The notes under the pieces were generated by a model. That model was not told the origin of the DNA and made no database searches. It worked only from the letters and a program-made list of their open reading frames with translations. From a virus: DNA of 64,000 bases. The translations under genes were made by a program, and so were the position numbers. The stretch spans positions 1 to 64,000 of the IMG/VR virus record IMGVR_UViG_3300020190_000036; one strand, 5' to 3'. The number at the start of each line of letters is the position of its first letter. The first letter of the stretch is position 1. Below are positions 1 through 64,000 of this stretch, one piece after another.

Positions 1-3000
1 AGATTCAGTTGCAAAACCTGAATCTTTAATTAGCTTCTTTTTCTCTTCTTCTGTTTTATCAGCAAGAGGATTTTTAAAGTTAATCTTTCCAGCTTCATAG
101 TCGGTAAGGAACTTACGTCTGTTATCGGCACTCATTCCAGATATGAGGCCGCCTATCTCTTTATCGTTAGACAGGAACCCAAGACCAGCCATCTGCGCCG
201 ATATGTCGGCAGAAGCAGTGCCTATAAATCCCTGCTCTGTTCGTCTGTTTGAGGCATCAAGAGCATTTGTGACTCTATCTGTGAAGAAGTCCTTTGGGTC
301 TATCCCGTACATAAAGCCACCAGGTTTAAATGCGGCTCCTGGGGCATCCTTTGTTCCTAGCTGGTCCTGCTGACCATAAAGCGCATCAATGGGGCTGTCG
401 AACATAGAAAGTGATGATTCCTGGAACTTCTTTAGCGCTTCAATAACAGCTATCGGGTCATTCCCGGAATCGACTGCACTAGCCAATGCAAAACCAGCTT
501 CGTCGTATATTTGTGGGTCAACTATATTTTTTATGGCTTCGTCAAATGCACTTAAACCATCAGCAAATGAGTCGATGTTCATATTCTTTAGTTCTATCGC
601 TGTTTTTCTAGTGGCAAATCCAAGGTCTGTAACAAGCTTGGTGAAGTCAACCATAGGGTCATAAAGGTCTATACCAAGTTTCTTTGCTAGTTGTTCAATT
701 TCAGCGCCAGACTTACCACTAGCCTCTTGTAGACGTTTCATTCTCACAGTCGTCTGCTCGTCTATGGTCTTCATTGCGTCGATTCTGTCCGGTAGACCTT
801 TTTGCAGCTCTTTAAAACCAGAAGCCTCATCTTTGTCTAGCTTCTTAAGTTCTTCCTCTGAGAACAGGTCTTTAAATGCTGGGTCTTTGAGGGCGTCCTT
901 GAAAACTGCTTTATCTTTTTCTAGTTGCTTTTTACGCCCACCTCTATTGAATAGACCCTTCACTCCGCCAGCTATTCCGCCAACAAGACCGCCGATAGTC
1001 CCACCTATTGCTGCGCCTATTCCAGCCCCTATCGCTATGCCAAGTGGCCCGCCCACTGAACCTAATACTCCACCGGCAACCGTTCCCAAGCCTCCACCAA
1101 TTTTTGCTCCCCCCTTAAACCCACTCCCGGCTTGCCCCAAGGTTGAACCGGCGTACTTACCCTTGAATCTACCCTTCTGTAGTTTCTCCTGAAATCTTCC
1201 CAACTTGTCAGCAGTGTTTCCGGCCACACCACTCAAGCCCGCATCCATATTGGATATGTCGCCGCCTGCTGCCACGGTTGCTTCGATTCTTTTAATTCTT
1301 TCACCAGCGGCAACAAATTCACTCATCATTATGTTGTCGAGGAATCCATTCATTGCTGCTTTAGCTTCTTTTGCACGTACGGCCATTCCGTTGGTGAATC
1401 CCCTAATTGCACCAGTTATGGTCCCCAGCGCTGCACCAACTGCAGTACCTATGCCAGGAGCAATCATCGTTCCTATGGCGGCACCAGCGCCAGCACCAGT
1501 TAATGCTCCAGCCTTAGCGCTTTGCGCATTAAGAGCTGCGCCTCCAAGACCAACAGCAAGACCGGCAAGCGGGTTGAATTGACCGACTATTCCTCCAAGA
1601 GCCATTGCACCCTGCATCTCTTCAGGCATAAATTGAGACGCAAGAGACATCCCCATACCTACGCCCATCTTTGCGCTCATTGAGTTGTTTATTCCGCCAA
1701 TGCCAAGTTTTTCGTTGCCAAGGATTGCGGAGCCAAGTGCGCTTTCTCTTCTTGACCTGTTTGCCAGCCCGGCCATCCTCATGCGCGTCCCTACGCCTTC
1801 TCCTCTGCCGGAAAATCCTTTTGTGGATACCTGACCAGCTTCGTTTATGGTTCCTATCTGTTGCCCAGTTTTAGTGCTAAGAATTCGACCAGTTGGAACC
1901 CTTACGTCATTCCCATCGGCATCTTTTACAGTCGTCATTTCTTGGAATGCATACCTACGCCCGGTTGTCTTTGAGCGGAATAGGTCGTTTTCTCTTCCGT
2001 CTAGACCAAACGCCGGGTTGTATTGAGCACGATACATACGGGTTAGAAAATTAAGACGAGATGTTGCCCCAGTTGTTCCTGGTCCTCCAGCTCCCGGGGG
2101 CGCGGTGCCAGGTCCGCCTGTTCCACCGGACGGTGAACCTCCGGCACCAGGAGTCGTTCCAGCTGTGTATCCATTTCCAGGTCCACGTGCACCTGAAGAG
2201 AGTCTTTCTCCGCTACCAGCGCCAGGGGTGACCCCCCTGGATGAAAGCCATGCGGCTGCTTGGTCTTTTTCCGGTCCAGGCGGGAGCAAGTCATATCTCC
2301 TTTGTATTGCTGCTATTCTTGCTGGGCTAGCAGAAGACACGATTTTCGGCTGGGAGGTCGCAACAAGAGCGGAGCTTGTTGCAGTGCCTGTCATTGAACC
2401 AGGGCCAATCGCACCCATAATTCTTGGACCCGGACCTATAGCCCCCATTGGTCTTGGACCTGGGCCCAACCCCGGATATATGGGCCCGGGTCCTATCGTT
2501 CCCCTTGGCTGCTGTCCGGGACCTATTGGGAGTGGACCGCGAGGTGGTGGGGTTCCTCCTGGTTGAGTAGGTATTGGTCTTCCACCAATATTTACGACCG
2601 GGGTATTGATGTTTACAGTGTTCGGAGCCATGGCATTGTCTTTGCCCAGATATCCGCCTTTATGCCCCTTCATCTGGCGGAACATTATTGCTAGTGCCAT
2701 CAGTCCAGCGCCACCCTTGCCACCGAACATGTTCGTAAACATTCCAAATATGCTATTAAGCATCTTTACAACATCCGTGAGTCCCTTAACTAGGTCGTTT
2801 ATAAATGGCAATGCGTCAAAGAATGCTTTTCTAAATGTTTTGGATATATCCATCACCGCATTAAGCAAATTTCCGATATTAGTACCAAGCTCCCCGAGGT
2901 CATCCTTGTATTTAATTACCTGCTCATTGAATTGACCAAGGGCGTCTTTTATGCCTGCCTTAAGTTCTTTCCATATGTTGCCAAACATTCCCTCAATGGC

Positions 3001-4245
3001 CCTGGCGCCCTCGATGTATGGCTTTAGGTTCTCTTTAGTTATTCTGAACCATCTACTTACTCTTTGCCACCAGTTCCCAATGTCTTTGAAAAATCCTTTT
3101 GTTTCGGGAAGCCATTCACGTACAAGTTTTACAAAGAAATTAGACGTCTTCTCTATACCGCTGACAAGCGAGTCCATCATTGGTCCGCGACCGAATTCAG
3201 CAAGTGAGCCGGATACCCGAAGAAGGTCTTTCCTTATGATGCGATATATTTTCTCTATCGCTACCTTTGCTGGGCCGAGGAATTCCTGACCGAAATCTCC
3301 GAAATCTCCTCTAAGGAGAGTGAAATACTTTTTTATTGATGCAATAAGAGTTTGATTCACTGCTTCAAACTGACCGGCCACACCGCCCATTTTGGCTAGT
3401 TCGCCAGACATGATTAGGGCTTTAAGTTCTTTCTTAGATGTAACTTTTGCCTTCTTGAGCGCAGCTTCCATTTCTGGGCCGAGTTCTTTAGCGGCAGCCT
3501 TAACATCAGTCATACTCTTCTTTGAGTCATTTAGGGCGGCAATAACGGCACCGACCTGCTCAGCAGCCTGTGCTGGGTCCTTACCTGCTGCACCGAAATC
3601 CATAAGATTCTTTAGGAGCCCACTTGTCTTTGCTATCTGAGCAGAGTTCATTGACTTAGACATCGATGTATACGCTTTATTTATTGCTTCGACACCAAGG
3701 CCTGCCAGGTTTGCGTCCCTTTGCAAAGCTCGCATCGATGCTCTCGTTTGGTTGAGTCCTGCACCAAACGCAGGTGCGCCCTTGCCCTTGAAGGCATACA
3801 TCGCTGCTTGCGATTCACGTTGAGCAGCAGCAAAAGTGCCCAAAGCAACTGCAGCCGATGCCGCAGCGCCAGCAATGGCAGTCATGCCAAATGCGTACGC
3901 TTTATGAAGATACTTTCCAGCAACAAATAGAGCGTGGATTCCGACTAGCGCAGCAGATAGTAGCGCCATCTGAATCAGGGTTCCCTTAATTGCCAGACCG
4001 AGAACCTTAGACAGGCCCATGCCCATCATCTTGATTCCTTTGTCCATTGAGTCGAAGACTTTTCTTGTCCTCGTAGCAGCAATCAGGAAGGTTGACATCT
4101 GTGTGCCAGCCACCTGAGCGCCAGAGGAAAGGCGCGACATCCTCCGCTCTAGGCCGGTTATGGCTTTATCGAGGGCTTTTACTTCGGCAGCGCCCTGTAA
4201 CGCTCCCTTTACCTCAATATTAATTGTCGCTTCGGCCCTAGCCAT
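1..4245 (-). CDS. tail tape measure protein (3' end beyond window)
   Basis: The frame is open from an ATG at 4245 to the window edge, so at least 1415 residues are present and the C-terminus is missing. Tape measure proteins set tail length and later help DNA cross the host envelope. The N-terminus is helical, with an Ala-rich hydrophobic stretch near residues 90-125. Around residues 550-700 there is a long Gly/Pro-rich linker with GPGP repeats. Near residues 930-1065 lie two glycine-zipper hydrophobic segments typical of tape measures. It follows the sheath, tube and frameshifted chaperones, the canonical position. An RLSSG-A motif at residues 681-685, inside the linker, matches the motif repeated in the giant head protein. 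A GGAG ribosome site lies just upstream of the ATG. Identification rests on size, composition and position. Confidence 0.9.
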   Translation of the reverse strand, partial: MARAEATINIEVKGALQGAAEVKALDKAITGLERRMSRLSSGAQVAGTQMSTFLIAATRTRKVFDSMDKGIKMMGMGLSKVLGLAIKGTLIQMALLSAALVGIHALFVAGKYLHKAYAFGMTAIAGAAASAAVALGTFAAAQRESQAAMYAFKGKGAPAFGAGLNQTRASMRALQRDANLAGLGVEAINKAYTSMSKSMNSAQIAKTSGLLKNLMDFGAAGKDPAQAAEQVGAVIAALNDSKKSMTDVKAAAKELGPEMEAALKKAKVTSKKELKALIMSGELAKMGGVAGQFEAVNQTLIASIKKYFTLLRGDFGDFGQEFLGPAKVAIEKIYRIIRKDLLRVSGSLAEFGRGPMMDSLVSGIEKTSNFFVKLVREWLPETKGFFKDIGNWWQRVSRWFRITKENLKPYIEGARAIEGMFGNIWKELKAGIKDALGQFNEQVIKYKDDLGELGTNIGNLLNAVMDISKTFRKAFFDALPFINDLVKGLTDVVKMLNSIFGMFTNMFGGKGGAGLMALAIMFRQMKGHKGGYLGKDNAMAPNTVNINTPVVNIGGRPIPTQPGGTPPPRGPLPIGPGQQPRGTIGPGPIYPGLGPGPRPMGAIGPGPRIMGAIGPGSMTGTATSSALVATSQPKIVSSASPARIAAIQRRYDLLPPGPEKDQAAAWLSSRGVTPGAGSGERLSSGARGPGNGYTAGTTPGAGGSPSGGTGGPGTAPPGAGGPGTTGATSRLNFLTRMYRAQYNPAFGLDGRENDLFRSKTTGRRYAFQEMTTVKDADGNDVRVPTGRILSTKTGQQIGTINEAGQVSTKGFSGRGEGVGTRMRMAGLANRSRRESALGSAILGNEKLGIGGINNSMSAKMGVGMGMSLASQFMPEEMQGAMALGGIVGQFNPLAGLAVGLGGAALNAQSAKAGALTGAGAGAAIGTMIAPGIGTAVGAALGTITGAIRGFTNGMAVRAKEAKAAMNGFLDNIMMSEFVAAGERIKRIEATVAAGGDISNMDAGLSGVAGNTADKLGRFQEKLQKGRFKGKYAGSTLGQAGSGFKGGAKIGGGLGTVAGGVLGSVGGPLGIAIGAGIGAAIGGTIGGLVGGIAGGVKGLFNRGGRKKQLEKDKAVFKDALKDPAFKDLFSEEELKKLDKDEASGFKELQKGLPDRIDAMKTIDEQTTVRMKRLQEASGKSGAEIEQLAKKLGIDLYDPMVDFTKLVTDLGFATRKTAIELKNMNIDSFADGLSAFDEAIKNIVDPQIYDEAGFALASAVDSGNDPIAVIEALKKFQESSLSMFDSPIDALYGQQDQLGTKDAPGAAFKPGGFMYGIDPKDFFTDRVTNALDASNRRTEQGFIGTASADISAQMAGLGFLSNDKEIGGLISGMSADNRRKFLTDYEAGKINFKNPLADKTEEEKKKLIKDSGFATES
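2191..2205 (-). other. RLSSG motif inside tape measure linker
   Basis: This encodes Arg-Leu-Ser-Ser-Gly followed by Ala-Arg at residues 681-685 of the tape measure protein. The same pentapeptide class occurs about 22 times in the protease-led protein at 20472-34682 and three times in the protein at 36364-42948. It lies in a low-complexity Gly/Pro linker, where a protease could reach it. A cleavage role is inferred. Confidence 0.5.
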
Positions 4246-4312
4246 AGGCGCTCCAACACTCTCAGACGATTTCTGTTTTAAAAAAATCGCGTGAGTGTAG
4301 GATGGCCAGGCT

Positions 4313-5019
4313 TTAGCCGGCGGCTTTCGCCCTACGCTCCTGCTCTTCGCGGTCGTTACTTATAACTTTAGCACAGGCAAGACGTATCAACCACTCCTCC
4401 TCAGAGGAGGCAAGAATAAGCACGGGGTCCGTGCCAAACAGTTCCCCAAGTCTGGCCGAAGATATGACCAGTGGGTCTTCAACTAATTCGTCGAAGACCC
4501 CTTCGTAGGGTCCTCGACATCAACCGAATCGGAGTACCCGGCGGCGTCAAGAATCGAAAGAGCCGCAGCTTCGATGTGTGGGTCAACACCGAAGAACTCA
4601 CGAACACAATCCGGAAGAGGCCTTGTCGTCTGAGTCATTTCGAGAATTGCGGGGGAGGCGAACGTCAGCTCATTGCCATTGTCGTCAAATACCTCTTCAT
4701 CATCAAAGAGGAGACCGATTGTTGTATGCCCAATAACTGAACATGCAAAACGTGTTGCATCCATGCCGTTTCTGGTGTCCTCACCAGCCTGCTTACGCCA
4801 GTTTTTCATCTGATTTTGAGTGATGTTGGGGCTTATCTTTATCTTGACGCCAGGACGTTCTGGAACTGGGATATAGACAATGGGACGCTCCACTTTTTTC
4901 CTGATGACAGCAGAAAGCTTCTGGAGGGGGGTTTCGTTTGCCGGTAATTCGGCAGCCCTGCCCTTTGCCTTTGCGGGAGTCGGACTATCTGTTGTGTAAA
5001 GTTCAGTGTTATCGCTCAT
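4313..5019 (-). CDS. tail assembly chaperone, long form made by -1 frameshift
   Basis: If ribosomes slip back one base at the GGGG run (4498-4501), the short chaperone frame (4483-5019) continues for about 61 further codons and stops at 4313, giving about 235 residues. I translated the -1 frame by hand. It has no internal stop and gives an acidic, helical tail containing DELVEDP and SSEEEWLIRLA. This is the gpG/gpGT arrangement of lambda and the equivalent of most long-tailed phages, sitting directly before the tape measure gene. The long form is expected to bind the tape measure during tail assembly. The downstream piece has no good start codon of its own, which supports frameshifting over a separate gene. 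Confidence 0.75.
4483..5019 (-). CDS. tail assembly chaperone, short form
   Basis: This 178-residue protein lies between the tail tube gene and the tape measure gene. It begins with a Thr/Pro/Ala/Lys-rich N-terminal stretch. A conserved-looking middle follows, containing FACSVIGH and an acidic DDEEVFDDNGNE segment, and it ends at a TAG shortly after Asp-Pro-Thr-Lys-Gly. In long-tailed phages the gene in this position makes the abundant chaperone that coats the tape measure until the tail tube polymerises. No enzymatic motif is visible. The assignment rests on position, size and the overlapping -1 reading frame. Confidence 0.8.
   Translation of the reverse strand: MSDNTELYTTDSPTPAKAKGRAAELPANETPLQKLSAVIRKKVERPIVYIPVPERPGVKIKISPNITQNQMKNWRKQAGEDTRNGMDATRFACSVIGHTTIGLLFDDEEVFDDNGNELTFASPAILEMTQTTRPLPDCVREFFGVDPHIEAAALSILDAAGYSDSVDVEDPTKGSSTN
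4496..4504 (-). other. programmed -1 frameshift site
   Basis: Read on the minus strand the codons are ACG AAG GGG TCT. A one-base backward slip on the G run re-pairs Gly-tRNA perfectly and moves the ribosome into the frame that begins Val-Phe-Asp-Glu-Leu. The zero-frame stop is four codons further on. The site is a G-run slip rather than the classic lambda G GGA AAG heptamer. The exact slip codon is inferred. Confidence 0.6.
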
Positions 5020-5071
5020 AGCGGAGAAACTAGCACACGAATCTGTGCGCTGCGTGAACTAGATAAAATTA

Positions 5072-5551
5072 TCAGCCAGCAGCACCCGCGCCAGACTCCA
5101 CGTCTGAAATTGCAAATGTGAGGGAAAATGTGGCTGGGGCACCCGAGGATGAGTCGCCGTCTGGCTCCGTTATTCCTACCAGCAGGGCCTTTGCGTACAC
5201 GCGGTCTGTGCCGGGAACCTTGAGGTCGCAGTCGAAGGTCTCAACCGTGATGTCATATTCCGCACGGCCGACCAGCGGACGAAGGGAGGCGATTTTCTCA
5301 CCAATACCGGTGTTCGAGTCGGAGGCGATACGGTCATCGTCGTAGTGAGCAGTAAGCGTAATGTCGCCAACTTCAGATGGAGCACAGAGAACCGTTGGGC
5401 GCAGCTTGCCGCCCTCATAAATCTTCTCCACCGATGCGGTAATTTCGCCACCGGACACTTGAGCAAAGTAAAAGCCCGTCCATTTGGGGTGCTTTTCCGG
5501 AGCGACCGGAACAATGCTCGCTAGTACTTGACGCTGAGATACTTTTGCCAT
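5072..5551 (-). CDS. major tail tube protein
   Basis: This 159-residue protein lies immediately downstream of the sheath gene and upstream of the tail chaperones, the standard position of the tube gene in contractile-tailed phages. It has a beta-rich composition with alternating hydrophobic residues, for example DITLTAHYDDD and YDITVETFDCDLKV, and a flexible Ser/Gly/Ala-rich C-terminus. Codons are richer in C and G at third positions than in neighbouring genes, as in the major capsid gene, which fits strong expression. The tube is the inner conduit for DNA inside the sheath. The product is inferred mainly from order and size. Confidence 0.75.
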   Translation of the reverse strand: MAKVSQRQVLASIVPVAPEKHPKWTGFYFAQVSGGEITASVEKIYEGGKLRPTVLCAPSEVGDITLTAHYDDDRIASDSNTGIGEKIASLRPLVGRAEYDITVETFDCDLKVPGTDRVYAKALLVGITEPDGDSSSGAPATFSLTFAISDVESGAGAAG

Positions 5552-5565
5552 ATTTCTATCCCTCT

Positions 5566-7086
5566 CTAGACGACGCTAGCTGTTAGGTTCGACTTAATGA
5601 TGTCGACTTCGATTTTGTCGCCAACGCTGCTGGTGCGGACACCAACTTTTGCCTTCACCGTGCCGCCAGCGAGCTGGCTAACGGGGTTGAGGGCTGCGTC
5701 ACACCGAACGGTGTAGCCATTGTCGATTTTCTTACCATTTGCATCAAACGCCTGGAATAGCGCACCCTGCTCGCGCATCGGAGCAAGAATCGCTATGAGT
5801 CTAGAAGTAATCGCCGAGAAGATGGTGTCACGACCATCGATTACGCCGAACACTAGGTCTTCCAGCGAGCGCTGTGACTCCACAACCACGTGGTTAACAA
5901 TTTCCTGAGTGGTAATGAATCTGAAGTTCTCGTCATCGAACGAAAGCGCACGGGCTCCATAGATTCTTACCGAGTTCTGAATAATTCTGATTGCATTGAT
6001 GTTGTTTAAATCCAGATTGTCGCCTGTCACCTTGTTGATATCTGCAGCAACCCCAGTGATAAATCTTCCCGCAGAAACTAGGCCAGCCGCCGGAACGTGA
6101 GCACCAGATTGATTGTGTGCGAGAGAGCGCTTAGCAGCTACATAGCCATCGGGCGGGATTCTCCGGATAACACCAGCTGTCGCAGTTGGCGCATCGACCC
6201 ATGGGTAGTACATCGCTGCATGCTCTGAGCCATCTTCGGTCGATAGTGTTAGGGACTTAGCAGCCGCCTCGGATACGCTGTCATCTATGCCAGCATGAAT
6301 TATTGCAATTCTGTTGTATTCATTTGCGTGAGCAATCAGTGCGTTTGAAATTTCAGGTAAAGCTTTTGTATCGCCGTCGTAGTCTGTATATGGGCTTGCT
6401 CCAGTAACTCTTCCGGCAGTTTCGCCGTCGGGGATTGAAACGGCACCAGTACCGAATGCGTCGTTGAACAAATCAAGACCGCCAATCAGGGCTGCGTCGT
6501 CAACGCTCGCTAGGTCGTCGAGTCCAGCAGTTAGCGCCGTAGAAGCCAGTGGTTCTGGAATCGTTGTAGCTCCAGATACTACTTCCGCCGAAACGTAACG
6601 AGAGGCAACTGAGCTGAGGTTAATTCTGCCAGCAGCCTGAGCAACCGTTGCAACAGTTCCTGTTGAGTAGACAATAACATCGTCGTACGAAACACTGATT
6701 ACGAATGTTGAAGATGTTGGGTTTGTTACTGTCACTTTAATATTCGAGCTCCATGCACCAGGGCCGTTTGCTGAAATTGTTAGAACTGGGTCGTCATCTG
6801 CGTCCTGCAAGACCTTAGTACCCGTTGATGCACCGCTGCCCACTACGCGGGCTACGTAGCATTGTGTGCCGCCTTCCTCGAAAAACGTTTCGACAGTTGG
6901 ATGTAGGTATGAATAGGCGACATATTCACCGTAGATGCTTTCAAAGTCAGCAATACTCTGCACAAGAGTTGCAGAATCAACTGGGCCGCGTGGCGCGAGA
7001 CCAACAAAGAAGGCCTGCGAAGACTCGCGAACTGTTGCTGATGATGGGCCCGTTCTAACTGCTGTTGAGATAACTACGCCTGGCAT
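5566..7086 (-). CDS. tail sheath protein
   Basis: This 506-residue protein starts MPGVVI and contains the early motif GLAPRGPVD followed by an FESIYGEY segment, the typical opening of phage tail sheath proteins. The C-terminal third has an FRFITTQEIVNHVVVESQ-type stretch and ends in a beta segment (KIEVDIIKSN), as in the sheath C-terminal domain that bridges neighbouring subunits. The sheath contracts to drive the tube through the host envelope, so this gene defines the phage as myovirus-type. A good ribosome site (AGAGGAAGG) precedes the ATG. The tail tube gene follows after 14 bases and is probably co-transcribed. Confidence 0.92.
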   Translation of the reverse strand: MPGVVISTAVRTGPSSATVRESSQAFFVGLAPRGPVDSATLVQSIADFESIYGEYVAYSYLHPTVETFFEEGGTQCYVARVVGSGASTGTKVLQDADDDPVLTISANGPGAWSSNIKVTVTNPTSSTFVISVSYDDVIVYSTGTVATVAQAAGRINLSSVASRYVSAEVVSGATTIPEPLASTALTAGLDDLASVDDAALIGGLDLFNDAFGTGAVSIPDGETAGRVTGASPYTDYDGDTKALPEISNALIAHANEYNRIAIIHAGIDDSVSEAAAKSLTLSTEDGSEHAAMYYPWVDAPTATAGVIRRIPPDGYVAAKRSLAHNQSGAHVPAAGLVSAGRFITGVAADINKVTGDNLDLNNINAIRIIQNSVRIYGARALSFDDENFRFITTQEIVNHVVVESQRSLEDLVFGVIDGRDTIFSAITSRLIAILAPMREQGALFQAFDANGKKIDNGYTVRCDAALNPVSQLAGGTVKAKVGVRTSSVGDKIEVDIIKSNLTASVV

Positions 7087-7207
7087 AAGACCTTCCTCTG
7101 TTTATATCGATGGGCAATGCCGTCTAACAAATTATATTGTACAGACGGTAATCCTCCAACTATTGCAACTGTTCTCAAAGAATAGTTCGATTTAAATAAT
7201 AACACTT
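7087..7207 (-). promoter_or_regulatory. intergenic region before sheath gene, candidate promoter
   Basis: This 121-base AT-rich gap carries, on the minus strand, TACAAT and TATAAT-like hexamers about 7130-7142. They are flanked by an inverted repeat: CCGTCT at 7120-7125 and AGACGG at 7143-7148. It is the largest gap in the tail cluster and sits before the two most abundant tail proteins, so a strong late promoter here is plausible. No clear -35 element is seen. Confidence 0.35.
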
Positions 7208-7834
7208 TTAGTCCGCCGTCAGCTCTGGTATCTGGTCGGTCAATTTACCGCCGACGACCGTGAACTGAATTTCGTTTGCAATTCCTATTGGCCTGCGAGA
7301 AACAACTTCGTCTATGTCCATGTTGTACCCGATATAGGCGCCAGCCATTACTCTGTCGCCCTTAAGCAATGTCAAATCAGAAAATTCCTCCCTAAGCGTT
7401 CCCTCATCAATCATGGCTCGGAAGGAATTTCTAGAGTCATATGCCTTCATGCACGGATAGTCGAGGATTGCCGCCCTCACTACGGTAGTAAGCCTGTCCC
7501 TCATAATTGTGGCCTCTTCGGGACCCTCTGTTTTGACCCAAACATATGTCCGCATGGCGTACCCGACGCGATAAAGGGGGTCAGGACCATCAAACCCAAT
7601 ACGCTCAAAGCCAGATGTAGATATAGCCAAATTCACGACTAGCGGCCATGCATCTATGGCCAATGGTTCGTGAACTGTGTATTCTTCTGGCGAAGGAAGT
7701 GTTTGGTCGTCGACGCCCCACCCGTTTCTATAATCAATAATTCTTACCGGGATGTCTTCTTTAAGATAATTATTGACATACGCTTTCGCAAACTGCGGGC
7801 CATGCATTAGTGGGTAGCCAGGTGCCTCAGCCAT
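7208..7834 (-). CDS. tail terminator / tail completion protein (probable)
   Basis: This 208-residue protein lies between the gp10-like morphogenesis protein and the sheath. Phages with this gene order usually encode the tail terminator or completion protein here, which caps the tail and joins it to the connector. The sequence has mixed alpha/beta character, with segments such as YVWVKTEGPEEATIMRDRL and a C-terminal beta strand region (NEIQFTVVGG). It starts at an ATG that overlaps the stop of the preceding gene by one base, which suggests translational coupling. No motif proves the function, so the call is positional. Confidence 0.6.
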   Translation of the reverse strand: MAEAPGYPLMHGPQFAKAYVNNYLKEDIPVRIIDYRNGWGVDDQTLPSPEEYTVHEPLAIDAWPLVVNLAISTSGFERIGFDGPDPLYRVGYAMRTYVWVKTEGPEEATIMRDRLTTVVRAAILDYPCMKAYDSRNSFRAMIDEGTLREEFSDLTLLKGDRVMAGAYIGYNMDIDEVVSRRPIGIANEIQFTVVGGKLTDQIPELTAD

Positions 7835-8307
7835 TATGCGGGCAGCCCTTCATTTCCTTCAGTAATATAATTCGCCATTTTTTCAGCGAGGTCATTAAGA
7901 AAAGTTTCATTAATAAATACTATTTCGCGTTTTGGCATTTTGCTTGTTCCTGTTTGATGAAACTGAGCATATGGAACGCCGGTGCCAAAGGTGGCGGAAA
8001 GCTTGTCTATTTTGTTTACGAGGGGGTCGGATAGTTCTGCAACACTTCTGAACAGTCTTCCGCTCCGAACAAGAGTTGGTGCTCCAGGGTAGCGAGCTAG
8101 TTTCCATGATGCGTACTCTGCGCTCAACGGTGCCCATCCACCAACCTCTAGCCCCTGTGAAGTGAAATTATCGGCGAAAGTTCTTTTAAGCTGCTGATGC
8201 GCCCATCTAAAAGCGGGCCTAACATCAGTTATTCTTGATTTCATTCCATCTATAAGGTCATCTACTTCGTCAGCTCTGACCTCAACTTGTATTCGTACTC
8301 TTCCCAT
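7834..8307 (-). CDS. virion morphogenesis protein, HK97 gp10 / Mu gpG-like
   Basis: This 157-residue protein has the pattern of the tail-completion/morphogenesis family. The N-terminal half is helical. A central LVRSGRLFRSV segment (compare L..SG.L..S in gp10/virion morphogenesis proteins) is followed by GTGVPYAQFHQTGT, the typical 'Y..HQ.G' block, and a basic KMPKRE segment. Family members work in the neck, joining head and tail. It overlaps both neighbours by one base, so it is part of a tightly coupled neck operon. Confidence 0.8.
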   Translation of the reverse strand: MGRVRIQVEVRADEVDDLIDGMKSRITDVRPAFRWAHQQLKRTFADNFTSQGLEVGGWAPLSAEYASWKLARYPGAPTLVRSGRLFRSVAELSDPLVNKIDKLSATFGTGVPYAQFHQTGTSKMPKREIVFINETFLNDLAEKMANYITEGNEGLPA

Positions 8308-8954
8308 TATGAAACTCTACTGCGTCTGTACTTCCTTATAGAAAGTAACTCTGAGTCCAAGAATCCGGTCACCAGTGGTCCGACGTTTCTAGTTTCTAAA
8401 TCTTTCAACCCAACCACATCGTCATGCATGTTTTGCATTTCACGAGATGCAGCCCGAAGAATTAAAAGCTTAAATATGGGTATATTGCCCCCGTCTAGCC
8501 CTGCAGTGTACGAAATTGTTATCTTGTCACCATCTAGGGCGTAGTAATAGTCGATGCCAAATCTTCTTTTAACATAATCAACTTCCTCTATAAGTGTTCT
8601 TTCTGTGCTGCCTACTGGCTTTACTTTTACCTCATCGACAGAAACAACTGGAGAGTTTCTAAGGTAGATAGTGTGTGGTGGTTCGGCATATTCCGACATT
8701 TCAACAGGGTTTGTATTAACAAATGAATCTGTGTACTGAGACGTTGGAGTAGATAGGAACGAACCCATCGGCACGCCGCGAAAACCTGATTCAATTACGT
8801 ACTCTTCTTCAAATTCTTCAACTTCTACAGGCCTACGAAGGTAGCCCTCCATTTCTGACTGAAGGCCTGCAAGGACTATGTCTGCAGCATCCTGCTGACG
8901 TAAAGATAATTTTATGTCCATGTATGTGATTAGGTCAGATTTATTAACCAACAT
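8307..8954 (-). CDS. head-tail connector / adaptor protein (probable)
   Basis: This 215-residue protein begins with a helical segment (DLITYMDIKLSLRQQDAADIVLAGL) and the phrase MEGYLRRPVEVEEFEEE. That resembles gp6-like and gp15-like head-tail adaptors, where an N-terminal helix pair is followed by a 'YLRRPV' turn. A later GDKITISYTAGLDGGNIP stretch is the 'Y.AG......P' signature common in these adaptors, followed by a C-terminal helix. Adaptors form the ring between portal and neck. Position before the gp10-like gene supports the call. Confidence 0.75.
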   Translation of the reverse strand: MLVNKSDLITYMDIKLSLRQQDAADIVLAGLQSEMEGYLRRPVEVEEFEEEYVIESGFRGVPMGSFLSTPTSQYTDSFVNTNPVEMSEYAEPPHTIYLRNSPVVSVDEVKVKPVGSTERTLIEEVDYVKRRFGIDYYYALDGDKITISYTAGLDGGNIPIFKLLILRAASREMQNMHDDVVGLKDLETRNVGPLVTGFLDSELLSIRKYRRSRVS

Positions 8955-8987
8955 GCCTAGACTCCAGCGGTAGTCGTCATTTTGCGA

Positions 8988-9572
8988 CTACTTTTTTCTC
9001 TTAGGGGCTGCCTTCTTGGGCTTAGCGGCTTTCTTTGCTGTTTTCCTAGCAGCAGCTTTTTTCTTTAACTTTGCACGTGCCTTGGATGCAGCGTCTGTCT
9101 GCTTCTTGCGCTGTTTTCTAATTTCAGCAAGTATGGAGCCCTGCGAACCTCGACCAGCCCGCCTCCCGCGTGCTGTTGCTCTGGCGTAGTCGGCCCTGTC
9201 GGCTTCATCCATTGCCGGACGCGCTTTGTACCCCCGCCTACGACCGATGTCTTGCCTGCCTTCTGGACTTTCTGCGAGACCAAGAATTCCGGGCCCTCTC
9301 CTCTTCCTGTATAGGCTGCCGCCTACTGCGCGAACTTCTTCCTCTGAGGCATAGCCTTGACGGCTGAGCGAAGACTTGGCAAGGCGATTTCTGGTTTGCT
9401 TGTCGCCAAATACCCGGCTTGTATATTCCTCTATCGCCTTTAGCTTATTATTCAGCATGGTCCTTCTTGGGCCGGTCTTTAAGCCCCTTAGCTGTCTACG
9501 GATTTCTTTCTCAAAATCCATTGCAGCAGCGGCGTCGTCTGTTATATCTGGGCCATAACGCAGTCCTGGCAT
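8988..9572 (-). CDS. Arg/Lys-rich protein at the start of the neck-tail operon
   Basis: This 194-residue protein is strongly basic. Its last 60 residues are almost entirely Lys, Ala, Arg and Pro (AKKAAKPKKAAPKRKK at the end), like a histone H1 tail. The first half is more ordinary, with an FEKEIRRQLRGL helix. It is the first gene of the neck-to-tail cluster. A basic tail of this kind could bind packaged DNA or acidic capsid proteins, but no function is recognised. A similar Lys/Ala/Pro-rich tail occurs at the N-terminus of the protein at 55749-56150. Confidence 0.65.
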   Translation of the reverse strand: MPGLRYGPDITDDAAAAMDFEKEIRRQLRGLKTGPRRTMLNNKLKAIEEYTSRVFGDKQTRNRLAKSSLSRQGYASEEEVRAVGGSLYRKRRGPGILGLAESPEGRQDIGRRRGYKARPAMDEADRADYARATARGRRAGRGSQGSILAEIRKQRKKQTDAASKARAKLKKKAAARKTAKKAAKPKKAAPKRKK

Positions 9573-9654
9573 AAATCCCCGCTTCAGTTAAAAAGGACTT
9601 TATGAACAGAGTATACCATTTTTGATATTTAGGGTACTAATAAAAACCCGCTGA

Positions 9655-10212
9655 TTATCTGTCGCTATTTGGTGGAGACTCAATTGCTATTCCGGAATCA
9701 TCAGTTGTTCCAGGGGGTGCTTCAACTGGAACCCAGGCACGAGCGTAAGCGTGCTCTTTAATATTTCTAGACTTCAGAAGAGAGTTGTTAATCATGAGCG
9801 CATATTCCTCCCTTTTCATGCACAAAACTCTCTCCAGACTTGCTGCATCTTCTGATTTTGACATCACCAATTTTCTAATAATCTTTGACATTGGCTTGGC
9901 AACCAATGCTCCCCGTGAGCGATTGAAGCGTAGATGCATCAGCATGGCATCCAGCGAAGATACGTCGTGCTCTACCACTGGAATTTCGTCCCCAACCACA
10001 TTTGAAATTCTGCTTACTTGTGTGGCCAGTAGGAATCTTTCTGAACCGTCAATTATTTCTCCGGTGGATTTACGAACCTGTATTGGTTGAGTAAATCCAT
10101 AATCCATTAGAGACGCAGACAGGGCCAGAAGGTCGGGCCGAAGAATATAGGTCGCCCTCCATTCTGGGACCACTAAATGGGAAGAATTTTTATAGATTAT
10201 TTCAAGCTTCAT
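9655..10212 (-). CDS. ParB-like nuclease-domain protein, IbrB-type partner
   Basis: This 185-residue protein contains the ParB/Srx-fold pattern: a hydrophobic strand, then SLMDYGFTQPIQVRK, then EIIDGSERFLLA, the 'G..QPI.V....G..IDG..R..A' signature. It overlaps the stop end of the upstream PAPS-reductase-like gene by 11 bases, so the two are co-translated. In bacteria such pairs are known as IbrA/IbrB, where the ParB-like protein partners a PAPS-reductase-like protein. Its biochemical role is not established, and a nuclease or nucleotide-triphosphatase activity is possible. The C-terminal 40 residues are Pro/Asp-rich and probably disordered. Confidence 0.8.
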   Translation of the reverse strand: MKLEIIYKNSSHLVVPEWRATYILRPDLLALSASLMDYGFTQPIQVRKSTGEIIDGSERFLLATQVSRISNVVGDEIPVVEHDVSSLDAMLMHLRFNRSRGALVAKPMSKIIRKLVMSKSEDAASLERVLCMKREEYALMINNSLLKSRNIKEHAYARAWVPVEAPPGTTDDSGIAIESPPNSDR

Positions 10213-11341
10213 GAGTCGTATCTATTCCTGCTTCTGTGATTCTTATTGAATCGGCTTTTGTTTTGGGCCCCACTGGAGTTGGTGAGTTTACGTCAATATC
10301 ATTGAGTGCTAAATTTCTAATAAGCCAACTAACGGGGTACCCATATGGGTCCTGCAAGTGTTTTTTTCTGAATCTTGAAACATATGCTTTTGCGTCTCTC
10401 TGGCGCCTTTCACCCATTAGATAGTCGTTGATGAACATGAGAGCCCCATCCCATCCATATGAAGAATATCTTGCTATCAATTTCTCAATATCAAATTCCG
10501 GCCACCACCGGCGTTGAGCGTCTATCTGAGGGAAGCACTCAAACAACCGGTCATAGAATTCCGGCTCTGTCGCAACAACATCCCCTATTCGTCTAATTGC
10601 TACGGAGTGAAGGGGAATGCCAACCCTGGTGTTGCTGCCGGTAAGTGCTGCAAGGTCGTAATACTCACAAAACTCTGCTCCGTGTTCCTCTGTTATAAAT
10701 TTGAATACATCATTCGTGTTCCAGTCATAAATTATCTTTGCAAACTTCAAAGGGATTCCCGCCTTGAGTTTGTATGGAGTAACTATGTAGTTCTCGTGAA
10801 GTTTCTGAACAATAGACCTATAGCGAACCATTGATTCACTAGCACGAACTCCAGTAATAAAAGCGACATTGCCCCTCTTCCCTTGCATGGTGTAGTAATC
10901 GGTTTGTTCGGGCAATGAGACATCATGAGTCAGACCGAAGTGCTCCCCAGTGATTGCCCACGGTGGGATATCCCTCACCAAGCGACCAATCTTTTTTCTG
11001 GCGTTACTCCATAAAAGTGTTGTCACCCTAGAACCAAGAACCCATATTTCTGCCGGATACGGAAGGCAATACCATTCCATATCCACCCAGTCATATTGAC
11101 GTACACGCTCTGTGTATTCAATAACGGTTGGACTTACCATCTCTTCATCTCTGAAAATAACTTTTACTGGCCCAAGACAACGCTCTTCATGAACTTCTTT
11201 GGCAAGGTAGAGAACCGCAGTGCTGTCCTTGCCTCCGGAAAATTGAATACAGACGGTGTCGAAGGTGTCGTAAACGTGTCTAATTCTTTGTCTTGCAGCC
11301 TCGACGCATGACATGTCTAAAAACATTCTCTGCCTAGTCAT
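10202..11341 (-). CDS. PAPS reductase-like / IbrA-type ATP pyrophosphatase domain protein
   Basis: This 379-residue protein has the PP-loop FSGGKDSTA near residues 33-41, the ATP-binding signature of PAPS reductases, DndC and N-type ATP pyrophosphatases. It then has FITGVRASES, a motif shared with PAPS-reductase-like proteins (compare 'GvR..ES..R'). The C-terminal region has WW, GYPVSWLIRN and several aromatic residues, as in IbrA-like proteins with an extra C-terminal domain. It lies next to the ParB-like gene, the pairing seen for IbrA/IbrB. Possible roles are sulfur chemistry on DNA or tRNA, or host reprogramming; the sequence does not decide. Its ATG overlaps the stop of the upstream small gene by one base. 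Confidence 0.8.
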   Translation of the reverse strand: MTRQRMFLDMSCVEAARQRIRHVYDTFDTVCIQFSGGKDSTAVLYLAKEVHEERCLGPVKVIFRDEEMVSPTVIEYTERVRQYDWVDMEWYCLPYPAEIWVLGSRVTTLLWSNARKKIGRLVRDIPPWAITGEHFGLTHDVSLPEQTDYYTMQGKRGNVAFITGVRASESMVRYRSIVQKLHENYIVTPYKLKAGIPLKFAKIIYDWNTNDVFKFITEEHGAEFCEYYDLAALTGSNTRVGIPLHSVAIRRIGDVVATEPEFYDRLFECFPQIDAQRRWWPEFDIEKLIARYSSYGWDGALMFINDYLMGERRQRDAKAYVSRFRKKHLQDPYGYPVSWLIRNLALNDIDVNSPTPVGPKTKADSIRITEAGIDTTHEA

Positions 11342-11511
11342 CAGTATTGCGCAATCTGTGAGAGTCTTTGAACCTCCGCCCTAAGCGAATCTATTTCAAT
11401 AACAAGCCTGTCTCTTTCCCGTACGACCGCATCGTGATAATTGCTACATACGATAATTTTTTCCGGTTCGCAAAAGGCTAAACCACACAAACATTTATTC
11501 TGTTCGCTCAT
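11341..11511 (-). CDS. small Cys-containing protein (56 aa)
   Basis: I read this short frame by hand. It starts ATG AGC GAA at 11511 and ends TGA at 11341. The N-terminal half has a Cys cluster, CLCGLAFC then IIVC, suggesting a small zinc-binding knuckle. The C-terminal half is a heptad-like helix (VVRERDRLVIEIDSLRAEV). Its stop overlaps the start of the PAPS-reductase-like gene (TGATG), and its start abuts the stop of the ParB-like gene upstream, so it fits the operon perfectly. Function unknown. Confidence 0.7.
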   Translation of the reverse strand: MSEQNKCLCGLAFCEPEKIIVCSNYHDAVVRERDRLVIEIDSLRAEVQRLSQIAQY

Positions 11512-12312
11512 TTAGATTTCCGTATGCTGAGAGATGAAATCCAATAGTCGCTCTGCGGTAGTAGTCCCAACCACGACTGAATCGTTTCTTAGCCATCTAA
11601 TGAACTCGTACCACTTCGCCTGCTGGTCAGGACTATCAAAAACTATCGTGTACTGAACAACCGCCTGAGGCCTTTCCCCTTGAGCGGAAACAGTCGAACC
11701 CCTAACAGCAACATCTGATTGATTGGCAGAAGGTGGTGCAATAATTCTGTTTTCTCCATTGGAATCTCTAGAGACCGTAAAAGATGGTTCCTGAACGTCG
11801 TCGTCTCCATCGGGTTCGATTCCTGGTTGAGAAACTAAAAAGGGGGGCACGTATTGGCCGGTTGCCGACAGCTCGCTACTGTTTCTTTCCATTTCCTGCT
11901 CATACTCAGCCATCTCAAACTCATCCCACCCAAGGCTCTCCATCAGCTCTGGGTAGTAGTCACTAACTTCTATGACTAATTCAAAAACTGCCTCACTGTC
12001 TGAATAACCCAATTCAACAGTTCTATTATCCGCGAGAGCGAAAGCTATTGCTCGGGAGTCGTCGCCCTCCAAGTAAACGACGGCAATTTTGTCCCATCCG
12101 AGCTCCTTTGCTGCTTCTATCTGGTGATTACCAGCGATAACAGTGGCTGTTCCGTCGTCGTTCTTTTTTGCAACGATTGGTTTTACTTGGCCAAACTCAG
12201 CATACGAAGCGACTATTGCCGGGATGTCCCCGATACGAGGGTTCTTCGGCAACGGTACAAGTGTGTCTATGTCCACCGCCATGGAACGTAGGGATGGGTG
12301 TATTCCGTCCAT
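11512..12312 (-). CDS. second ParB-like (ParB/Srx fold) protein
   Basis: This 266-residue protein carries a clear ParB N-terminal domain. DTLVPLPKNPRIGDI is the 'L.P.P.NPR' motif, followed by SYAEFGQVKPIVAKK, then TVIAGNHQIEAAKELG (the 'G.H...A...lg' helix) and AIAFALADNRTVEL (the '..AL.DNR' motif). This is the arrangement of phage-borne ParB-like proteins and some DNA-methyltransferase fusions, here without a methyltransferase. The C-terminal half has an acidic, Gln/Pro-rich linker and a small alpha/beta end. It is in an operon with the IbrA/IbrB-like pair. The two ParB-like proteins are clearly different sequences, not a recent duplication. Confidence 0.85.
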   Translation of the reverse strand: MDGIHPSLRSMAVDIDTLVPLPKNPRIGDIPAIVASYAEFGQVKPIVAKKNDDGTATVIAGNHQIEAAKELGWDKIAVVYLEGDDSRAIAFALADNRTVELGYSDSEAVFELVIEVSDYYPELMESLGWDEFEMAEYEQEMERNSSELSATGQYVPPFLVSQPGIEPDGDDDVQEPSFTVSRDSNGENRIIAPPSANQSDVAVRGSTVSAQGERPQAVVQYTIVFDSPDQQAKWYEFIRWLRNDSVVVGTTTAERLLDFISQHTEI

Positions 12313-12611
12313 TATTTATTTTCCCGACCAATAACTTCTCTGCACAAATCCTCAACCAGCTCATGAGTAAGGATTATGCTCCACGATGAGTATGGTTGTC
12401 TGCCGTTTTCGGCAATCCATAGCCTTCTTTGGTCGCTGACGACAAGAAAATGCTCGATTGTTCTTGGTGAGGTTGACCATGGACATGGAGGGAGTTCCTC
12501 CTGATTAGTGTCAGGACTAAATACAGAATATTTTGTTGTGGTCGCATTGGACGTTGAGGTTGAGTATTGAATCGGCGAATGCCTAATTTGTTTTCTTCTC
12601 CAGGGCCTCAT
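12312..12611 (-). CDS. hypothetical protein (99 aa)
   Basis: I do not recognise this small protein. It has a basic N-terminus (MRPWRRKQIRHS), a Ser/Thr-rich middle, and a C-terminal half with mixed hydrophobic and charged residues containing EHFLVVSDQRRLW and SWSIILTHELVEDL. It overlaps the genes on both sides by one to four bases, which supports its being translated as part of the operon. Confidence 0.65.
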   Translation of the reverse strand: MRPWRRKQIRHSPIQYSTSTSNATTTKYSVFSPDTNQEELPPCPWSTSPRTIEHFLVVSDQRRLWIAENGRQPYSSWSIILTHELVEDLCREVIGRENK

Positions 12612-12955
12612 GATGTCTGAACCCTAACATTCGCATTGAGAGTTCTCAGCGCATCGATTGATGTTCGTAGTGAAAGTAGCTTTTCCCTCTTGGACTTAAC
12701 GAGGGCTTCGGCAATCTTGTGGTCGTAAGCAGCGTCATCCATTTTGTAGTCAGCCCAAGCTTCTCGCTCCTTTATGGAGCCTTTGGCCGATAGGTATTCT
12801 TTGGCCCAGTTTGCTTTATATAGGGCTTCCTTCTTTGCGGATTCTGTTGCCAGCACCTCAAAGGATTCTGTTTCTTCTTCGAGAATTTCCATGAGCCTCA
12901 TAAGCTCGCCTTCAATCTCGACCTGAGAAATAGGAGATGTCCTCGTGTTCCTCAA
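12608..12955 (-). CDS. hypothetical helical protein (115 aa)
   Basis: This 115-residue, almost wholly helical protein is rich in Glu, Lys and Ala (EILEEETESFEVLATESAKKEA), probably a coiled coil. It overlaps the RuvC-like gene upstream and the next gene downstream by four bases each (ATGA-type overlaps). It may be a small accessory factor for recombination or replication genes in the same operon. No domain is recognised. Confidence 0.65.
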   Translation of the reverse strand: MRNTRTSPISQVEIEGELMRLMEILEEETESFEVLATESAKKEALYKANWAKEYLSAKGSIKEREAWADYKMDDAAYDHKIAEALVKSKREKLLSLRTSIDALRTLNANVRVQTS

Positions 12956-13485
12956 TGGTTTTCCTTTCTAATAAATTCATTCAGAGAAGACCAGTCAACC
13001 CTGTCAAGTGCAGACATGTTGTTTGAGGGCCAATCATATTTTGATTTTCCGACCTTCGCAAGACCCATCTCTTCGAGAACCCACGCATCACACATGTCAT
13101 CAGCGCCAGAACCAGACCAAACGATTCCAGTTTTTGCGGATATTGACGAGATAACTTCCCCCTTCCCCGCATTGCCTCTTCCGGTCGCAAACTTGGCCCT
13201 GCAGGTGGGGGGAATTTCCACAAATCCTATGCCAGACTCCCAAAGCTTCATTCTTACGCATCCGCCCAATTCGCCAATGCTATGAGCCTGGCTATTTCTG
13301 GAGGCAAAAGAATATCCTTCAATTAATACAAAACAGCTTTTTATGTTTATGCAGTAATTTAAAATTTGAGTAGAAATATGAAAAAGTCTTTCAGTTCCCC
13401 TCGATTTAGTGCTAATTATTGACGGGGAGCCAAGGCTGCATATCCCGGTGGAGGTCAAAGAAAGGTCTACTCCGACAAAATTCAC
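12952..13485 (-). CDS. RuvC-like Holliday junction resolvase / RNase H-fold nuclease
   Basis: This 177-residue protein has the RuvC catalytic pattern. VGVDLSLTSTG near residue 7 supplies the first Asp. VLIEGYSFAS near residue 58 supplies the Glu. GADDMCDAW near residue 128 supplies the paired Asp residues. PTCRAKFATGRGNAGK in between resembles the 'K....G.G.A.K' substrate region of phage RuvC-like proteins. These enzymes cut branched DNA, helping recombination-dependent replication and clearing junctions before packaging. It is the last gene before a non-coding structured region upstream. Confidence 0.88.
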   Translation of the reverse strand: MNFVGVDLSLTSTGICSLGSPSIISTKSRGTERLFHISTQILNYCINIKSCFVLIEGYSFASRNSQAHSIGELGGCVRMKLWESGIGFVEIPPTCRAKFATGRGNAGKGEVISSISAKTGIVWSGSGADDMCDAWVLEEMGLAKVGKSKYDWPSNNMSALDRVDWSSLNEFIRKENH

Positions 13486-13503
13486 GAATGAACCCTACTA
13501 CAT

Positions 13504-13544
13504 GAACGAGCCCGCACCGATTAATGACTGGTGCGGGCCCGTTC
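13504..13544 (-). terminator. long GC-rich hairpin upstream of the RuvC-like gene
   Basis: A 15-base stem (GAACG-x-GCCCGCACC against GGTGCGGGC-x-CGTTC) with one mismatch encloses an 11-base loop. It lies 19 bases upstream of the RuvC-like start on the minus strand. No T-run follows on either strand, so it may be a structured leader or attenuator rather than a simple terminator. Confidence 0.45.
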
Positions 13545-13619
13545 ACCTATAGCGGCCCTAAGGTATAAAAAGCACGCAAATAATATTAAAGCATAAAAAT
13601 AATCACTTGATAAAAGCAA

Positions 13620-13653
13620 ACGACCGCCAGTCCTGCAGAGACTGAACGGTCGT
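13620..13653 (-). terminator. hairpin with T-rich tail, probable terminator after the HNH gene
   Basis: ACGACCG and CGGTCGT pair perfectly over seven bases, with an inner AGTC/GACT pair. On the minus strand the stem is followed by TTGCTTTTATC, a T-rich stretch. It would end transcripts arriving from the HNH and recombination genes. Confidence 0.5.
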
Positions 13654-13841
13654 AGGCAGCGAACGAGCTCGGGGTCTCAGGTGGCCGCCGCCTCCTTTGC
13701 CGTGGTAACTCCACTAGACACTTGGACCACTCTCCCTTCTTTGCCGATTTATGCGGAATTCAGGTACCTGTTAGTAGATAATACCGCGACTAGGATTGGC
13801 TCGCCTATTAATAATTGGGCGAATTTTCAAAACCTATTAAA

Positions 13842-14198
13842 TTAATTTTCCCAATTGTGCAAAGATAGGCCTAGTTCAAAGGCCAAACCCGGGTTCTCTC
13901 CGATTCTCCTGTGGCAGGGGCGACAGACACAAATGAGGTTTGACTCCTCCGTTATCGAACCGCCCTGAGAGCGACGCACAAGTTCGTGAACGTCTACCGA
14001 TTGCCTTCTTGCGTAGGCGACCAGACCATCATGCTTCGCGAATATCGGGCACGCTTCACAATACGGTCTTTCGGACAGAAGTTTTTTTACAAGAGGTATT
14101 CTCTCGTTCTTGTACTTGCTCGCCATTTTAGATGAGCGTCTTTTCAAGGGAGACCGCTTCATCGGTTTTGTCGAACGCCTTAGAGGCTTTCTTTTCAT
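13842..14198 (-). CDS. HNH endonuclease
   Basis: I chose the ATG at 14198, giving 118 residues, because it overlaps the stop codon of the upstream gene (TAATG). An in-frame ATG at 14234 would add 12 residues lying inside that gene. The very basic N-terminus (RKPLRRSTKPMKRS) is followed by a Cys-rich HNH core: CEAC, then DVHELVRRSQGG with the catalytic His, then CVCRPCHRRI. HNH enzymes cut or nick DNA. In phages they are homing nucleases or packaging partners of terminase. This one is in the recombination operon, three genes downstream of the Rad52-like gene. Confidence 0.88.
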   Translation of the reverse strand: MKRKPLRRSTKPMKRSPLKRRSSKMASKYKNERIPLVKKLLSERPYCEACPIFAKHDGLVAYARRQSVDVHELVRRSQGGSITEESNLICVCRPCHRRIGENPGLAFELGLSLHNWEN

Positions 14199-14734
14199 TA
14201 AATGGTGGAAGCGTCTATCGAGTCGAAAAGCCACTTATTTTCAAGGGTGGCCCATAACGCCCTGTCGATTGCTGTGTCCTCGAGGTCGTACTCACGAAGC
14301 ATCGCCCTATGCTTAATGATTGCTCGACGTAGTGTGTCTGCTTCGCTTGGTGCGGAAGGCGATTCCATTCGCGTTCCCGTATCAATCATTTTTACAACTT
14401 GGTCAAGCTTTTTATCCACATAGAACTTAAAGCGCGAAATCTTCTTTTTTCTTTCGGCATAAACCCTGGATGCTTCAGCCATAAGGACCTTGCCTTCCCT
14501 GCCGAGGTCTTCAAATCTTTGTTTGTCGGCCTCTTCATCCAAGTCGATGTCTTCAATTTGCTCTCCGAGGTTTTCTAGGAGAGACAGAAGTGCTTCCTTC
14601 CACCTCAACCAATTCTCCTTTTCCAGGAGAAACTCTCGCTGCTCTCGTGAAATTTGGTTTTTCACGTCGTCAGCGACCATTTTTGCAAATCTGTAATCGT
14701 CAATCATCTTTTCTCTCAATTCCACGCTGGACAA
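14198..14734 (-). CDS. hypothetical coiled-coil protein
   Basis: This 178-residue protein is predicted by eye to be nearly all helix, with heptad-like charged stretches (QREFLLEKENWLRWKEALLSLLENLGEQIEDI) over residues 30-120. I do not recognise a domain. It overlaps the PD-(D/E)XK nuclease gene by 19 bases and the HNH gene by one base, so it belongs to the recombination operon. It may be a structural partner for the nuclease, by analogy with SbcC-like helpers, but that is speculation. Confidence 0.7.
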   Translation of the reverse strand: MSSVELREKMIDDYRFAKMVADDVKNQISREQREFLLEKENWLRWKEALLSLLENLGEQIEDIDLDEEADKQRFEDLGREGKVLMAEASRVYAERKKKISRFKFYVDKKLDQVVKMIDTGTRMESPSAPSEADTLRRAIIKHRAMLREYDLEDTAIDRALWATLENKWLFDSIDASTI

Positions 14735-15489
14735 ATGCTTTTGTAACTACACCAGTTGCACAAAATGGATGTAACTGGCTCAAAGTTTCCCGAAGAACAT
14801 CTGCTATCAATATCTGATTTCGCTTCTTGCACAATCTCAATCGTATTAATTTTATCGTCCTCTTCCACTTTTCTTGCTATTTTGACTCCATCTTTTAGGT
14901 AGAGAAGTTCAAGTTCTTCGACACCGCCTGCGCCCATTCCCTCAAGAAGGCTTGCATAAATATACAGTTGGAAAAACTTTTCGTCCAAGTACTGAGGTTT
15001 TGGTGTTTTGCCGGTCTTATAGTCGCTAACGATTATCTGACCAGTTTTCTCGGACGTAGAATATCTATCTATAAAGCCCTTTATCACTACACCACCAATC
15101 AAACCATAAACTTCAAACTCAAGACCGTCTGGTTCAATTTTTTGTGGGTTCTCTATCTTCCATAGATTCTCTATGCACCACCATGCCTGCCATCTGAACA
15201 TTTTTAGTTGTTCGGCATTGTGAATATAGGGAGAGACTTGCTGTTTCCACGACAAATCCCACATGTTTTTCGCAATGGTTTTTGCCACCCCTAGAGTTCT
15301 ATCCTCCGGAGGAAGGCCGTAAAGATTTTCCAGAGCGTCGTGAACAAAGTTTCCCAACATCGCGGCCTCGCCGGGCTCTTCGGGAATTTGGTCAATCTTG
15401 CTGAACTTAAATTTAAGTGGGCATTGCCGAAATGTGCCTATAGAGGAAGCAGAAAGGTGTGGTGGTGGTGTTAGTGCAGAATCACTCAT
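14716..15489 (-). CDS. PD-(D/E)XK exonuclease, RecB/Cas4-like
   Basis: I chose the ATG at 15489, giving 257 residues, because it overlaps the preceding gene by only 8 bases. LSASSIGTFRQCPLKFKFSKID is the N-terminal 'S.S....f..CP..y.y' motif of RecB-family nucleases. GNFVHDALE follows, then IIVSDYKTGK, the catalytic D-x(n)-x-K motif, and FFQLYIYASLL, the QxxxY motif. Near the C-terminus are three Cys residues (C-NWC-..-ICP), which with the N-terminal Cys would hold a 4Fe-4S cluster as in Cas4/AddB. It follows the Rad52-like annealing protein, a typical exonuclease-annealase pair for phage recombination. Confidence 0.88.
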   Translation of the reverse strand: MSDSALTPPPHLSASSIGTFRQCPLKFKFSKIDQIPEEPGEAAMLGNFVHDALENLYGLPPEDRTLGVAKTIAKNMWDLSWKQQVSPYIHNAEQLKMFRWQAWWCIENLWKIENPQKIEPDGLEFEVYGLIGGVVIKGFIDRYSTSEKTGQIIVSDYKTGKTPKPQYLDEKFFQLYIYASLLEGMGAGGVEELELLYLKDGVKIARKVEEDDKINTIEIVQEAKSDIDSRCSSGNFEPVTSILCNWCSYKSICPAWN

Positions 15490-16159
15490 CTGATGCGCTC
15501 GGGGAATCGAATTTGATTTTGATGATTTCAGCAATCAACTCATCGAGTTCCTCATGCGTGGCGCTGGTCTTTGTCGGCTTTGGTTTGCCACCACTGAAGC
15601 TTTCCCAGTGGGCATTCAGCTTGTTTTTCTGTTCGGAATCTAGGCTCTTTGCAAGTCCCATGAAGTTTTCCCACTTCTGGATTCTCTCGCCTTCTTCTTG
15701 CGATACAGGAGAAGTTGAGGCAGCGATTACCTCCTCGACCTCCATCGCATCTTCGGAACGGGCTAGATAGAGGCCAACACCCATGGTCTGAGCGGCCTTC
15801 TTGAGGGCATCAGAAACAGCGCCCTTCATCTCGTCGCCAAGGTCAACGATGTCGCCCTGCCTGGTTCGCTTTATCTTCTGACCGCCGTAGCCGTCGCGGT
15901 GAACTGCACTTACCGAACCTGACGTATTCGCATGCCAGGTCAATCTGACATGGGCAACGATGTAGTCGGGGTCAATGGAATCACGTTGACAAGAAACAAT
16001 TTCGAAAGACCATTGGTCAACGCCGAGAACTTTATTAAGTCTCGCAATCACTTCACTAACAGGAATATATGTAAGTGAAGCACCCCCCTTTTTCAATATG
16101 CGCTCCATTTCTGGGGGGAATGGCTCAGAGAGCATTTGCATGATGTTTGCGCTTGTCAT
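15482..16159 (-). CDS. Rad52/22-like single-strand annealing protein
   Basis: This 225-residue protein has the Rad52-family core. SLTYIPVSEVIARLNKVLG is the domain opening. A beta segment follows with YIVAHVRLTW, then the diagnostic GDEMKGAVSDALKKAAQTMGVGLYL, the 'K...TDALKRA...fG..LY' motif of Rad52 proteins. The C-terminal third is charged and helical. Rad52-like proteins anneal complementary single strands. Here it is coupled with a PD-(D/E)XK nuclease, an HNH nuclease and a RuvC-like resolvase, giving a full recombination set. Its start overlaps the stop of the upstream gene by four bases. Confidence 0.9.
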   Translation of the reverse strand: MTSANIMQMLSEPFPPEMERILKKGGASLTYIPVSEVIARLNKVLGVDQWSFEIVSCQRDSIDPDYIVAHVRLTWHANTSGSVSAVHRDGYGGQKIKRTRQGDIVDLGDEMKGAVSDALKKAAQTMGVGLYLARSEDAMEVEEVIAASTSPVSQEEGERIQKWENFMGLAKSLDSEQKNKLNAHWESFSGGKPKPTKTSATHEELDELIAEIIKIKFDSPSASDE

Positions 16160-16647
16160 TGGTTATCTCCTTTTCTGACGATGATGCTTGTTTTAAGCTG
16201 CCCCGTCTCGCAGTACATATCGGGATTGATTCCAATATTGTTGAGTTCTTTGACCCGCCAGTAGGAGGGTGCACAGTATGTAAAAATTTGCATTGCAATG
16301 TCTTCGGGGGAATTTAGAATTTCCCCCGTATCCATGTCAACCGACATTTGGGAAAGCCTGTCAACAACGGCACGAGCAAGGTCTTTGTGTTGCCATGCCT
16401 TACGCTCGTACGAACTCTTCTTCTCAATGAGGGCGTTACCATCAAGTGTGACTACAGACTCCCCGGCCATCATCTCTCCAAACTTTGCCGAAAATGAGTC
16501 GTAGATAATGGAGAGGTCTCTCTTAATGAGGTTAAGAGCAAGCAGGGTATTCCCCACTTCGACAACATCTCCGGACGACTCCAGCAGTTTGGTGAGGTCG
16601 GAATCTAGGGATAAAATAAGTTCCTTGATTTCGTCAATCTTTTCCAT
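16156..16647 (-). CDS. hypothetical protein, recombination operon
   Basis: I chose the ATG at 16647 over a TTG two codons earlier, giving 163 residues. The first half is helical (IDEIKELILSLDSDLTKLLE). The middle has KKSSYERKAWQHKDLARAVVDRLSQM, a pattern seen in phage genes next to Rad52-like proteins. The last part contains a CAPSYWRVKELNNIGI segment. It overlaps the Rad52-like gene by four bases. Function unknown; a recombination accessory role is suggested only by position. Confidence 0.7.
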   Translation of the reverse strand: MEKIDEIKELILSLDSDLTKLLESSGDVVEVGNTLLALNLIKRDLSIIYDSFSAKFGEMMAGESVVTLDGNALIEKKSSYERKAWQHKDLARAVVDRLSQMSVDMDTGEILNSPEDIAMQIFTYCAPSYWRVKELNNIGINPDMYCETGQLKTSIIVRKGDNQ

Positions 16648-16711
16648 AGACAACGTTTAGTAGCGCTTTCTTGTAGGTAGGTGGGTAGGTATTGCCGGCG
16701 ATAATTCCGAC

Positions 16712-18031
16712 CTAGAGGACTATAGCAATCCTTCTTTTAGATGGCAACCCCAATTCGGCAAGATGTGTAAAAGCCCCCACGGCGGAGTCAACCTGGTCAT
16801 CATGGTCACAGGCCTCCGGGAAAGAGGAAAGCTCGTCCATCCAGGCGGTAAGCCACGGCCCCCTGATAATTCTCACGTTCCCATTGGCGACGGCTGCGGC
16901 AAATGGCCTAGCCCTGGTTACCTTGTCCCCAGTGGCCCTAGCCCCCATAAAGTCATAGCCAGGAAGCACATATCTGGCATATTGGTCCAGGAGGGCCTTC
17001 CCGGAGGAGCCCGGCTCCTGTTCCATTCTAATTGGGACACTTGGGCCGTCCTCATAGGCGGTCTGGGCTATCAATTGCTCGACTTTTTCGCCCCTCAGGC
17101 GCCCCCGCTTGATGTCCAAAATATAGACAATTCCGTCGGAAAACATCATCAAAGTCCCAACCGTCCAGTCGGGGTCAGGGTTTGAGTGACTCGGCTCGGT
17201 GGCTGCAAGGTCCCAAAATCGCACAATTCTTGCATTTGGGTCATTTTTGGGCACATCCGCCATGTCTATAATTTCCACAGATTCCCGCTCAAAAAGGGTT
17301 CCAAGGGTGGTGCTCCACCAGTCTCCCTCCTCAAGTCTGCGCCTTTCGATGGGGTCAAGGGCGGAAAGTGCCTGACGGTAGGAAACGGCGTCAATTCCTG
17401 GGTTATCAGCAAGCTTGCTGGGTACAAATATTCTGCCATCCTCCATTCCCTCGACAATAAAACGCTGCCTAACCCAGTTGGGGGCAGGGTTTGAGGCGCA
17501 CCTCATCCTAAGGGGCACCTGAGAAAGTGGTCCACTAGCAGGGCGACGAAGGCGGGAAAACATGTATCTATAGTCTGCTTCACGGATTTCCGTTACTTCG
17601 TCCATGCCTATGAATTGGAATTCTGAACCCTTGTATCTCAGGTAGTCGTTTTGATTGTTTAGGTAACCAAAGGAAATTCTTGCCCCCGATGGAAACGTGC
17701 CAACAAAGCTGTTGTTATTCCAGTGGACACCGTCGTAAAGATTTATCCAGCTTTTAAATCTGTCCATTAGGGCGCCGGGGAGAGATAGGTCGGCAAATGT
17801 ACGCCTAAATAATATTGCAGAATAATTCGGTATGTCTACATATTGAAGTGCCGACATCAATAGCGCCGACGACTTACCGCCCCCGGCCGCCCCACCGAAT
17901 AGTGCTTCGATAGCATTGGTGCGGAGAAAAACCTTCTGCGTTGTTGAGGGGTCCTCGGGGCAGAAGGGGGGGACACGCGGCTGAAGATATTCGAGTATCT
18001 TGCTCCACTTTTCTTCCTCTGCACTGCTCAT
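16712..18031 (-). CDS. terminase large subunit
   Basis: This protein of about 439 residues (a GTG three codons earlier is an alternative start) has the packaging ATPase signature. Walker A is FGGAAGGGKSSALL near residue 45. Walker B is FQFIGMDEVTE near residue 135. The C-terminal nuclease domain begins RIVRFWDLAAT, with a catalytic Asp in FWD, and ends HDDQVDSAVGAF, the final Asp motif of large terminases. The motor pulls phage DNA into the prohead and cuts it. It is divergent from the portal gene, which starts about 230 bases away, and its probable small-subunit partner lies about 41 kb away at 58699. Confidence 0.95.
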   Translation of the reverse strand: MSSAEEEKWSKILEYLQPRVPPFCPEDPSTTQKVFLRTNAIEALFGGAAGGGKSSALLMSALQYVDIPNYSAILFRRTFADLSLPGALMDRFKSWINLYDGVHWNNNSFVGTFPSGARISFGYLNNQNDYLRYKGSEFQFIGMDEVTEIREADYRYMFSRLRRPASGPLSQVPLRMRCASNPAPNWVRQRFIVEGMEDGRIFVPSKLADNPGIDAVSYRQALSALDPIERRRLEEGDWWSTTLGTLFERESVEIIDMADVPKNDPNARIVRFWDLAATEPSHSNPDPDWTVGTLMMFSDGIVYILDIKRGRLRGEKVEQLIAQTAYEDGPSVPIRMEQEPGSSGKALLDQYARYVLPGYDFMGARATGDKVTRARPFAAAVANGNVRIIRGPWLTAWMDELSSFPEACDHDDQVDSAVGAFTHLAELGLPSKRRIAIVL

Positions 18032-18083
18032 ATCTACCACGCCTTAATACTGCAGGCCATCACAATAGGCTAGTGTATAGCAC

Positions 18084-18263
18084 ATGCCAAAACTTATAGA
18101 AAAAGTCCGGGCAAAGACGACTCGGGCATTGTTCGCTTATATTTTCATGCTTTCATTTATACTATTAACCAGTATTGGCGCTGCGTTAATATACCCTCCT
18201 GCCGGCTTACTGGTGGGAGGGACAACGTGTGGTCTTTTTGGCTACCTCCTAGGTCGTGAGTAG
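18084..18263 (+). CDS. small membrane protein (59 aa)
   Basis: I read this short frame by hand from ATG 18084 to TAG 18261-18263. After a basic start (MPKLIEKVRAKTTR) there are two hydrophobic segments, FAYIFMLSFILLTSIGAALIY and a Gly-rich second one ending LFGYLLGRE, separated by a Pro-Pro turn. That is a two-helix hairpin membrane protein. It sits just upstream of the portal gene (5-base gap) in the divergent region. Nothing identifies its function; holin-like size is noted, but there is no lysis gene nearby. A TAGTGT hexamer ends seven bases before the ATG, so the message may be leaderless. Confidence 0.65.
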   Translation: MPKLIEKVRAKTTRALFAYIFMLSFILLTSIGAALIYPPAGLLVGGTTCGLFGYLLGRE

Positions 18264-18268
18264 GAAAT

Positions 18269-20371
18269 ATGGCTTGGAATTCTCCGGTAAATAAATCCCT
18301 TTCCAATGAGAGTAATAAAGAAATAGGCCCAGGAGCACCAGTAGCCAACAATCCCGGACTTGCGGGGAGGGCATATAGGGATTCCTGGGACATTGAAAGG
18401 GCATACCGAGAAGGGATGCAGAAAGTCACGTGGGTGGCTAGATGTATCGACGCAATTGCCGGGAACCAGGCAAGACTCCCAATAATCCTCAGAAAAGATA
18501 ACTCTCCAGATGGCGAGATTCTTTCAAAAAGGGCTTCTCAAAACTCCGAGTTAATGGAGATTCTCAATACAAAATCGAACATCGGAGAAAACGCCTTCAT
18601 CTTCAGATACAGACTTTCGGCACAGATACTTCTTGGAACTCGCGGTGCATTTGTGGAGAAGGTGCGAGGAAGGGACGGCGGGATAGTTGGACTGAACCTT
18701 CTTCCCGCACAGTCAACGGCGCCAATACCAGATGCAAAAAAGTTTGTTTCTGGTTATGAGGTGACAATGCCGTATGGACAAAAAGTCATACTGAAAAAAG
18801 AGGACGTAACCTGGATTAGAAGGCCTCATCCACTCGACCCATACCTGTCCTTAACTCCCCTTGAATCAGCTGGCGTTGCTATAGAGATAGAAAATCTAGC
18901 GAAGCTCTACAACAGAAACTATCTCCTGAACGACGGCAGACCTGGCGGGCTGCTTGTTCTCCGTGGGGAAATAGATGATGACGACAAAGAAGAGCTGCGC
19001 AGCAGATTCAGGGGGAACCTATCGCGTGTTGGATATACATCCGTTATCTCTTCTGATGATGGCGTTGATTATGTAGACACATCCGCAAATCCAAGAGACG
19101 CTGCCTACATACAGATGAGGCAGTTAACTAAGGAGGAAATTCTTGCATCATTCGGAGTTCCAGAGTCTGTTATTGGAAACGCTTCCGGTAGAACGTTTAG
19201 CAATGCTTCGGAAGAGATTCGTGTCTTTTGGATGGAGACGATGCTTCCCCATTTGGAGATTCTTTCACGGGGTCTAGACGAACTAGACGATAAGAACTAC
19301 GTCGATTTCGACACAAGCGAAGTTCCAATCCTGATGCTCTACAAGCAGGAAAGACATCGCTATTTGATGGATGAATTCCAAAACGGCCTAATCAGCAACA
19401 ACGAGTACAGAATTCTTTCCGGAAGAAAAGAAACAGAGTCAGACCTTGCTGATTCGCTATTGCTCAATCCAAACCTGATTCCGATTGCCAATACTAAGAA
19501 GAAAATGGAGGATAAAGCTTCCGCGACCGTCCCTGGTGCTCCAGGTATGCCGGGGATGCCTCCGGGTATGCCGGGGATGCCCCCAGGCATGCCGGGGATG
19601 CCTCCGGGTCCAGAGCAGATGGTGCCAGGTGCCGATGGCCAACCACTTGACCCAAATACTATGGCTGGGGCAATGGCGGAAGTTACGGCGCAGGGTGGCG
19701 GGGAGTTGGCACAAGCGCCGATACCGGGTCTACCCACTCCCCCGCAGCCAGAAGCAATGCCAGCAGGAATGTCAACGGGAATGGCACCAGTTCCATCGGG
19801 AGCAGCCTCAATCGATAATGCGGATATTCAGACCAAATCAGAGCAAGAAGTTGAGGTGCAGAGATGGGAAGAGATTCTCTATCGGAGCATAGAGAGGGTT
19901 CTTGAAAGACAGCAGCGCGTTGTTCTCGAGAAGTCGAGCGGTGCAAAGGCCAAAAAAGCACTTGTGGCCGGAACTATCGATATTCCATCAATACTTCACT
20001 CCGAGACATGGGATAGACAATTTGAGGACGACATCAAGCCGGTCATAACAGCAATAATCAAGGAATCTCAGGCAGCATCGGGTGTGAAGATTTCTAGGAA
20101 ATCCTCCAAAAATCATTTAATTGAATCTGATGTTTCTGTTCAGGTTGAGTCTCAGATGGAGAGAATCAAGTCGATTAACTCCGAAATGACATCAGAAATA
20201 ACAAATATCATGCTTGCCTCTCTTTCAGTTATCGGTGAAGAGCAGAGAGTGAGCACATTTAGGTCGAATATCGTCTCGCTGTACACCAATTTGCTTGGGA
20301 AAAGACTCCCAGAGATTGCCGAGGACGAAACTCGTAGGGCCTGGCTATTCGGCCAACACTTAACTAGATAA
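18269..20371 (+). CDS. portal protein, HK97-type, with long C-terminal extension
   Basis: This 700-residue protein has an HK97-like portal core over about residues 45-390. It contains WVARCIDAIAGNQARLPI, NLLPAQSTAPIPD and LTPLESAGVAIEIENLAKLYN, followed by FGVPESVIGNASGRTFSNASE, the 'fgvP..llg' motif of portals. The core is followed by a Met/Pro/Gly repeat linker near residues 425-450 and then a second helical domain of about 170 residues rich in Glu and Arg. Portals are usually 400-500 residues, so the extension is notable. The portal forms the ring at one capsid vertex for DNA entry and exit. A KSSGAK sequence is present, but without the hydrophobic residue of the repeated cleavage-like motif. 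Confidence 0.92.
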   Translation: MAWNSPVNKSLSNESNKEIGPGAPVANNPGLAGRAYRDSWDIERAYREGMQKVTWVARCIDAIAGNQARLPIILRKDNSPDGEILSKRASQNSELMEILNTKSNIGENAFIFRYRLSAQILLGTRGAFVEKVRGRDGGIVGLNLLPAQSTAPIPDAKKFVSGYEVTMPYGQKVILKKEDVTWIRRPHPLDPYLSLTPLESAGVAIEIENLAKLYNRNYLLNDGRPGGLLVLRGEIDDDDKEELRSRFRGNLSRVGYTSVISSDDGVDYVDTSANPRDAAYIQMRQLTKEEILASFGVPESVIGNASGRTFSNASEEIRVFWMETMLPHLEILSRGLDELDDKNYVDFDTSEVPILMLYKQERHRYLMDEFQNGLISNNEYRILSGRKETESDLADSLLLNPNLIPIANTKKKMEDKASATVPGAPGMPGMPPGMPGMPPGMPGMPPGPEQMVPGADGQPLDPNTMAGAMAEVTAQGGGELAQAPIPGLPTPPQPEAMPAGMSTGMAPVPSGAASIDNADIQTKSEQEVEVQRWEEILYRSIERVLERQQRVVLEKSSGAKAKKALVAGTIDIPSILHSETWDRQFEDDIKPVITAIIKESQAASGVKISRKSSKNHLIESDVSVQVESQMERIKSINSEMTSEITNIMLASLSVIGEEQRVSTFRSNIVSLYTNLLGKRLPEIAEDETRRAWLFGQHLTR
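19541..19610 (+). repeat. Pro-Gly-Met repeat in portal gene
   Basis: About three and a half copies of an 18-21 base unit encode alternating Pro-Gly-Met-Pro. Third-position differences between copies show they have drifted. The repeat forms a flexible linker between the portal core and the C-terminal domain. Confidence 0.8.
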
Positions 20372-20396
20372 TTTTTAGTAAATAGTTTACTAAAAA
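20372..20396 (+). other. perfect AT-rich inverted repeat after portal gene
   Basis: TTTTTAGTAAA and TTTACTAAAAA are perfect reverse complements of 11 bases around TAG. The repeat starts immediately after the portal stop and lies 75 bases before the giant gene. It could be a terminator-like stem limiting read-through, or an operator. There is no GC content in the stem, so an operator or binding site is as likely as a terminator. Confidence 0.5.
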
Positions 20397-20471
20397 CACT
20401 GCAAAAACACCTAAACTTTCAATGAGCACGAGCTTTCGTCGTTTATTATCTTTCTTTGACAAAGGAGTCTC

Positions 20472-21041
20472 ATGTCAAAATCCTTCGTGAATCCTGAAAT
20501 TCAGTACAAAGCTGCCACTCAGGGTGCAATAAACCTAGACGAAGCCAGGGGCATAGTCGAGTGTTTCGTGGCAGGAATTGGCAACAAGGACTCCGTTGGC
20601 GATGTTTGCGCCCCTGGGGCATTCGCCAAAAGCCTATTGCGCCGGAAACCAAGAGTTGTGTGGGGCCATAACTGGAACGACCCAATCGGCAAGGTTCTAG
20701 AAATTTACGAAGTTCCAGCAAACGACCCAAGACTTCCGAGCAAGATGAGAGCAGCGGGTATTGGTGGGCTCTACGCAAAAGTTCAATTCAACCTAATGTC
20801 AGAAAAAGGCAAGGAAGCATTTGCGAGTGTTGCATTCTTTGGCGAAGAGCAGGAATGGTCAATTGGGTATAAGACAATCAACGCAAAATTTGACCAGCAG
20901 ATGCAGGCGAATGTTCTATTTGAGGTAGAGCTTTACGAGGTGAGCCCTGTTCTTCACGGTGCAAATCAATTGACTGGAACAATATCTGTTAAGTCGGATG
21001 AAAATAATGCCACCGCAGTGATGGAAAGGGCTGTTAGTTCC
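20472..21041 (+). other. HK97-type prohead protease domain (residues 1-190)
   Basis: The domain has GIVECFVAGIGNKDSVGD near residue 27, the usual 'G..a......D..gd' opening of the family, then PGAFAKSL. VVWGHNWNDPIGK carries the catalytic His66 with the following 'P.G' turn. EEQEWSIGYKT holds the nucleophile Ser130, followed by EVELYEVSPVLHGAN, the typical 'l.EvS.v..gAn' closing motif. This family (S78-like) cuts scaffold and capsid proteins and itself during head maturation. All catalytic positions I can check are present, so the enzyme is expected to be active. Confidence 0.92.
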
Positions 21042-24000
21042 ATCGCGAATGCCGATAGTGAAAATTCTCCGGAACTAAAAGAGGTTCTATACGCACTCAG
21101 AAATATTGCTTCCATGATTTCCGATAACGAGAAGCATGAGTATGGAATGCCCTCAGTAATGCCTTCAGCAAATAGACAACCTATTCCATCAATGCCAAGC
21201 CCTGCTCCGTCCACGGCGCCGAGGTCAGTAGTCAAGCCAACAAGACCATCTATCCCTGAAAACCCCATGGTAGTTGCTCTTCGCCGTGAGCTGGTCGCAA
21301 GAACTGGGTCGAACATAATTGTCCGCTCTGCTGGAGACAATGTTGTTGTATTTGACCGAATTATGAGCGACGGTTCGTCTTGCACGTACAGACTTGCGTA
21401 TCACTATGCAGATGGTGAATTCATGTTTGGTAAGCCAGAGAAGGTCAACGCGCAGACCGTTTACACTCCCGAGACTCCTGGGGCACCAGGAGATGCATAC
21501 TGGGGAGACGATTACTCAGAAACACCAAAGTCATTGCAATCTGGTGATTTTTGGAGTGCCGGTTTTTATAGCGAGCTGACCTCGCAGCCAGACACAAGCA
21601 ATGCCCTCATGGAGGTGATAGAGAGTCTTCAACATCTAATCAATGAAAAATCGGAATACGTAATACCAGTAGAGCCGGCAGAGGCTTTTGAGTTAAGGCA
21701 AATGATTGACCCAGTTCTCGAGTATTACAACGCTGACGCCAGAGTAACCGAGGAGGGGATTGTAGTTAAGTCAGCACACAATCCAGAGCTAATTGAAGCT
21801 CTTGATGTCGCGACTAAGTCCGTGCTGGGAAAAATCCGAAGGGGCATTGGCGCTGGAAGGCGTCTTGATGCTCCAAACATTGGTGGCGGTAAAGGTCGTA
21901 GCAGAGCAGCGCGAGCAATTGGCGCAGCAACTGGCGGTGTAGCTGGAAATCTAGACCCTTCAAAAATATCTCTCAACGACCCGGACGGAGACGGGTGGGC
22001 CAGAGAGGGTTCAAGAAATCCTGTTTGGGTTGGGTTTAAAAAAGCAGTAGAAAAAATTGCGGGCAGCGTTGGCCGGAAGAAGAAGCCATCAAAAGACAAG
22101 CAAAGGGCCCGCTCTGCTGTTAATGCAGATAAACCCGGTCCGCCGAGAGTAAGGTCCGGAGCGCCGTGGGATGCTCCATTAACTCCTGCTCCGCCTCGTC
22201 CTAGCAGAGTGACGCTTACAGATGATGCTGGAGCAAGACTAAGAGAACTCGGCAAAGAAAGAGCCAGAGAGCTTGGCTTTGACAGAAACATTGACCCCGT
22301 CCTTCCAAGACCGCGCAAGAAACTTACAAACCAAGTATCCGCTGCCCCACGCCCTGGAGAGGGCAGAAGTAGGGCATCGGGCGAATCAATTGCGAATGCA
22401 ATACGTCGCTCAAAGAGCGCACCAAACCCTGTCCTTGGCCAGGAAATGGCAAATGATGTAGCTAAGTTCGGCTACCCGGAAGAGATGTCAACGGATGACC
22501 TAGTGAGAACGGTCGGCAAATTTAGAGGAGAAATAGCCAAGGCTAGAGAGAATCTAGAAAAGATTCAGGCAGATAGAGACTCTGGCAAAAAAGTATCTTC
22601 TTCAGAAATCGGAAAAGCTAGACAAAGTGTCGACTCCCTCCGTCAGAGAGCGTCTGTTTACTCATCCGAAATATCAAAGCGCGACAAAATAAAAGGTTCC
22701 GACAGATTCTCTTCAGGAAAAGCCATTACCCCAGAAGACAGACGCAAAAGAAGACATGCTCCGCTGGGTACAACTGGAGAATTTGACCTTCCAGACGAAG
22801 TTGCCACAAGAAATAAGCACGAAGAGTTTGTAGCAGAATTTAGAAAAAACAACGGATTTTGGCTGGATATCCCAAGAGAGGGAACCGTCGCTTCAATGAA
22901 TACGTCGGAGGAGTGGCAGAGGGCTAGAGAAATAGCAACAAACGTCGGGATTCTTGAGTGGCAGGAAAATGAAAGAAATAGAAGGCCGAAGGGTTTTAGC
23001 GAAAAAGCGCGTTCGTCCATGGACTACCTAACATGGTTCGGTGGATATACAAAGCGCCTTGGTGACTATCTCGATAGGGAAGAGTCCAGTGAAAATGTAA
23101 CCGATGACGAACTTGCTGGTGCAAGGGCGGCAGTACTAGATGCATTGGCATTCAGAATGGCAACGCCAACTGGTCCAGAAAGCCAAAATACGCTTGCGGC
23201 AATGCTCGCAGACGCCGGATTCGGTCCAAATGGAAAACACGAAAAAGCATTCGGTGGGCGCAAGAAATCCAGCGTTGTTGGATTCTCTTCTGGTCGCGGA
23301 AACAGAGTAGACACTCGAGTGCTAGACCAACTTATGAACGATGGTAAAGAGGTCAGCGACGATGACGTGAAGGCAATACTTATGCCTAACGCCGGCATAT
23401 TGATGCATCCAGAATATAACGACAGAACCGGCGAGGTATCTCTTGGCTGGAAGAACGTCCTAGAATCCTCATTAGAGGACAGGAGTTTCAATAGGGGTTC
23501 CCAGAGGGCGATGATTCGCCTTGACGATGAGGGTTATCAAAAATTTACAGAGGCACTAGAAGCAGCAAATGGAGAGCTGACCCCATCGGACGGCCTGCCA
23601 TCTAGCTCAAGAAGCGTAAGGGACAGGGAATACCCATATTCATGGGGCAAGTCTCGAATGGGGGCTTTTTCATCTGGGCGCAAGTATCCACCAGAAATAG
23701 AAGACGAGCTTGTATTCGATTCCGAACTGGGCGGCAATAGAGCAGCAGACAGAATCAATACCGAAAATGTCGACATGGAGATAGTTCCATCTTCCGATAT
23801 TGGCCTTGATGGTCCAGATGATGGAGCATGGACTGTTGTCGGCATGTACAGGGGAGAAGACTATGGCTCCGTCGACTACATCTATGAACTAGATACTTTT
23901 GATTCGGTAGAAGAAGCAAGACGCTTCATAGAGACATTTGACAGATTGATAGATGAGGAAATTAGACCTGGCGACCCAGATTTCTTCCTCGATATAGATA

Positions 24001-27000
24001 ACTACAACAAAGACAACAAAATATCCCTGGATGATGACCTTGACTCCGCTATATCTAAGGCTGTTCAGTCAAGAAAAGATAGAGAGAACGACCCATACGA
24101 CTATGGCAGTCTCCTGTCATCAGTTCTTTCCGACAGGTCATTAAACCTTTTTGGTGATGGAGAATCAAGATTCTCTTCCGGAAGAAACAAAGCAGAAAGA
24201 CGCCAATCTGTCAAGAGAGTCATGGCAGAAGATATGGCCGATAGAGAGGTCAATCTAGGAATACTTTCTCGCCGCATGAAGGGTGAAACCCTGGACGAAG
24301 TAGGTAGAGCATACGGAATAGACAGGGGAACAGTCCGCCAAATGGAGATGCGCGAGATGAAGCGTCTCAGGGATGGAGCAACACCAAGCGAAATACTTGC
24401 CTACAGAATGACAGGCCTCACACTCGACGATATGGGCAGAATGCTCGGCATGTCCCGTGAAGAGGTTAGAAGAATCGAGTCTAGAGAAATAGCACGGATG
24501 AGACTCGGCGGTCGCGACGGAAGCGACGCGATATTCGAGGGTCGTAAAGCTGGTCTAAGCCGCAATTCAATCAAAAAGCTAACTGGCATGTCTATGGATG
24601 ACATAGCGACTAAGGAAAGAAAAGGATTTGAGAGGGCCGTAACACGAGAAGATGTCTCTCATCAGATATTTGACAAATACGTAACTAGATTCGGCGAAGA
24701 CGAACTAACTGATGCGGAACTTGCGGAGGAGCTAGGGGTTAGCGAAAGAATTGTTTCCGAAGTTCGCGCGGGGGCAAAGAAAGACATACTCGATGCCCGT
24801 CGTGGCATGGACGAACACTACAGCAGCCTTCCGGAGCCAACCGACGAAGAGCTTCAGGAGATGGCAGACTACTATGCAAATGATTTTGCTAGAGAGCAGG
24901 GTTTTGGCTCCTATGCGGAGTATAAGGATTATGTTTCCAGTGTCGGCAGGGAAGACGATGGAGAGAGGCTGTCTTCTGGAGCAGGTAAGCGCGACCTTAC
25001 ATTTAGTCAAAAAGTTGGTCAAAGAGTATTTGAGGAAGCAGAAAAGATAGCCAAAGAAGACAATAGGGACATTTTCGACACCCTGGATTCGCTCGTCTTT
25101 GATAAGCGCATGGATTCAACGAATCGTAGAAAAGATTTCGATGTAGCAGAGATGTATTCTCACATTAATTCCCTTCTTTTCCCAGAGGGTGCTAGAGAAA
25201 GCAGGAAGCGCAGACTCTGGAGAAGAGAAAGACTCTCCTCTGGCAGAACCGGTAGAGGTCGGAAGAATCGGCGACAGGGCAAATCAAATCAGGGAGCATG
25301 GTCAGAAGAGGACCTTCAGAGATTCCGCGATAGAAATGTTCTACGCGCCAAAACTCGTCCCGGAAAGCGCAAGGATGGCCCATCAGCGGAAGAATTCTCT
25401 TCTGGACGCAAGAGAATAGATACGGCCGGTAGTTCAGCGCTGACTGGAGCATTCTACGATGCCGACAACAAAAGGCTTGTTGTCGGATTCAACAAGGGTG
25501 GGGTATATGCCTATGACGGCGTAACCCCAGAAGACATAGAAGAGATGCACAATGCCGAAAGCAAAGGTGCAGCTATGGCTTCTATCAAGAAGAAGTACAA
25601 AGGCGTAAGACTTTCAGAAGCGGACGACAGCTTTAAGGCCACCAAACAGGGTGACGAATGGGTTGTAAATCCAGATAACGAAACGACTTACTCAATATCC
25701 GAAGACGGTGGAGAGTTCTTTGTTCTGAGAACTTCTGGAAGCTACGCACGCGATGGCGGCCAGTCTGGAGATGAGTACTACCATCCAGAGTCGTTTAAGA
25801 ATATGGACTCCGCGATGAAGTGGGTCGAGCAGGACTTCCTGCCATCAATAACTCCAGAACCGTGGGACGAAGATGACTACGATGTAGACAGGCTTTCATC
25901 TGGTGGGCCAGCTCGCGCCGCAGCCCAGATGCAATTTGATACTCGTAGAAGTAGAAAAGCGACAGAAATGACATACGACCCGCAAGACGGTCGTGTTGGA
26001 ATAACTTATAACGATGGAAAGCAGAGATTCTTCTCCGAGGTGCCTTACGAGGTTGCTAGGGCGGCAGGCAATCCATCAAAAGATATAGACAACTTCATTG
26101 ATGACCTAGAGCGCGGGAAAGTGGGCAAGGAGGGCGGAAGATTTAGTTCCGGTGCAAGCTCGGTGCCTCGCACTGACTTTGATTACTCCTATCAGAAGTT
26201 CCCACCGACAGAAGAGCAGGCAGTCATTGCGGATGCGGTGGCGACTGGCGAGAACGTAATTGTAAGAGCATTCGCCGGCACTGGCAAAACTTCTACTCTT
26301 GTAATGATTGCTGAGAGACTGAAGCGTCAGGACCCAAAGAAGAAAATCGTCTACATGGCGTTCAACAAGGACATCCAGCTTGAGGCTGAGGGAAAGTTCC
26401 CTGGCAATACAGAGTCACGAACAGGCGACTCCATATCGTGGAACTGGGTCAAGCAGACAATGGGCGAAGCCTTCACGGACAGAATGAAGGGCAACCCACC
26501 AGAAAGAGTGAAGTCAAAGGGAACAAGAAACAAGGATATATCTATTCATTTCAAGATTAAACAAATGGAGCATCCGGACGGGCTAAAAGATGAGAAAACC
26601 GGAAACCCCATAGTCCTTGATGCTGTTGATGTTACAAAGCTTGTAAGAGAAGCGGTTAAAGAATTCCTTATTTCGGAAGACGATGAGATAGGCACACAGC
26701 ACTTTAAGAAAATACAGAATGTTCCACCAGCTCTTTTGGGACATGCCAAAGCTATATGGGATGACATGAACGACCCTGATGGCGTGATGAAATTGGATAA
26801 CTCCGTATTCACCAAGATGTGGGCACTATCTAGGCCTCAGCTCAGTGACGGTGTCGGTCTATTCAAAGGAAAGCCATCAGTAATATTCTTTGACGAAGCT
26901 CAGGACATAAACCCAGTAATGGCAAAAGTCATGCGGGAACAGAACATCCAAGTTATATTTGTTGGAGATAGTTACCAGGCTATTTACGGATTCCGTGGAG

Positions 27001-30000
27001 CATCGGACAGTCTCGAGAAAGCGGAAGCCACATATGACTTGCCTCTCACTGGGTCATGGAGATTCGACAGCAAGATAGCTGGATACGCAAACAGATTCCT
27101 AGCGTACATGGGTTCAAAAGATAGAATTCGTGGCGTAGGAAAGCCGGGTGATGGTGTTGTTGAACCAGAGTCGATGGTTGACCCAGATGCAATTCTGACA
27201 AGAAGTAACGGTGGGGCGCTACGTGCAGTTGTTGAGCAAATAAAAAACGGAAGAATCGTAGGGACTTCGGAAAACTTCAAGAAAGACCTAACGAAATTCG
27301 CATGGCACGCAATAAGTCTCAAGGCCGATAAGCCAGTAAAAAATCCACATCCAGAACTAGAGGAATTCTCTTCATGGCAGGAGGTTACAGATGCAGCCAA
27401 CGCCGAGGATGCAAGCCCTCGACTAAGAATGCTTGTACAGCTATTCAATGACACACCAAACATTATCGAGATACTGGACCAAGTCGTTGTCGGTGGCAAG
27501 CTCAGGGGGGAATCTGGTGGAGGCTCCGGCAAGAGGATTCTTCCTAGCGAAGTAACAGATGGCTTTGAGATGTCCATAGACCCAAGCAGTCTGGGTAAAT
27601 GGGCAGGAGACAAAAAGACATCCGTTTTGTACAAAAATGGAAAACTGTTCTTTCAGTTGCCATACACAGCAAAAGGCTCATCTGGTGATGACAGCAAAAA
27701 GAGCTGGATTAAAGAAAACTTAGGAAAAATCAATCGCTTTGAGTATGGCAAGCCAGAAGAGACTGGCGGCAAGTTTGCAGTATTCGTAGACGCAACACCA
27801 GAACAGGCTGCAAAACTTCTCTCCGGAATAACATCGGGTGATGCTCAGGAAGTAGACGTCATGGTAATGACGGCACACAGGTCAAAGGGTCTTGAGTTCG
27901 GAAAAGTTCAGCTTTACGGAGACTTCCCAAGACCAAGAAAGAACAAGAATACCGGTGAGATGGAGTACCCAGCTCCGGAAGAGCAAAGACTTCAGTACGT
28001 TGCATCAACTAGGGCCATACGCGAACTAGACCCAGGCCCAACTTCATGGATATATAACGAAACATCTGAAGATGACGAAAGCCCAGGCGTACCTAGTGGT
28101 TTCTCGTCTGGCGCAAAAGGTAACCCAATGCCGAGCGCCATTGGTAAGGACATGGTTCTAGAAGACGGCGGCACATACGAAGACAACATGTTTAGGGGCA
28201 CGTACGTTGCCGACTTTAATGGCGGGAAGATGGTAATCCAGCCGGCAGGCAGGGATTCGTGGGCTGTTTACAGGGCAGACTTTATGGGCGGCGAAGATGG
28301 GCCTTCTTACAACTTCAGCTATGGTCCACCAACGGACGAGTCTGAGTTCAGTTCACTCGCAGACGCATACGAGCATGTTCTCAATTATGTAAAAGACAAC
28401 GACATAACGCTTGACCAGATGGATGGAAGTCGCCGCTCAAAGGGGAGTGAGTCCTTCTCGGTGGCAAAAATCGGAAACTCCGGTTCTGGAATATCTGAAA
28501 GATTTAGCTCAGGTCGCAAGAATGCCGATAAAAGATTAAAGGCAGCTAGAAAATTTTCAAGGGGGGGAGATGCCAATGATGATGGTCGTCTGTCTTCTGG
28601 AAAGAGAGATTCTGACGAAGGGTTCGCATCGGGCCGAATACTGTCTCGACTTCGCGGCCGAGAAGAAACCACTCAGAAAGAAGCAGATGAACTCTATAAA
28701 TGGGCGGCGGAAGCAAGCAAGAAGCGTCCCGACGACGAATACTTGAGTCGCGTTGTTGGTAAGGGCTCAGAATACGGAGAAGGTCTAGACGAAAAAGACT
28801 TCGAATACATACGCCAACAACAGCTCATTGATTTTATAGTCGATAACGACCTGCACCTACGCGACCCGGAAGGAGCTGGTCGAATATTAGATATATGGAC
28901 CGGTGAAAGCCGGGGAAGAATTAAAGATAAAGACTGGGAGGCCCTGTCGGAACTCCGATACCGGCGCCAACAGAGAGAGGACGACGCATTTAATCGTGAA
29001 GCATTAAAGGACGTTGCCGAATCGCAAGGCATGCCACGTGACGACCAGCAAAAACTTGCCATTTTTGCGTGGGCGGCTTCTCGATTTGGGAAATATCCAC
29101 TGGTAGAAGACGTCGTGAGAGGTGGGAGAACAAACATCCCAAACAGCCTCGACGACAGAGAATGGAAATTTCTTAAAACCGAATGGCTCAACAGCGACGC
29201 TCCAGACCCACAACCACTCAACACTAGAATGACCAATGGTGACATGGGCCCAGATAGGTATCTAGAACAAGACTATCTAGCGTACATGCGCGAGAGCGGT
29301 ATGACCGGCTTGCTGGAAAAGTACCAGACGCGAGGTGGACTGACCGGCAAAGATTGGGCTTATGTAAAGAAGTTACACGACGACCTTGGCCCAAGGGGAT
29401 GGCGAAATCCAAAGAGTGCCTCATACAGGGGAATAACTAGAAAAGAAAGAAGGGAAATTGACAAAAAAACTGGACGCCTGAGTGATTGGGATGTTCTGAC
29501 CGAGGCACAAAGAGCTTCACTAGAGAAGCGCAAGGAAAAATTCAACCTTACAGAATCAATGGCCAACGCGCTTTCTTCAGGCCGTACCACCCCGAATAAG
29601 CCCAAACAGGATGATGGTCGTTTGTCTTCTGGCGGTGACCCTACTCCTGAACAGATTGAAGCGGAAGACAGAGAAAATAGGGCTGACTTCTACAAGAACA
29701 GCTCTGGTCTTTATGAAAATGAACTTGCCGAATGGCTGGATGCAAATCCAAGCAAGACAGAAAAAGACTATGAGTCAAGCCCTGAATTTGCAGAGAGACT
29801 TGACGATATGGACAGCATCATGGGCGATTTCGCCGATGCTGAGGCAGAACGTCGTCTAGATGATTATGCAAATCGCATGTCGTCCGGGGGAAAGCCACCC
29901 CGTTATCCACGACCCCCCACGCTCGGAGCGTTTCTCGGTTCTACGGATGACTTATTCAAAAATGTAGATTCATGGGAAGATTTCAGGAATATATACAACG

Positions 30001-33000
30001 ACCAAGAAATCATATTTTTTGATTACGAAACTACCGGTTTAGTATTTGATGAATTCGGCAGAGCGACTAGCAACGGAGCACCAGTTCAGTTTGGTGCAGT
30101 AAAAATTAAAAACGGCAAAGAAATAGGCCGAATAAACCTATTCATGAACCCCGGCGAGTCGCTCGGAGAATGGTCGCGAAACAATCTCAAAGACATAGAC
30201 GGAAATCCACTAACAGATGACTGGCTTGGTGGACAGATTTCCGTTGAAGATGCTCACAAACAGCTAATCGAGTTCGCTGGGGCTGATGCAATATTCGGAG
30301 TTCAAAATGCAACGTTTGATAAAGCTGTTTTGGACGATGTGTTATCAAAAATGAAATCGGACTGGAGGCCGTCAGGCTACATAGATACACGAGAGCTCGC
30401 AAGCCTTGTGCTCCCCAGATGGACACCAGAAACAGAAGATGGGCCATTTCAGACAAACAAAGATGGTGAAAAGGTCCCTTCCTCAAGTCTTGCCGCAATT
30501 ACTGAATATCTTGACGTTGAGCTTGGAGATGGCCACCACAACGCAGATGTTGATGCTTTCGCAGCAAGCGAAGTAATGAGAAAAATGATTGATGGGGCAA
30601 TCGAAAATGATTGGTCGCGAGATGCCCTATCAAAAGAAAAACGTGATTCTCGTCATGCGGAAACGATTGCAAAATTTGAAGAGAGCGTTCGGCAATTTGA
30701 GTCAGAATTAAGCCAGTATGGTCTATCTTCTGGGCGCCGCCAGCGGCCATCTGATGAGGAGATTTATAACCTCAGAATGTCTGGCCCAACCCTAGAGGAA
30801 GTCGGGGAGAAGTATGGAATGACGCGCCAAGAAGTGCGCGCTGCAGAAATGCGCCATATCAGGAAAATGCGTGATGCCGACTTTGAGGCAACTGGGGCAC
30901 AGACATCTAGAAGAGAGCGTCGTCTATCTTCTGGAGGGAGACCCACACGCGCCGGTTCAGCAAAACAAAGAGGGAAAGTAGTCCTCACAAGCCAAGAACC
31001 AGGCGGTAAGTGGACTGACGTACCAGAAAACCAACTAAGTCGAAAAGACGATTTCTTTGACAATGAAACAGCTTCAAGAATATTGGATAACCCACTAGAG
31101 AATTACAACGACCAAACCGGCTGGCCAGTAGCTGCTAGGGATTTCTTCCAAAGCCTAGTTTTGCAGCAAGAAGGAAGAGACATTCCTGTAATGGATGAAG
31201 ATGGAAGGTTCACGCCTGAAGGACGCAACCAAGTCAAGAAGATGCTTTTCGGCTCTAATGAAGCAAGGGAAAAATTCCTAGACCAAATAGAGTCAGGCGA
31301 TGTATCTCATATGCAGGCCGTTGCGGCTATCACAATTCTCGAAAAGCTTGGCGACGATAATACAAAACTGGGCCCAAGGGGTGCTTCAGACCACATGTTG
31401 GAAACATTTGGGTTTAAGTCTGCACCAGTCTGGGTTTCTGGCCTGGATTCAAGAGACCCCGACTACGACCTTATAAGAGGAGAGGTCAACTGGACTCCGT
31501 TGTCCGAAGAGCAGTGGCTTGATGAGGTCAAGCAGGCGTATGTTGATAACAAAAACATAACCAACTATGTTGGAAATAGAAGAGATTGGGTTACAAAGAA
31601 TAAGGGCAAGTCTGAAAAAGACTACGAATCAAGTCCTGAATTCATCGCAGACGCTAAGCGCGCATACTTGGAGAACAAGAACACCATTGGTCCTGCAGAA
31701 GTCTACTCTCACCCATTCACACATTTCTATGGGATGCGTGAAGAGCAAAAAGATACAGTCAAGAAGAATTGGCTTTCCCAGAACCCTGGCAAAACAGACG
31801 CTGATTACGACAAAGCAATGTCGTGGGACGGAGAGGGTGACCCTGACAAGTCAACGGAAGCTGGAAGTTGGGGATTTGGAGACCCACGCAGTCTTGGTGG
31901 GAAACCATCTACACAGGCAGATGGTGCTTCTAGTAAGAGGCCGACTTCAGCACGGGGTACGACTAAGAGGCCGACTTCAGCACGGGGTACGACTACTTCT
32001 TCATTGCCGCCGGAAACGACACAGAAGCTATTCCAAGCCATAAAGCTCGATACGATTCTGTCGGCGCTTGGTATAAAAGACGATGTTACCAGAGAAGAAC
32101 AAAGAAAGAAGCTTTCTGAACTTATTGGATTTACGATAACGGAGGACTCATTCAAGGGCTACAAGCGCACGGGTCCGAGGCCAAGAATTATTCTGGAACT
32201 TCTACGCAGGGGTCACATTAAGGACCTAGATTCGCTACGCGAAGCCGACAGGACAGATGCAAACCTGGGGAACCTTGTCAATCAAGCAAGAGACTCAGTT
32301 TTCATTGCTACCGCATACGGAAGACTGCGTGAAGCAGCAAGAGGTGCTGGTTTGTCTGAGGATTCATTTGGAGCAAGGCTTTGGGGGAGACTCGGGAAAG
32401 AATACGAAGACCATGTTATTAATGGTAAGGGGCAGCCAAGAAGCAGGATGGCTGACGGTGCAATTCCAAAAACGTTTAACCTAAGCAAACTAGACCTTAT
32501 TGGGGAAACGGAACTGTCAGAACTTGTTGACGGCCTAAATGCAATGGCTGAATCAGAGGGCTCTTCTGCTCGGTTTACGATTGACGATATATTCCCCAAG
32601 AACGATAGAGGTTACATCGATGCATTCGGTGAATCAAAGATAAGAATGAGCAGCGGAAAACCATCTACGCAAAAGGGACAGAGATTCGTTGCCAAGCCTA
32701 AGGGGAATAGGCTAACCAGTGCTGCAAATGACACTGCTGAAATGAGATTCTCCTCGGCGGCTAGACCAACGTACAGAACACCTGGCGGAGGAATCGACAA
32801 AGATGCAATGTCTGCAGATATTGAAGATGCGATTCGCGGTCCTCGACTTGGCGCTGTTGCAATAACTTCTGCAAATGCAGAAACGGTCGGCAGAGAGCAA
32901 GTAGATAATCTCACTAGAGCCATAACTCTTCGTCAGCACATAGCAGACATGTTCCCAAGCGTTGTTAACGATAGAACACAGGTCTCCTACGATATAGAGC

Positions 33001-34682
33001 CTCTCCTGACGGAGCAAGGCATAAGTCCAAAAGATGCAGAAAAACTGACAGACCTAGTTAACGACCTAGATGAATACATCGACGGGATAGTTAAGCAGTT
33101 CGAGGACGAGGGTGACAAGCTAGAAAGCGGTCTGCGCGAAATGACAGACATGCTCGACGAGGTATCTGAGCTACGTAAGTATCGCAAAGAGACAATCGAC
33201 AAGTATGGCGAAGATGACGCAAGAAACTTGATAGACAGACTTGACGAAAAGATAAATAAACTTACGACATCAATTGATGACAAGTATCAGGCTACCATAG
33301 GTAGCAACAGAACAAACATGGCAAAACTTCGCGATGAAGCGCTTGCCTTGGTTGACGAAAATCCAGGGTTTGACAGGCCAAAGAAGGGCGGCGACAAGCC
33401 GCGCCTATCAAGCGGCGCCAACTCCCTGTCGTCGAAGCTGATAGGCATTGAAATGGCCATGGGCCGAGCCGAAGAAGGCGGTCTACCTAAATACAAGCCG
33501 GTCAGCAAGATGGACATGAACCTTCCAAACGGAACGCGCCTGTCTTCTGGCAAGGCTGACGAATGGTACGAGAACCTGACAGCGAAGCTTGTAGAGCAGA
33601 TTGAAAAGATTCAGGCATCGGGCGGGGACAAGTGGGAATTCCCATGGCATCGAACTGGGGCCATGCCGAAGAACGCAATCAGCGGCCACGTTTTCTCTGG
33701 TATGAACCCATTTGTCCTGTTGCTTGCTGCTGATGAAAAGGGTTACTCAACACACCGCTGGGCTACATACAAGCAGTGGCAGAGCGTGGGTGGAAATGTA
33801 ATGAAGAACGAAAAGGGCCAGACACTCCTGAAGCCAGTTTTCAAGAAGGTTAAGGACCCAGACACAGGTAAAGAAGAGACAAAGCTTGTCAACTGGAGCG
33901 CATATACCGTGTTCAACGTTGCCCAGGTGGAGGGAATAAATCCAGAAGATTACGACGACAAGCCCAAAGACCTTCTTGATGAGGCAGCCAGAGTGGAGAG
34001 GGCCGAAAAAGCATTCGCCATAGTCGGTGCAGACATAGAAACCGGAGATGGCTCACGTGCTTACTACAGCCCGTCAAACGATAAGATAGTTATGCCGCCG
34101 TTTGCTTACTTCAAGACCCCAGAGGGCTACTACGCGACCCTTGGCCATGAGCTTGTTCACTGGACTGGACACTCCTCCAGACTTGATAGGCCAAACATGA
34201 ACCGCTTCGGCACCCCTGCATACGCTCGGGAGGAATTGGTTGCAGAGCTTGGCTCGGCTTTCTTGATGGCCAATTTCGGCATGGCTGCAGAGCCACGAGA
34301 AGACCACGCTCACTACCTGGCCAACTGGCTAAAGGTTTTGCGCGAGGAGCCAAAGGCCCTACAAGAAGCAGCAAGAGAGGCCCAAAAGGCGTCGAAGCTT
34401 CTCATCGAAAAGATGAGGGAAGTGCTTGAGGGTGCCGAAGTAGCCGAAGAAACGCTTGATGATGTTGACGGGACGAAGAGCGCATGGGTCGGAATGTCTG
34501 ACGACATTGGGAGAGAATCACTGCTCCAGGTTGCAGGCATTCTTCCCGCATACCTACGCATGGAGGTGGAAGCGGCCATTAAAAGCACCGCCCCAGGGGG
34601 ACCCCTATCAACTAAGGTTATTAACAGAATTTCAAAAACAATTGAACTTCTAGAGACATTCTCAAAGCAAAAAGGTATTTGA
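20472..34682 (+). CDS. giant prohead protease-cargo polyprotein (4736 aa)
   Basis: One uninterrupted 4736-residue frame, preceded by a strong AAAGGAG site, encodes an N-terminal HK97-type prohead protease followed by about 4500 residues of unrelated units. Pieces recognised: protease (1-190); a Ca-loop-like DPDGDG segment near 505; HTH repeats (about 1238-1503); KTSC-type domains (1646-1720 and 1812-1894); UvrD-type helicase (1895-2547); DEDDh exonuclease (3140-3421); HTH (3422-3488); coiled coil (4097-4315); ArdC antirestriction (4361-4736). A motif [RGAE]-[FLM]-S-S-G-[RKGA] recurs from residue 745 to 4360 and brackets these domains. Prohead proteases are normally 150-250 residues. It sits in the usual protease position between portal and capsid. 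Release of the units by the protease is inferred. The coding is continuous, so an assembly error is unlikely. Confidence 0.85.
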   Translation: MSKSFVNPEIQYKAATQGAINLDEARGIVECFVAGIGNKDSVGDVCAPGAFAKSLLRRKPRVVWGHNWNDPIGKVLEIYEVPANDPRLPSKMRAAGIGGLYAKVQFNLMSEKGKEAFASVAFFGEEQEWSIGYKTINAKFDQQMQANVLFEVELYEVSPVLHGANQLTGTISVKSDENNATAVMERAVSSIANADSENSPELKEVLYALRNIASMISDNEKHEYGMPSVMPSANRQPIPSMPSPAPSTAPRSVVKPTRPSIPENPMVVALRRELVARTGSNIIVRSAGDNVVVFDRIMSDGSSCTYRLAYHYADGEFMFGKPEKVNAQTVYTPETPGAPGDAYWGDDYSETPKSLQSGDFWSAGFYSELTSQPDTSNALMEVIESLQHLINEKSEYVIPVEPAEAFELRQMIDPVLEYYNADARVTEEGIVVKSAHNPELIEALDVATKSVLGKIRRGIGAGRRLDAPNIGGGKGRSRAARAIGAATGGVAGNLDPSKISLNDPDGDGWAREGSRNPVWVGFKKAVEKIAGSVGRKKKPSKDKQRARSAVNADKPGPPRVRSGAPWDAPLTPAPPRPSRVTLTDDAGARLRELGKERARELGFDRNIDPVLPRPRKKLTNQVSAAPRPGEGRSRASGESIANAIRRSKSAPNPVLGQEMANDVAKFGYPEEMSTDDLVRTVGKFRGEIAKARENLEKIQADRDSGKKVSSSEIGKARQSVDSLRQRASVYSSEISKRDKIKGSDRFSSGKAITPEDRRKRRHAPLGTTGEFDLPDEVATRNKHEEFVAEFRKNNGFWLDIPREGTVASMNTSEEWQRAREIATNVGILEWQENERNRRPKGFSEKARSSMDYLTWFGGYTKRLGDYLDREESSENVTDDELAGARAAVLDALAFRMATPTGPESQNTLAAMLADAGFGPNGKHEKAFGGRKKSSVVGFSSGRGNRVDTRVLDQLMNDGKEVSDDDVKAILMPNAGILMHPEYNDRTGEVSLGWKNVLESSLEDRSFNRGSQRAMIRLDDEGYQKFTEALEAANGELTPSDGLPSSSRSVRDREYPYSWGKSRMGAFSSGRKYPPEIEDELVFDSELGGNRAADRINTENVDMEIVPSSDIGLDGPDDGAWTVVGMYRGEDYGSVDYIYELDTFDSVEEARRFIETFDRLIDEEIRPGDPDFFLDIDNYNKDNKISLDDDLDSAISKAVQSRKDRENDPYDYGSLLSSVLSDRSLNLFGDGESRFSSGRNKAERRQSVKRVMAEDMADREVNLGILSRRMKGETLDEVGRAYGIDRGTVRQMEMREMKRLRDGATPSEILAYRMTGLTLDDMGRMLGMSREEVRRIESREIARMRLGGRDGSDAIFEGRKAGLSRNSIKKLTGMSMDDIATKERKGFERAVTREDVSHQIFDKYVTRFGEDELTDAELAEELGVSERIVSEVRAGAKKDILDARRGMDEHYSSLPEPTDEELQEMADYYANDFAREQGFGSYAEYKDYVSSVGREDDGERLSSGAGKRDLTFSQKVGQRVFEEAEKIAKEDNRDIFDTLDSLVFDKRMDSTNRRKDFDVAEMYSHINSLLFPEGARESRKRRLWRRERLSSGRTGRGRKNRRQGKSNQGAWSEEDLQRFRDRNVLRAKTRPGKRKDGPSAEEFSSGRKRIDTAGSSALTGAFYDADNKRLVVGFNKGGVYAYDGVTPEDIEEMHNAESKGAAMASIKKKYKGVRLSEADDSFKATKQGDEWVVNPDNETTYSISEDGGEFFVLRTSGSYARDGGQSGDEYYHPESFKNMDSAMKWVEQDFLPSITPEPWDEDDYDVDRLSSGGPARAAAQMQFDTRRSRKATEMTYDPQDGRVGITYNDGKQRFFSEVPYEVARAAGNPSKDIDNFIDDLERGKVGKEGGRFSSGASSVPRTDFDYSYQKFPPTEEQAVIADAVATGENVIVRAFAGTGKTSTLVMIAERLKRQDPKKKIVYMAFNKDIQLEAEGKFPGNTESRTGDSISWNWVKQTMGEAFTDRMKGNPPERVKSKGTRNKDISIHFKIKQMEHPDGLKDEKTGNPIVLDAVDVTKLVREAVKEFLISEDDEIGTQHFKKIQNVPPALLGHAKAIWDDMNDPDGVMKLDNSVFTKMWALSRPQLSDGVGLFKGKPSVIFFDEAQDINPVMAKVMREQNIQVIFVGDSYQAIYGFRGASDSLEKAEATYDLPLTGSWRFDSKIAGYANRFLAYMGSKDRIRGVGKPGDGVVEPESMVDPDAILTRSNGGALRAVVEQIKNGRIVGTSENFKKDLTKFAWHAISLKADKPVKNPHPELEEFSSWQEVTDAANAEDASPRLRMLVQLFNDTPNIIEILDQVVVGGKLRGESGGGSGKRILPSEVTDGFEMSIDPSSLGKWAGDKKTSVLYKNGKLFFQLPYTAKGSSGDDSKKSWIKENLGKINRFEYGKPEETGGKFAVFVDATPEQAAKLLSGITSGDAQEVDVMVMTAHRSKGLEFGKVQLYGDFPRPRKNKNTGEMEYPAPEEQRLQYVASTRAIRELDPGPTSWIYNETSEDDESPGVPSGFSSGAKGNPMPSAIGKDMVLEDGGTYEDNMFRGTYVADFNGGKMVIQPAGRDSWAVYRADFMGGEDGPSYNFSYGPPTDESEFSSLADAYEHVLNYVKDNDITLDQMDGSRRSKGSESFSVAKIGNSGSGISERFSSGRKNADKRLKAARKFSRGGDANDDGRLSSGKRDSDEGFASGRILSRLRGREETTQKEADELYKWAAEASKKRPDDEYLSRVVGKGSEYGEGLDEKDFEYIRQQQLIDFIVDNDLHLRDPEGAGRILDIWTGESRGRIKDKDWEALSELRYRRQQREDDAFNREALKDVAESQGMPRDDQQKLAIFAWAASRFGKYPLVEDVVRGGRTNIPNSLDDREWKFLKTEWLNSDAPDPQPLNTRMTNGDMGPDRYLEQDYLAYMRESGMTGLLEKYQTRGGLTGKDWAYVKKLHDDLGPRGWRNPKSASYRGITRKERREIDKKTGRLSDWDVLTEAQRASLEKRKEKFNLTESMANALSSGRTTPNKPKQDDGRLSSGGDPTPEQIEAEDRENRADFYKNSSGLYENELAEWLDANPSKTEKDYESSPEFAERLDDMDSIMGDFADAEAERRLDDYANRMSSGGKPPRYPRPPTLGAFLGSTDDLFKNVDSWEDFRNIYNDQEIIFFDYETTGLVFDEFGRATSNGAPVQFGAVKIKNGKEIGRINLFMNPGESLGEWSRNNLKDIDGNPLTDDWLGGQISVEDAHKQLIEFAGADAIFGVQNATFDKAVLDDVLSKMKSDWRPSGYIDTRELASLVLPRWTPETEDGPFQTNKDGEKVPSSSLAAITEYLDVELGDGHHNADVDAFAASEVMRKMIDGAIENDWSRDALSKEKRDSRHAETIAKFEESVRQFESELSQYGLSSGRRQRPSDEEIYNLRMSGPTLEEVGEKYGMTRQEVRAAEMRHIRKMRDADFEATGAQTSRRERRLSSGGRPTRAGSAKQRGKVVLTSQEPGGKWTDVPENQLSRKDDFFDNETASRILDNPLENYNDQTGWPVAARDFFQSLVLQQEGRDIPVMDEDGRFTPEGRNQVKKMLFGSNEAREKFLDQIESGDVSHMQAVAAITILEKLGDDNTKLGPRGASDHMLETFGFKSAPVWVSGLDSRDPDYDLIRGEVNWTPLSEEQWLDEVKQAYVDNKNITNYVGNRRDWVTKNKGKSEKDYESSPEFIADAKRAYLENKNTIGPAEVYSHPFTHFYGMREEQKDTVKKNWLSQNPGKTDADYDKAMSWDGEGDPDKSTEAGSWGFGDPRSLGGKPSTQADGASSKRPTSARGTTKRPTSARGTTTSSLPPETTQKLFQAIKLDTILSALGIKDDVTREEQRKKLSELIGFTITEDSFKGYKRTGPRPRIILELLRRGHIKDLDSLREADRTDANLGNLVNQARDSVFIATAYGRLREAARGAGLSEDSFGARLWGRLGKEYEDHVINGKGQPRSRMADGAIPKTFNLSKLDLIGETELSELVDGLNAMAESEGSSARFTIDDIFPKNDRGYIDAFGESKIRMSSGKPSTQKGQRFVAKPKGNRLTSAANDTAEMRFSSAARPTYRTPGGGIDKDAMSADIEDAIRGPRLGAVAITSANAETVGREQVDNLTRAITLRQHIADMFPSVVNDRTQVSYDIEPLLTEQGISPKDAEKLTDLVNDLDEYIDGIVKQFEDEGDKLESGLREMTDMLDEVSELRKYRKETIDKYGEDDARNLIDRLDEKINKLTTSIDDKYQATIGSNRTNMAKLRDEALALVDENPGFDRPKKGGDKPRLSSGANSLSSKLIGIEMAMGRAEEGGLPKYKPVSKMDMNLPNGTRLSSGKADEWYENLTAKLVEQIEKIQASGGDKWEFPWHRTGAMPKNAISGHVFSGMNPFVLLLAADEKGYSTHRWATYKQWQSVGGNVMKNEKGQTLLKPVFKKVKDPDTGKEETKLVNWSAYTVFNVAQVEGINPEDYDDKPKDLLDEAARVERAEKAFAIVGADIETGDGSRAYYSPSNDKIVMPPFAYFKTPEGYYATLGHELVHWTGHSSRLDRPNMNRFGTPAYAREELVAELGSAFLMANFGMAAEPREDHAHYLANWLKVLREEPKALQEAAREAQKASKLLIEKMREVLEGAEVAEETLDDVDGTKSAWVGMSDDIGRESLLQVAGILPAYLRMEVEAAIKSTAPGGPLSTKVINRISKTIELLETFSKQKGI
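24183..24980 (+). other. HTH-rich unit of the giant protein (residues 1238-1503)
   Basis: The unit between motifs at 1233 and 1499 contains two consecutive helix-turn-helix segments of sigma-70 region 4 type. MKGETLDEVGRAYGIDRGTV and MTGLTLDDMGRMLGMSREEV are each followed by a RxxExREMxRMR recognition-type helix. A third related segment (LTDAELAEELGVSERIV) follows about 100 residues later. This suggests a DNA-binding cargo piece, possibly acting on host or phage promoters after entry. It lacks a visible sigma region 2. Confidence 0.65.
25407..25904 (+). other. KTSC-domain unit (residues 1646-1811)
   Basis: The first 65 residues match the KTSC pattern: SSALTGAFYDADNKRLVVGF, then GGVYAYDGV, EEMHNAESKGAAM and IKKKYKG. 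The KTSC fold is a small domain of unknown function found in phages and bacteria. The remainder is an unrecognised alpha/beta stretch. Motifs flank the unit at residues 1641 and 1807. Confidence 0.7.
25905..26153 (+). other. degenerate KTSC-like unit (residues 1812-1894)
   Basis: ATEMTYDPQDGRVGITYNDG followed by FSEVPYEVARAAGNPSKDID resembles the same KTSC layout (strand, strand, 'VP..v', helix) in a shorter form. It lies between motifs at 1807 and 1890, immediately before the helicase unit. Two adjacent KTSC-type units suggest domain duplication inside the polyprotein. Confidence 0.45.
26154..28112 (+). other. UvrD/FBH1-type superfamily 1 helicase unit (residues 1895-2547)
   Basis: All main SF1A motifs are present. 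The Q-motif region is FPPTEEQAVI. Walker A is AFAGTGKTST (Lys1939). Motif Ia is MAFNKDIQ. Walker B is FFDEAQD (Asp2141, Glu2142). Motif III is FVGDSYQAIYGFRGA. Motif IV is LTGSWRFD. Motif V is MTAHRSKGLEF. Motif VI is QRLQYVASTRAIREL. Unwinding and strand processing on DNA are expected. An RFSSG at 1890 and a GFSSG at 2543 sit exactly at its ends, so it would be released as a complete 653-residue enzyme. Confidence 0.92.
29889..30734 (+). other. DEDDh 3'-5' exonuclease unit (residues 3140-3421)
   Basis: IIFFDYETTGLVFD supplies the first Asp and Glu (Asp3184, Glu3186). FGVQNATFDKAVL supplies the middle Asp. GHHNADVDAFA supplies the His and last Asp (His3356, Asp3359). This is the DnaQ-type proofreading or nuclease fold. 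Motifs at 3135 (RMSSG) and 3417 (GLSSG) bracket it. It could trim ends or degrade host DNA. Confidence 0.9.
30735..30935 (+). other. short HTH unit (residues 3422-3488)
   Basis: A 67-residue unit between motifs at 3417 and 3484 contains one sigma-region-4-like HTH (MSGPTLEEVGEKYGMTRQEV) with an AEMRHIRKMRD helix. It closely resembles the repeats in the 1238-1503 unit, so an HTH module appears twice in the polyprotein. Confidence 0.6.
31935..31994 (+). repeat. perfect 30-base tandem repeat
   Basis: Two identical 30-base copies encode Lys-Arg-Pro-Thr-Ser-Ala-Arg-Gly-Thr-Thr twice, in a linker of the 574-residue unit between motifs at 3484 and 4058. Perfect identity suggests recent slippage. 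Confidence 0.9.
32760..33416 (+). other. coiled-coil unit (residues 4097-4315)
   Basis: This unit is mostly long helices with heptad spacing (DEYIDGIVKQFEDEGDKL, then DEVSELRKYRKETIDKY). It lies between the FSSA variant at 4092 and the RLSSG at 4311. A structural or oligomerising role is likely, and no enzyme motif is seen. Confidence 0.55.
33552..34682 (+). other. ArdC-type antirestriction unit (residues 4361-4736, C-terminal)
   Basis: WYENLTAKLVEQIEKI, then PWHRTG and SGHVFSGMNPFVLLL form the ArdC N-terminal single-strand DNA-binding domain. VNWSAYTVFNVAQVEGI follows. The metalloprotease-like half has YYSPSNDKIVMPPFAYF and GHELVHWTGHSSRLDR, with the zinc-binding HELVH at 4559-4563 and a third ligand in AREELVAELGSAFL. 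ArdC proteins from broad-host plasmids protect incoming DNA from restriction enzymes. It is preceded by an RLSSG at 4356, so cleavage would free exactly this protein. Confidence 0.9.
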
Positions 34683-34729
34683 CATTAGCGGATATATGCC
34701 GCAATACATACTCGAATGATAGTTTAGAG

Positions 34730-34735
34730 TATAAT
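34730..34735 (+). promoter_or_regulatory. candidate -10 element before acidic head protein gene
   Basis: A perfect TATAAT lies 34 bases before the ATG at 34770, and an AGGAGA ribosome site lies at 34755-34760. The -35 position at the usual spacing (CATACT) is weak. It would allow the acidic protein to be made at higher levels than the giant gene upstream. Confidence 0.5.
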
Positions 34736-34769
34736 TTTACGGCAGTGACAATATAGGAGACCGTCTTTT

Positions 34770-36347
34770 ATGGACAAAGAAATGCAGAACACTCTCAGTG
34801 TTGACGTCGACGGGAATGTACTTAAGTGCGCGAAGGGTGCCGACGTCTCTGCCTGCGGCTTCGAGGCCGACTCGAAAATATGCGGTAAATGCGGCGCTAT
34901 TCCTGTTCAGGCCAAAATTGTACCAGTAGATGAAGAGATGCCAGAGGACGAGGAAGCACAAGACGAGAAAGCATCTGAAGAGGAGTTGCCCGAGAACGAG
35001 GAAGACGAAGAAATGGACTCCGAAGAGGAAAAAATGATGGGTTCGTATAACCCTCCGTCCAAACTTCGTCGGAAACCCGCCAAGGGGATGCGTACCGACG
35101 GAGATATGTCGGAAGACGTAATGGAAGAGGAAGACGACTCTGAAGACGAGGAGTCGATGAACGAGGAAAAGTACTCCTACTACAAGAAGTACGGCTTTGA
35201 TAGGTATGTAAAGAAATATGGCAAGAAGCCTTGGGCTCCCGACATGGAGGACGAGGAAGAGGACATGGAAGAGGAAATGTCCAAGAAAGAAATGAACGAA
35301 GAGGACATGTCGGAGGATGACATGGACGAAGATGCCATGGACGACGAAGAGGACATGCAGTACGACGAAGATGAAGAGGAAGACGAAGACGAAGACGAAG
35401 ACGAAGAGGATATGAAAGGCGCTATGGACCGTGCGTATAAGCGCCGCCTACAGACAATGGGCATCAAATCAGCCGATATTGGCTCCTCCGGATATCTTTG
35501 CGCTCTTGACAGAAAGGCATATGCGGGACATATTCCCGTGTGTGACAACTGTGAGGGCGGTTGCGCTTCAGAAAAAGGTATGCCTGGTCTTATTCACGCC
35601 GAGGGAATGGCCGAAGAGATTATTGACGGCGTAACCGTGGCTTCTGGCTATTCAGTTCTTAACGATTTATTTGTCGTTGATGTTCAAAAGAAGTCGGGCA
35701 AGACATACGAGGTTTTCTACGAGGCTTCGACCGGGGAGCTACTGGGCTTCCATAAACTTGAGGACACCCTTAGTATCAAGTCAGCACTTGATGACCTGAG
35801 AGTAATTACTATGTTTGAGGCTGCTGATATTGCCGTAAAGGCGATTGACGGTCACGTAATTGCGGTTGAGGGAGATTCATTCGAGGGAATAGATGCGTTT
35901 GCAGTAGAGGTTGACGGCTTTGATGGCAAATCATATGACGTTTTCGTTTCACTGGACGGCGAATTGCTTGGATATGACAAGTACGAGATGGATGAGGCTG
36001 AGGAAATTGAAGCAGAGGCTGCCGAAATTGCTTTGAAGCGCGCATTTAGCGATGATAAGAGACAGGCGATGGCCAAAGAGGGCACGGCAATGCCGGATGG
36101 TTCCTACCCAATAGCGGGTGAGGAAGACCTCAAGAATGCAATCCAGGCGTTTGGTCGAGCCAAAGATAAAGAAGCAACCAAGCGCCACATCATGAAGAGA
36201 GCTAAGGAAATGGGCAAAGAAAGCCTGATTCCTACAAACTGGGTGATGGGCGGAGACTCTGAGAAGAAGTCCTCTGAAGTTGACGCAGAGCTAATGGCAT
36301 CGCTAATTGAGTTCGAGCTTCTTCAGGCCGAAACAGAAATCAACTAA
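34770..36347 (+). CDS. highly acidic head protein with PepSY-like and DUF6582-like regions
   Basis: This 525-residue protein starts with a small Cys-rich region (LKCAKGADVSACGF and ICGKC, a likely zinc knuckle). A long stretch over about residues 50-220 consists mainly of Glu, Asp, Met and Lys, with runs such as DEDEEEDEDEDEDEEDM. Two PepSY-like repeats follow (AADIAVKAIDGHVIAVEGD and YDVFVSLDGELLGYDKYE). The C-terminus has the pattern MAKEGTAMPDGSYPI, then NAIQAFGRA and KRHIMKRAKEMG, a domain I know from phage head and protease proteins (DUF6582-like). Between protease and capsid genes it could be a scaffold or internal protein; the acidic stretch could bind the basic cargo proteins. Confidence 0.7.
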   Translation: MDKEMQNTLSVDVDGNVLKCAKGADVSACGFEADSKICGKCGAIPVQAKIVPVDEEMPEDEEAQDEKASEEELPENEEDEEMDSEEEKMMGSYNPPSKLRRKPAKGMRTDGDMSEDVMEEEDDSEDEESMNEEKYSYYKKYGFDRYVKKYGKKPWAPDMEDEEEDMEEEMSKKEMNEEDMSEDDMDEDAMDDEEDMQYDEDEEEDEDEDEDEEDMKGAMDRAYKRRLQTMGIKSADIGSSGYLCALDRKAYAGHIPVCDNCEGGCASEKGMPGLIHAEGMAEEIIDGVTVASGYSVLNDLFVVDVQKKSGKTYEVFYEASTGELLGFHKLEDTLSIKSALDDLRVITMFEAADIAVKAIDGHVIAVEGDSFEGIDAFAVEVDGFDGKSYDVFVSLDGELLGYDKYEMDEAEEIEAEAAEIALKRAFSDDKRQAMAKEGTAMPDGSYPIAGEEDLKNAIQAFGRAKDKEATKRHIMKRAKEMGKESLIPTNWVMGGDSEKKSSEVDAELMASLIEFELLQAETEIN

Positions 36348-36363
36348 AGAAAGCGGACCCCAA

Positions 36364-39300
36364 ATGGCGGGTACGTTTACGCACAAGACGAGAACACTTG
36401 TTTCTCCACGTTTTGTATCTCCACTTGCAGGAAGAAAAAACTTTATAGAGTCTGCTCAATCGTTCAGACTCTCGATTGGTGCCTCTTCAAAAACACTCAC
36501 TCTTGACCCGGACTATGCAGTCAAGGCTGCTATGGCTGGTGGTATGGCCCTGCCCGGCCAAACTGACGATAAGAAGCGGGAGAATAAGGGGGGGCCGCCG
36601 GGAATGAAGCATGAGGTCGACGGTTACAGGTTGATGCCTAACGAAACTGCTGGCCCGGGAAAAGTTCTTCGTTTATTTCCATCATTTGAATCAAGGAATT
36701 CAGCGAAGATGGAGCCCAACTTCGGCTTTCTGCCAAAATCTAAACCAGTTTCCGTGGAGGAAATGAAGCGAAAGCTTGCAGAATCTCCGCTTATTCGCAT
36801 GGAGAAGTATCAAATAAATCCAAGAAACGGAGAAAAAATAGAGGGTTCAGAGAAACTGATGGACCCACTGTACTTCAATAGGGAACTAGATAGAGACAGA
36901 AATCCAGACCTCGATGGCATCGAAGGTAAAAGTCTTGGTGACTCGATAGGCAAAATCGCTCGCGGGAATAGCCTCATTGGCAGAGTTGCGCAGGGTATAG
37001 GTGTGGTCTTTGACGAATTAGGTAAAATGAGATGTCCTCCGGGCACTCCAGCCGCTAACCAATTTACTGACGCAAACGGTTCTAACTGCTTCGGCGTGAG
37101 CCTCCCGAAGCTTGTTGGCAAACTTGTTGAACTAGCTAGGGAAGCCGCGCCAGAGGGTGAAGAAAGAAGAAGCGCAAAAAGTCTCCAAAAGAGAATTGCC
37201 AATTTTATATTTGACTTCGATAACAGCAGATTCGGCAGAGTTTCGTGGTATGACGAAAACGGCAAGCGAATGGGTTTCGGCGAGTACAGAAAGTACCGCG
37301 ACAAGGGCGGGGTTGCAGAGGGCGAGCGCTGGTTCGTCAATGCAATGGTTCGAGCCGAGGAGGAGTTTAGACGTCAAGGCGAAAGAGTAAGGGAGCTCCA
37401 GGAAAGGCTAGGAATAGATTCCTCTGATGCCAAAAGAGCAACAAACGCAGACCTCGTAGAGACAATCGACAAACTCCGAGAAAATGGGGTCATTAATACA
37501 AGACTAAAAAACAGAGATACTCCCGACATTGTCGAGGCAAGAATCAGGGCTCGACTGGAAGCTGACCCAACATACAAGTCCTTGTCAAGAGAGGATAAAG
37601 AGATTCTTGTTAAGGGTGACATAGCTAGGTATTACGAGACAGAAAGAGCCTCACTCGAGGCGTTCATAGACGAGGTAATCAAAAACCCGGAGCACATAAA
37701 GGACGTAATTGACTCCATCAGTTATGTCAATGGTAGAGATGAGGACGACGGAGCTTTCTCTATAGGAGGAATAGTTGGCGGAGAAAAGCTTTTAGGGAAC
37801 ATAGACCTAGATATAACCCACATGATGGGCAGACAAGAAAGCGAAATGCCCAATCTTAAAACGAATGAGCGCTTAAGAATATATGCAGAAGGTGGAAAAA
37901 CTGAAGCAGAGAGAGTTGCACATCTGCACGACTTTTTAGTTAACTCAAATGCTTTTGCCACCAATATGGCATGCATGGTTGAGGGGCCTTCTGGCATAGG
38001 TCGCCATACGATGAAGCACGAAATAGCGCACTCAATACAAGCCAAAGCACTTCACGAATACGTTAAGAACATGCTTGCTACTGGTGGAAGCATCAAGATT
38101 GGAAGAAGGGAAATAACCGACCCGTCAAAGCTCACGGCCGGAGATATACTCAAAATAATGCGGGGGGAGACAAGCGTTCCTCTCGACGCAATTAAGGGCC
38201 TCCAGACCAGGGGTGAAGCAGTCTCCTTCCTGGCTGGAAGATATATATGGGAAGCAAACCCAGAAGGCACGTCAAGCCGCTCGATGGAGATAGGCGCGGA
38301 GCTATGGGCTCTCAGAAGCCTTGGTCTTATTTTTGGAGATGACGTAGACGCCGCACTTGAGTACATGGACGACTTCGCCTATGGAAAAACTTTCTCAGAT
38401 AGGGCCGCATCTGACGCTGATGCCATTAGAGCGGTGGCTGATTCCTATTATGACGCCGGTAGCAGAATAGCTAGAGATAGGGCTGAAAGAGTAAAAGAGC
38501 GCTATATAGAGGCCAAGAATGACGAGATAAAGCGTCTAAAAGAGCGTGCAAAAACGATGTCAGAAGACGACATTATCGACATGCTTCTCACTCTGAACGA
38601 AGACCTCAATGTGATGGATGAGGCGCTTGAAGGGTCTGACGAGACTGCAGACTCACTGTGGCGCGAGGTAGCGGATAGAGACGCCGCAATAAGAATGATT
38701 CACGAACTGACAAAGGCTTGGGCCAAGAGGTTTACCGTCTTGCCATCACGTGAGGCAATGGAAAGGCTCGAAGAGCTTCTTGCCGACAAGATGGCAGATA
38801 GGGGAACTCTTCCTCCTGACAAGGTTAAAGAGCGCGCAGAGGCAGTTTTCATGGAGACCATCAGGACCGATGCCTCGTCTATGTCCATGGACGACCTGGT
38901 CAATGCATTCGTAGACGCTGAGCTTTCTAGGAAAGCGGAAGGCTTGTCTACCGAAGAGCGCGATGTCCTAAAGAAAATGGCAGGAATATATAGGGACGAG
39001 TACATAAAGAGAAGAACATCCGGAGTTGACTCAGTTGACAGAGAGGATGCTGTAAAAGAGCTAAAGGGAAAACTCAAGGAAAAATCAAAGCCAGAAACTA
39101 TCGGTGGAGATGAAAGTGGTGGTTTTTCCGGAACAGGGCCAAAGAAGAAAAAGCCAGCAAAGAAATTTGACTCCCATAATGGGAAAAATGGTGCGCGCAC
39201 TCATGCAATAAGCGAAAGAGAAAAACTTCTCGAGCAGGCAACTGCCGCCGAAAGGGATGCTCTCGTTGAGATGGGCGACGCTGAAAACGACACCGGGAAA

Positions 39301-42300
39301 CTCCTAGACCCAGAAACTGTCATGGGGGCAATTGCTGCCATAGCCAGAAGACGCAGAAGAGCGCAAAAGCTCGGAATTAAAGATGACCCAAAGAATAGAT
39401 ACATAGCAGACCTTGAGCAGCAGCTAGAAAATATATTGATTCCGTTCCTGGAGTTGATGGATAAATCATCACTTTCCGAGACCATAGAAATAGAGGCAAC
39501 AGAAGGAATACCTGATGAGATAATTCAGGAAATACTCAGGGGAGAATTAACTGAGCTAGAGCACAGCCTGTTGACTGGCCGAGTTCCTACGTCGTCTAAT
39601 CCAGTTGGCCCTGGAAAGGTAGTAATTCGCGTACCGGAGGGAAGCAAGGGCATTTATCCTGACTGGTCATTTGATAAGGAAAAGGACGACGGGATACAAA
39701 GGATAGTCCTTCCAAGTGGAGATGTCCGTGTTGCAGAAATAAGAGAAGACGGCACCATTGTTCTAGAGGTAGTTTCTCAGAAAGATACAGAAGCAGCCCT
39801 GGACGACCTAGTTAAGAGCGTAGCCCCTGGAGATGGAAGTCCTGATACTAAGGATTGGGCGCAACGCAAGGGCGCAGAAAAGAAGATAAAGAGAGTCGTT
39901 GATAAGCACATCAACAAGCGGCGTGAAGAAGGGCGGTACTCAGAACCAAGAGTTGCCGAGCCAGAAAAGACACGCATAGAAGACGACAACGATTCCGTAT
40001 TGGATATATTCGATTTTCCTGATGAGCCTTCAGATTCAGACCCATCTCCAGATAAACCAAAGCCGAAGCCCAGCAACCCATCTGGCGGCGGGGGTTCTGC
40101 TGGTGAAGAAAAGCCGTTTTCGTGGGAAGATTTTGGTAAACCAAAACCAAAACCGGAAACTCCAAAGCCAAAGAACAGGCCTTCATATGGCAGGGAAAGA
40201 AGAAATTCAACGGCAGCGATTAATAGAGTTGTCGAAGCCGGTAAGAGAGATAGATTTCCGGGCCCTGGCTCTGTTGCTAGAGATGAACTGCAAAGAATAC
40301 AGGAACAACTAGACGGCACAAGATACACAAATTACAGTTCTTCCGCAAGAAAAGTCACCTCGTTGATGAGGGAAAAGTTTGGTACGGACCAATTATCGGA
40401 CCTTACTGATGAACAGTTAAGCGAACTGATAGATGATGTCAAAAAAATTGCTGATGGTATCACTGGGGACAAGAGGTCGAGAAGCGGAGAAATATCACTA
40501 AACCAAAAGCAGTCAATGAGTAGACTTGCATCTTCGCTGCATGACTTTTTGGACATACGCAGCATGATAAAGAACAATAACTATTCGGACCCATACGAAG
40601 GTCCTTCTCGCGGTTATCTGATTGACTGGGACAACATCCCAGAGATTAAGCCATATATGGGTGGCGGGGACAGAATGTCATCCGGGAAAAAATGGGGCTC
40701 TGCTCCTTCCGGCGAAGTGTTAAACAGGGCGAAAAAGTCATCAAGAACTGACGAGCTAGATGAAATTTTTGGCATGCCTCAAAGCCGGACCGAAAGAATA
40801 GGAATGATGCATGAACAAAGAAACAGCGTCCTGGCTTCTTTGAGAGACATGCTAGACAGGGTTCCGGGAGCAGAAGAAGAGCTCGGCCTTAACTCCGGCG
40901 GAATAGACCCAGTAGTTCTCGATTTGATTAAAAATTCTTCCGATGAAGAAATTTCTGAAATTCTAAATACGGCTGCCAAGAGGTTCCATTCCCAGATTGA
41001 CTCAAGACCGAGAGTCAGGATGCGTACAGAAGAGCTTGACGCATTTGTTGATAATGGTAGATATGGAAGAGAATCAAGATTTAGTTCTGGAGGAAAATCA
41101 CGCCCAGATATAGCCGGAGTTGTGCTAAAGGGCGGACTAAAGAAGAGAGCAAAAGACGCAGCCATCAGCAAGGTCATAGAGAGATTCGACCTTAGCGAGG
41201 AAGAGCGCGATGTTGCTGAGATAATTCTTGATACAACCCTAAACCTGAGATATGGGCCACAAGCAGCTCTTACTGGTTTGGCCATAGAACTAGCAAGACG
41301 AGGTGGCAGAGAAGTAGCGGAAAGAACGCTAGACAAGCTTGTAGAGAACGGAAAAATCACTAGAGCTCAAGCTGATTCTGTTCTTTCAAAGATAGGCAGA
41401 ATTGCTCCAGATGGACTGCCGGATAGGGCTGTTGATGCTGCGGTCGACAGCCTAAAGAGGGCAACAGAGAAAGCCAAAGAGCTAGCCGAAAGTGACTCCG
41501 TTAGGGCTGCTGGAGAGAAAGCCAAAGAAGTTGCTGGTGCAGCTGGAGATAAAGCGCGGGATGCCGCCAGTGCGGCGCGCGACAAAACCAGAAGTGTTGT
41601 TGGCAGATTGAGCAGGAGGGCCAAGGGCGACCGCTCGGTGGCAGACATAGAGGCTCTTGATTCACCAGAAACCGCCTTCACAGTTGGCGACGTAATAGAT
41701 GACCCGTTTGGTTTACCCCCATCAGATAGTTCAAGATTCTCATCTGGGGCAACTAGGCGCAAGGTTAAAAATGGTTCTGTAAACAAAGAAACAGAAACTC
41801 TAACGACACCAGTTCTTAGCGATACAACTGATGATGTTTATGGCATTAGAACTCAGAAAAGATTTTCCTACCCGGTACACACAATAGACGGTCAAAAAGT
41901 TTCATTTGGTGGCCCCAAGGAGGGTATTGCTGATGATGTGGAAAGATTACCGATAAACCCATATGCCATAAGTGGTTTAGACAGAACGACAAAAGAAGGT
42001 CGCGATATGGCTAGAAAATGGATTACTGCAAGGGCATATCACAGAGAGTATGGGGATAAAAATACCGAACCAACATACGTAGACGCCCTCCTATATGCGG
42101 CATCGCGAGGAGACAGCGACGCAGCAAAAGAATTGGATGAACTATCAGAAGCTGGTGAAAAAATAATAGCGAGAATGAAAGGGGAACAAAAAGAATTCCA
42201 ACTTTCTCGCTTCTCAGACCAGGCGTCAAGCGCTAGAGCTTTTGGAGCAAAGAAAGAAGACCTATTTTTCGTACATGCCGTACCAGCAAAGTTTGAACCA

Positions 42301-42948
42301 GAAGAAGACGAAGCCGGAAATGTAATAATTCGTCCGCTCGGCGACCATGAGCTAAAGAAGGTGGACGGCACCCCTGGCGAGCACCACAGAGGAACTATTC
42401 ACTTTGCGGTAAATCATTATGTAGGTGGACACGAAGAAAGAACGGGTGGAGCTTCTACGGTAATCATCGTTCCAATGACGGAAATGATTGATTCAAATCC
42501 AGACTCTCTTGAAAACCTATATCCAATAGATTCGTGGATGGTCCCACCGCCTGGTTCCGGTCTTAAGGTTCCAAAAGGAAAATTTAAAATAGTTAAAACA
42601 AATGGAGACAATGGCGACCAGAAAATAGTTGACGATGCTCTCGTTGAGATGGGGATGAAGCACCCCATAGAGCCGGGAAGGCTAGAAACAAATACTCGTG
42701 GAGCCGCTAAAGCGCTTAATGACATCGCAGCTGAGCTTGGGGCAACCTCCGGGATACACAATGGTGCGAGTGTCTCTTCAATGTACGAGGGGGTTACGTT
42801 CGATAATGGCTACCCTCTTTATATTTCCCTAGAGGAAATTTCCCGGATAAGCCCGAACGGCTCCATAAGAATTGCTGATGGTGATAGATGGACGTCAGCA
42901 AAGCCGGCAGATATAACAGAGAACACAAGAGGGGGGATTGATTTCTGA
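36364..42948 (+). CDS. second giant virion-type protein with zincin motif and SSG motifs (2194 aa)
   Basis: I chose the ATG at 36364 (after AAAGAAAGCGGA) over an in-frame ATG at 36307 that lies inside the preceding gene. The N-terminal third has a motif RCPPGTP followed by FTD and Cys. A zinc-metallopeptidase motif HEIAH is at residues 552-556 in GRHTMKHEIAHSIQAKAL. Charged helices fill 700-1050, then Pro/Lys linkers. SSG motifs lie at 1437 (RMSSG-K), 1572 (RFSSG-G) and 1791 (RFSSG-A), giving a 1441-residue N-terminal piece and units of 135, 219 and 399 residues. The 219-residue unit has Ala/Lys repeats like LEA proteins (AKEVAGAAGDKARDAAS). The last unit (about 1796-2194) has FFVHAV and RGTIHFAVNHY and is not recognised. 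Confidence 0.75.
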   Translation: MAGTFTHKTRTLVSPRFVSPLAGRKNFIESAQSFRLSIGASSKTLTLDPDYAVKAAMAGGMALPGQTDDKKRENKGGPPGMKHEVDGYRLMPNETAGPGKVLRLFPSFESRNSAKMEPNFGFLPKSKPVSVEEMKRKLAESPLIRMEKYQINPRNGEKIEGSEKLMDPLYFNRELDRDRNPDLDGIEGKSLGDSIGKIARGNSLIGRVAQGIGVVFDELGKMRCPPGTPAANQFTDANGSNCFGVSLPKLVGKLVELAREAAPEGEERRSAKSLQKRIANFIFDFDNSRFGRVSWYDENGKRMGFGEYRKYRDKGGVAEGERWFVNAMVRAEEEFRRQGERVRELQERLGIDSSDAKRATNADLVETIDKLRENGVINTRLKNRDTPDIVEARIRARLEADPTYKSLSREDKEILVKGDIARYYETERASLEAFIDEVIKNPEHIKDVIDSISYVNGRDEDDGAFSIGGIVGGEKLLGNIDLDITHMMGRQESEMPNLKTNERLRIYAEGGKTEAERVAHLHDFLVNSNAFATNMACMVEGPSGIGRHTMKHEIAHSIQAKALHEYVKNMLATGGSIKIGRREITDPSKLTAGDILKIMRGETSVPLDAIKGLQTRGEAVSFLAGRYIWEANPEGTSSRSMEIGAELWALRSLGLIFGDDVDAALEYMDDFAYGKTFSDRAASDADAIRAVADSYYDAGSRIARDRAERVKERYIEAKNDEIKRLKERAKTMSEDDIIDMLLTLNEDLNVMDEALEGSDETADSLWREVADRDAAIRMIHELTKAWAKRFTVLPSREAMERLEELLADKMADRGTLPPDKVKERAEAVFMETIRTDASSMSMDDLVNAFVDAELSRKAEGLSTEERDVLKKMAGIYRDEYIKRRTSGVDSVDREDAVKELKGKLKEKSKPETIGGDESGGFSGTGPKKKKPAKKFDSHNGKNGARTHAISEREKLLEQATAAERDALVEMGDAENDTGKLLDPETVMGAIAAIARRRRRAQKLGIKDDPKNRYIADLEQQLENILIPFLELMDKSSLSETIEIEATEGIPDEIIQEILRGELTELEHSLLTGRVPTSSNPVGPGKVVIRVPEGSKGIYPDWSFDKEKDDGIQRIVLPSGDVRVAEIREDGTIVLEVVSQKDTEAALDDLVKSVAPGDGSPDTKDWAQRKGAEKKIKRVVDKHINKRREEGRYSEPRVAEPEKTRIEDDNDSVLDIFDFPDEPSDSDPSPDKPKPKPSNPSGGGGSAGEEKPFSWEDFGKPKPKPETPKPKNRPSYGRERRNSTAAINRVVEAGKRDRFPGPGSVARDELQRIQEQLDGTRYTNYSSSARKVTSLMREKFGTDQLSDLTDEQLSELIDDVKKIADGITGDKRSRSGEISLNQKQSMSRLASSLHDFLDIRSMIKNNNYSDPYEGPSRGYLIDWDNIPEIKPYMGGGDRMSSGKKWGSAPSGEVLNRAKKSSRTDELDEIFGMPQSRTERIGMMHEQRNSVLASLRDMLDRVPGAEEELGLNSGGIDPVVLDLIKNSSDEEISEILNTAAKRFHSQIDSRPRVRMRTEELDAFVDNGRYGRESRFSSGGKSRPDIAGVVLKGGLKKRAKDAAISKVIERFDLSEEERDVAEIILDTTLNLRYGPQAALTGLAIELARRGGREVAERTLDKLVENGKITRAQADSVLSKIGRIAPDGLPDRAVDAAVDSLKRATEKAKELAESDSVRAAGEKAKEVAGAAGDKARDAASAARDKTRSVVGRLSRRAKGDRSVADIEALDSPETAFTVGDVIDDPFGLPPSDSSRFSSGATRRKVKNGSVNKETETLTTPVLSDTTDDVYGIRTQKRFSYPVHTIDGQKVSFGGPKEGIADDVERLPINPYAISGLDRTTKEGRDMARKWITARAYHREYGDKNTEPTYVDALLYAASRGDSDAAKELDELSEAGEKIIARMKGEQKEFQLSRFSDQASSARAFGAKKEDLFFVHAVPAKFEPEEDEAGNVIIRPLGDHELKKVDGTPGEHHRGTIHFAVNHYVGGHEERTGGASTVIIVPMTEMIDSNPDSLENLYPIDSWMVPPPGSGLKVPKGKFKIVKTNGDNGDQKIVDDALVEMGMKHPIEPGRLETNTRGAAKALNDIAAELGATSGIHNGASVSSMYEGVTFDNGYPLYISLEEISRISPNGSIRIADGDRWTSAKPADITENTRGGIDF
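40672..41748 (+). repeat. three [R][FM]SSG motifs in the second giant protein
   Basis: RMSSG at 40672-40686, RFSSG at 41077-41091 and RFSSG at 41734-41748, followed by Lys, Gly and Ala respectively. They match the series in the protease-led protein in both sequence and flanking residues. They lie only in the C-terminal third. Confidence 0.75.
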
Positions 42949-43148
42949 TGGATAACAAAATACCATCAACCCCAGAAGACGTTCCATTTGGCGACTGGAA
43001 TCCATTCACAGTGTCTTCAGAGCCGTCGGGGGCTTCTTCACGGAGACTTGACAGAAGAACAGCATTCAAGAATCCCAAAAAAGAAATTCGCAAAAGGAAA
43101 GGAATGGTGGCCAAAAGGACATCGTTCACTGGTAACAAAGATGACTGA
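42948..43148 (+). CDS. hypothetical basic protein (66 aa)
   Basis: The start ATG overlaps the stop of the second giant gene (TGATG), which implies coupled translation. The protein is Pro- and Ser-rich at the start (PSTPEDVPFGDWNPF) and strongly basic at the end (KKEIRKRKGMVAKR). It has no recognisable domain. The next gene starts inside its last codons. It may be a small internal head protein. Confidence 0.6.
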   Translation: MDNKIPSTPEDVPFGDWNPFTVSSEPSGASSRRLDRRTAFKNPKKEIRKRKGMVAKRTSFTGNKDD

Positions 43149-44136
43149 GTACATAAGGAAGAGATACGAGTCAAGACTCGGCATACCGGATGGGGCCCCA
43201 GACGAACTAAGACCAGTTATCGGCTATGTGCGCAATAAGTCAAACGACAAAAAAGTTGAGTCGAACGCAAAAAGAGACACCAATCCGTGGAGTACTGCCC
43301 CAATAGAAGAGGGGGATATTTCACCAAATGGTGAAGTCACGCTTCAGGGCGAAATAGAAGTAATACTGAAGCCAGAAATTTCTGGAAGAACAGCCTACAT
43401 GCGCGGCGACAGCATGGAAACTGGCGGAAGACCAGTGGCGATGCGTTCGGAAGATTCTGAAGAAATACTCGACGCCCTAATACATGACGATGGCGCAGAC
43501 TCTAAGAAGAATATGGCTAGAACAATTATCGGACTGCTAAAGGCGTCTATCGACGATGACTTCTCTGGTCTAAATGCCCTCCCCGACAAAGAGGGAAGAA
43601 TGCCACCGGTAGGCAAAGATGACCCATCTAAAGACAGAGCGCATGAAACCTACGAAGCACAAATACTTGGCGGCTTCCTTAAAGAAGACGTTCAGGGAAT
43701 ACACTTCCCCTATACGAAAGTTTCTCAAATAGCGGAATCATTGGACATATCAGATTTCGCTAATGACAAGTTGTTCATGGACAGGGCAAAGCGTCTAGCC
43801 CCATCAATAGAGCCATCACTCATAGTTTCGGCCATAACCGAAAAGGGTCCAATAAACACCCCTTCTATGCAGAAGTTGCGTGAATATAGAACAGCCAGAA
43901 ACGTACGGAAAAAGTATGAAAAGTCTGGAATTGGCTATATCAAGTTTTCGCACCCGGAGGGTAGAAATATAGAGGACCCTAGAAACTACGACAAAATGGC
44001 TAGACCGTCAGACGACGTAGAGACAATCATCAAGTCCTTGATAGTCAAGGAGATTGACGACATGATTAAAAGCTCCATATCCAAGGGGTTTGGCTTTGAA
44101 GGCAAAGTAAAAAAACCAGAAGGGGCTAAGAAATGA
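43141..44136 (+). CDS. hypothetical virion-type protein (331 aa)
   Basis: I chose the ATG at 43141, which overlaps the previous stop by eight bases; the upstream in-frame ATG at 42988 falls inside the previous gene. I recognise no domain. The protein is hydrophilic and helical in the second half (KDDPSKDRAHETYEAQ, VETIIKSLIVKEIDDMIKSSI). Its stop overlaps the start of the next gene (ATGA). Its position between the second giant gene and the capsid gene suggests a head or internal virion protein. Confidence 0.65.
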   Translation: MTEYIRKRYESRLGIPDGAPDELRPVIGYVRNKSNDKKVESNAKRDTNPWSTAPIEEGDISPNGEVTLQGEIEVILKPEISGRTAYMRGDSMETGGRPVAMRSEDSEEILDALIHDDGADSKKNMARTIIGLLKASIDDDFSGLNALPDKEGRMPPVGKDDPSKDRAHETYEAQILGGFLKEDVQGIHFPYTKVSQIAESLDISDFANDKLFMDRAKRLAPSIEPSLIVSAITEKGPINTPSMQKLREYRTARNVRKKYEKSGIGYIKFSHPEGRNIEDPRNYDKMARPSDDVETIIKSLIVKEIDDMIKSSISKGFGFEGKVKKPEGAKK

Positions 44137-44579
44137 ACAAAGTTTTAGTCGCTTATGTCGGTGATTCAAAGCTCTACTACATAGTCGGCACTAGTCCAGG
44201 AGAAAAGGATGGCTCCCTCGTCGGCAGGGACGGCAAGAGTAAGGATGTAAACGTATTTTCTTACCTATCGAAGACATCGGGGATAACCAAAATCTCTTCC
44301 TCCCCTTTTCATAAGTTCTTCTGGGATGGTGATTCTGACCCAAGGAAACGCGCGATGTGGAAAGAGGTGTTTGTCCTCAAAATAGAAGACATACCAAAAG
44401 AGATGCTTGAAGGGGTAGTCGTATCAGACGGCAAGTCGCAAAAAAGAAAAGCCGTCATAGACAAAAAGGCCGCAGACTTTGCCAACGGGAATATCCGTGT
44501 TCTCGTTAATGACAGACTAATATCGTCTAAAATGATTAAATCAGAAGTTTTACGCTCGGAAAATATGAGGCGGGACTAA
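44133..44579 (+). CDS. hypothetical protein (148 aa)
   Basis: The ATG overlaps the preceding stop (ATGA). The N-terminal segment is beta-like (KVLVAYVGDSKLYYIVGTS). The rest is mixed and basic, ending SEVLRSENMRRD. No domain is recognised. It lies in a run of coupled genes before the capsid gene. Confidence 0.65.
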   Translation: MNKVLVAYVGDSKLYYIVGTSPGEKDGSLVGRDGKSKDVNVFSYLSKTSGITKISSSPFHKFFWDGDSDPRKRAMWKEVFVLKIEDIPKEMLEGVVVSDGKSQKRKAVIDKKAADFANGNIRVLVNDRLISSKMIKSEVLRSENMRRD

Positions 44580-45218
44580 ATGTCAATAGAATTTGAGAAA
44601 AAGGCACCCGGCGAAGGGGTGCTCCCAGATTTCATCCCGCAGGAGCTCATAACCGGCGACATTCTGAGGGGCTACGGTCCTCGCCGTGGGAATCTAGAGA
44701 GACTTCTCCGCTATTGGAGACCAATCATGAGAAAACCTGGCGGGTTCCGCAGGTGCAGGGTCATTCTCGCGAACCATCCTGAACTATATCCACTAGAAAG
44801 AATTTGCGCCTGGCTCCACCACGAAACAACTGGACTTTGGCCAAATGAGGGCTGTCACCACCCGGGGATGAAGAATTGTAAAGGCAAACTAAGGAAGAGG
44901 AACTGGGGTAATGCCCAGTTTAATGCCCGTCTAAGGAAGCTCAGGGGCGGCAAAAAGAAGGACGCATTCGGGGAGGAGATGTTCTTTTCCGACTTCTACG
45001 AATACAAGAGCGACGAAATGCAAAATTACGTTGTAACAGAGGCGGATTTTAAGCATGCCATTTCTGTTCTTCTTGACTTTGTGGAACTTGAACCGGTATT
45101 TGTGAAAGAACTACGCGATGTTTCTAACTGGGAAATTGAGGCAGAATTAGACAACGGCGAATTTAAAATTCTGCCATTCGATTACGAAATGATTGAAGAC
45201 TGCTGCGATGAAAAATGA
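44580..45218 (+). CDS. hypothetical protein (212 aa)
   Basis: The ATG directly follows the previous stop. The protein is rich in aromatic and basic residues, with a segment ICAWLHHETTGLWPNEGCHHPGM that holds Cys and His residues in a possible zinc site, then KNCKGKLRKRNWG. The C-terminal half is acidic. I do not recognise it. Confidence 0.65.
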   Translation: MSIEFEKKAPGEGVLPDFIPQELITGDILRGYGPRRGNLERLLRYWRPIMRKPGGFRRCRVILANHPELYPLERICAWLHHETTGLWPNEGCHHPGMKNCKGKLRKRNWGNAQFNARLRKLRGGKKKDAFGEEMFFSDFYEYKSDEMQNYVVTEADFKHAISVLLDFVELEPVFVKELRDVSNWEIEAELDNGEFKILPFDYEMIEDCCDEK

Positions 45219-47241
45219 GGACTTCTCGGAATGTTGCGGAGAAAAGCCTGCAACTATAACAAGATTTATAGTCGCTGACCTTTCGAAAAAGGCACTTAAC
45301 GTTTTTAAGGACGTTGCCTCGTCGAATAAGTCAGTAGTCGAATATAAGGCTTCCGTTAACCGGTCTAGCTCAATGCGTTCGTACTCCAGAAAAACTATTA
45401 CCGCAGAGTCTGGGATAGAGACGAAAATTACAGCGCGGCAGGTTGGCCGCTCTATTGTCTCCACAATAATTCCGGGCGACGTTAGCCCAATTCGTTCACC
45501 AATCCGCTCCGCAGTGTGGAGAACAATCACCCCAGGACTACCTGGTGGTGGTGGAGGGGGAACTGTTCCTGGCCGCAATAGGGGGTACAGATGTCCCGAG
45601 GGATATCAGTACGGTGGAAGGTTTACCGACTCAAGACTTTCAACATGCGGCGCAAAGCTATTTGACATACCTTCACCATTGGGGTTGGCGTTATCTGCGG
45701 TCAGGAGAGCAATTCGTGGCCCTGCAGCAATGCCGGGAGTCACTGGTGAAATATTGGGGGGCGCTCCATCTCCAGGGAACATAATAGTTTCACGCGACCC
45801 TAATACGGTTATTCCTAAAGTTTCTGCCTATAACCAAAAAGCGGCGCTCGCCCGTATAAAAGAGATGGTAGAAGGTCTATCTAACCATAGGTCTCGAGCC
45901 GCAAGAATGGTTAGAAGAGATGGTTTTGTTCTTGAGCCAGTAGTGCCAGCAAGAGTTCTTCGCTCCGTCCCGGACAACAGGGATATGGAGGGGGCTACCT
46001 ATCTCCTATCTGCCTTTTCCGCCAAGGATTTTGGCAACGACGAAATGGGGCTCCTATCCAACACTGGGATTAGTTCAGTGATGTATGTAATGCCCGGGGG
46101 TTCTGTAATTTCCCTATCTAAAGCCCGTGAATTGACTGTTGGGGAAAGAAGAAAACTGGGCAAAACAATCAAGGTTGCCGAACGCATGATTAATAGCAAA
46201 GACCCAGCAGCACGCCTCAAGTATGTTGCTGATGAAATGGGCGACGGTATTTCCTATTCTGAAAAGTTCGTCGGAATAAAAAATCCAAACGAAATAATAA
46301 ACGGCAAGCCAAATTGGACAAAATACGCATTTGATATGTCCAGGATGAAGTCTCCCAAAAAGGCTCCCAACTTTGAGTCAACGAAAGATACAGATAGTGC
46401 GAGGGCTGCCGGTTCAAAAATAAAATCTGTTGATGAAGCGCTTGAGCATGTAGCAAATGGCGGCTCCCTATCGGATATTGATTCTTCAATACTGGGAACT
46501 GTTCTCGCTAAATCAGACACCATAGCTAAACAGCGAATAGATGCGAAGCAAACAGTTGTAGTGGTAGGCAATAGAAAGTACGTTTTCTATACAAGACCTG
46601 ACTATAAATTCCAGCACCTTGCTGAGCGTTTTGCTTCAGACGTACAGCAGCATCTTGGACTCGAGTCTCCAGATGTTCTTTTTGTTGGTAAGGCTGGTGA
46701 CAGGAGGCAGTACCTAAGAGAAGATATAGAAACATCTATACCTGGGGCAACATTCAACCCAAATGCAAAAATGTCAGATTTTAAACCGCAAGACGTAGCA
46801 AGAATGATGATTTCTGACATTCTTACAGACCAGCGCGGCAGGCCGATGACTTCAGTTTATGGAGTAACAACAATGGACGGCGAAGTACCGGTCCTTGCGC
46901 AGAACTTCACTTCCGGTCTCGTTGACTTAAGCAAAATAGAAATTACAAAACGCATGAAGCTAGGAATAGCTGGTCTTTATGGCGTAGAGGGCACAGTTGA
47001 CTACTCTAAATACTATAAAGAACTAAAAATAGAGCAACAAATAGTCTTCAGAAAATTCCTTGATTCGCTCATCAGGAGAGCAAGAGAGTTTGAAGTAAGA
47101 GAACTAAGGAGAAAACTAAATATCGGGGGCCTATCGGACGGGGAGAAACAGCATCTTGAGATAATCGGAAAAATATACGCTATAAGACTCGATTTATTGA
47201 CCTCGAGCAAGCGCTCAATTATTGATTATTTGCGAGGATAA
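45208..47241 (+). CDS. hypothetical virion-type protein with CPxG-FTD-Cys motif (677 aa)
   Basis: I chose the ATG at 45208 over a TTG five codons earlier; it overlaps the previous gene by 11 bases. The first 120 residues are Ser/Arg/Gly-rich and low in structure. Near residue 130 is YRCPEGYQYGGRFTD followed by CGAK, which matches a motif in the second giant protein (RCPPGTP, then FTD, then Cys). The C-terminal half has KYVFYTRPDYKFQHLAERF and VARMMISDILTDQRG, which faintly resembles HipA-like kinase folds, but the key residues cannot be confirmed. It is probably a virion component, given its place before the capsid gene. Confidence 0.6.
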   Translation: MKNEDFSECCGEKPATITRFIVADLSKKALNVFKDVASSNKSVVEYKASVNRSSSMRSYSRKTITAESGIETKITARQVGRSIVSTIIPGDVSPIRSPIRSAVWRTITPGLPGGGGGGTVPGRNRGYRCPEGYQYGGRFTDSRLSTCGAKLFDIPSPLGLALSAVRRAIRGPAAMPGVTGEILGGAPSPGNIIVSRDPNTVIPKVSAYNQKAALARIKEMVEGLSNHRSRAARMVRRDGFVLEPVVPARVLRSVPDNRDMEGATYLLSAFSAKDFGNDEMGLLSNTGISSVMYVMPGGSVISLSKARELTVGERRKLGKTIKVAERMINSKDPAARLKYVADEMGDGISYSEKFVGIKNPNEIINGKPNWTKYAFDMSRMKSPKKAPNFESTKDTDSARAAGSKIKSVDEALEHVANGGSLSDIDSSILGTVLAKSDTIAKQRIDAKQTVVVVGNRKYVFYTRPDYKFQHLAERFASDVQQHLGLESPDVLFVGKAGDRRQYLREDIETSIPGATFNPNAKMSDFKPQDVARMMISDILTDQRGRPMTSVYGVTTMDGEVPVLAQNFTSGLVDLSKIEITKRMKLGIAGLYGVEGTVDYSKYYKELKIEQQIVFRKFLDSLIRRAREFEVRELRRKLNIGGLSDGEKQHLEIIGKIYAIRLDLLTSSKRSIIDYLRG

Positions 47242-47244
47242 ATT

Positions 47245-47976
47245 ATGAAACTTTTCTCACTTATTTATGACCCGATAACATCGTCGCCATTCGCAGTAAT
47301 GATTAAGTCGTCACCAAACGATGAATCAATACTTGCGATAACAGATAGAGCTAAAGAGACATATTTTTCCTATGGTTACTCTTTTGTTCCGGAGGGAATG
47401 GTAAAGACTCCATATGGACCGCTAACGGCGAAAGCTCAAGAAAAAGTCTCATCCATGATTGCCGGCGATGATTTTTTTCCCCTTTCGGAAATTAGAGAAA
47501 TGCTAAGTCCCACATATGTGTATGTTGGTAGAAAAATGACGAACATTACAGCGAACGAGAAATCGGTGAACTTCAAAAGGAATAGTCATGGATTCTCGCA
47601 GGGCAGCCTCGATTATAGAACTACGCTATTTATCACTCATAGCAAGCAAATTTCAGCATTGTCACACATGAAAGCGTCGCATGTGTTCTTCGACCCCATA
47701 ACAAATAGGCCTTCTGTTTTACCAAACGATGCTGGCTATGGATATGAAGGAGAGAGAATAGAGACATCGGTTGGTCGGTCTTCTGCAAGAAGAATGGGGC
47801 TCGCATCAAAGAATTACCTGCCAGTCCCATACTCAACAAATAGCCGCATAAATCGAAGGGTAAAAAGTCTCATAGGTGTCGATTACGTCGTCGGACAGGG
47901 AAAATCGATACAGGCGAGAATCTTTGAATCAAAAATCGAATACTCCAGACGTAGGGGCAGAAATGGCCAGGGATAA
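47245..47976 (+). CDS. hypothetical protein (243 aa)
   Basis: This protein starts with a beta-type segment (MKLFSLIYDPITSSPFAVMI) and has a long basic C-terminus ending RRGRNGQG. It shows no recognisable domain. It overlaps the next gene by 14 bases in a different frame and follows the preceding gene after 3 bases, so it is in the same transcription unit. Confidence 0.6.
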   Translation: MKLFSLIYDPITSSPFAVMIKSSPNDESILAITDRAKETYFSYGYSFVPEGMVKTPYGPLTAKAQEKVSSMIAGDDFFPLSEIREMLSPTYVYVGRKMTNITANEKSVNFKRNSHGFSQGSLDYRTTLFITHSKQISALSHMKASHVFFDPITNRPSVLPNDAGYGYEGERIETSVGRSSARRMGLASKNYLPVPYSTNSRINRRVKSLIGVDYVVGQGKSIQARIFESKIEYSRRRGRNGQG

Positions 47977-48613
47977 GAACAAGAAGAAAAGAGTCCTTTC
48001 TGGCGATTTAGCTAAAAAGGAAGCAATCAGAATGGCCGAAATACTCGGATGTTCTGGAATTCATCAGGACAAAAATGGAAACTGGGTGCCGTGCTCTTCT
48101 CATGAGGAATTACAGAAAATTTCTAACGCTGCTGAGTCTGACGAGACTTTCAAGGAAAACAAGGACTCGGGATACGGCGGAAAATCCGAAAAACCAAAAA
48201 GATTCAGAAGAGGCAAAAAAGCAAGAAGAAGAGGTGACGACTGGGAGAACCTTGAGGAAAGGGGTCCAATATCAATTGACACGCTTCCCGGCGGGGGCCT
48301 TGTTTCCGGGGGCCTTGTCAGCAAGGCGGAATCTCGCAAGGGGCCGGAATATGTTAGAGACAACGACCCAGACGTATTTGTGGACCCGGAGTCGGCTAAA
48401 TTCCGCTCGAGACAGCTTGGGTGTATAGGGATAAGCAGAAGAATATCCAAAACAGGCAGAGCAGTATGGATGCCATGCAGCAACATGAGCGACTATGCCC
48501 GTGTCGCAGGCTCAACTTCGTTGGGCAGGAGGGGAAGAGTGGCGGAATTTGAGCGTTCCGTGAGAACAATAGTCTCGCGAGAACTAGATAAGCGTAAGAA
48601 AAAAAATCGCTAA
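47963..48613 (+). CDS. hypothetical basic protein with duplicated Cys motif (216 aa)
   Basis: I chose the ATG at 47963; earlier in-frame codons lie in the previous gene. It has two copies of a Cys motif: AEILGCSGIHQDKNGNWVPCSS near residue 30 and RQLGCIGISRR...WMPCSN near residue 155. The shared pattern is LGC-x-GI, then a W-x-P-C-S about a dozen residues later. A basic linker (KKPKRFRRGKKARRR) separates them. This looks like an internal duplication of a small Cys-linked or zinc-bound unit. Function unknown. It is the last gene before the capsid gene. Confidence 0.65.
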   Translation: MARDKNKKKRVLSGDLAKKEAIRMAEILGCSGIHQDKNGNWVPCSSHEELQKISNAAESDETFKENKDSGYGGKSEKPKRFRRGKKARRRGDDWENLEERGPISIDTLPGGGLVSGGLVSKAESRKGPEYVRDNDPDVFVDPESAKFRSRQLGCIGISRRISKTGRAVWMPCSNMSDYARVAGSTSLGRRGRVAEFERSVRTIVSRELDKRKKKNR

Positions 48614-48614
48614 A

Positions 48615-48669
48615 AGATTTACACACAAAAGTTGTAAATTTAAGTAGTTACACTAATAGGTGTAAATCT
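48615..48669 (+). promoter_or_regulatory. inverted repeat in the leader region of the capsid gene
   Basis: AGATTTACAC (48615-48624) and GTGTAAATCT (48660-48669) are perfect 10-base inverted repeats separated by 35 bases. Further TTGTAAAT and TTACAC pieces lie between. The 140-base AT-rich gap to the capsid ATG is the largest in this part of the head block and probably holds the capsid promoter. The repeat could be a regulator binding site or a looped terminator for the genes upstream. Confidence 0.45.
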
Positions 48670-48753
48670 CTGTTATGTTTATCTAACAGCGCTGGGTGCT
48701 TACCTAAGCCGAAGCAAAAATCCACCCATCTCACTTCACAAGAGGTAAACACA

Positions 48754-50085
48754 ATGTCGCAAGACAAATCAAGAATCGATGAGCTCCAAGCAGCTCTCCG
48801 TCAGAAAATGTCAGACAACAAGGCAATCGCCGACTCCTTCAGAATCGAAGACGGCGCTGTTGTTGTTTCTGCTGAGCAGAAGTCAGCGTTCGACAAGAAC
48901 ATGGCCGACATCAAGGAAATCAAGAGCCTAATCTCTGGACTTGAGGACATGTCGCAGGTTACTGCGTGGTCAGCAGAGCCACAAGAGACAGTTTCCGGTG
49001 CATTTGCTGCCGCGCAAAGCGAAATGCAGCAACTCACATCACGCGAAATCAAGACCATCGGTGAGATGTTCCTTGATTCACCAGAGTTCAAGTCACTGAA
49101 CAATGGTCGTAATGGCGCAAACATGTCCGCTCCGTGGCAGGCTGGCGTTTCGCTGACCGGCTATAACGTCAAGGATGTCTTCTCGGCACTGCCGACTGGC
49201 ACCCCTGGTTCATTCGGCACAATCCAGCGTGACCCGATGGTTACTCCTCCAATGCGCACAAAGCGTGTTCGCGACCTGTTCCCAGTTCGCACCACGACCG
49301 CAGCGGTTATCGAGTACTTCCGTCAGCTCGGCTTCACTACCATTTCGGGGGGCGGCACAAACAATGCTGCCGCAGTCGCTGAAAGAACCGGCGCCGCTTT
49401 TGCACTTAAGCCGCAGTCGTCGTTCCAGTTCGTTGGTGAGCAGGCTCCAGTTCGCACCCTTGCGCACTGGGAGGCAGCACACCGCAACGTTCTGGCTGAT
49501 GAACCGCAGCTGCGTTCAATCATCGACAACGAGCTGATGTACGGTCTACGTCTCCTTGAGGACTCGCAAATTCTCAACGGCAGCGGCACCGGCGAGAACC
49601 TGACTGGTGTTCTTCAGACCTCAGGCATCCAGGAGTACGACTGGTCAGACGGTGCGTCAACTCCGGTTGCAGACACGAAAGCTGACGCTCTGCGTCGCGC
49701 GGCGACACTGTCGTTCCTCGCGTACTACGAGCCAACCGGCATCGTTCTTCACCCGAACGACTGGGAAGACATCGAGCTAGCCAAGGATGCCAACGGCCAG
49801 TACCTCATCGCGGTTTCGGTCGCGTTGGGTGGCGAGCCGAAGGTTTGGCGTATGCCAATCGTCGACACTCCGGCCATGACCGAGGGCACGGCTCTCGTCG
49901 GCGCCTTCGGCACCGGCGCTCAGCTGTACGACCGCGAGCAGGCAAGCATCCGAATCTCAGAGCAGCACTCGGACTTCTTCGTCCGTAACGCCATCGTCAT
50001 CCTCGCGGAGCAAAGACTGGCACTCGCCGTCAAGCGCCCAGAGGCTTTCGTTAAGGTGACGTTCGACGAGGCACCTGGGGCCTGA
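48754..50085 (+). CDS. major capsid protein, HK97 fold
   Basis: This 443-residue protein has a helical N-terminal region of about 60-70 residues (SRIDELQAALRQKM) like a delta domain. The HK97-fold core follows: FGTIQRDPMVTPPMRTKRVRDLFPVRTT, then AHWEAAHRNVL, DEPQLRSIIDNELMYGL, SQILNGSGTGENLTGVL, PTGIVLHPNDWEDIEL, and the ending FVRNAIVILAEQRLALAVKRPEAFVKV. This is a canonical HK97-type capsid subunit that builds the icosahedral shell. Codons are visibly more GC-rich than in flanking genes, which fits high expression. It has no SSG motif, so if the protease removes its N-terminus it must cut at a different sequence. Confidence 0.95.
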   Translation: MSQDKSRIDELQAALRQKMSDNKAIADSFRIEDGAVVVSAEQKSAFDKNMADIKEIKSLISGLEDMSQVTAWSAEPQETVSGAFAAAQSEMQQLTSREIKTIGEMFLDSPEFKSLNNGRNGANMSAPWQAGVSLTGYNVKDVFSALPTGTPGSFGTIQRDPMVTPPMRTKRVRDLFPVRTTTAAVIEYFRQLGFTTISGGGTNNAAAVAERTGAAFALKPQSSFQFVGEQAPVRTLAHWEAAHRNVLADEPQLRSIIDNELMYGLRLLEDSQILNGSGTGENLTGVLQTSGIQEYDWSDGASTPVADTKADALRRAATLSFLAYYEPTGIVLHPNDWEDIELAKDANGQYLIAVSVALGGEPKVWRMPIVDTPAMTEGTALVGAFGTGAQLYDREQASIRISEQHSDFFVRNAIVILAEQRLALAVKRPEAFVKVTFDEAPGA

Positions 50086-50107
50086 GCCTAAATAATTAAT
50101 AGCGAGA

Positions 50108-50139
50108 GCCCCACCGAAGCTGAAAAGCGGAGGTGGGGC
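50108..50139 (+). terminator. probable terminator after the capsid gene
   Basis: GCCCCACC (50108-50115) pairs perfectly with GGTGGGGC (50132-50139) around a 16-base loop containing an inner AGC/GCT pair. It is followed by CTTTCGCATTT, only partly T-rich. It lies 23 bases after the capsid stop, so it would end the abundant capsid message. Confidence 0.65.
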
Positions 50140-50231
50140 CTTTCGCATTTATGGGACATTTATACTGATGTTTATGGGATAATGTTTTACCCGTGCACAC
50201 CACTTAACGGTCATAGGCAGGAAGCGCTTCG

Positions 50232-51485
50232 ATGGATGATATAGATAGCGAAATAAAAGAGCTGGAATCCTTGAAGTTGATTACAGTTCGCGTTAAAACG
50301 GAAGAGGAAGAACTCTTTGCAGATTTCCCCATGCCGCAGATATGGGAAGACTATTCTGATGAAGCTCTCTTTGGGGATGAGGATGGACTTGATGCCTATG
50401 ATTCAAAATCCCTGAAACAGTGGTTTAAAGAGAAATGGGTAGACATTTCCAGGCCAAAGCCTGGCGGTGGGTTTGAGCCGTGTGGGAGAGATAAGGCCGG
50501 CAAGGGTAAATACCCCAAATGCGTTCCAGCATCACGAGCAGCAAAAATGAAGCCATCCGAGATTGCCTCAGCAGTAAGGCGCAAAAGAAAAGCGGAGTCC
50601 ACCCAGCAAAGGGACGGGAAAAAGCCCATATATGTCTCGACAATGAAAAAAGACGCCAGAGGTGAGGATTTCGGTGAGAAGGCCGCTATTCCAACAAATA
50701 GGGCGCTTTACGAGAGAGTTAAGGCGGAAGCAAAAGCCAAGTTCGATGTTTACCCATCGGCCTATGCAAACGCCTGGCTTGTAAGAGAATATAAAAAGCG
50801 TGGTGGTGGGTACAGAGAAGGCGCAAAAGAAATGGACGCCGACTACGTGGATGAGGTGGAGGAATTAAGCGAAAAACAACTCTCTGACTTCATAGATTGG
50901 GTTGACGAAAAGGCAGCGAAGAGAAATCCTCGCTTAAAAGACCCCAAAGGTGGCCTCACGGCGGCCGGTAGGGCGTACTTTAAGAGGACTCAAGGGGCAA
51001 ACCTGAAACCGGGGGTTCGTGGACCGGCAGATACTCCGGAAAAAATGCGCCGTAAGGGTTCTTTTTTGACAAGATTTTTTACCAATCCTTCTGGCCCCAT
51101 GGTCGACGATAAGGGCAGAGCCACTCGGCTTGCGCTATCTGCTGCGGCGTGGGGCGAACCTGTTCCCAAGAACGCGGAGGATGCGGCTCGTCTAGCAGCA
51201 AAAGGCAGAAGGCTTCTAGACAGGTATGAGAATACAAAAAAACGTAAAAAAGACGACGCTCCCAATGTGGAACCTCAGTCAATTTCAATGTCCAACGAAG
51301 ATATGGCTCAAAAATTCATAGACGGCCTATCCGACGATGATTTTGAGAAGATATTCCCAGAAGGTAGCGAGTGGGTAATACCGACAGAAGAAAAGTGGCT
51401 GTTTGACGTCGCAGGTGCATTTTTGCGTCGCAGCATAACCAACAGAAGGAAAAGGAAACGCAAAAAGCGGAGAATGTTCCTATGA
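50232..51485 (+). CDS. DUF5872/DUF6321-type phage protein (417 aa)
   Basis: After an acidic start, residues 65-110 read KQWFKEKWVDISRPKPGG then FEPCGRDKAG and YPKCVPASRA, a pattern known from phage head-region proteins (DUF5872-like). A middle helical part has PSAYANAWLVREYKKRGG. Residues 235-340 have KGGLTAAGRAYFKRTQGA, then GSFLTRFFTNPSGPM and RLALSAAAWGEPVP, a second conserved phage block (DUF6321-like). The two domains are recognised from memory and their molecular role is unknown. It overlaps the thermonuclease start (ATGA) and follows the capsid terminator. Confidence 0.65.
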   Translation: MDDIDSEIKELESLKLITVRVKTEEEELFADFPMPQIWEDYSDEALFGDEDGLDAYDSKSLKQWFKEKWVDISRPKPGGGFEPCGRDKAGKGKYPKCVPASRAAKMKPSEIASAVRRKRKAESTQQRDGKKPIYVSTMKKDARGEDFGEKAAIPTNRALYERVKAEAKAKFDVYPSAYANAWLVREYKKRGGGYREGAKEMDADYVDEVEELSEKQLSDFIDWVDEKAAKRNPRLKDPKGGLTAAGRAYFKRTQGANLKPGVRGPADTPEKMRRKGSFLTRFFTNPSGPMVDDKGRATRLALSAAAWGEPVPKNAEDAARLAAKGRRLLDRYENTKKRKKDDAPNVEPQSISMSNEDMAQKFIDGLSDDDFEKIFPEGSEWVIPTEEKWLFDVAGAFLRRSITNRRKRKRKKRRMFL

Positions 51486-51892
51486 GTAGCAGATTTTGGT
51501 ATGGAGCGACCACGCTTGGGATTGTTGACGGTGACACAATAGACCTGATGATTGACCTTGGCTTCAATATCCACCACAAAATCAGAGTCCGGCTCTATGG
51601 CGTGAATGCCCCAGAATCAAGGACAAAAGACCTTGCCGAGAAAGAACTAGGTTTGAAAGCGAAAAAGTTCACCGAGGAATGGCTTACTCAGAACAAGTGG
51701 ATTTATGTCAACACAATCCCAGACAAAAATGACAAATACGGAAGAATTCTGGCCAAAATATATACAGACGAAAACATCTACAGACCAGAGGTGAAGTGCC
51801 TCAACGAGGACATCATTAAGTCGGGATTTGCCCGCGAGTACTACGGTGTTGGCGATAAAACGTGGGCAGAATTCAAGAAGAAAGGGTCGTAG
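51482..51892 (+). CDS. thermonuclease-like (SNase) nuclease
   Basis: This 136-residue protein matches the staphylococcal nuclease fold. IVDGDTIDLMIDLGF supplies the calcium-binding Asp residues, VRLYGVNAPESR the Arg-Glu of the active site, and DKYGRILAKIY the second Arg. SNase enzymes cut DNA and RNA to 3'-phosphate products. The small size means no room for extra domains, and no signal peptide is present, so it acts in the cytoplasm or virion. It overlaps the gene on each side by one to four bases, which places it in the head block rather than among the replication genes. Confidence 0.9.
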   Translation: MSSRFWYGATTLGIVDGDTIDLMIDLGFNIHHKIRVRLYGVNAPESRTKDLAEKELGLKAKKFTEEWLTQNKWIYVNTIPDKNDKYGRILAKIYTDENIYRPEVKCLNEDIIKSGFAREYYGVGDKTWAEFKKKGS

Positions 51893-52650
51893 TGGAAGAG
51901 AAAAACATACTCGCAATGCTCATGTCTGGCATGCCTATTCGCATTGTTTCAGACAGCAAACCGGAACATCATTCGCTTGCCCCTGAAGAGAGAGAGCTTG
52001 CAGATTCGCTAGTGCGAATAGCCGAAAAATTCGGGAAATTCAACGAAGACGGCAAGGGAATCTGGGCTGGATACAAGCCCGCATCGAGCAACACCAAAGC
52101 CTCAATCGGGGTCAAATGCTCAAACTGTGTTCTTTATTTGGGCGGCGGCCAGTGCAGGATAATACAAAATACCGTTGAGCCGGAAGGAAAGTGCCGTTTT
52201 GCTGTAATTCCAGACGGAGTTGTTGAGGGTTATAAATCAGCGGAGGACGGCATCGAGTATAAAGTGGGCGACAAGTGCCCCACCGCCACACGCGACATAG
52301 CCGTAAACCTCAAGAATAGAGGTAAGGCAATCAAGACAGCAATGTATGGGCCCCTGAATCCATCAGAAGAAAATAACGAATACTGGGCGAAGATTGGCTC
52401 AGAATGGGATGTCACTGCTGATGAGGCAAGAAAGCAGAGATGCGGAAATTGCGCCGTCTTTATAGTCACACCAGAAATGAAGGACTGTATCAAAACAGGC
52501 CTAACCGAAGAGAACAAAATGGACGATTGGGATTCAATTGACGCGGCGGGTGAACTTGGGTACTGCGAGGCTTTTGATTTTAAATGCGCATCCAAGAGGA
52601 CATGTAGGGCCTGGGTCACGGGCGGACCAGTAACTCGGACTAAGAAGTAA
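51892..52650 (+). CDS. hypothetical Cys-rich protein (252 aa)
   Basis: I chose the GTG at 51892, whose G is the last base of the SNase stop (TAGTG); an in-frame ATG at 51862 is inside that gene. Residues about 75-110 have GVKCSNCVLYLGGGQCRI followed by KCRF, and residues about 180-240 have KQRCGNCAVF, then MKDCIK, GYCEAF and TCRAW. These two Cys clusters look like two copies of a metal- or iron-sulfur-binding module, similar to proteins seen in phage head regions. No reaction is recognised. It is the last gene of the plus-strand head block. Confidence 0.65.
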   Translation: MEEKNILAMLMSGMPIRIVSDSKPEHHSLAPEERELADSLVRIAEKFGKFNEDGKGIWAGYKPASSNTKASIGVKCSNCVLYLGGGQCRIIQNTVEPEGKCRFAVIPDGVVEGYKSAEDGIEYKVGDKCPTATRDIAVNLKNRGKAIKTAMYGPLNPSEENNEYWAKIGSEWDVTADEARKQRCGNCAVFIVTPEMKDCIKTGLTEENKMDDWDSIDAAGELGYCEAFDFKCASKRTCRAWVTGGPVTRTKK

Positions 52651-52652
52651 AC

Positions 52653-54578
52653 CTACTTAATTGGGCATGCCCCTGTAGCACAGTTCTCTGCATCGATATC
52701 TTCGCCGACTTTAGAAACGTAAAGCGGTACGGAGAAGTCGACTTTAGCAAGCATCTTTTCGTATGAATCTTTTGTTATTTCCTCATATGGAGCAAGAGCA
52801 AAATTGTGCTCTGAATGGAGAAGGAAAGAAACAGATTTAACGGAAGAGTCGTAGTTCTTCTCAAGCCATTCTTTTATGTCCGTTAGCTCCTCTTTTCGGT
52901 AGTAAACAGTCACAGAAACGGCGTTATCTGCCCACACGGTCTGCATCATCTTAACCCACTCAAGTTGTTCAATTGCTGTCATTTCTGCTGCGAGCACCGC
53001 GTTCGCTGGAGACTCACACGGGAATTCGACGACGTACCTTGTGTGGTCTTCGCGGCCGTCAATACCAATATCCCACTGAACCCTGTATCCACGCTTGCGG
53101 CAAGCCTCAACCAGGGGGTCAGCCGAACCAAATCGAACTCTTCTTATGTAATACCTAGCGTAGGCTGGGTGCACCCCTGGAGTTATGCCCGGCAAGAGCG
53201 AAAGAGTTCCGGACGGCTGAACAGTAGTAAGCCTTACAGACTTGGGGAAATTATTTTCTTTTGAGTAATTCTCATCAAATTCGCGAAGGTTTCTATAAAC
53301 GGAATCTAGCCATGAAGTCTGTTCTTCTGATGCCTGAAGAATGCCAGTTACTGACTGCCCCAGTCGTGCGTTCTGCTTAACAATATTGGTTGTCTTCTCA
53401 TACGGGTAGTTCATTCGTGTTATCTGCTTCTGGACCTTATACAGCAGAATGCTTATTTCCTGAAACTGCTCAATCGAATCTATATTCGGCAAGAAAATTG
53501 TTGCAAGGTTGCAAGATTCACCATCGGCAAGACCTATTTCTGCGCAAGGGTTGAACCCGTCTACTGTGTTGTCTTGCCTCTTTTCACCTAGACGTCCATA
53601 TGTACGCGCAAGGCGACGATTTAGCAGACCGTATGGTTCCCCCGAGCCATCATACCCCTTCCATAGTTCAGGCATTATTTCATCAAAATGGTCTGCATAA
53701 ATACTGTTATTGGAATTAGCCCTCCATGCGGGGACGTTCCCTGATGACCAATTCTTTGCACGAAGGAAAAGAACGTCATCGGGGTCACCCATCGCTATTT
53801 GCGCTGACCGCCTTGACGAGCCGGAAACAACAATGCGACCAATAATGTTGCAAATATCCAAAACATCAACAGACCTCAATTTCTTGCCAATACGATTATC
53901 TAGAACTTTACAGATGTCAGTAATTCCTTCAATCAACGCACCAGGACCGGAAGCTGTGCCCCCGAATGTTTTTAGCGGAGCACCAAACTCTCTAATTAAT
54001 AGCGTGGAATACGTGAAAGACCGTCCAGTATCAAAGTAAGACTTTAAAACACTATGTAGGAGTCGGCGCCACCCGGTTCGACTATCTGGAACAATAATAT
54101 CTGCATCATTCGTGCGCTCATGCGCAATCACAACGCCAGCCTTGACTTTAGGGAGCTCGTGAATTTTCGAGCGCTCTACCGAAAACCCAACCCCGCCACC
54201 GAGCATGAGATAATCGAAAAGCATTTCGAAGTCCTCAATTTTTTCTATGTTTGTGAAGTAGCAGTTATTCAGCGATGTTGCATTGAATTTGTTAACGAGA
54301 GGCGTACCAAGCTGCCATAGCGAACGGCCGGAAAATGAGCACCGGAGATTAAAGCAATGGTCAAACAGCTTCTCTGCTTCTTTCTCTGATAATGGGACTC
54401 CAATTTCAAGAGCGCCATTTATCACACGCTCAAGCGTTTCAGTCCATGTTTCATTATTTCCATTATCGTTCCGTCTGCTATATGTGCGAAGAAAAACTAT
54501 TTCCCCCAAGCCGTTAAAGCCCCACGGGGGTGTTTTTAGGGAATATGAATCTACAAAATCTCTTCCTAGCTGCATCAT
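52653..54578 (-). CDS. nrdJ: adenosylcobalamin-dependent (class II) ribonucleotide reductase
   Basis: This 641-residue protein has the monomeric class II pattern. LNNCYF and LMLGGGVGFSVE are the substrate and cofactor loop. DGFNPCAEIGLADGESCNLA carries the catalytic Cys and Glu ('NPCAE'). TVQPSGTLSLLPG is a conserved loop. The C-terminal ATGACPIK is the redox Cys tail. The enzyme makes deoxynucleotides from ribonucleotides using vitamin B12 and needs no oxygen, so the phage depends on host cobalamin. It pairs with ThyX to supply DNA precursors. The ATG follows an AAAGGAAG site. Confidence 0.93.
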   Translation of the reverse strand: MMQLGRDFVDSYSLKTPPWGFNGLGEIVFLRTYSRRNDNGNNETWTETLERVINGALEIGVPLSEKEAEKLFDHCFNLRCSFSGRSLWQLGTPLVNKFNATSLNNCYFTNIEKIEDFEMLFDYLMLGGGVGFSVERSKIHELPKVKAGVVIAHERTNDADIIVPDSRTGWRRLLHSVLKSYFDTGRSFTYSTLLIREFGAPLKTFGGTASGPGALIEGITDICKVLDNRIGKKLRSVDVLDICNIIGRIVVSGSSRRSAQIAMGDPDDVLFLRAKNWSSGNVPAWRANSNNSIYADHFDEIMPELWKGYDGSGEPYGLLNRRLARTYGRLGEKRQDNTVDGFNPCAEIGLADGESCNLATIFLPNIDSIEQFQEISILLYKVQKQITRMNYPYEKTTNIVKQNARLGQSVTGILQASEEQTSWLDSVYRNLREFDENYSKENNFPKSVRLTTVQPSGTLSLLPGITPGVHPAYARYYIRRVRFGSADPLVEACRKRGYRVQWDIGIDGREDHTRYVVEFPCESPANAVLAAEMTAIEQLEWVKMMQTVWADNAVSVTVYYRKEELTDIKEWLEKNYDSSVKSVSFLLHSEHNFALAPYEEITKDSYEKMLAKVDFSVPLYVSKVGEDIDAENCATGACPIK

Positions 54579-54608
54579 TTCTTCCTTTGGAGACCGTGGG
54601 TGGCTTTA

Positions 54609-54626
54609 GAGATACGATTGTATCTC
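54609..54626 (-). promoter_or_regulatory. short inverted repeat upstream of ribonucleotide reductase
   Basis: GAGATAC and GTATCTC are perfect 7-base reverse complements around a 4-base GATT spacer, 31 bases before the reductase start. It may be an operator or a weak hairpin in the leader. It does not match the usual NrdR box. Confidence 0.35.
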
Positions 54627-54679
54627 ATTGGAAAATACTGAAACCGTCCAGTGTCCCCGGAAGTTTGACCGTTCAGTTT

Positions 54680-55018
54680 TTATAGAGATTTTGGATTCTT
54701 GACTATTCCAAGACGAAGTGCTTCAGAAAAGGGAACATACTTTCCCTTGCTGTGGATAAGAACATCTGCCTTAACGTATGGATTTATATGTCGCTCTTCA
54801 TAAATGTCCTCTTCTACGAGAATCATCTGCGACTCCATTAATGTTTCGCTTATTCCTAGACCAAATATAATTTTCGGTGCAGACTCTTCTGAGCCGGGAC
54901 AGTCCCCTGTTGGGTGTCCGCAAATCGGACATGGCCCTCTATCTCCGCTCAGGATTGTTGTGTCGGGGAATACCCTCCTGTTCCCCCCATCATTCGGCGT
55001 GTTATAAAAGGAATTCAT
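54680..55018 (-). CDS. hypothetical zinc-knuckle protein (112 aa)
   Basis: This 112-residue protein contains GPCPICGHPTGDCPG near residue 33, with three Cys and one His, a small treble-clef or knuckle zinc site I have seen in actinophage proteins. A helical middle (LGISETLMESQMILVEEDIYEE) follows, and the C-terminus has a KGKYVPFSEALRLGI segment. Function unknown. It lies between the reductase and another hypothetical gene on the same strand. Confidence 0.65.
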   Translation of the reverse strand: MNSFYNTPNDGGNRRVFPDTTILSGDRGPCPICGHPTGDCPGSEESAPKIIFGLGISETLMESQMILVEEDIYEERHINPYVKADVLIHSKGKYVPFSEALRLGIVKNPKSL

Positions 55019-55035
55019 TGGATAATTATACAGTA

Positions 55036-55671
55036 TTACATTTCCTGTACGAAAAATCCGTTCCTGACCATCGCCATCATCAACTCGTCGAAGGCCTCGG
55101 GTGGTAACTCTTCAGAATTTATATCCTGAGAAATGGCCATGCCAAGCATCTTGGGATATGTGTATTCTCTCATAACTTTTTCCCCGCCGCCAGGGTGAAT
55201 AAGCATGTCGAGCCATGTAATTTTCCTTCCCTCGCCATAGACGTACGGAACTGCAACAACATCGACACGAGGCTCGCCATCTATGAGAGATGCGTGAGAT
55301 ATTGTCACACACTCATGAACTCCAGAAATACTGTCATCTGCAAATATTTTAGCTAGGTCTAATTCATGAGTTTTTTCTTTATCGAATGAGCAAAACCCCT
55401 CCGCGACCATTGTTATGTCCGTTGCGCCCCAGAATTTACGGAGCGCCACGCACAGGGAGCCGCATTGAGCCAGTCTGTCAGCCGGGGGCATTCTCATGTA
55501 TTCCCTCTGAAGTTGAGCCACGATAGACAGACGACCGTCCGCCCAGCCAAAAAAATTGAAATTTAGGTCTTCGCCGAGCCCGTATTCCGTTACGGACAGG
55601 GCTTTTGCTAGTTGGGCAGACGTTACGGACAGCGCTATTTTACTAAAAATGTTGTCATAATTTCCGTCCAT
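55036..55671 (-). CDS. hypothetical protein (211 aa)
   Basis: This 211-residue protein has an N-terminal helix region, then a beta-rich middle (THELDLAKIFADDSISGVHECVTISH) and GEPRVDVVAVPYVYG. Nothing points to a known family. It starts at an ATG that faces the lysine-rich gene across a 77-base divergent gap, so the two probably have back-to-back promoters. Downstream are the zinc-knuckle gene and the reductase. Confidence 0.6.
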   Translation of the reverse strand: MDGNYDNIFSKIALSVTSAQLAKALSVTEYGLGEDLNFNFFGWADGRLSIVAQLQREYMRMPPADRLAQCGSLCVALRKFWGATDITMVAEGFCSFDKEKTHELDLAKIFADDSISGVHECVTISHASLIDGEPRVDVVAVPYVYGEGRKITWLDMLIHPGGGEKVMREYTYPKMLGMAISQDINSEELPPEAFDELMMAMVRNGFFVQEM

Positions 55672-55735
55672 TTAAAAAATTCTAGTATATTTTTCCTACA
55701 TTTCAGGACATCCCCTGGGGCCGCGCTTCTACTAC

Positions 55736-55741
55736 TAATAT
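55736..55741 (+). promoter_or_regulatory. TAATAT -10 element, candidate leaderless promoter
   Basis: TAATAT lies seven bases before the ATG of the lysine-rich gene and sits in the string CTACTAATAT, which is repeated before the gene at 61462. In Actinobacteria leaderless transcripts have a -10 TANNNT about seven bases before the start codon. No ribosome site is seen upstream. Confidence 0.4.
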
Positions 55742-55748
55742 TGGCGAT

Positions 55749-56150
55749 ATGAGCAACACTAAGAAAAAAACAGTCAAAAAGACAACGGCCAAAAAAGCAC
55801 CCGCGAAAAAGCAGGTAGCCAAAAAAGCCGCAGCACCCAAAGCCCCCGTGAAAAAGCAGGCGGCCAAGAAGGCTGCACCAGCTAAGAAGGCTGCACCGGC
55901 TAAGAAAAATAAAAACCTTATTGATTCAATCGAAAACAAAATTGAGGCAGCTACGGGCATTGAAATTCCTCAGTCCGTAATTAAAGAAGTTAAAGAAATG
56001 CACAACGCTTTGAGCGAGATGGATATGCCAAAGTTTTCGACAACAAAAACCAGCAACGGCGATGTAAATGTAAGTGTGTCATTTTCTACTCCCCCATCGC
56101 TAAAAAAGCTCTCCTGGTTTAAAAGAATATTTGGTCCTAAAAAAAAGTAA
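55749..56150 (+). CDS. lysine/alanine-rich histone-like protein
   Basis: This 133-residue protein has a 55-residue N-terminal tail made almost only of Lys, Ala and Pro (KKAAPAKKAAPAKKNKN), much like bacterial histone H1-like or HupB tails common in Actinobacteria. A helical middle follows (IDSIENKIEAATGIEI) and then a small beta part (DVNVSVSFSTPP). It probably binds DNA or RNA and could compact phage or host DNA. No catalytic motif is present. Confidence 0.75.
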   Translation: MSNTKKKTVKKTTAKKAPAKKQVAKKAAAPKAPVKKQAAKKAAPAKKAAPAKKNKNLIDSIENKIEAATGIEIPQSVIKEVKEMHNALSEMDMPKFSTTKTSNGDVNVSVSFSTPPSLKKLSWFKRIFGPKKK

Positions 56151-56159
56151 ACTTCGCCC

Positions 56160-56564
56160 GTGACGACGGAGCACAGGAAAGCCCCAAGGCGGAAAATAGT
56201 ATCCGTTAAAAGAACGGGCCGATGGGGTCAATATCAGCACGAGCACAGGCTTAGCTGCGGTCACGTTGAATTACGCCCAAGAAAAGCGTCTACCCCCACC
56301 CTCGCGTGCGCATGGTGCTATAGGGCGGCAAGGATGCAAATTGAACTTTCGTCGCTGGGAAAAAATGAACAGCAGCAACTTGACGAGGGCGATGACCCGA
56401 CTGTAGAGTCGCGCATCAGTCAGATACGGGCATCAATAGCTGCGAGATTTTCTGTTCCGCTGGAAGCAGTGGACATAGTTTCGAGCATTGCGACTGGGGA
56501 AGTTGTTGTGAGTTATGCAACTGTTTTTCTTTCGCAAAACGACATACGCCGCATATCTGAGTAA
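56160..56564 (+). CDS. hypothetical small protein with CxxC zinc site
   Basis: It starts at a GTG at 56160, nine bases after the previous stop. The first 60 residues are basic (KAPRRKIVSVKRTGRW) and contain HEHRLSCGHVELRP and ACAWCYRAA, a possible His/Cys zinc site. The C-terminal part is acidic and mixed (VEAVDIVSSIATGEVVVSYA). The ribosome site is weak. I do not recognise a family. Confidence 0.55.
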   Translation: MTTEHRKAPRRKIVSVKRTGRWGQYQHEHRLSCGHVELRPRKASTPTLACAWCYRAARMQIELSSLGKNEQQQLDEGDDPTVESRISQIRASIAARFSVPLEAVDIVSSIATGEVVVSYATVFLSQNDIRRISE

Positions 56565-56580
56565 AGCATCTACGGCATGG

Positions 56581-56955
56581 GTGGGAAATTTGGGAGACAA
56601 ATTCGATGAAGCACCAGAAAATGGGAGATGCAGCGGGGAAGACCCAAACATATGGTTCCCTGTATTCAGCAGGTCGCCAAGCAAGCGGGAACGCACGGCG
56701 GTAAACAAAAGAATAGCGATAGCAAAATCGTTCTGTTCAACCTGCGAGCACTCAGTCCAGTGTCTCGAATACTCCTTGCGTCACGAACCCCTGGGCATAT
56801 GGGGGGGAATGACGGAGCTGGAGAGGGCCAAGTTGAGGTCAGCGCGCGGAATCAATCTCTCCCGTGAGGGTAGGATATTTTTTCCTGGTGTCGGCATGAG
56901 GAATGCCAACGGCACAAGTGCTAGCTACAGGGCAAAGATAGATATCGATGGCTAG
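56581..56955 (+). CDS. WhiB-family iron-sulfur regulator
   Basis: The four WhiB cysteines are present: one in NGRCSGEDP, then FCSTCEHSVQCLEY with CxxC and the fourth Cys. The GIWGGMTELERAKLR turn follows, which is the WhiB signature G-[IVL]-W-G-G. WhiB proteins bind a 4Fe-4S cluster and work with sigma factors in Actinobacteria; phage-encoded forms (as in mycobacteriophage TM4) can block host WhiB. The start is uncertain: ATG 56515 lies inside the preceding gene, so the GTG at 56581 (about 124 residues) is preferred. The end overlaps the primase start by eight bases. Confidence 0.9.
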   Translation: MGNLGDKFDEAPENGRCSGEDPNIWFPVFSRSPSKRERTAVNKRIAIAKSFCSTCEHSVQCLEYSLRHEPLGIWGGMTELERAKLRSARGINLSREGRIFFPGVGMRNANGTSASYRAKIDIDG

Positions 56956-58690
56956 CGCTCAATATAAACACACGCAAACGCTCCTCAGCAGACTCGTCGG
57001 TGTCAGGTCGACCCCTGCGGGGTGGGAGGCCTCATGCCCCTGCAGGGACGATGACAGGAATCCTTCCCTATCCGTGGCGGAGGGTGACGATGGGAAGGTA
57101 TTGCTCCACTGTCACAGGGGGAACGGGTGCGATGTGGACAAAATATGCTCATCGATTGGCCTGACCACATCTGACCTATGGCCACCGAAAGAACCAGAGC
57201 CGATTAAAGAAAAAGACAAGCTTACTTTTGTCAAGTCTTACGACTATCTAGGCGAAGACGGAAACTTACTGTTTCAAAAAGTTAGATATGTAAATCAATA
57301 TGGGGTAAAAACATTTAGGCAACGAAAGCCGTCAGGAAGAGGAGAGTGGACCTATTCCTTGGGCGACACTCCAAAGGTTCTATATAACCTTCCGACGGTA
57401 TTAAAAGCCGTTAAGGGCGGCGACCCAATCTGGATTGTCGAGGGCGAAAAGGATGCAGACACCCTCACCGAGATGGGTGCGACAGCAACAACTGCCCCAG
57501 GTGGCGCCGGCAAGTGGCTAGACATACATACAGCAGCTCTTGCTGGTGCAACGATTGACATAATTGCAGACAACGACACACCAGGGAAAGAGCATGCCGC
57601 ACTCGTCTGCTCGGAGTTAGAAAAAGTCGGGTGCGACGTTCAGGTATGGATATGCCCAGACGTAAAAGACATTACAGAGCATCTTAATTCTGGTAAGGGC
57701 ATAGATGACTTGGTTTTTTTTGATGTATCTACGGTGGAAAAAACAAATACATCAACTGGGCTGGACCAGGGCGAAGGAGCCAGCGATGGTGAGGTCGTAT
57801 TATCGAAAATATCTACTCTTCTAAACAGGGACGACCTAACTATCGAACAGAAGATAGTCAAGGTGTCGAATGCTATTCATTCCTATTCCTCCACAGAATT
57901 AACGCTGGACGCTGGCCGCCTTGTTAATTGGGAGGAATTCCTAAAAGAGTCATCCAGTGATAATTATGACTGGGTAATACCGTGGCTTCTTGAAAAGTCG
58001 GAGCGAGTTATCGTTGTCGCAGCAGAGGGCGTTGGCAAAACAATGCTCGCGAGACAGGTCGCCATACTCACCGCGACTGGAATGCACCCTTTTACGTATC
58101 AAAGAATTAGTCCTGTCCGGACTCTTACCGTGGACCTGGAAAACCCAGAAAAAATTATCAGACGAACCTCTCGGTCTATTCAGGCCCAAGCCCTCAGCTA
58201 TGGATTCGAGAGAAAATCTCTGGCCGAGCTCTTTATTAAGCCATCTGGCATTGACCTGTTGAGAGTAAGCGACAGAATGCTTCTTGAGGAGCAGATAGAG
58301 AAAACTCAGCCGCAGATACTCGTAATGGGACCTCTTTATAAGTCATTTGTCGACCCTGGTGGAAGAACGTCGGAGGCGATAGCAGTTGAGGTGGCCAAGT
58401 ATCTTGACTACATCAGAACCGTCTATGGGTGCGCATTGTGGCTGGAGCACCATGCCCCCCTCGGCCAGACTACGTCTACAAGAGACCTTAGGCCATTCGG
58501 CTCGGCAGTATGGTCTCGGTGGCCGGAATTTGGAATATCACTCCAGCCAGATTTCGGTGCTTCAACGCCATACACATATGATGTTCGACATTTCCGTGGT
58601 GCCAGAGATGAGCGCCCATGGCCTACTAAAATAAAGAGGGGTAAACGATTCCCGTTTGAGGTCATCGAATTCTCCGGAAGCTCCACATAG
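56948..58690 (+). CDS. primase-helicase (zinc, TOPRIM and RecA-like ATPase)
   Basis: This 580-residue protein has, in order, a zinc-binding CHC2-like segment (SCPCRDDDRNPSLSV, then LLHCHRGNGC); a TOPRIM-like domain with WIVEGEKDADTL and IIADNDTPGKEHA over about residues 160-245; and a RecA-like ATPase with AEGVGKTMLARQV (Walker A, about 358-364), TLTVDLENPEKI, and ILVMGPLYKSF (motif 2). This resembles RepA-type and gp4-like replication helicases fused to a primase region. It would open and prime phage DNA replication. It overlaps the WhiB gene by eight bases. Confidence 0.88.
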   Translation: MASAQYKHTQTLLSRLVGVRSTPAGWEASCPCRDDDRNPSLSVAEGDDGKVLLHCHRGNGCDVDKICSSIGLTTSDLWPPKEPEPIKEKDKLTFVKSYDYLGEDGNLLFQKVRYVNQYGVKTFRQRKPSGRGEWTYSLGDTPKVLYNLPTVLKAVKGGDPIWIVEGEKDADTLTEMGATATTAPGGAGKWLDIHTAALAGATIDIIADNDTPGKEHAALVCSELEKVGCDVQVWICPDVKDITEHLNSGKGIDDLVFFDVSTVEKTNTSTGLDQGEGASDGEVVLSKISTLLNRDDLTIEQKIVKVSNAIHSYSSTELTLDAGRLVNWEEFLKESSSDNYDWVIPWLLEKSERVIVVAAEGVGKTMLARQVAILTATGMHPFTYQRISPVRTLTVDLENPEKIIRRTSRSIQAQALSYGFERKSLAELFIKPSGIDLLRVSDRMLLEEQIEKTQPQILVMGPLYKSFVDPGGRTSEAIAVEVAKYLDYIRTVYGCALWLEHHAPLGQTTSTRDLRPFGSAVWSRWPEFGISLQPDFGASTPYTYDVRHFRGARDERPWPTKIKRGKRFPFEVIEFSGSST

Positions 58691-58698
58691 TAGGAATA

Positions 58699-59343
58699 AT
58701 GACAAACGACAAAAACAAGCCCATATCTCGAGAATTCCTCAGTGAAAGAGATGCTCGCATATTCAAGATGCGGCAGGCCGGAACATCGACTTCAGAAATA
58801 GCGAGACGGTTCGGGGTGACAACTAGGGCAGTCTCTAAGGCCATTCAGCGCCAGCTAGAGAAGATGAATCAAGAAACGATGATGGCATACCCAGAGGTCC
58901 TCAGAATGGAGCTAGAGCGCTTAGACAGCCTCCAGCAGGCAATATGGCCGATGACTCAGCATCGTAAGGTCAAAATGGACGACGGCTCAGAGGTGCCCGT
59001 TGAGCCGGATATGAAAGCGATTCAACAAGTTCTTTCTATTATGGATAGAAGAACGAAATTGCTCGGTATGGACCACGTAAATCTAAACGTGCAGATGGAT
59101 ATGAACCAAATAAATTCCGACCCAATTAAGGTCACTCTTGCCGGTGCCCTGGGAAATCAGGAAAGCGAAAAATTTGACCCCGAATCGGAGGCCAAAAAAC
59201 TGCTCGAACTTATGGGCGCTTCAGGGATACTCCCACCGGCTATGGTTAAGAAACTGCTTGATGGCGATAGCGATGTAATAGACGCAGACATCGTCGAAGA
59301 CGAAATGGTCGCTGAGGGAGAATTAATAACTGAGGATGAGTGA
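58699..59343 (+). CDS. probable terminase small subunit
   Basis: This 214-residue protein has an N-terminal HTH of small-terminase type (GTSTSEIARRFGVTTRAVSKAI, about residues 28-50). A helical coil follows (EVLRMELERLDSLQQAIW), and then QQVLSIMDRRTKLLGMD, the segment joining HTH to oligomerisation domain that I associate with small terminases. The acidic C-terminus fits. The small subunit recognises the packaging site and feeds DNA to the large subunit at 16712-18031. A general transcription factor is the alternative. It lies about 41 kb from the large subunit, which is unusual. Confidence 0.6.
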   Translation: MTNDKNKPISREFLSERDARIFKMRQAGTSTSEIARRFGVTTRAVSKAIQRQLEKMNQETMMAYPEVLRMELERLDSLQQAIWPMTQHRKVKMDDGSEVPVEPDMKAIQQVLSIMDRRTKLLGMDHVNLNVQMDMNQINSDPIKVTLAGALGNQESEKFDPESEAKKLLELMGASGILPPAMVKKLLDGDSDVIDADIVEDEMVAEGELITEDE

Positions 59344-59674
59344 GAAAAACTCTATGAGAAAAGCTATGGACAAGGTAGTTGGCGAAATGCCCAATCTATC
59401 CGTTGCACCAATGACCAAAGACGACGATGGGCCAGTAGACAAGCAGGTTCTAATCCGCGTAAACGAAAAAGACCGAGCGAAATGGAAAAAAGCAGCCGAA
59501 GTAAGCGGAGTGAATTTATCAACCTGGATTAGGCACGTTCTGAACGCAGCGGCCACCGATTTGCTTGAGTGCGGACACCCCATTAATCGACGGAAATACT
59601 ATCCATGGGCGGAGTTCTGCCTAGATTGTGGTATGCGTCTTTCCGAAAAGCGACCTTCCGCTAGCAAACTATAA
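59336..59674 (+). CDS. ribbon-helix-helix protein with C-terminal zinc site
   Basis: The ATG overlaps the previous stop. Residues 38-70 (KQVLIRVNEKDRAKWKKAAEVSGVNLSTWIRHVLN) show the beta-strand, helix, helix layout of MobC/Arc-type ribbon-helix-helix proteins. The C-terminus has CGHP and FCLDCGMRL, a Cys4-type zinc ribbon. It is probably a DNA-binding regulator or a packaging or transfer accessory factor. Its partner gene upstream is the probable small terminase. Confidence 0.65.
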   Translation: MSEKNSMRKAMDKVVGEMPNLSVAPMTKDDDGPVDKQVLIRVNEKDRAKWKKAAEVSGVNLSTWIRHVLNAAATDLLECGHPINRRKYYPWAEFCLDCGMRLSEKRPSASKL

Positions 59675-59681
59675 TTAAAAG

Positions 59682-59687
59682 TACAAT
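59682..59687 (+). promoter_or_regulatory. TACAAT -10 element before zincin gene, candidate leaderless promoter
   Basis: TACAAT lies nine bases before the ATG at 59697 in an AT-rich stretch, with no visible ribosome site. This matches the leaderless layout seen before 55749 and 61462. Confidence 0.4.
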
Positions 59688-59696
59688 GCATTCGTT

Positions 59697-60770
59697 ATGG
59701 AAAAAAACAATTCCGGCCAACCACGTCGCCGCAGCATAGTCTCCGTTGACCCGGAAGCCCCTCGAAGAAAAATAACCGGCAAAAGAATGCCGAATATCAA
59801 TATTGAGAGAAAATCAATAGAACCATCTCTTATAAAAGCCTTAGATTCGGCCGAGAGGACAGTCGCGCCGATAACTAGGCCGCCCCTCGCCGATGGACGG
59901 TCAATGTATTTTGGAATGACACCATCAGAGATATCAAAGATGTGTGTTCCTATGTCAAGAGACGAGCAATTTACCTCTCTGGTAAAGATGAATTCGCTCG
60001 ATAAATCAAATAAAGAAATAATTGAACCGTTTAGAAAAAGATTCGATAAATGGGCAGAAAATAAGTCTAACGCCGTTGATTTTTCCACTGGCCCCCTATC
60101 GCAGCTGCGCACCGCAGTCGAAAGGGCACTACTGGAATCAAGCGAGTTTCTAAATGCCGTGCACAAATATGGCATGCCATCACTCGTTATTCGTTCTGAA
60201 TCTGCAGAGAAAAGTTTGATGGAAACAGGATTTATCAAAGAACATCTTGATGCAGCAGAAAAATCAGACCAGAGCATTGATTTCGTTCATTCAGTATTTG
60301 ACCCGTTTGGCAATGAAATAAGTTTTTCCCCCAAATCTCTAATACCGAGGGAGGCACTCGACGGCTCCCCAGAAAGCGGAGACATACAAATAGATTCGTC
60401 ATTCTCTGGACACCTGCGTCATGAGTGGGGCCACTATTTGCACATAGCGGTCCTCAATGACTCTGAAAGGTCTGTTGGCATAGGGTCGCTCAAGAACAGG
60501 GAAAGTTCTCGACTGCTTGAAATAGCGGAAAAATATTGCTCCAATCAACCGCTATCCAAATACAGGGCAATACCGTTCGGGGATACGCCGGATACGCCGA
60601 GAGCCATATCGCAGCTTTCTCACGAAAGTCTTCTGGAAATGTTTGCGGAGGGCATATCCGCCTACTTGCATCCAGACGCAGAAGTAGGGCGGAAATCAAT
60701 CAACTCTGTTTTGCGTAAAGACATAGAAACTATTCTGGGAGTCGTCCCGGATGAGCCTGAAATTCAATAA
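59697..60770 (+). CDS. zinc-metallopeptidase-like (HEWGH) protein
   Basis: This 357-residue protein has a zincin motif HEWGH at residues 242-246 in SGHLRHEWGHYLHIA, where the two His and the Glu would bind zinc and activate water. The third ligand may be the Glu in SLLEMFAEGIS about 75 residues further on. The N-terminal third is basic and low in structure (QPRRRSIVSVDPEAPRRK). There is no signal peptide. It could be an internal virion peptidase or a host-targeting protease. Two other zincin sites (ArdC and the second giant protein) occur in this window. Confidence 0.7.
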   Translation: MEKNNSGQPRRRSIVSVDPEAPRRKITGKRMPNINIERKSIEPSLIKALDSAERTVAPITRPPLADGRSMYFGMTPSEISKMCVPMSRDEQFTSLVKMNSLDKSNKEIIEPFRKRFDKWAENKSNAVDFSTGPLSQLRTAVERALLESSEFLNAVHKYGMPSLVIRSESAEKSLMETGFIKEHLDAAEKSDQSIDFVHSVFDPFGNEISFSPKSLIPREALDGSPESGDIQIDSSFSGHLRHEWGHYLHIAVLNDSERSVGIGSLKNRESSRLLEIAEKYCSNQPLSKYRAIPFGDTPDTPRAISQLSHESLLEMFAEGISAYLHPDAEVGRKSINSVLRKDIETILGVVPDEPEIQ

Positions 60771-60775
60771 TGACC

Positions 60776-60949
60776 ATGCCACGCTTTGAGGATAGTGACG
60801 ACCTCTACGATGAATACCAGCGCTATGCACAGGGGGCTCATGGTGAGCCGGAAGATTACGACACGTGGCTTGAATCGGAATACGGCAGAACCAAGCGTAA
60901 ACGCCCTAAAAAGCAAAAGCCCATAAGGTTTGATAGGGACGGTGACTAA
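60776..60949 (+). CDS. small charged protein (57 aa)
   Basis: I read this frame by hand. The ATG at 60776 gives MPRFEDSDDLYDEYQRYAQG and a basic end KRKRPKKQKPIRFDRDGD, with the stop at 60947-60949. An earlier ATG at 60770 overlaps the previous stop and adds two residues; either may be used. Acidic front and basic tail, no known domain. Confidence 0.55.
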   Translation: MPRFEDSDDLYDEYQRYAQGAHGEPEDYDTWLESEYGRTKRKRPKKQKPIRFDRDGD

Positions 60950-60952
60950 ACT

Positions 60953-61141
60953 ATGTCAACAATTTTCGGCTCAACCAAGGAGCCAAACTCAACCGCCCTG
61001 ATTCGAATACTGAACTCTCAAATGCTCAGACAAAACGACTCGCTGATGGACGCGATAGCCATCGACGAGAGCGAATCCAAGAGTAAGCTTCCATCTCGAG
61101 AAGAGCGACTTAAGATGTCCCTAACAGAGACAAAAGAGTAG
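60953..61141 (+). CDS. small hypothetical protein (62 aa)
   Basis: The ATG lies four bases after the previous stop. The protein is hydrophilic with a helical C-terminal half (ESESKSKLPSREERLKMSL). No family recognised. Adjacent small genes of this type are common in phage early regions. Confidence 0.5.
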   Translation: MSTIFGSTKEPNSTALIRILNSQMLRQNDSLMDAIAIDESESKSKLPSREERLKMSLTETKE

Positions 61142-61151
61142 GAACTAAGTT

Positions 61152-61361
61152 CTACTTTTCTGCCTTCATTAGTTCCTTGAGTTCGGCCGCAAGAATATTC
61201 TCGTAGTCCTCTGGGTAACGATGCTGCAAAACGATGAGGGCACGGCGACGAGCCTCCTGTCGGATGGTCATGAGACGCTTCCGTTCGGCCCTTTCGCCTT
61301 CGGACAGCCTCGGCCGACCCCTGTGAAGCCCCTTGTTCTTGAGCTTGCTGTACTCGGACAT
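61152..61361 (-). CDS. small basic protein (69 aa)
   Basis: A 69-residue basic protein on the minus strand, GRPRLSEGERAERKRLMTIR in its first half, then a helix (DYENILAAELKELMKAE). The GRPR segment resembles an AT-hook and the rest a helical tail, so a DNA-binding role is possible. An AGGAATTTCA sequence precedes the start. It is the only minus-strand gene supported in the last 8 kb. Confidence 0.5.
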   Translation of the reverse strand: MSEYSKLKNKGLHRGRPRLSEGERAERKRLMTIRQEARRRALIVLQHRYPEDYENILAAELKELMKAEK

Positions 61362-61446
61362 TGAAATTCCTCCGTTTTATGTAGGTGGTAAGAATATATG
61401 CCATCTAAATACCCGATGCAACCCCCAACCGAGATTTTTTTTCTAC

Positions 61447-61452
61447 TAATAT
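61447..61452 (+). promoter_or_regulatory. TAATAT -10 element before gene 61462
   Basis: TAATAT lies nine bases before the ATG at 61462, inside the string CTACTAATAT identical to that at 55732-55741. The shared 10-mer at two plus-strand gene starts suggests a common promoter class. Confidence 0.4.
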
Positions 61453-61461
61453 CTCGCTACT

Positions 61462-61647
61462 ATGACTGAACTAGACAAATACCTAACAGAATTATCTGAA
61501 ATGTATGTTTATGACCAATTCTTTAGAGTTTCTATCTCAAGTGTTATAGATAGGCTTTTGGAGATAAGAAACAGCCTAGAACAGAATGCGGTTGTAATGG
61601 ACGGGGACGAAATGGTGAAGCATTTTAACCGAAAGGGCCCCAAATGA
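61462..61647 (+). CDS. small helical protein (61 aa)
   Basis: A 61-residue protein of helical type (LDKYLTELSEMYVYDQFFRVSI) with a Glu/Asn/Lys-rich end. It overlaps the next gene by four bases, which supports translation of both. No family recognised. Confidence 0.55.
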   Translation: MTELDKYLTELSEMYVYDQFFRVSISSVIDRLLEIRNSLEQNAVVMDGDEMVKHFNRKGPK

Positions 61648-61874
61648 CAGAGTTGCAGTGGTCCTGGCTGCTCGCCGGGATGGGCGTTATGGGGATGTAC
61701 TTCGTTGGGAAAAAGAGGTGGGAGGCATTTCTCTGGCTAATCGTTATGGAGTGCCTCTGGGTAGTCTTTGCCATACAAACCCGGACATATGGGTTTATAT
61801 TGGGGTCAATTGCCTATATTCTCGTTTACCTGAGAAACGTCAAACACTGGAGGAGCGGTGGAACAGGTCGCTAA
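61644..61874 (+). CDS. small membrane protein (76 aa)
   Basis: The ATG overlaps the previous stop (ATGA). There are three hydrophobic segments: LLAGMGVMGMYFVG, AFLWLIVMECLWVVFAI and FILGSIAYILVYL, with basic loops (GKKRW, RNVKHWRSG). This is a small inner-membrane protein. It could be a holin, but no endolysin lies nearby, so I do not assign one. Confidence 0.6.
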   Translation: MTELQWSWLLAGMGVMGMYFVGKKRWEAFLWLIVMECLWVVFAIQTRTYGFILGSIAYILVYLRNVKHWRSGGTGR

Positions 61875-62082
61875 TGTCTGGATTATATTTTTTCTCGCTG
61901 TTTTTTACCTGTTGATGAAGTCTTCGTCTGGCGATAGCTGGAAAGACTAGCGACCCTACGGTGGGCTCTTCTTTTCCTATCGCTACTGAGGTGGGCGTAA
62001 GTTTCGTTTAGTAAAAATTCCATTGGACAATGGTATTGAGAAGTGATAAACCACAGTGTAAGTTTCGTGTGACATGGCACAC
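61875..62082. other. non-coding gap before tRNA cluster
   Basis: About 208 bases without a supported gene. There are short open stretches only, all shorter than 40 codons and without a good start site. The gap contains a GTAAGTTTCGT string twice (about 61997 and 62058), which may be a small repeat. Confidence 0.4.
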
Positions 62083-62162
62083 GGGCTTGTGGCGGAACTG
62101 GCAGACGCGCAGGATTTAGGTTCCTGTTCTACGGAGTGAGGGTTCGACTCCCTCCAGGCCCA
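62083..62162 (+). tRNA. tRNA-Leu (anticodon TAG)
   Basis: The acceptor GGGCTTG pairs with CAGGCCC, the anticodon stem is CAGGA/TCCTG around TTTAGGT with anticodon TAG, and the T-arm is GAGGG-TTCGACT-CCCTC. The variable region is long (about 11 bases), as expected for Leu. It reads CUA codons. The 3' CCA is not fully encoded. Confidence 0.93.
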
Positions 62163-62181
62163 CCGAACAATCAGAGGAACA

Positions 62182-62379
62182 ATGAGCGACAATTTCAAAG
62201 AAGAGACCTTCATCACGGAAGATGTGGAATGGCTTTCTGCAAGCCTTTACTTCTCAAAAAAAATAAAATCCCTTGAAGAGAGAATTAAAAGTCTTGAGTC
62301 GTCTCTTATGAATGCGAAAGATAGGGCCATAACGGCTGAAGAAATGATAAGAAAGATAGAGAGGGCCCTAAGTGAGTGA
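62182..62379 (+). CDS. small coiled-coil protein (65 aa)
   Basis: A 65-residue protein with an AGAGGAAC-type site before ATG 62182. Residues 28-62 form a clear coiled coil (KSLEERIKSLESSLMNAKDRA). It overlaps the next gene by eight bases. It lies between two tRNA genes. Function unknown. Confidence 0.55.
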   Translation: MSDNFKEETFITEDVEWLSASLYFSKKIKSLEERIKSLESSLMNAKDRAITAEEMIRKIERALSE

Positions 62380-62566
62380 ATACAGTATGGACGAGCTCGG
62401 AGAAGACCTTCGACTCTTAATTAAGGCCGGTCTTGTCGATATTTCGATTAAGGAAAATGGCGATTGGGTGTACAGAGCCGTCGATGGGGTTTCCGATATT
62501 TCTACCGAACAAATTCTTGCGGCCATCAATGCAGTAATAGAAGAAGAAGAATCAGAAGGTGTTTAA
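62372..62566 (+). CDS. small acidic protein (64 aa)
   Basis: Starts at GTG 62372, overlapping the previous stop, or at ATG 62387. The protein is acidic and helical (LGEDLRLLIKAGLVDISI) and ends in a run of Glu. No family recognised. It lies between two tRNA genes. Confidence 0.5.
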   Translation: MSEYSMDELGEDLRLLIKAGLVDISIKENGDWVYRAVDGVSDISTEQILAAINAVIEEEESEGV

Positions 62567-62571
62567 TACGC

Positions 62572-62645
62572 CCGAACGTGGCGCAGCTTGGTAGCGCACC
62601 TGCTTTGGGAGCAGGGGGCCGCAGGTTCAAATCCTGCCGTTCGGA
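62572..62645 (+). tRNA. tRNA-Pro (anticodon TGG)
   Basis: The acceptor CCGAACG pairs with CGTTCGG, the anticodon stem is CCTGC/GCAGG around TTTGGGA (anticodon TGG), and the T-arm is GCAGG-TTCAAAT-CCTGC. It reads CCA codons. The 3' CCA is not encoded. Confidence 0.92.
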
Positions 62646-62654
62646 CTGGCGCAA

Positions 62655-62728
62655 CCGAACATAGCCCAATTGGCAGAGGCAGGGGACTTAAAATCCCCTC
62701 AGTGCAGGTTCGAGTCCTGCTGTTCGGA
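62655..62728 (+). tRNA. tRNA with anticodon TAA, Leu codon, short variable arm
   Basis: The acceptor CCGAACA pairs with TGTTCGG, the anticodon stem is GGGGA/TCCCC around CTTAAAA (anticodon TAA, reads UUA) and the T-arm is GCAGG-TTCGAGT-CCTGC. The variable region is only about 5 bases (TCAGT). Leu tRNAs normally have a long variable arm, so the identity or charging enzyme is uncertain. Confidence 0.85.
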
Positions 62729-62753
62729 CACATGGCACGTAGAATGAACGCTG

Positions 62754-63059
62754 ATGAATAACATAAAAGTCATCTTCATCTTTTTTGGGAAGATTTTTTT
62801 AGCCATTAAAACCATGTCCTCACCGTCCTATTGGACGCGCGCCAACACCCTGGAGGCATGTGGATTTGCCACAAAAATTGCAATTATCTTTCCTGGTCTT
62901 CTATTTGGCAAACAGTTCTGGTGGATATACATTTTTGCAATTATTTCCAGCATTGCACTCATCTGGACATCCACAGTAAAAACGCTCCCCACCATAATCA
63001 TTTTCAACGTTTTATGGGTAGTCCTTGCTTCCACGGCAATAATAAAACATTTCTCCTAG
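62754..63059 (+). CDS. small membrane protein (101 aa)
   Basis: A 101-residue protein with about four hydrophobic segments (VIFIFFGKIFLAI, IAIIFPGLLFG, IYIFAIISSIALIW, IIFNVLWVVLAS), so an integral membrane protein. It starts at ATG 62754, just after the tRNA with anticodon TAA. Size and layout resemble small membrane proteins of phages, but no function is visible. Confidence 0.55.
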   Translation: MNNIKVIFIFFGKIFLAIKTMSSPSYWTRANTLEACGFATKIAIIFPGLLFGKQFWWIYIFAIISSIALIWTSTVKTLPTIIIFNVLWVVLASTAIIKHFS

Positions 63060-63064
63060 CTCGA

Positions 63065-63137
63065 GCCCCTATAGCTCAGTTGGTAGAGCAGCGGACTTTT
63101 AATCCGTGGGTCGCAGGTTCGAGCCCTGCTGGGGGTA
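63065..63137 (+). tRNA. tRNA-Lys (anticodon TTT)
   Basis: The acceptor GCCCCTA pairs with TGGGGGT with G-T pairs allowed. The anticodon stem is GCGGA/TCCGT around CTTTTAA (anticodon TTT), and the T-arm is GCAGG-TTCGAGC-CCTGC. It reads AAA/AAG codons. The sequence after the discriminator base is not CCA. Confidence 0.93.
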
Positions 63138-63241
63138 CAAAATAAAACATAAAATTGCTTATTATTCGGTTGAACTATCCTGATGAATGAGATATGGTTG
63201 CGTCGCTTGATGGGGAAATTTCGAACGTAAAAGCGAAAAGG

Positions 63242-63314
<73 letters not shown>

Positions 63315-63315
63315 C

Positions 63316-64000
63316 ATGAAAAATGAAAAAAACAACTGCATCTACATAGGCTCGTCGGGCTTTGTTCGGCTGGACGGCTGTATGGGCGATGACCTATCAG
63401 TGGTAAATGCTGCTCGCGTTTCCTTCGCAAAGCGTTCGGAAGAAATGACAACCGCAGACATCGGATTAATAGGTTTTCTAATGCGTGAGCGTCACGGCAC
63501 ACCGTTCGAGCATAACGCCTTCAGATTTCACGTTCGATGCCCAATATTTGTCGCTCGTGAGTGGTTTAGGCATCGCATCGGCTCTTTCAATGAATTTTCT
63601 GGAAGATACTCAGAGATGACGGAGGATGCATACATGCCAGAGTATGAATACATAAGAACTCAGGCTGGGAAGCCTGGCGCATACAGTTTTGAGCCGATAA
63701 CTGATGAAAATAAGTTACTTTCCATAAGTAGCGAAATCGAAAAATCGTACACTCAATCGTTTACGCATTACCGTCAATTACTCAGTATGGGCGTAGCGAA
63801 GGAATTGGCCAGAGTGGTGATACCGGTTGGTGCATATACTGAATTTTATTGGACAGTCAATGCAAGGTCACTAATGAACTTCCTATCTCTGAGAACGCAT
63901 GAAACGGCCCAGATAGAGATACGGGAATTCGCCAATGCGGCAGCATCTCTTTTTATGGAAGAAATGCCAATCACCCACAGCGAGTGGGTGAAGAATAATA
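63316..64000 (+). CDS. thyX: flavin-dependent thymidylate synthase (3' end beyond window)
   Basis: The frame starts at ATG 63316, two bases after the tRNA-Arg, and is open to the window edge (about 228 residues seen). It has RHGTPFEHNAFRF, the ThyX signature RHRIGSFNEFSGRYSE (RHRxxSxNExSxRYS), and later GAYTEFYWTVNARSLMNFLSLR, the FAD- and dUMP-binding block. ThyX makes dTMP using FAD and does not need DHFR. Combined with class II ribonucleotide reductase it supplies DNA precursors. The window cuts it before its stop, so the C-terminus is not seen. Confidence 0.95.
   Translation, partial: MKNEKNNCIYIGSSGFVRLDGCMGDDLSVVNAARVSFAKRSEEMTTADIGLIGFLMRERHGTPFEHNAFRFHVRCPIFVAREWFRHRIGSFNEFSGRYSEMTEDAYMPEYEYIRTQAGKPGAYSFEPITDENKLLSISSEIEKSYTQSFTHYRQLLSMGVAKELARVVIPVGAYTEFYWTVNARSLMNFLSLRTHETAQIEIREFANAAASLFMEEMPITHSEWVKNN

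Follow-up and report, generated by a model that had tools for sequence, protein, structure and literature searches.

From the genes for portal protein, TerL, tail sheath and HK97-type major capsid protein (MCP) on an IMG/VR contig of 79,794 bases, the source of the DNA analysed here, a stretch of 64,000 nucleotides referred to as the window, is deduced to be a myovirus-like tailed phage. Members of this phage group are uncultivated and known from metagenomic contigs. Sequence past the 64-kb window was viewed in the near-identical 119-kb contig G001. MAG matches (Gammaproteobacteria, Phycisphaerae, Acidimicrobiia) appear to stem from stray phage contigs and were not taken as evidence of a host. 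Five tRNA genes (Leu, Pro, Leu, Lys and Arg; 62083–63315, + strand) are located at the right edge of the window. The gene of a giant protein, here called protein A, comes right after the portal gene, with the MCP gene further downstream on the same strand (portal/capsid module). The genes relevant to the following are:

1–4245, − strand: putative tape-measure protein, running off the left edge and following sheath, tube and chaperone-like genes
18269–20371, + strand: portal protein (Pfam PF04860), a motif-free context gene
20472–34682, + strand: protein A, an S78-led giant putative polyprotein of 4736 aa, with ATG start and open end to end
36364–42948, + strand: protein B, the second giant protein of the virion module, with three motif copies
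48754–50085, + strand: HK97-type MCP (PHROG 10, PDB HK97-fold matches), without [FLM]SSG

The N-terminus of protein A matches Pfam Peptidase_S78 (aa 28–172, E 1.7e-8, over the cut-off) as well as PHROG 3244 ('head maturation protease'). Neither His66 nor Ser130 varies among 28 aligned relatives, which bears out the original prediction of a prohead protease with these two residues. The encoded protease sits inside the motif-bearing chain itself. The predicted 22 motif copies in a frame of 4736 residues, two of them with one substitution, were also counted correctly: 20 copies exactly match [RGAE][FLM]SSG[RKGA], and GFASGR (aa 2717) and RFSSAA (aa 4092) deviate at one position each. In 2000 composition shuffles of protein A, [FLM]SSG occurred at a mean of 0.32 and a maximum of 5, by which chance or composition as source of the copies is rejected (20 versus 0.3). 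The 22 copies split the protein into 23 segments. As had likewise been claimed, complete foreign domains lie between them, matched by Pfam and PHROG: sigma-70 region 4/HTH, KTSC, a UvrD-type helicase (aa 1914–2519), a DEDD exonuclease (aa 3181–3368) and an ArdC N-domain plus zincin (aa 4365–4635; PF08401 and PF18818 over the cut-off). The features of protein A, all on the + strand, are in order:

20553–20987, +: Peptidase_S78 prohead protease domain (Pfam PF04586; His66 codon 20667–20669, Ser130 codon 20859–20861)
22704–22721, +: motif 1, RFSSGK, end of the protease core
23280–23297, +: motif 2, GFSSGR
23664–23681, +: motif 3, AFSSGR
24168–24185, +: motif 4, RFSSGR
24270–24371, +: cassette of sigma-70 region 4-like HTH repeats, best stretch (Pfam PF04545)
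24966–24983, +: motif 5, RLSSGA
25230–25247, +: motif 6, RLSSGR
25392–25409, +: motif 7, EFSSGR
25431–25580, +: KTSC domain cassette (Pfam PF13619)
25890–25907, +: motif 8, RLSSGG
26139–26156, +: motif 9, RFSSGA
26211–28028, +: UvrD-type SF1 helicase cassette, full unit, motif-free inside (Pfam; PHROG 1967, E 1.7e-79)
28098–28115, +: motif 10, GFSSGA
28500–28517, +: motif 11, RFSSGR
28587–28604, +: motif 12, RLSSGK
28620–28637, +: motif 13, GFASGR, one substitution
29568–29585, +: motif 14, ALSSGR
29619–29636, +: motif 15, RLSSGG
29874–29891, +: motif 16, RMSSGG
30012–30575, +: DEDD (RNase_T/DnaQ-like) exonuclease cassette, with a homologue in protein B of relatives G004, G007 and G018
30720–30737, +: motif 17, GLSSGR
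30921–30938, +: motif 18, RLSSGG
32643–32660, +: motif 19, RMSSGK
32745–32762, +: motif 20, RFSSAA, one substitution
33402–33419, +: motif 21, RLSSGA
33537–33554, +: motif 22, RLSSGK, 8 residues ahead of the ArdC domain
33564–34376, +: ArdC N-domain plus MPTase-PolyVal zincin cassette, anti-restriction (PF08401, PF18818; PHROG 7245, residues 6–307 of 324)

The 4736 residues hold only 3 cysteines. An acidic D-x-DGDG element is found at aa 507 (window position about 21990); it also occurs in one fourth protein and in a small gene before the MCP gene (G004, G009, G028) and is perhaps a common calcium-binding or targeting element. As a common packaging tag it was dropped, its distribution being too scattered.

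Relatives were sought with the N-terminal 185 residues of protein A as query, yielding 587 related stretches in viral contigs, of which 80 were fetched. The protease relative is thus encoded on 587 viral contigs, and almost every long one among those fetched carries the giant frame; every chain that could be followed for at least 1500 aa has several motif copies. S78 is present in every chain found, which by itself is weak evidence, as S78 served as search bait. Portal-to-MCP modules were compared in 14 relatives. All 14 have protein A, and giant protein B is present wherever the contig extends to its place, with 8 to 20 motif copies in A and 1 to 9 in B, the basal lineage G022 apart. In the latter, A comprises about 1000 aa with zero motifs and B has one motif; the chain of basal L056, L057 and L075 is similarly short, closed at 1002 aa and without [FLM]SSG. 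The marine relatives L165 and L166 encode S78 as a stand-alone protein of about 440 aa (74–75% identity; locus 9953–11293) with no giant extension; neither giant A nor protein B was found in them, and their tape measures are motif-free. This stand-alone gene offers a naturally occurring control for how the polyprotein originated. Another marine relative, L167, carries eight copies of a variant of the type G[LF][ASPR]S[RSH][RN] (GLASRR-like) in an A protein of 2698 residues, where 0.04 are expected. G009 encodes a fourth motif-bearing protein of 1216 aa with an exonuclease cassette. The protein A frame of G009 is broken at an A7 run just past motif GLSSGRN (L108:10262–10274), which would be due to either a sequencing error or programmed slippage. 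In G028 (L118/L119), protein A is split between contig ends with no exact terminal overlap seen, either an artefact or a true split.

The homologues with motifs between domains, for which a search had been proposed along with the original prediction, were found. Of the 128 motifs in nine A proteins, not one is located within a Pfam envelope, compared with 30.2 expected (P about 7e-16, a guide only since motifs are treated as independent and relatives share ancestry). The ArdC domain sets in 7–8 residues past a motif in seven of seven cases, and in the window's protein the alignment to the stand-alone anti-restriction family PHROG 7245 begins right at the motif (family residue 6, aa 4361). An internal ArdC cassette is followed by a motif at most 50 aa after the zincin, whereas the chain-terminal ArdC cassette has no trailing motif. 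Equally consistent is the UvrD unit, flanked by motifs on both sides in 7/7 with none inside and the next one 22–36 aa after it. In an AlphaFold model of protein A aa 3040–3520, the segments of pLDDT <50 number four and match the positions of the four motifs, with folded units in between. A recurrent site is therefore found between functional units and not inside them, as expected for a polyprotein (0/128; low-confidence linkers in the AF2 model). No enrichment of Met (start codon) after the motif was found, indicating that the units are not separately initiated.

Beyond protein A, the motif is encoded in protein B and in the left-edge frame, the latter being assigned as tape measure from its length, its place in the gene order and a peptidase-like stretch at the C-terminus; in G001 this frame is complete and open with 1693 aa. 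The corresponding sites in the window are:

40672–40689, + strand: motif RMSSGK in protein B
41077–41094, + strand: motif RFSSGG in protein B
41734–41751, + strand: motif RFSSGA in protein B
38017–38031, + strand: HEIAH zincin-like site in the protein B core (HExxH plus later Glu invariant in 13 relatives)
4117–4134, − strand: motif RLSSGA near the tape-measure N-terminus
2188–2205, − strand: motif RLSSGA in a Pro/Gly-rich linker of the tape measure

In the other ORFs of G001 (116-kb view, 3.3 kb left out), just two [FLM]SSG were detected, WFSSGSD and VLSSGSV, which corresponds to chance level and lacks the motif's flanking residues. Portal proteins and MCPs of the 14 modules are motif-free as well, with one QLSSGS in the G022 portal as sole exception, and [FLM]SSG is absent from every MCP checked in the relatives' portal-to-MCP modules. 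In the window's MCP (48754–50085), weak candidates for the delta-domain cut are the conserved L-[NA]-x-G-[RK] around residue 115 along with [FY]-[ST]-A-[LIM]-P around residue 143. The motif as capsid delta-domain site was rejected, as MCPs are devoid of [FLM]SSG; looser candidates around the HK97-equivalent junction gave no clear order of preference. For the zincin-like domain of protein B, neither a Pfam family nor a Foldseek match to its moderately confident AlphaFold model was obtained; the core is possibly a new peptidase family.

Over 421 aligned instances, identity of the SSG core is 0.893, compared with 0.460 for the flanks and 0.602 for other Ser/Gly residues. The residues around the core differ between lineages: R-[LF]SSG prevails in the window's phage, G003, G004, G007 and G018, G-LSSG in G008, G009 and G019, and K-LSSG in G017 and G026. 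Protein B carries the flavour of its own genome's protein A, and the tape-measure motif follows suit (RLSSGA in the window, RFSSGA in G004, RLSSGA in G007 and GLSSGK in G009). Covariation of this kind across proteins is the pattern expected of one recogniser drifting with its sites. At the DNA level, 249 motif copies are encoded by 143 distinct 12-mers, with serines of both the TCN and AGY type, and the sequence comparisons taken together support a processing-like site under protein-level selection. TCT-TCT accounts for 35% of the motif serine pairs versus 10% elsewhere, suggesting that the joints are also copied by recombination or shared descent, which adds to the conservation signal.

Exchange of cassettes at motifs is evident from the relatives. 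Where homology at ≥75% identity between relatives breaks off, 70 of 108 breakpoints lie within 20 aa of a motif, compared with a random mean of 24.4 and maximum of 40 (500 trials). The order of cassettes varies, with ArdC placed before the helicase in G017 and last in the window's protein A. The exonuclease cassette of the latter (aa 3139–3423, alignment numbering) matches protein B of G004 and G018 motif to motif, and G009 has an A cassette sharing 79% identity with a cassette of the same genome's B, the similarity ending at motifs. The non-redundant set of 389 cassettes falls into 65 clusters, including 30 singletons.

Motif enrichment, inter-domain placement, conservation, covariation across proteins and cassette exchange at motifs are thus direct observations. 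In our reading, the motif very probably serves as processing site of a modular virion polyprotein. The best explanation, which we hold to be quite probable as a whole, is an S78-headed modular virion polyprotein whose motif-bounded cassettes would be separated by the phage's own protease. The S78 protease with an extension of roughly 550 aa would be the constant leading part, followed by a row of cassettes for takeover proteins (ArdC/zincin, helicase, exonuclease, HTH/sigma-like, KTSC and many unknowns), each bounded by [RKG]-[LF]-S-S-G-[RKA], where the virion protease would cut. Cutting of protein A would free about 20 separate proteins. Judging from gene position, these units are likely packaged and ejected with the DNA. 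If one enzyme recognises the site in A, B and tape measure, the flavour would drift in step within a lineage, and recombination at motif joints would let cassettes be acquired, discarded, reordered and transferred between A and B. More tentatively, a single phage protease may maintain a lineage-drifting, virion-wide cleavage code for protein A, protein B and tape measure and thereby a plug-in platform for ejected cassettes.

With respect to the cutting enzyme, we are inclined to favour the N-terminal S78 protease, which heads the very chain bearing the sites. The MCP is the classical substrate of S78 proteases, and its lack of [FLM]SSG counts against cutting by S78. As a tail protein, the tape measure would not be expected to encounter a protease enclosed in the prohead; hence, its motif does not fit a prohead protease cutting its own cargo. 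Moreover, S78 does not require this site, as the motif-free L165 and L166 demonstrate. Accordingly, of the originally predicted self-processing scaffold-cargo, the motif-bounded units and a processing-like site have stood up, while the tape-measure motif and the motif-free S78 lineage are at odds with it. A motif in the tape measure would be accounted for if the same polyprotein were cut by the zincin-type metallopeptidase of the protein B core, in the infected cell or on entry. HExxH and the downstream Glu of this core are invariant in 13 relatives, including the basal lineage with one motif in B; protein B is missing exactly where the motif is missing, and zincins have been proposed as processing enzymes of polyvalent proteins (Iyer et al., PMC5512222). 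Still, the B zincin seems a rather unlikely processor considering that neither a Pfam family nor a fold match to its moderately confident model identifies the domain as a peptidase, that S78 heads the site-bearing chain and that a single B-less lineage is a small sample. The MPTase-PolyVal domain as general processor was rejected, G008 and G019 keeping 8–10 motifs without it (partial records).

Binding motifs, too, are typically short, exposed, conserved and lineage-specific, and prohead-targeting signals are known from T4 and P1 internal proteins (PMC9024508), so that the motif might serve for docking or packaging by being bound to a head protein, with the giant chain staying intact. However, the motifs reside between domains and not near one end, the C-terminal ArdC cassette has no trailing copy while the mid-chain one does, and a head signal is not expected in a tail protein such as the tape measure, making docking quite improbable. 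Very improbable is a DNA-level recombination joint or a flexible linker left by shuffling that is functionless in the protein: the breakpoints at motifs and the over-used TCTTCT would agree with it, but not the diversity of 12-mers and serine codons, nor the SSG core kept at 89% where flanks drop to 46%, nor a lineage-specific flavour that covaries in three proteins, one of them encoded on the opposite strand. That the units are made separately by internal starts or frameshifts, the fusion being incidental, is hardly credible; the broken G009 frame right after a motif would be in line with it, whereas the missing Met enrichment and the long open chains in nearly all relatives oppose it.

The closest precedent for the S78-headed polyprotein is provided by the polyvalent proteins, multi-domain proteins of phages and conjugative elements for which processing by embedded peptidases has been proposed and which have been likened to eukaryotic viral polyproteins (PMC5512222). 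Like them, protein A combines unrelated effector domains (helicase, exonuclease, HTH, KTSC, ArdC and zincin) in one virion-associated chain and possesses ArdC-N and MPTase-PolyVal (PF08401, PF18818), the latter domain missing in some relatives. In contrast to the 2–15 domains of polyvalent proteins, protein A has 23 segments and further differs by its S78 head, its repeated lineage-specific boundary motif and a dispensable MPTase-PolyVal; neither a repeated cleavage motif nor an S78-led chain was found in the accessible portion of the polyvalent-protein description (Iyer et al. 2017, PMC5512222). A literature text search covering few subscription papers likewise revealed no phage polyprotein with a repeated cleavage site, polyvalent proteins coming closest. 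The earlier statement that no phage polyprotein of this design has been described is thus nearly right, in that polyvalent proteins precede it but, in the part of their description considered, without repeated motif and S78-led chain. The repeated-motif, S78-led chain extends the known polyvalent proteins and is not a new category.

One phage protease acting on many virion proteins at a short motif is established in SPN3US, phiKZ-like phages and T4 (PMC10052503, PMC5694885), the SPN3US prohead protease cutting 14 sites in nine substrates (PMC10052503). These substrates, however, are separate genes mostly losing an N-terminal propeptide, whereas protein A, one chain including the protease, would be cut into many mature proteins, and the SPN3US site logo differs from the SSG motif (PMC10052503). 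Anti-restriction is shared with the Dar system of phage P1 (DarA, DdrB), whose proteins are carried in the head, some of them processed, but are encoded by separate genes with no repeated inter-domain site described (PMC9024508, PMC5512222). Nearest in portal (42–45%) and capsid protease (38–42%) among cultured phages are the actinophages Gordonia GMA6, ChisanaKitsune and Brevibacterium Cantare, in which the protease is a stand-alone gene of about 420–505 aa beside separate genes. At the DNA level, protein A has no near cultured relative, and no homologue of the protein B core was found in the phage records searched. Streptomyces phage Gilgamesh gp48 (L005 18718–32592), an unannotated protein of 4624 aa, is located right after the portal gene like A; the same design was rejected here due to the lack of a repeated motif. 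Gilgamesh encodes its protease as a separate gene.

If the proposed processing holds true, a genuine polyprotein strategy based on a modular cleavage code has arisen in tailed phages, within a lineage that public metagenomes represent by hundreds of contigs. The ways in which many entry-phase proteins are delivered together, polyvalent proteins are separated and a tape measure is processed would then become open to testing. The shared site would allow swapping of whole cassettes between polyproteins without loss of release, and it could serve as a tool for freeing fused cargo in engineered phage heads. Used as a parser, the motif resolves giant 'hypothetical' proteins into units, here about 65 cassette clusters, many of them unknown and plausible anti-defence factors.
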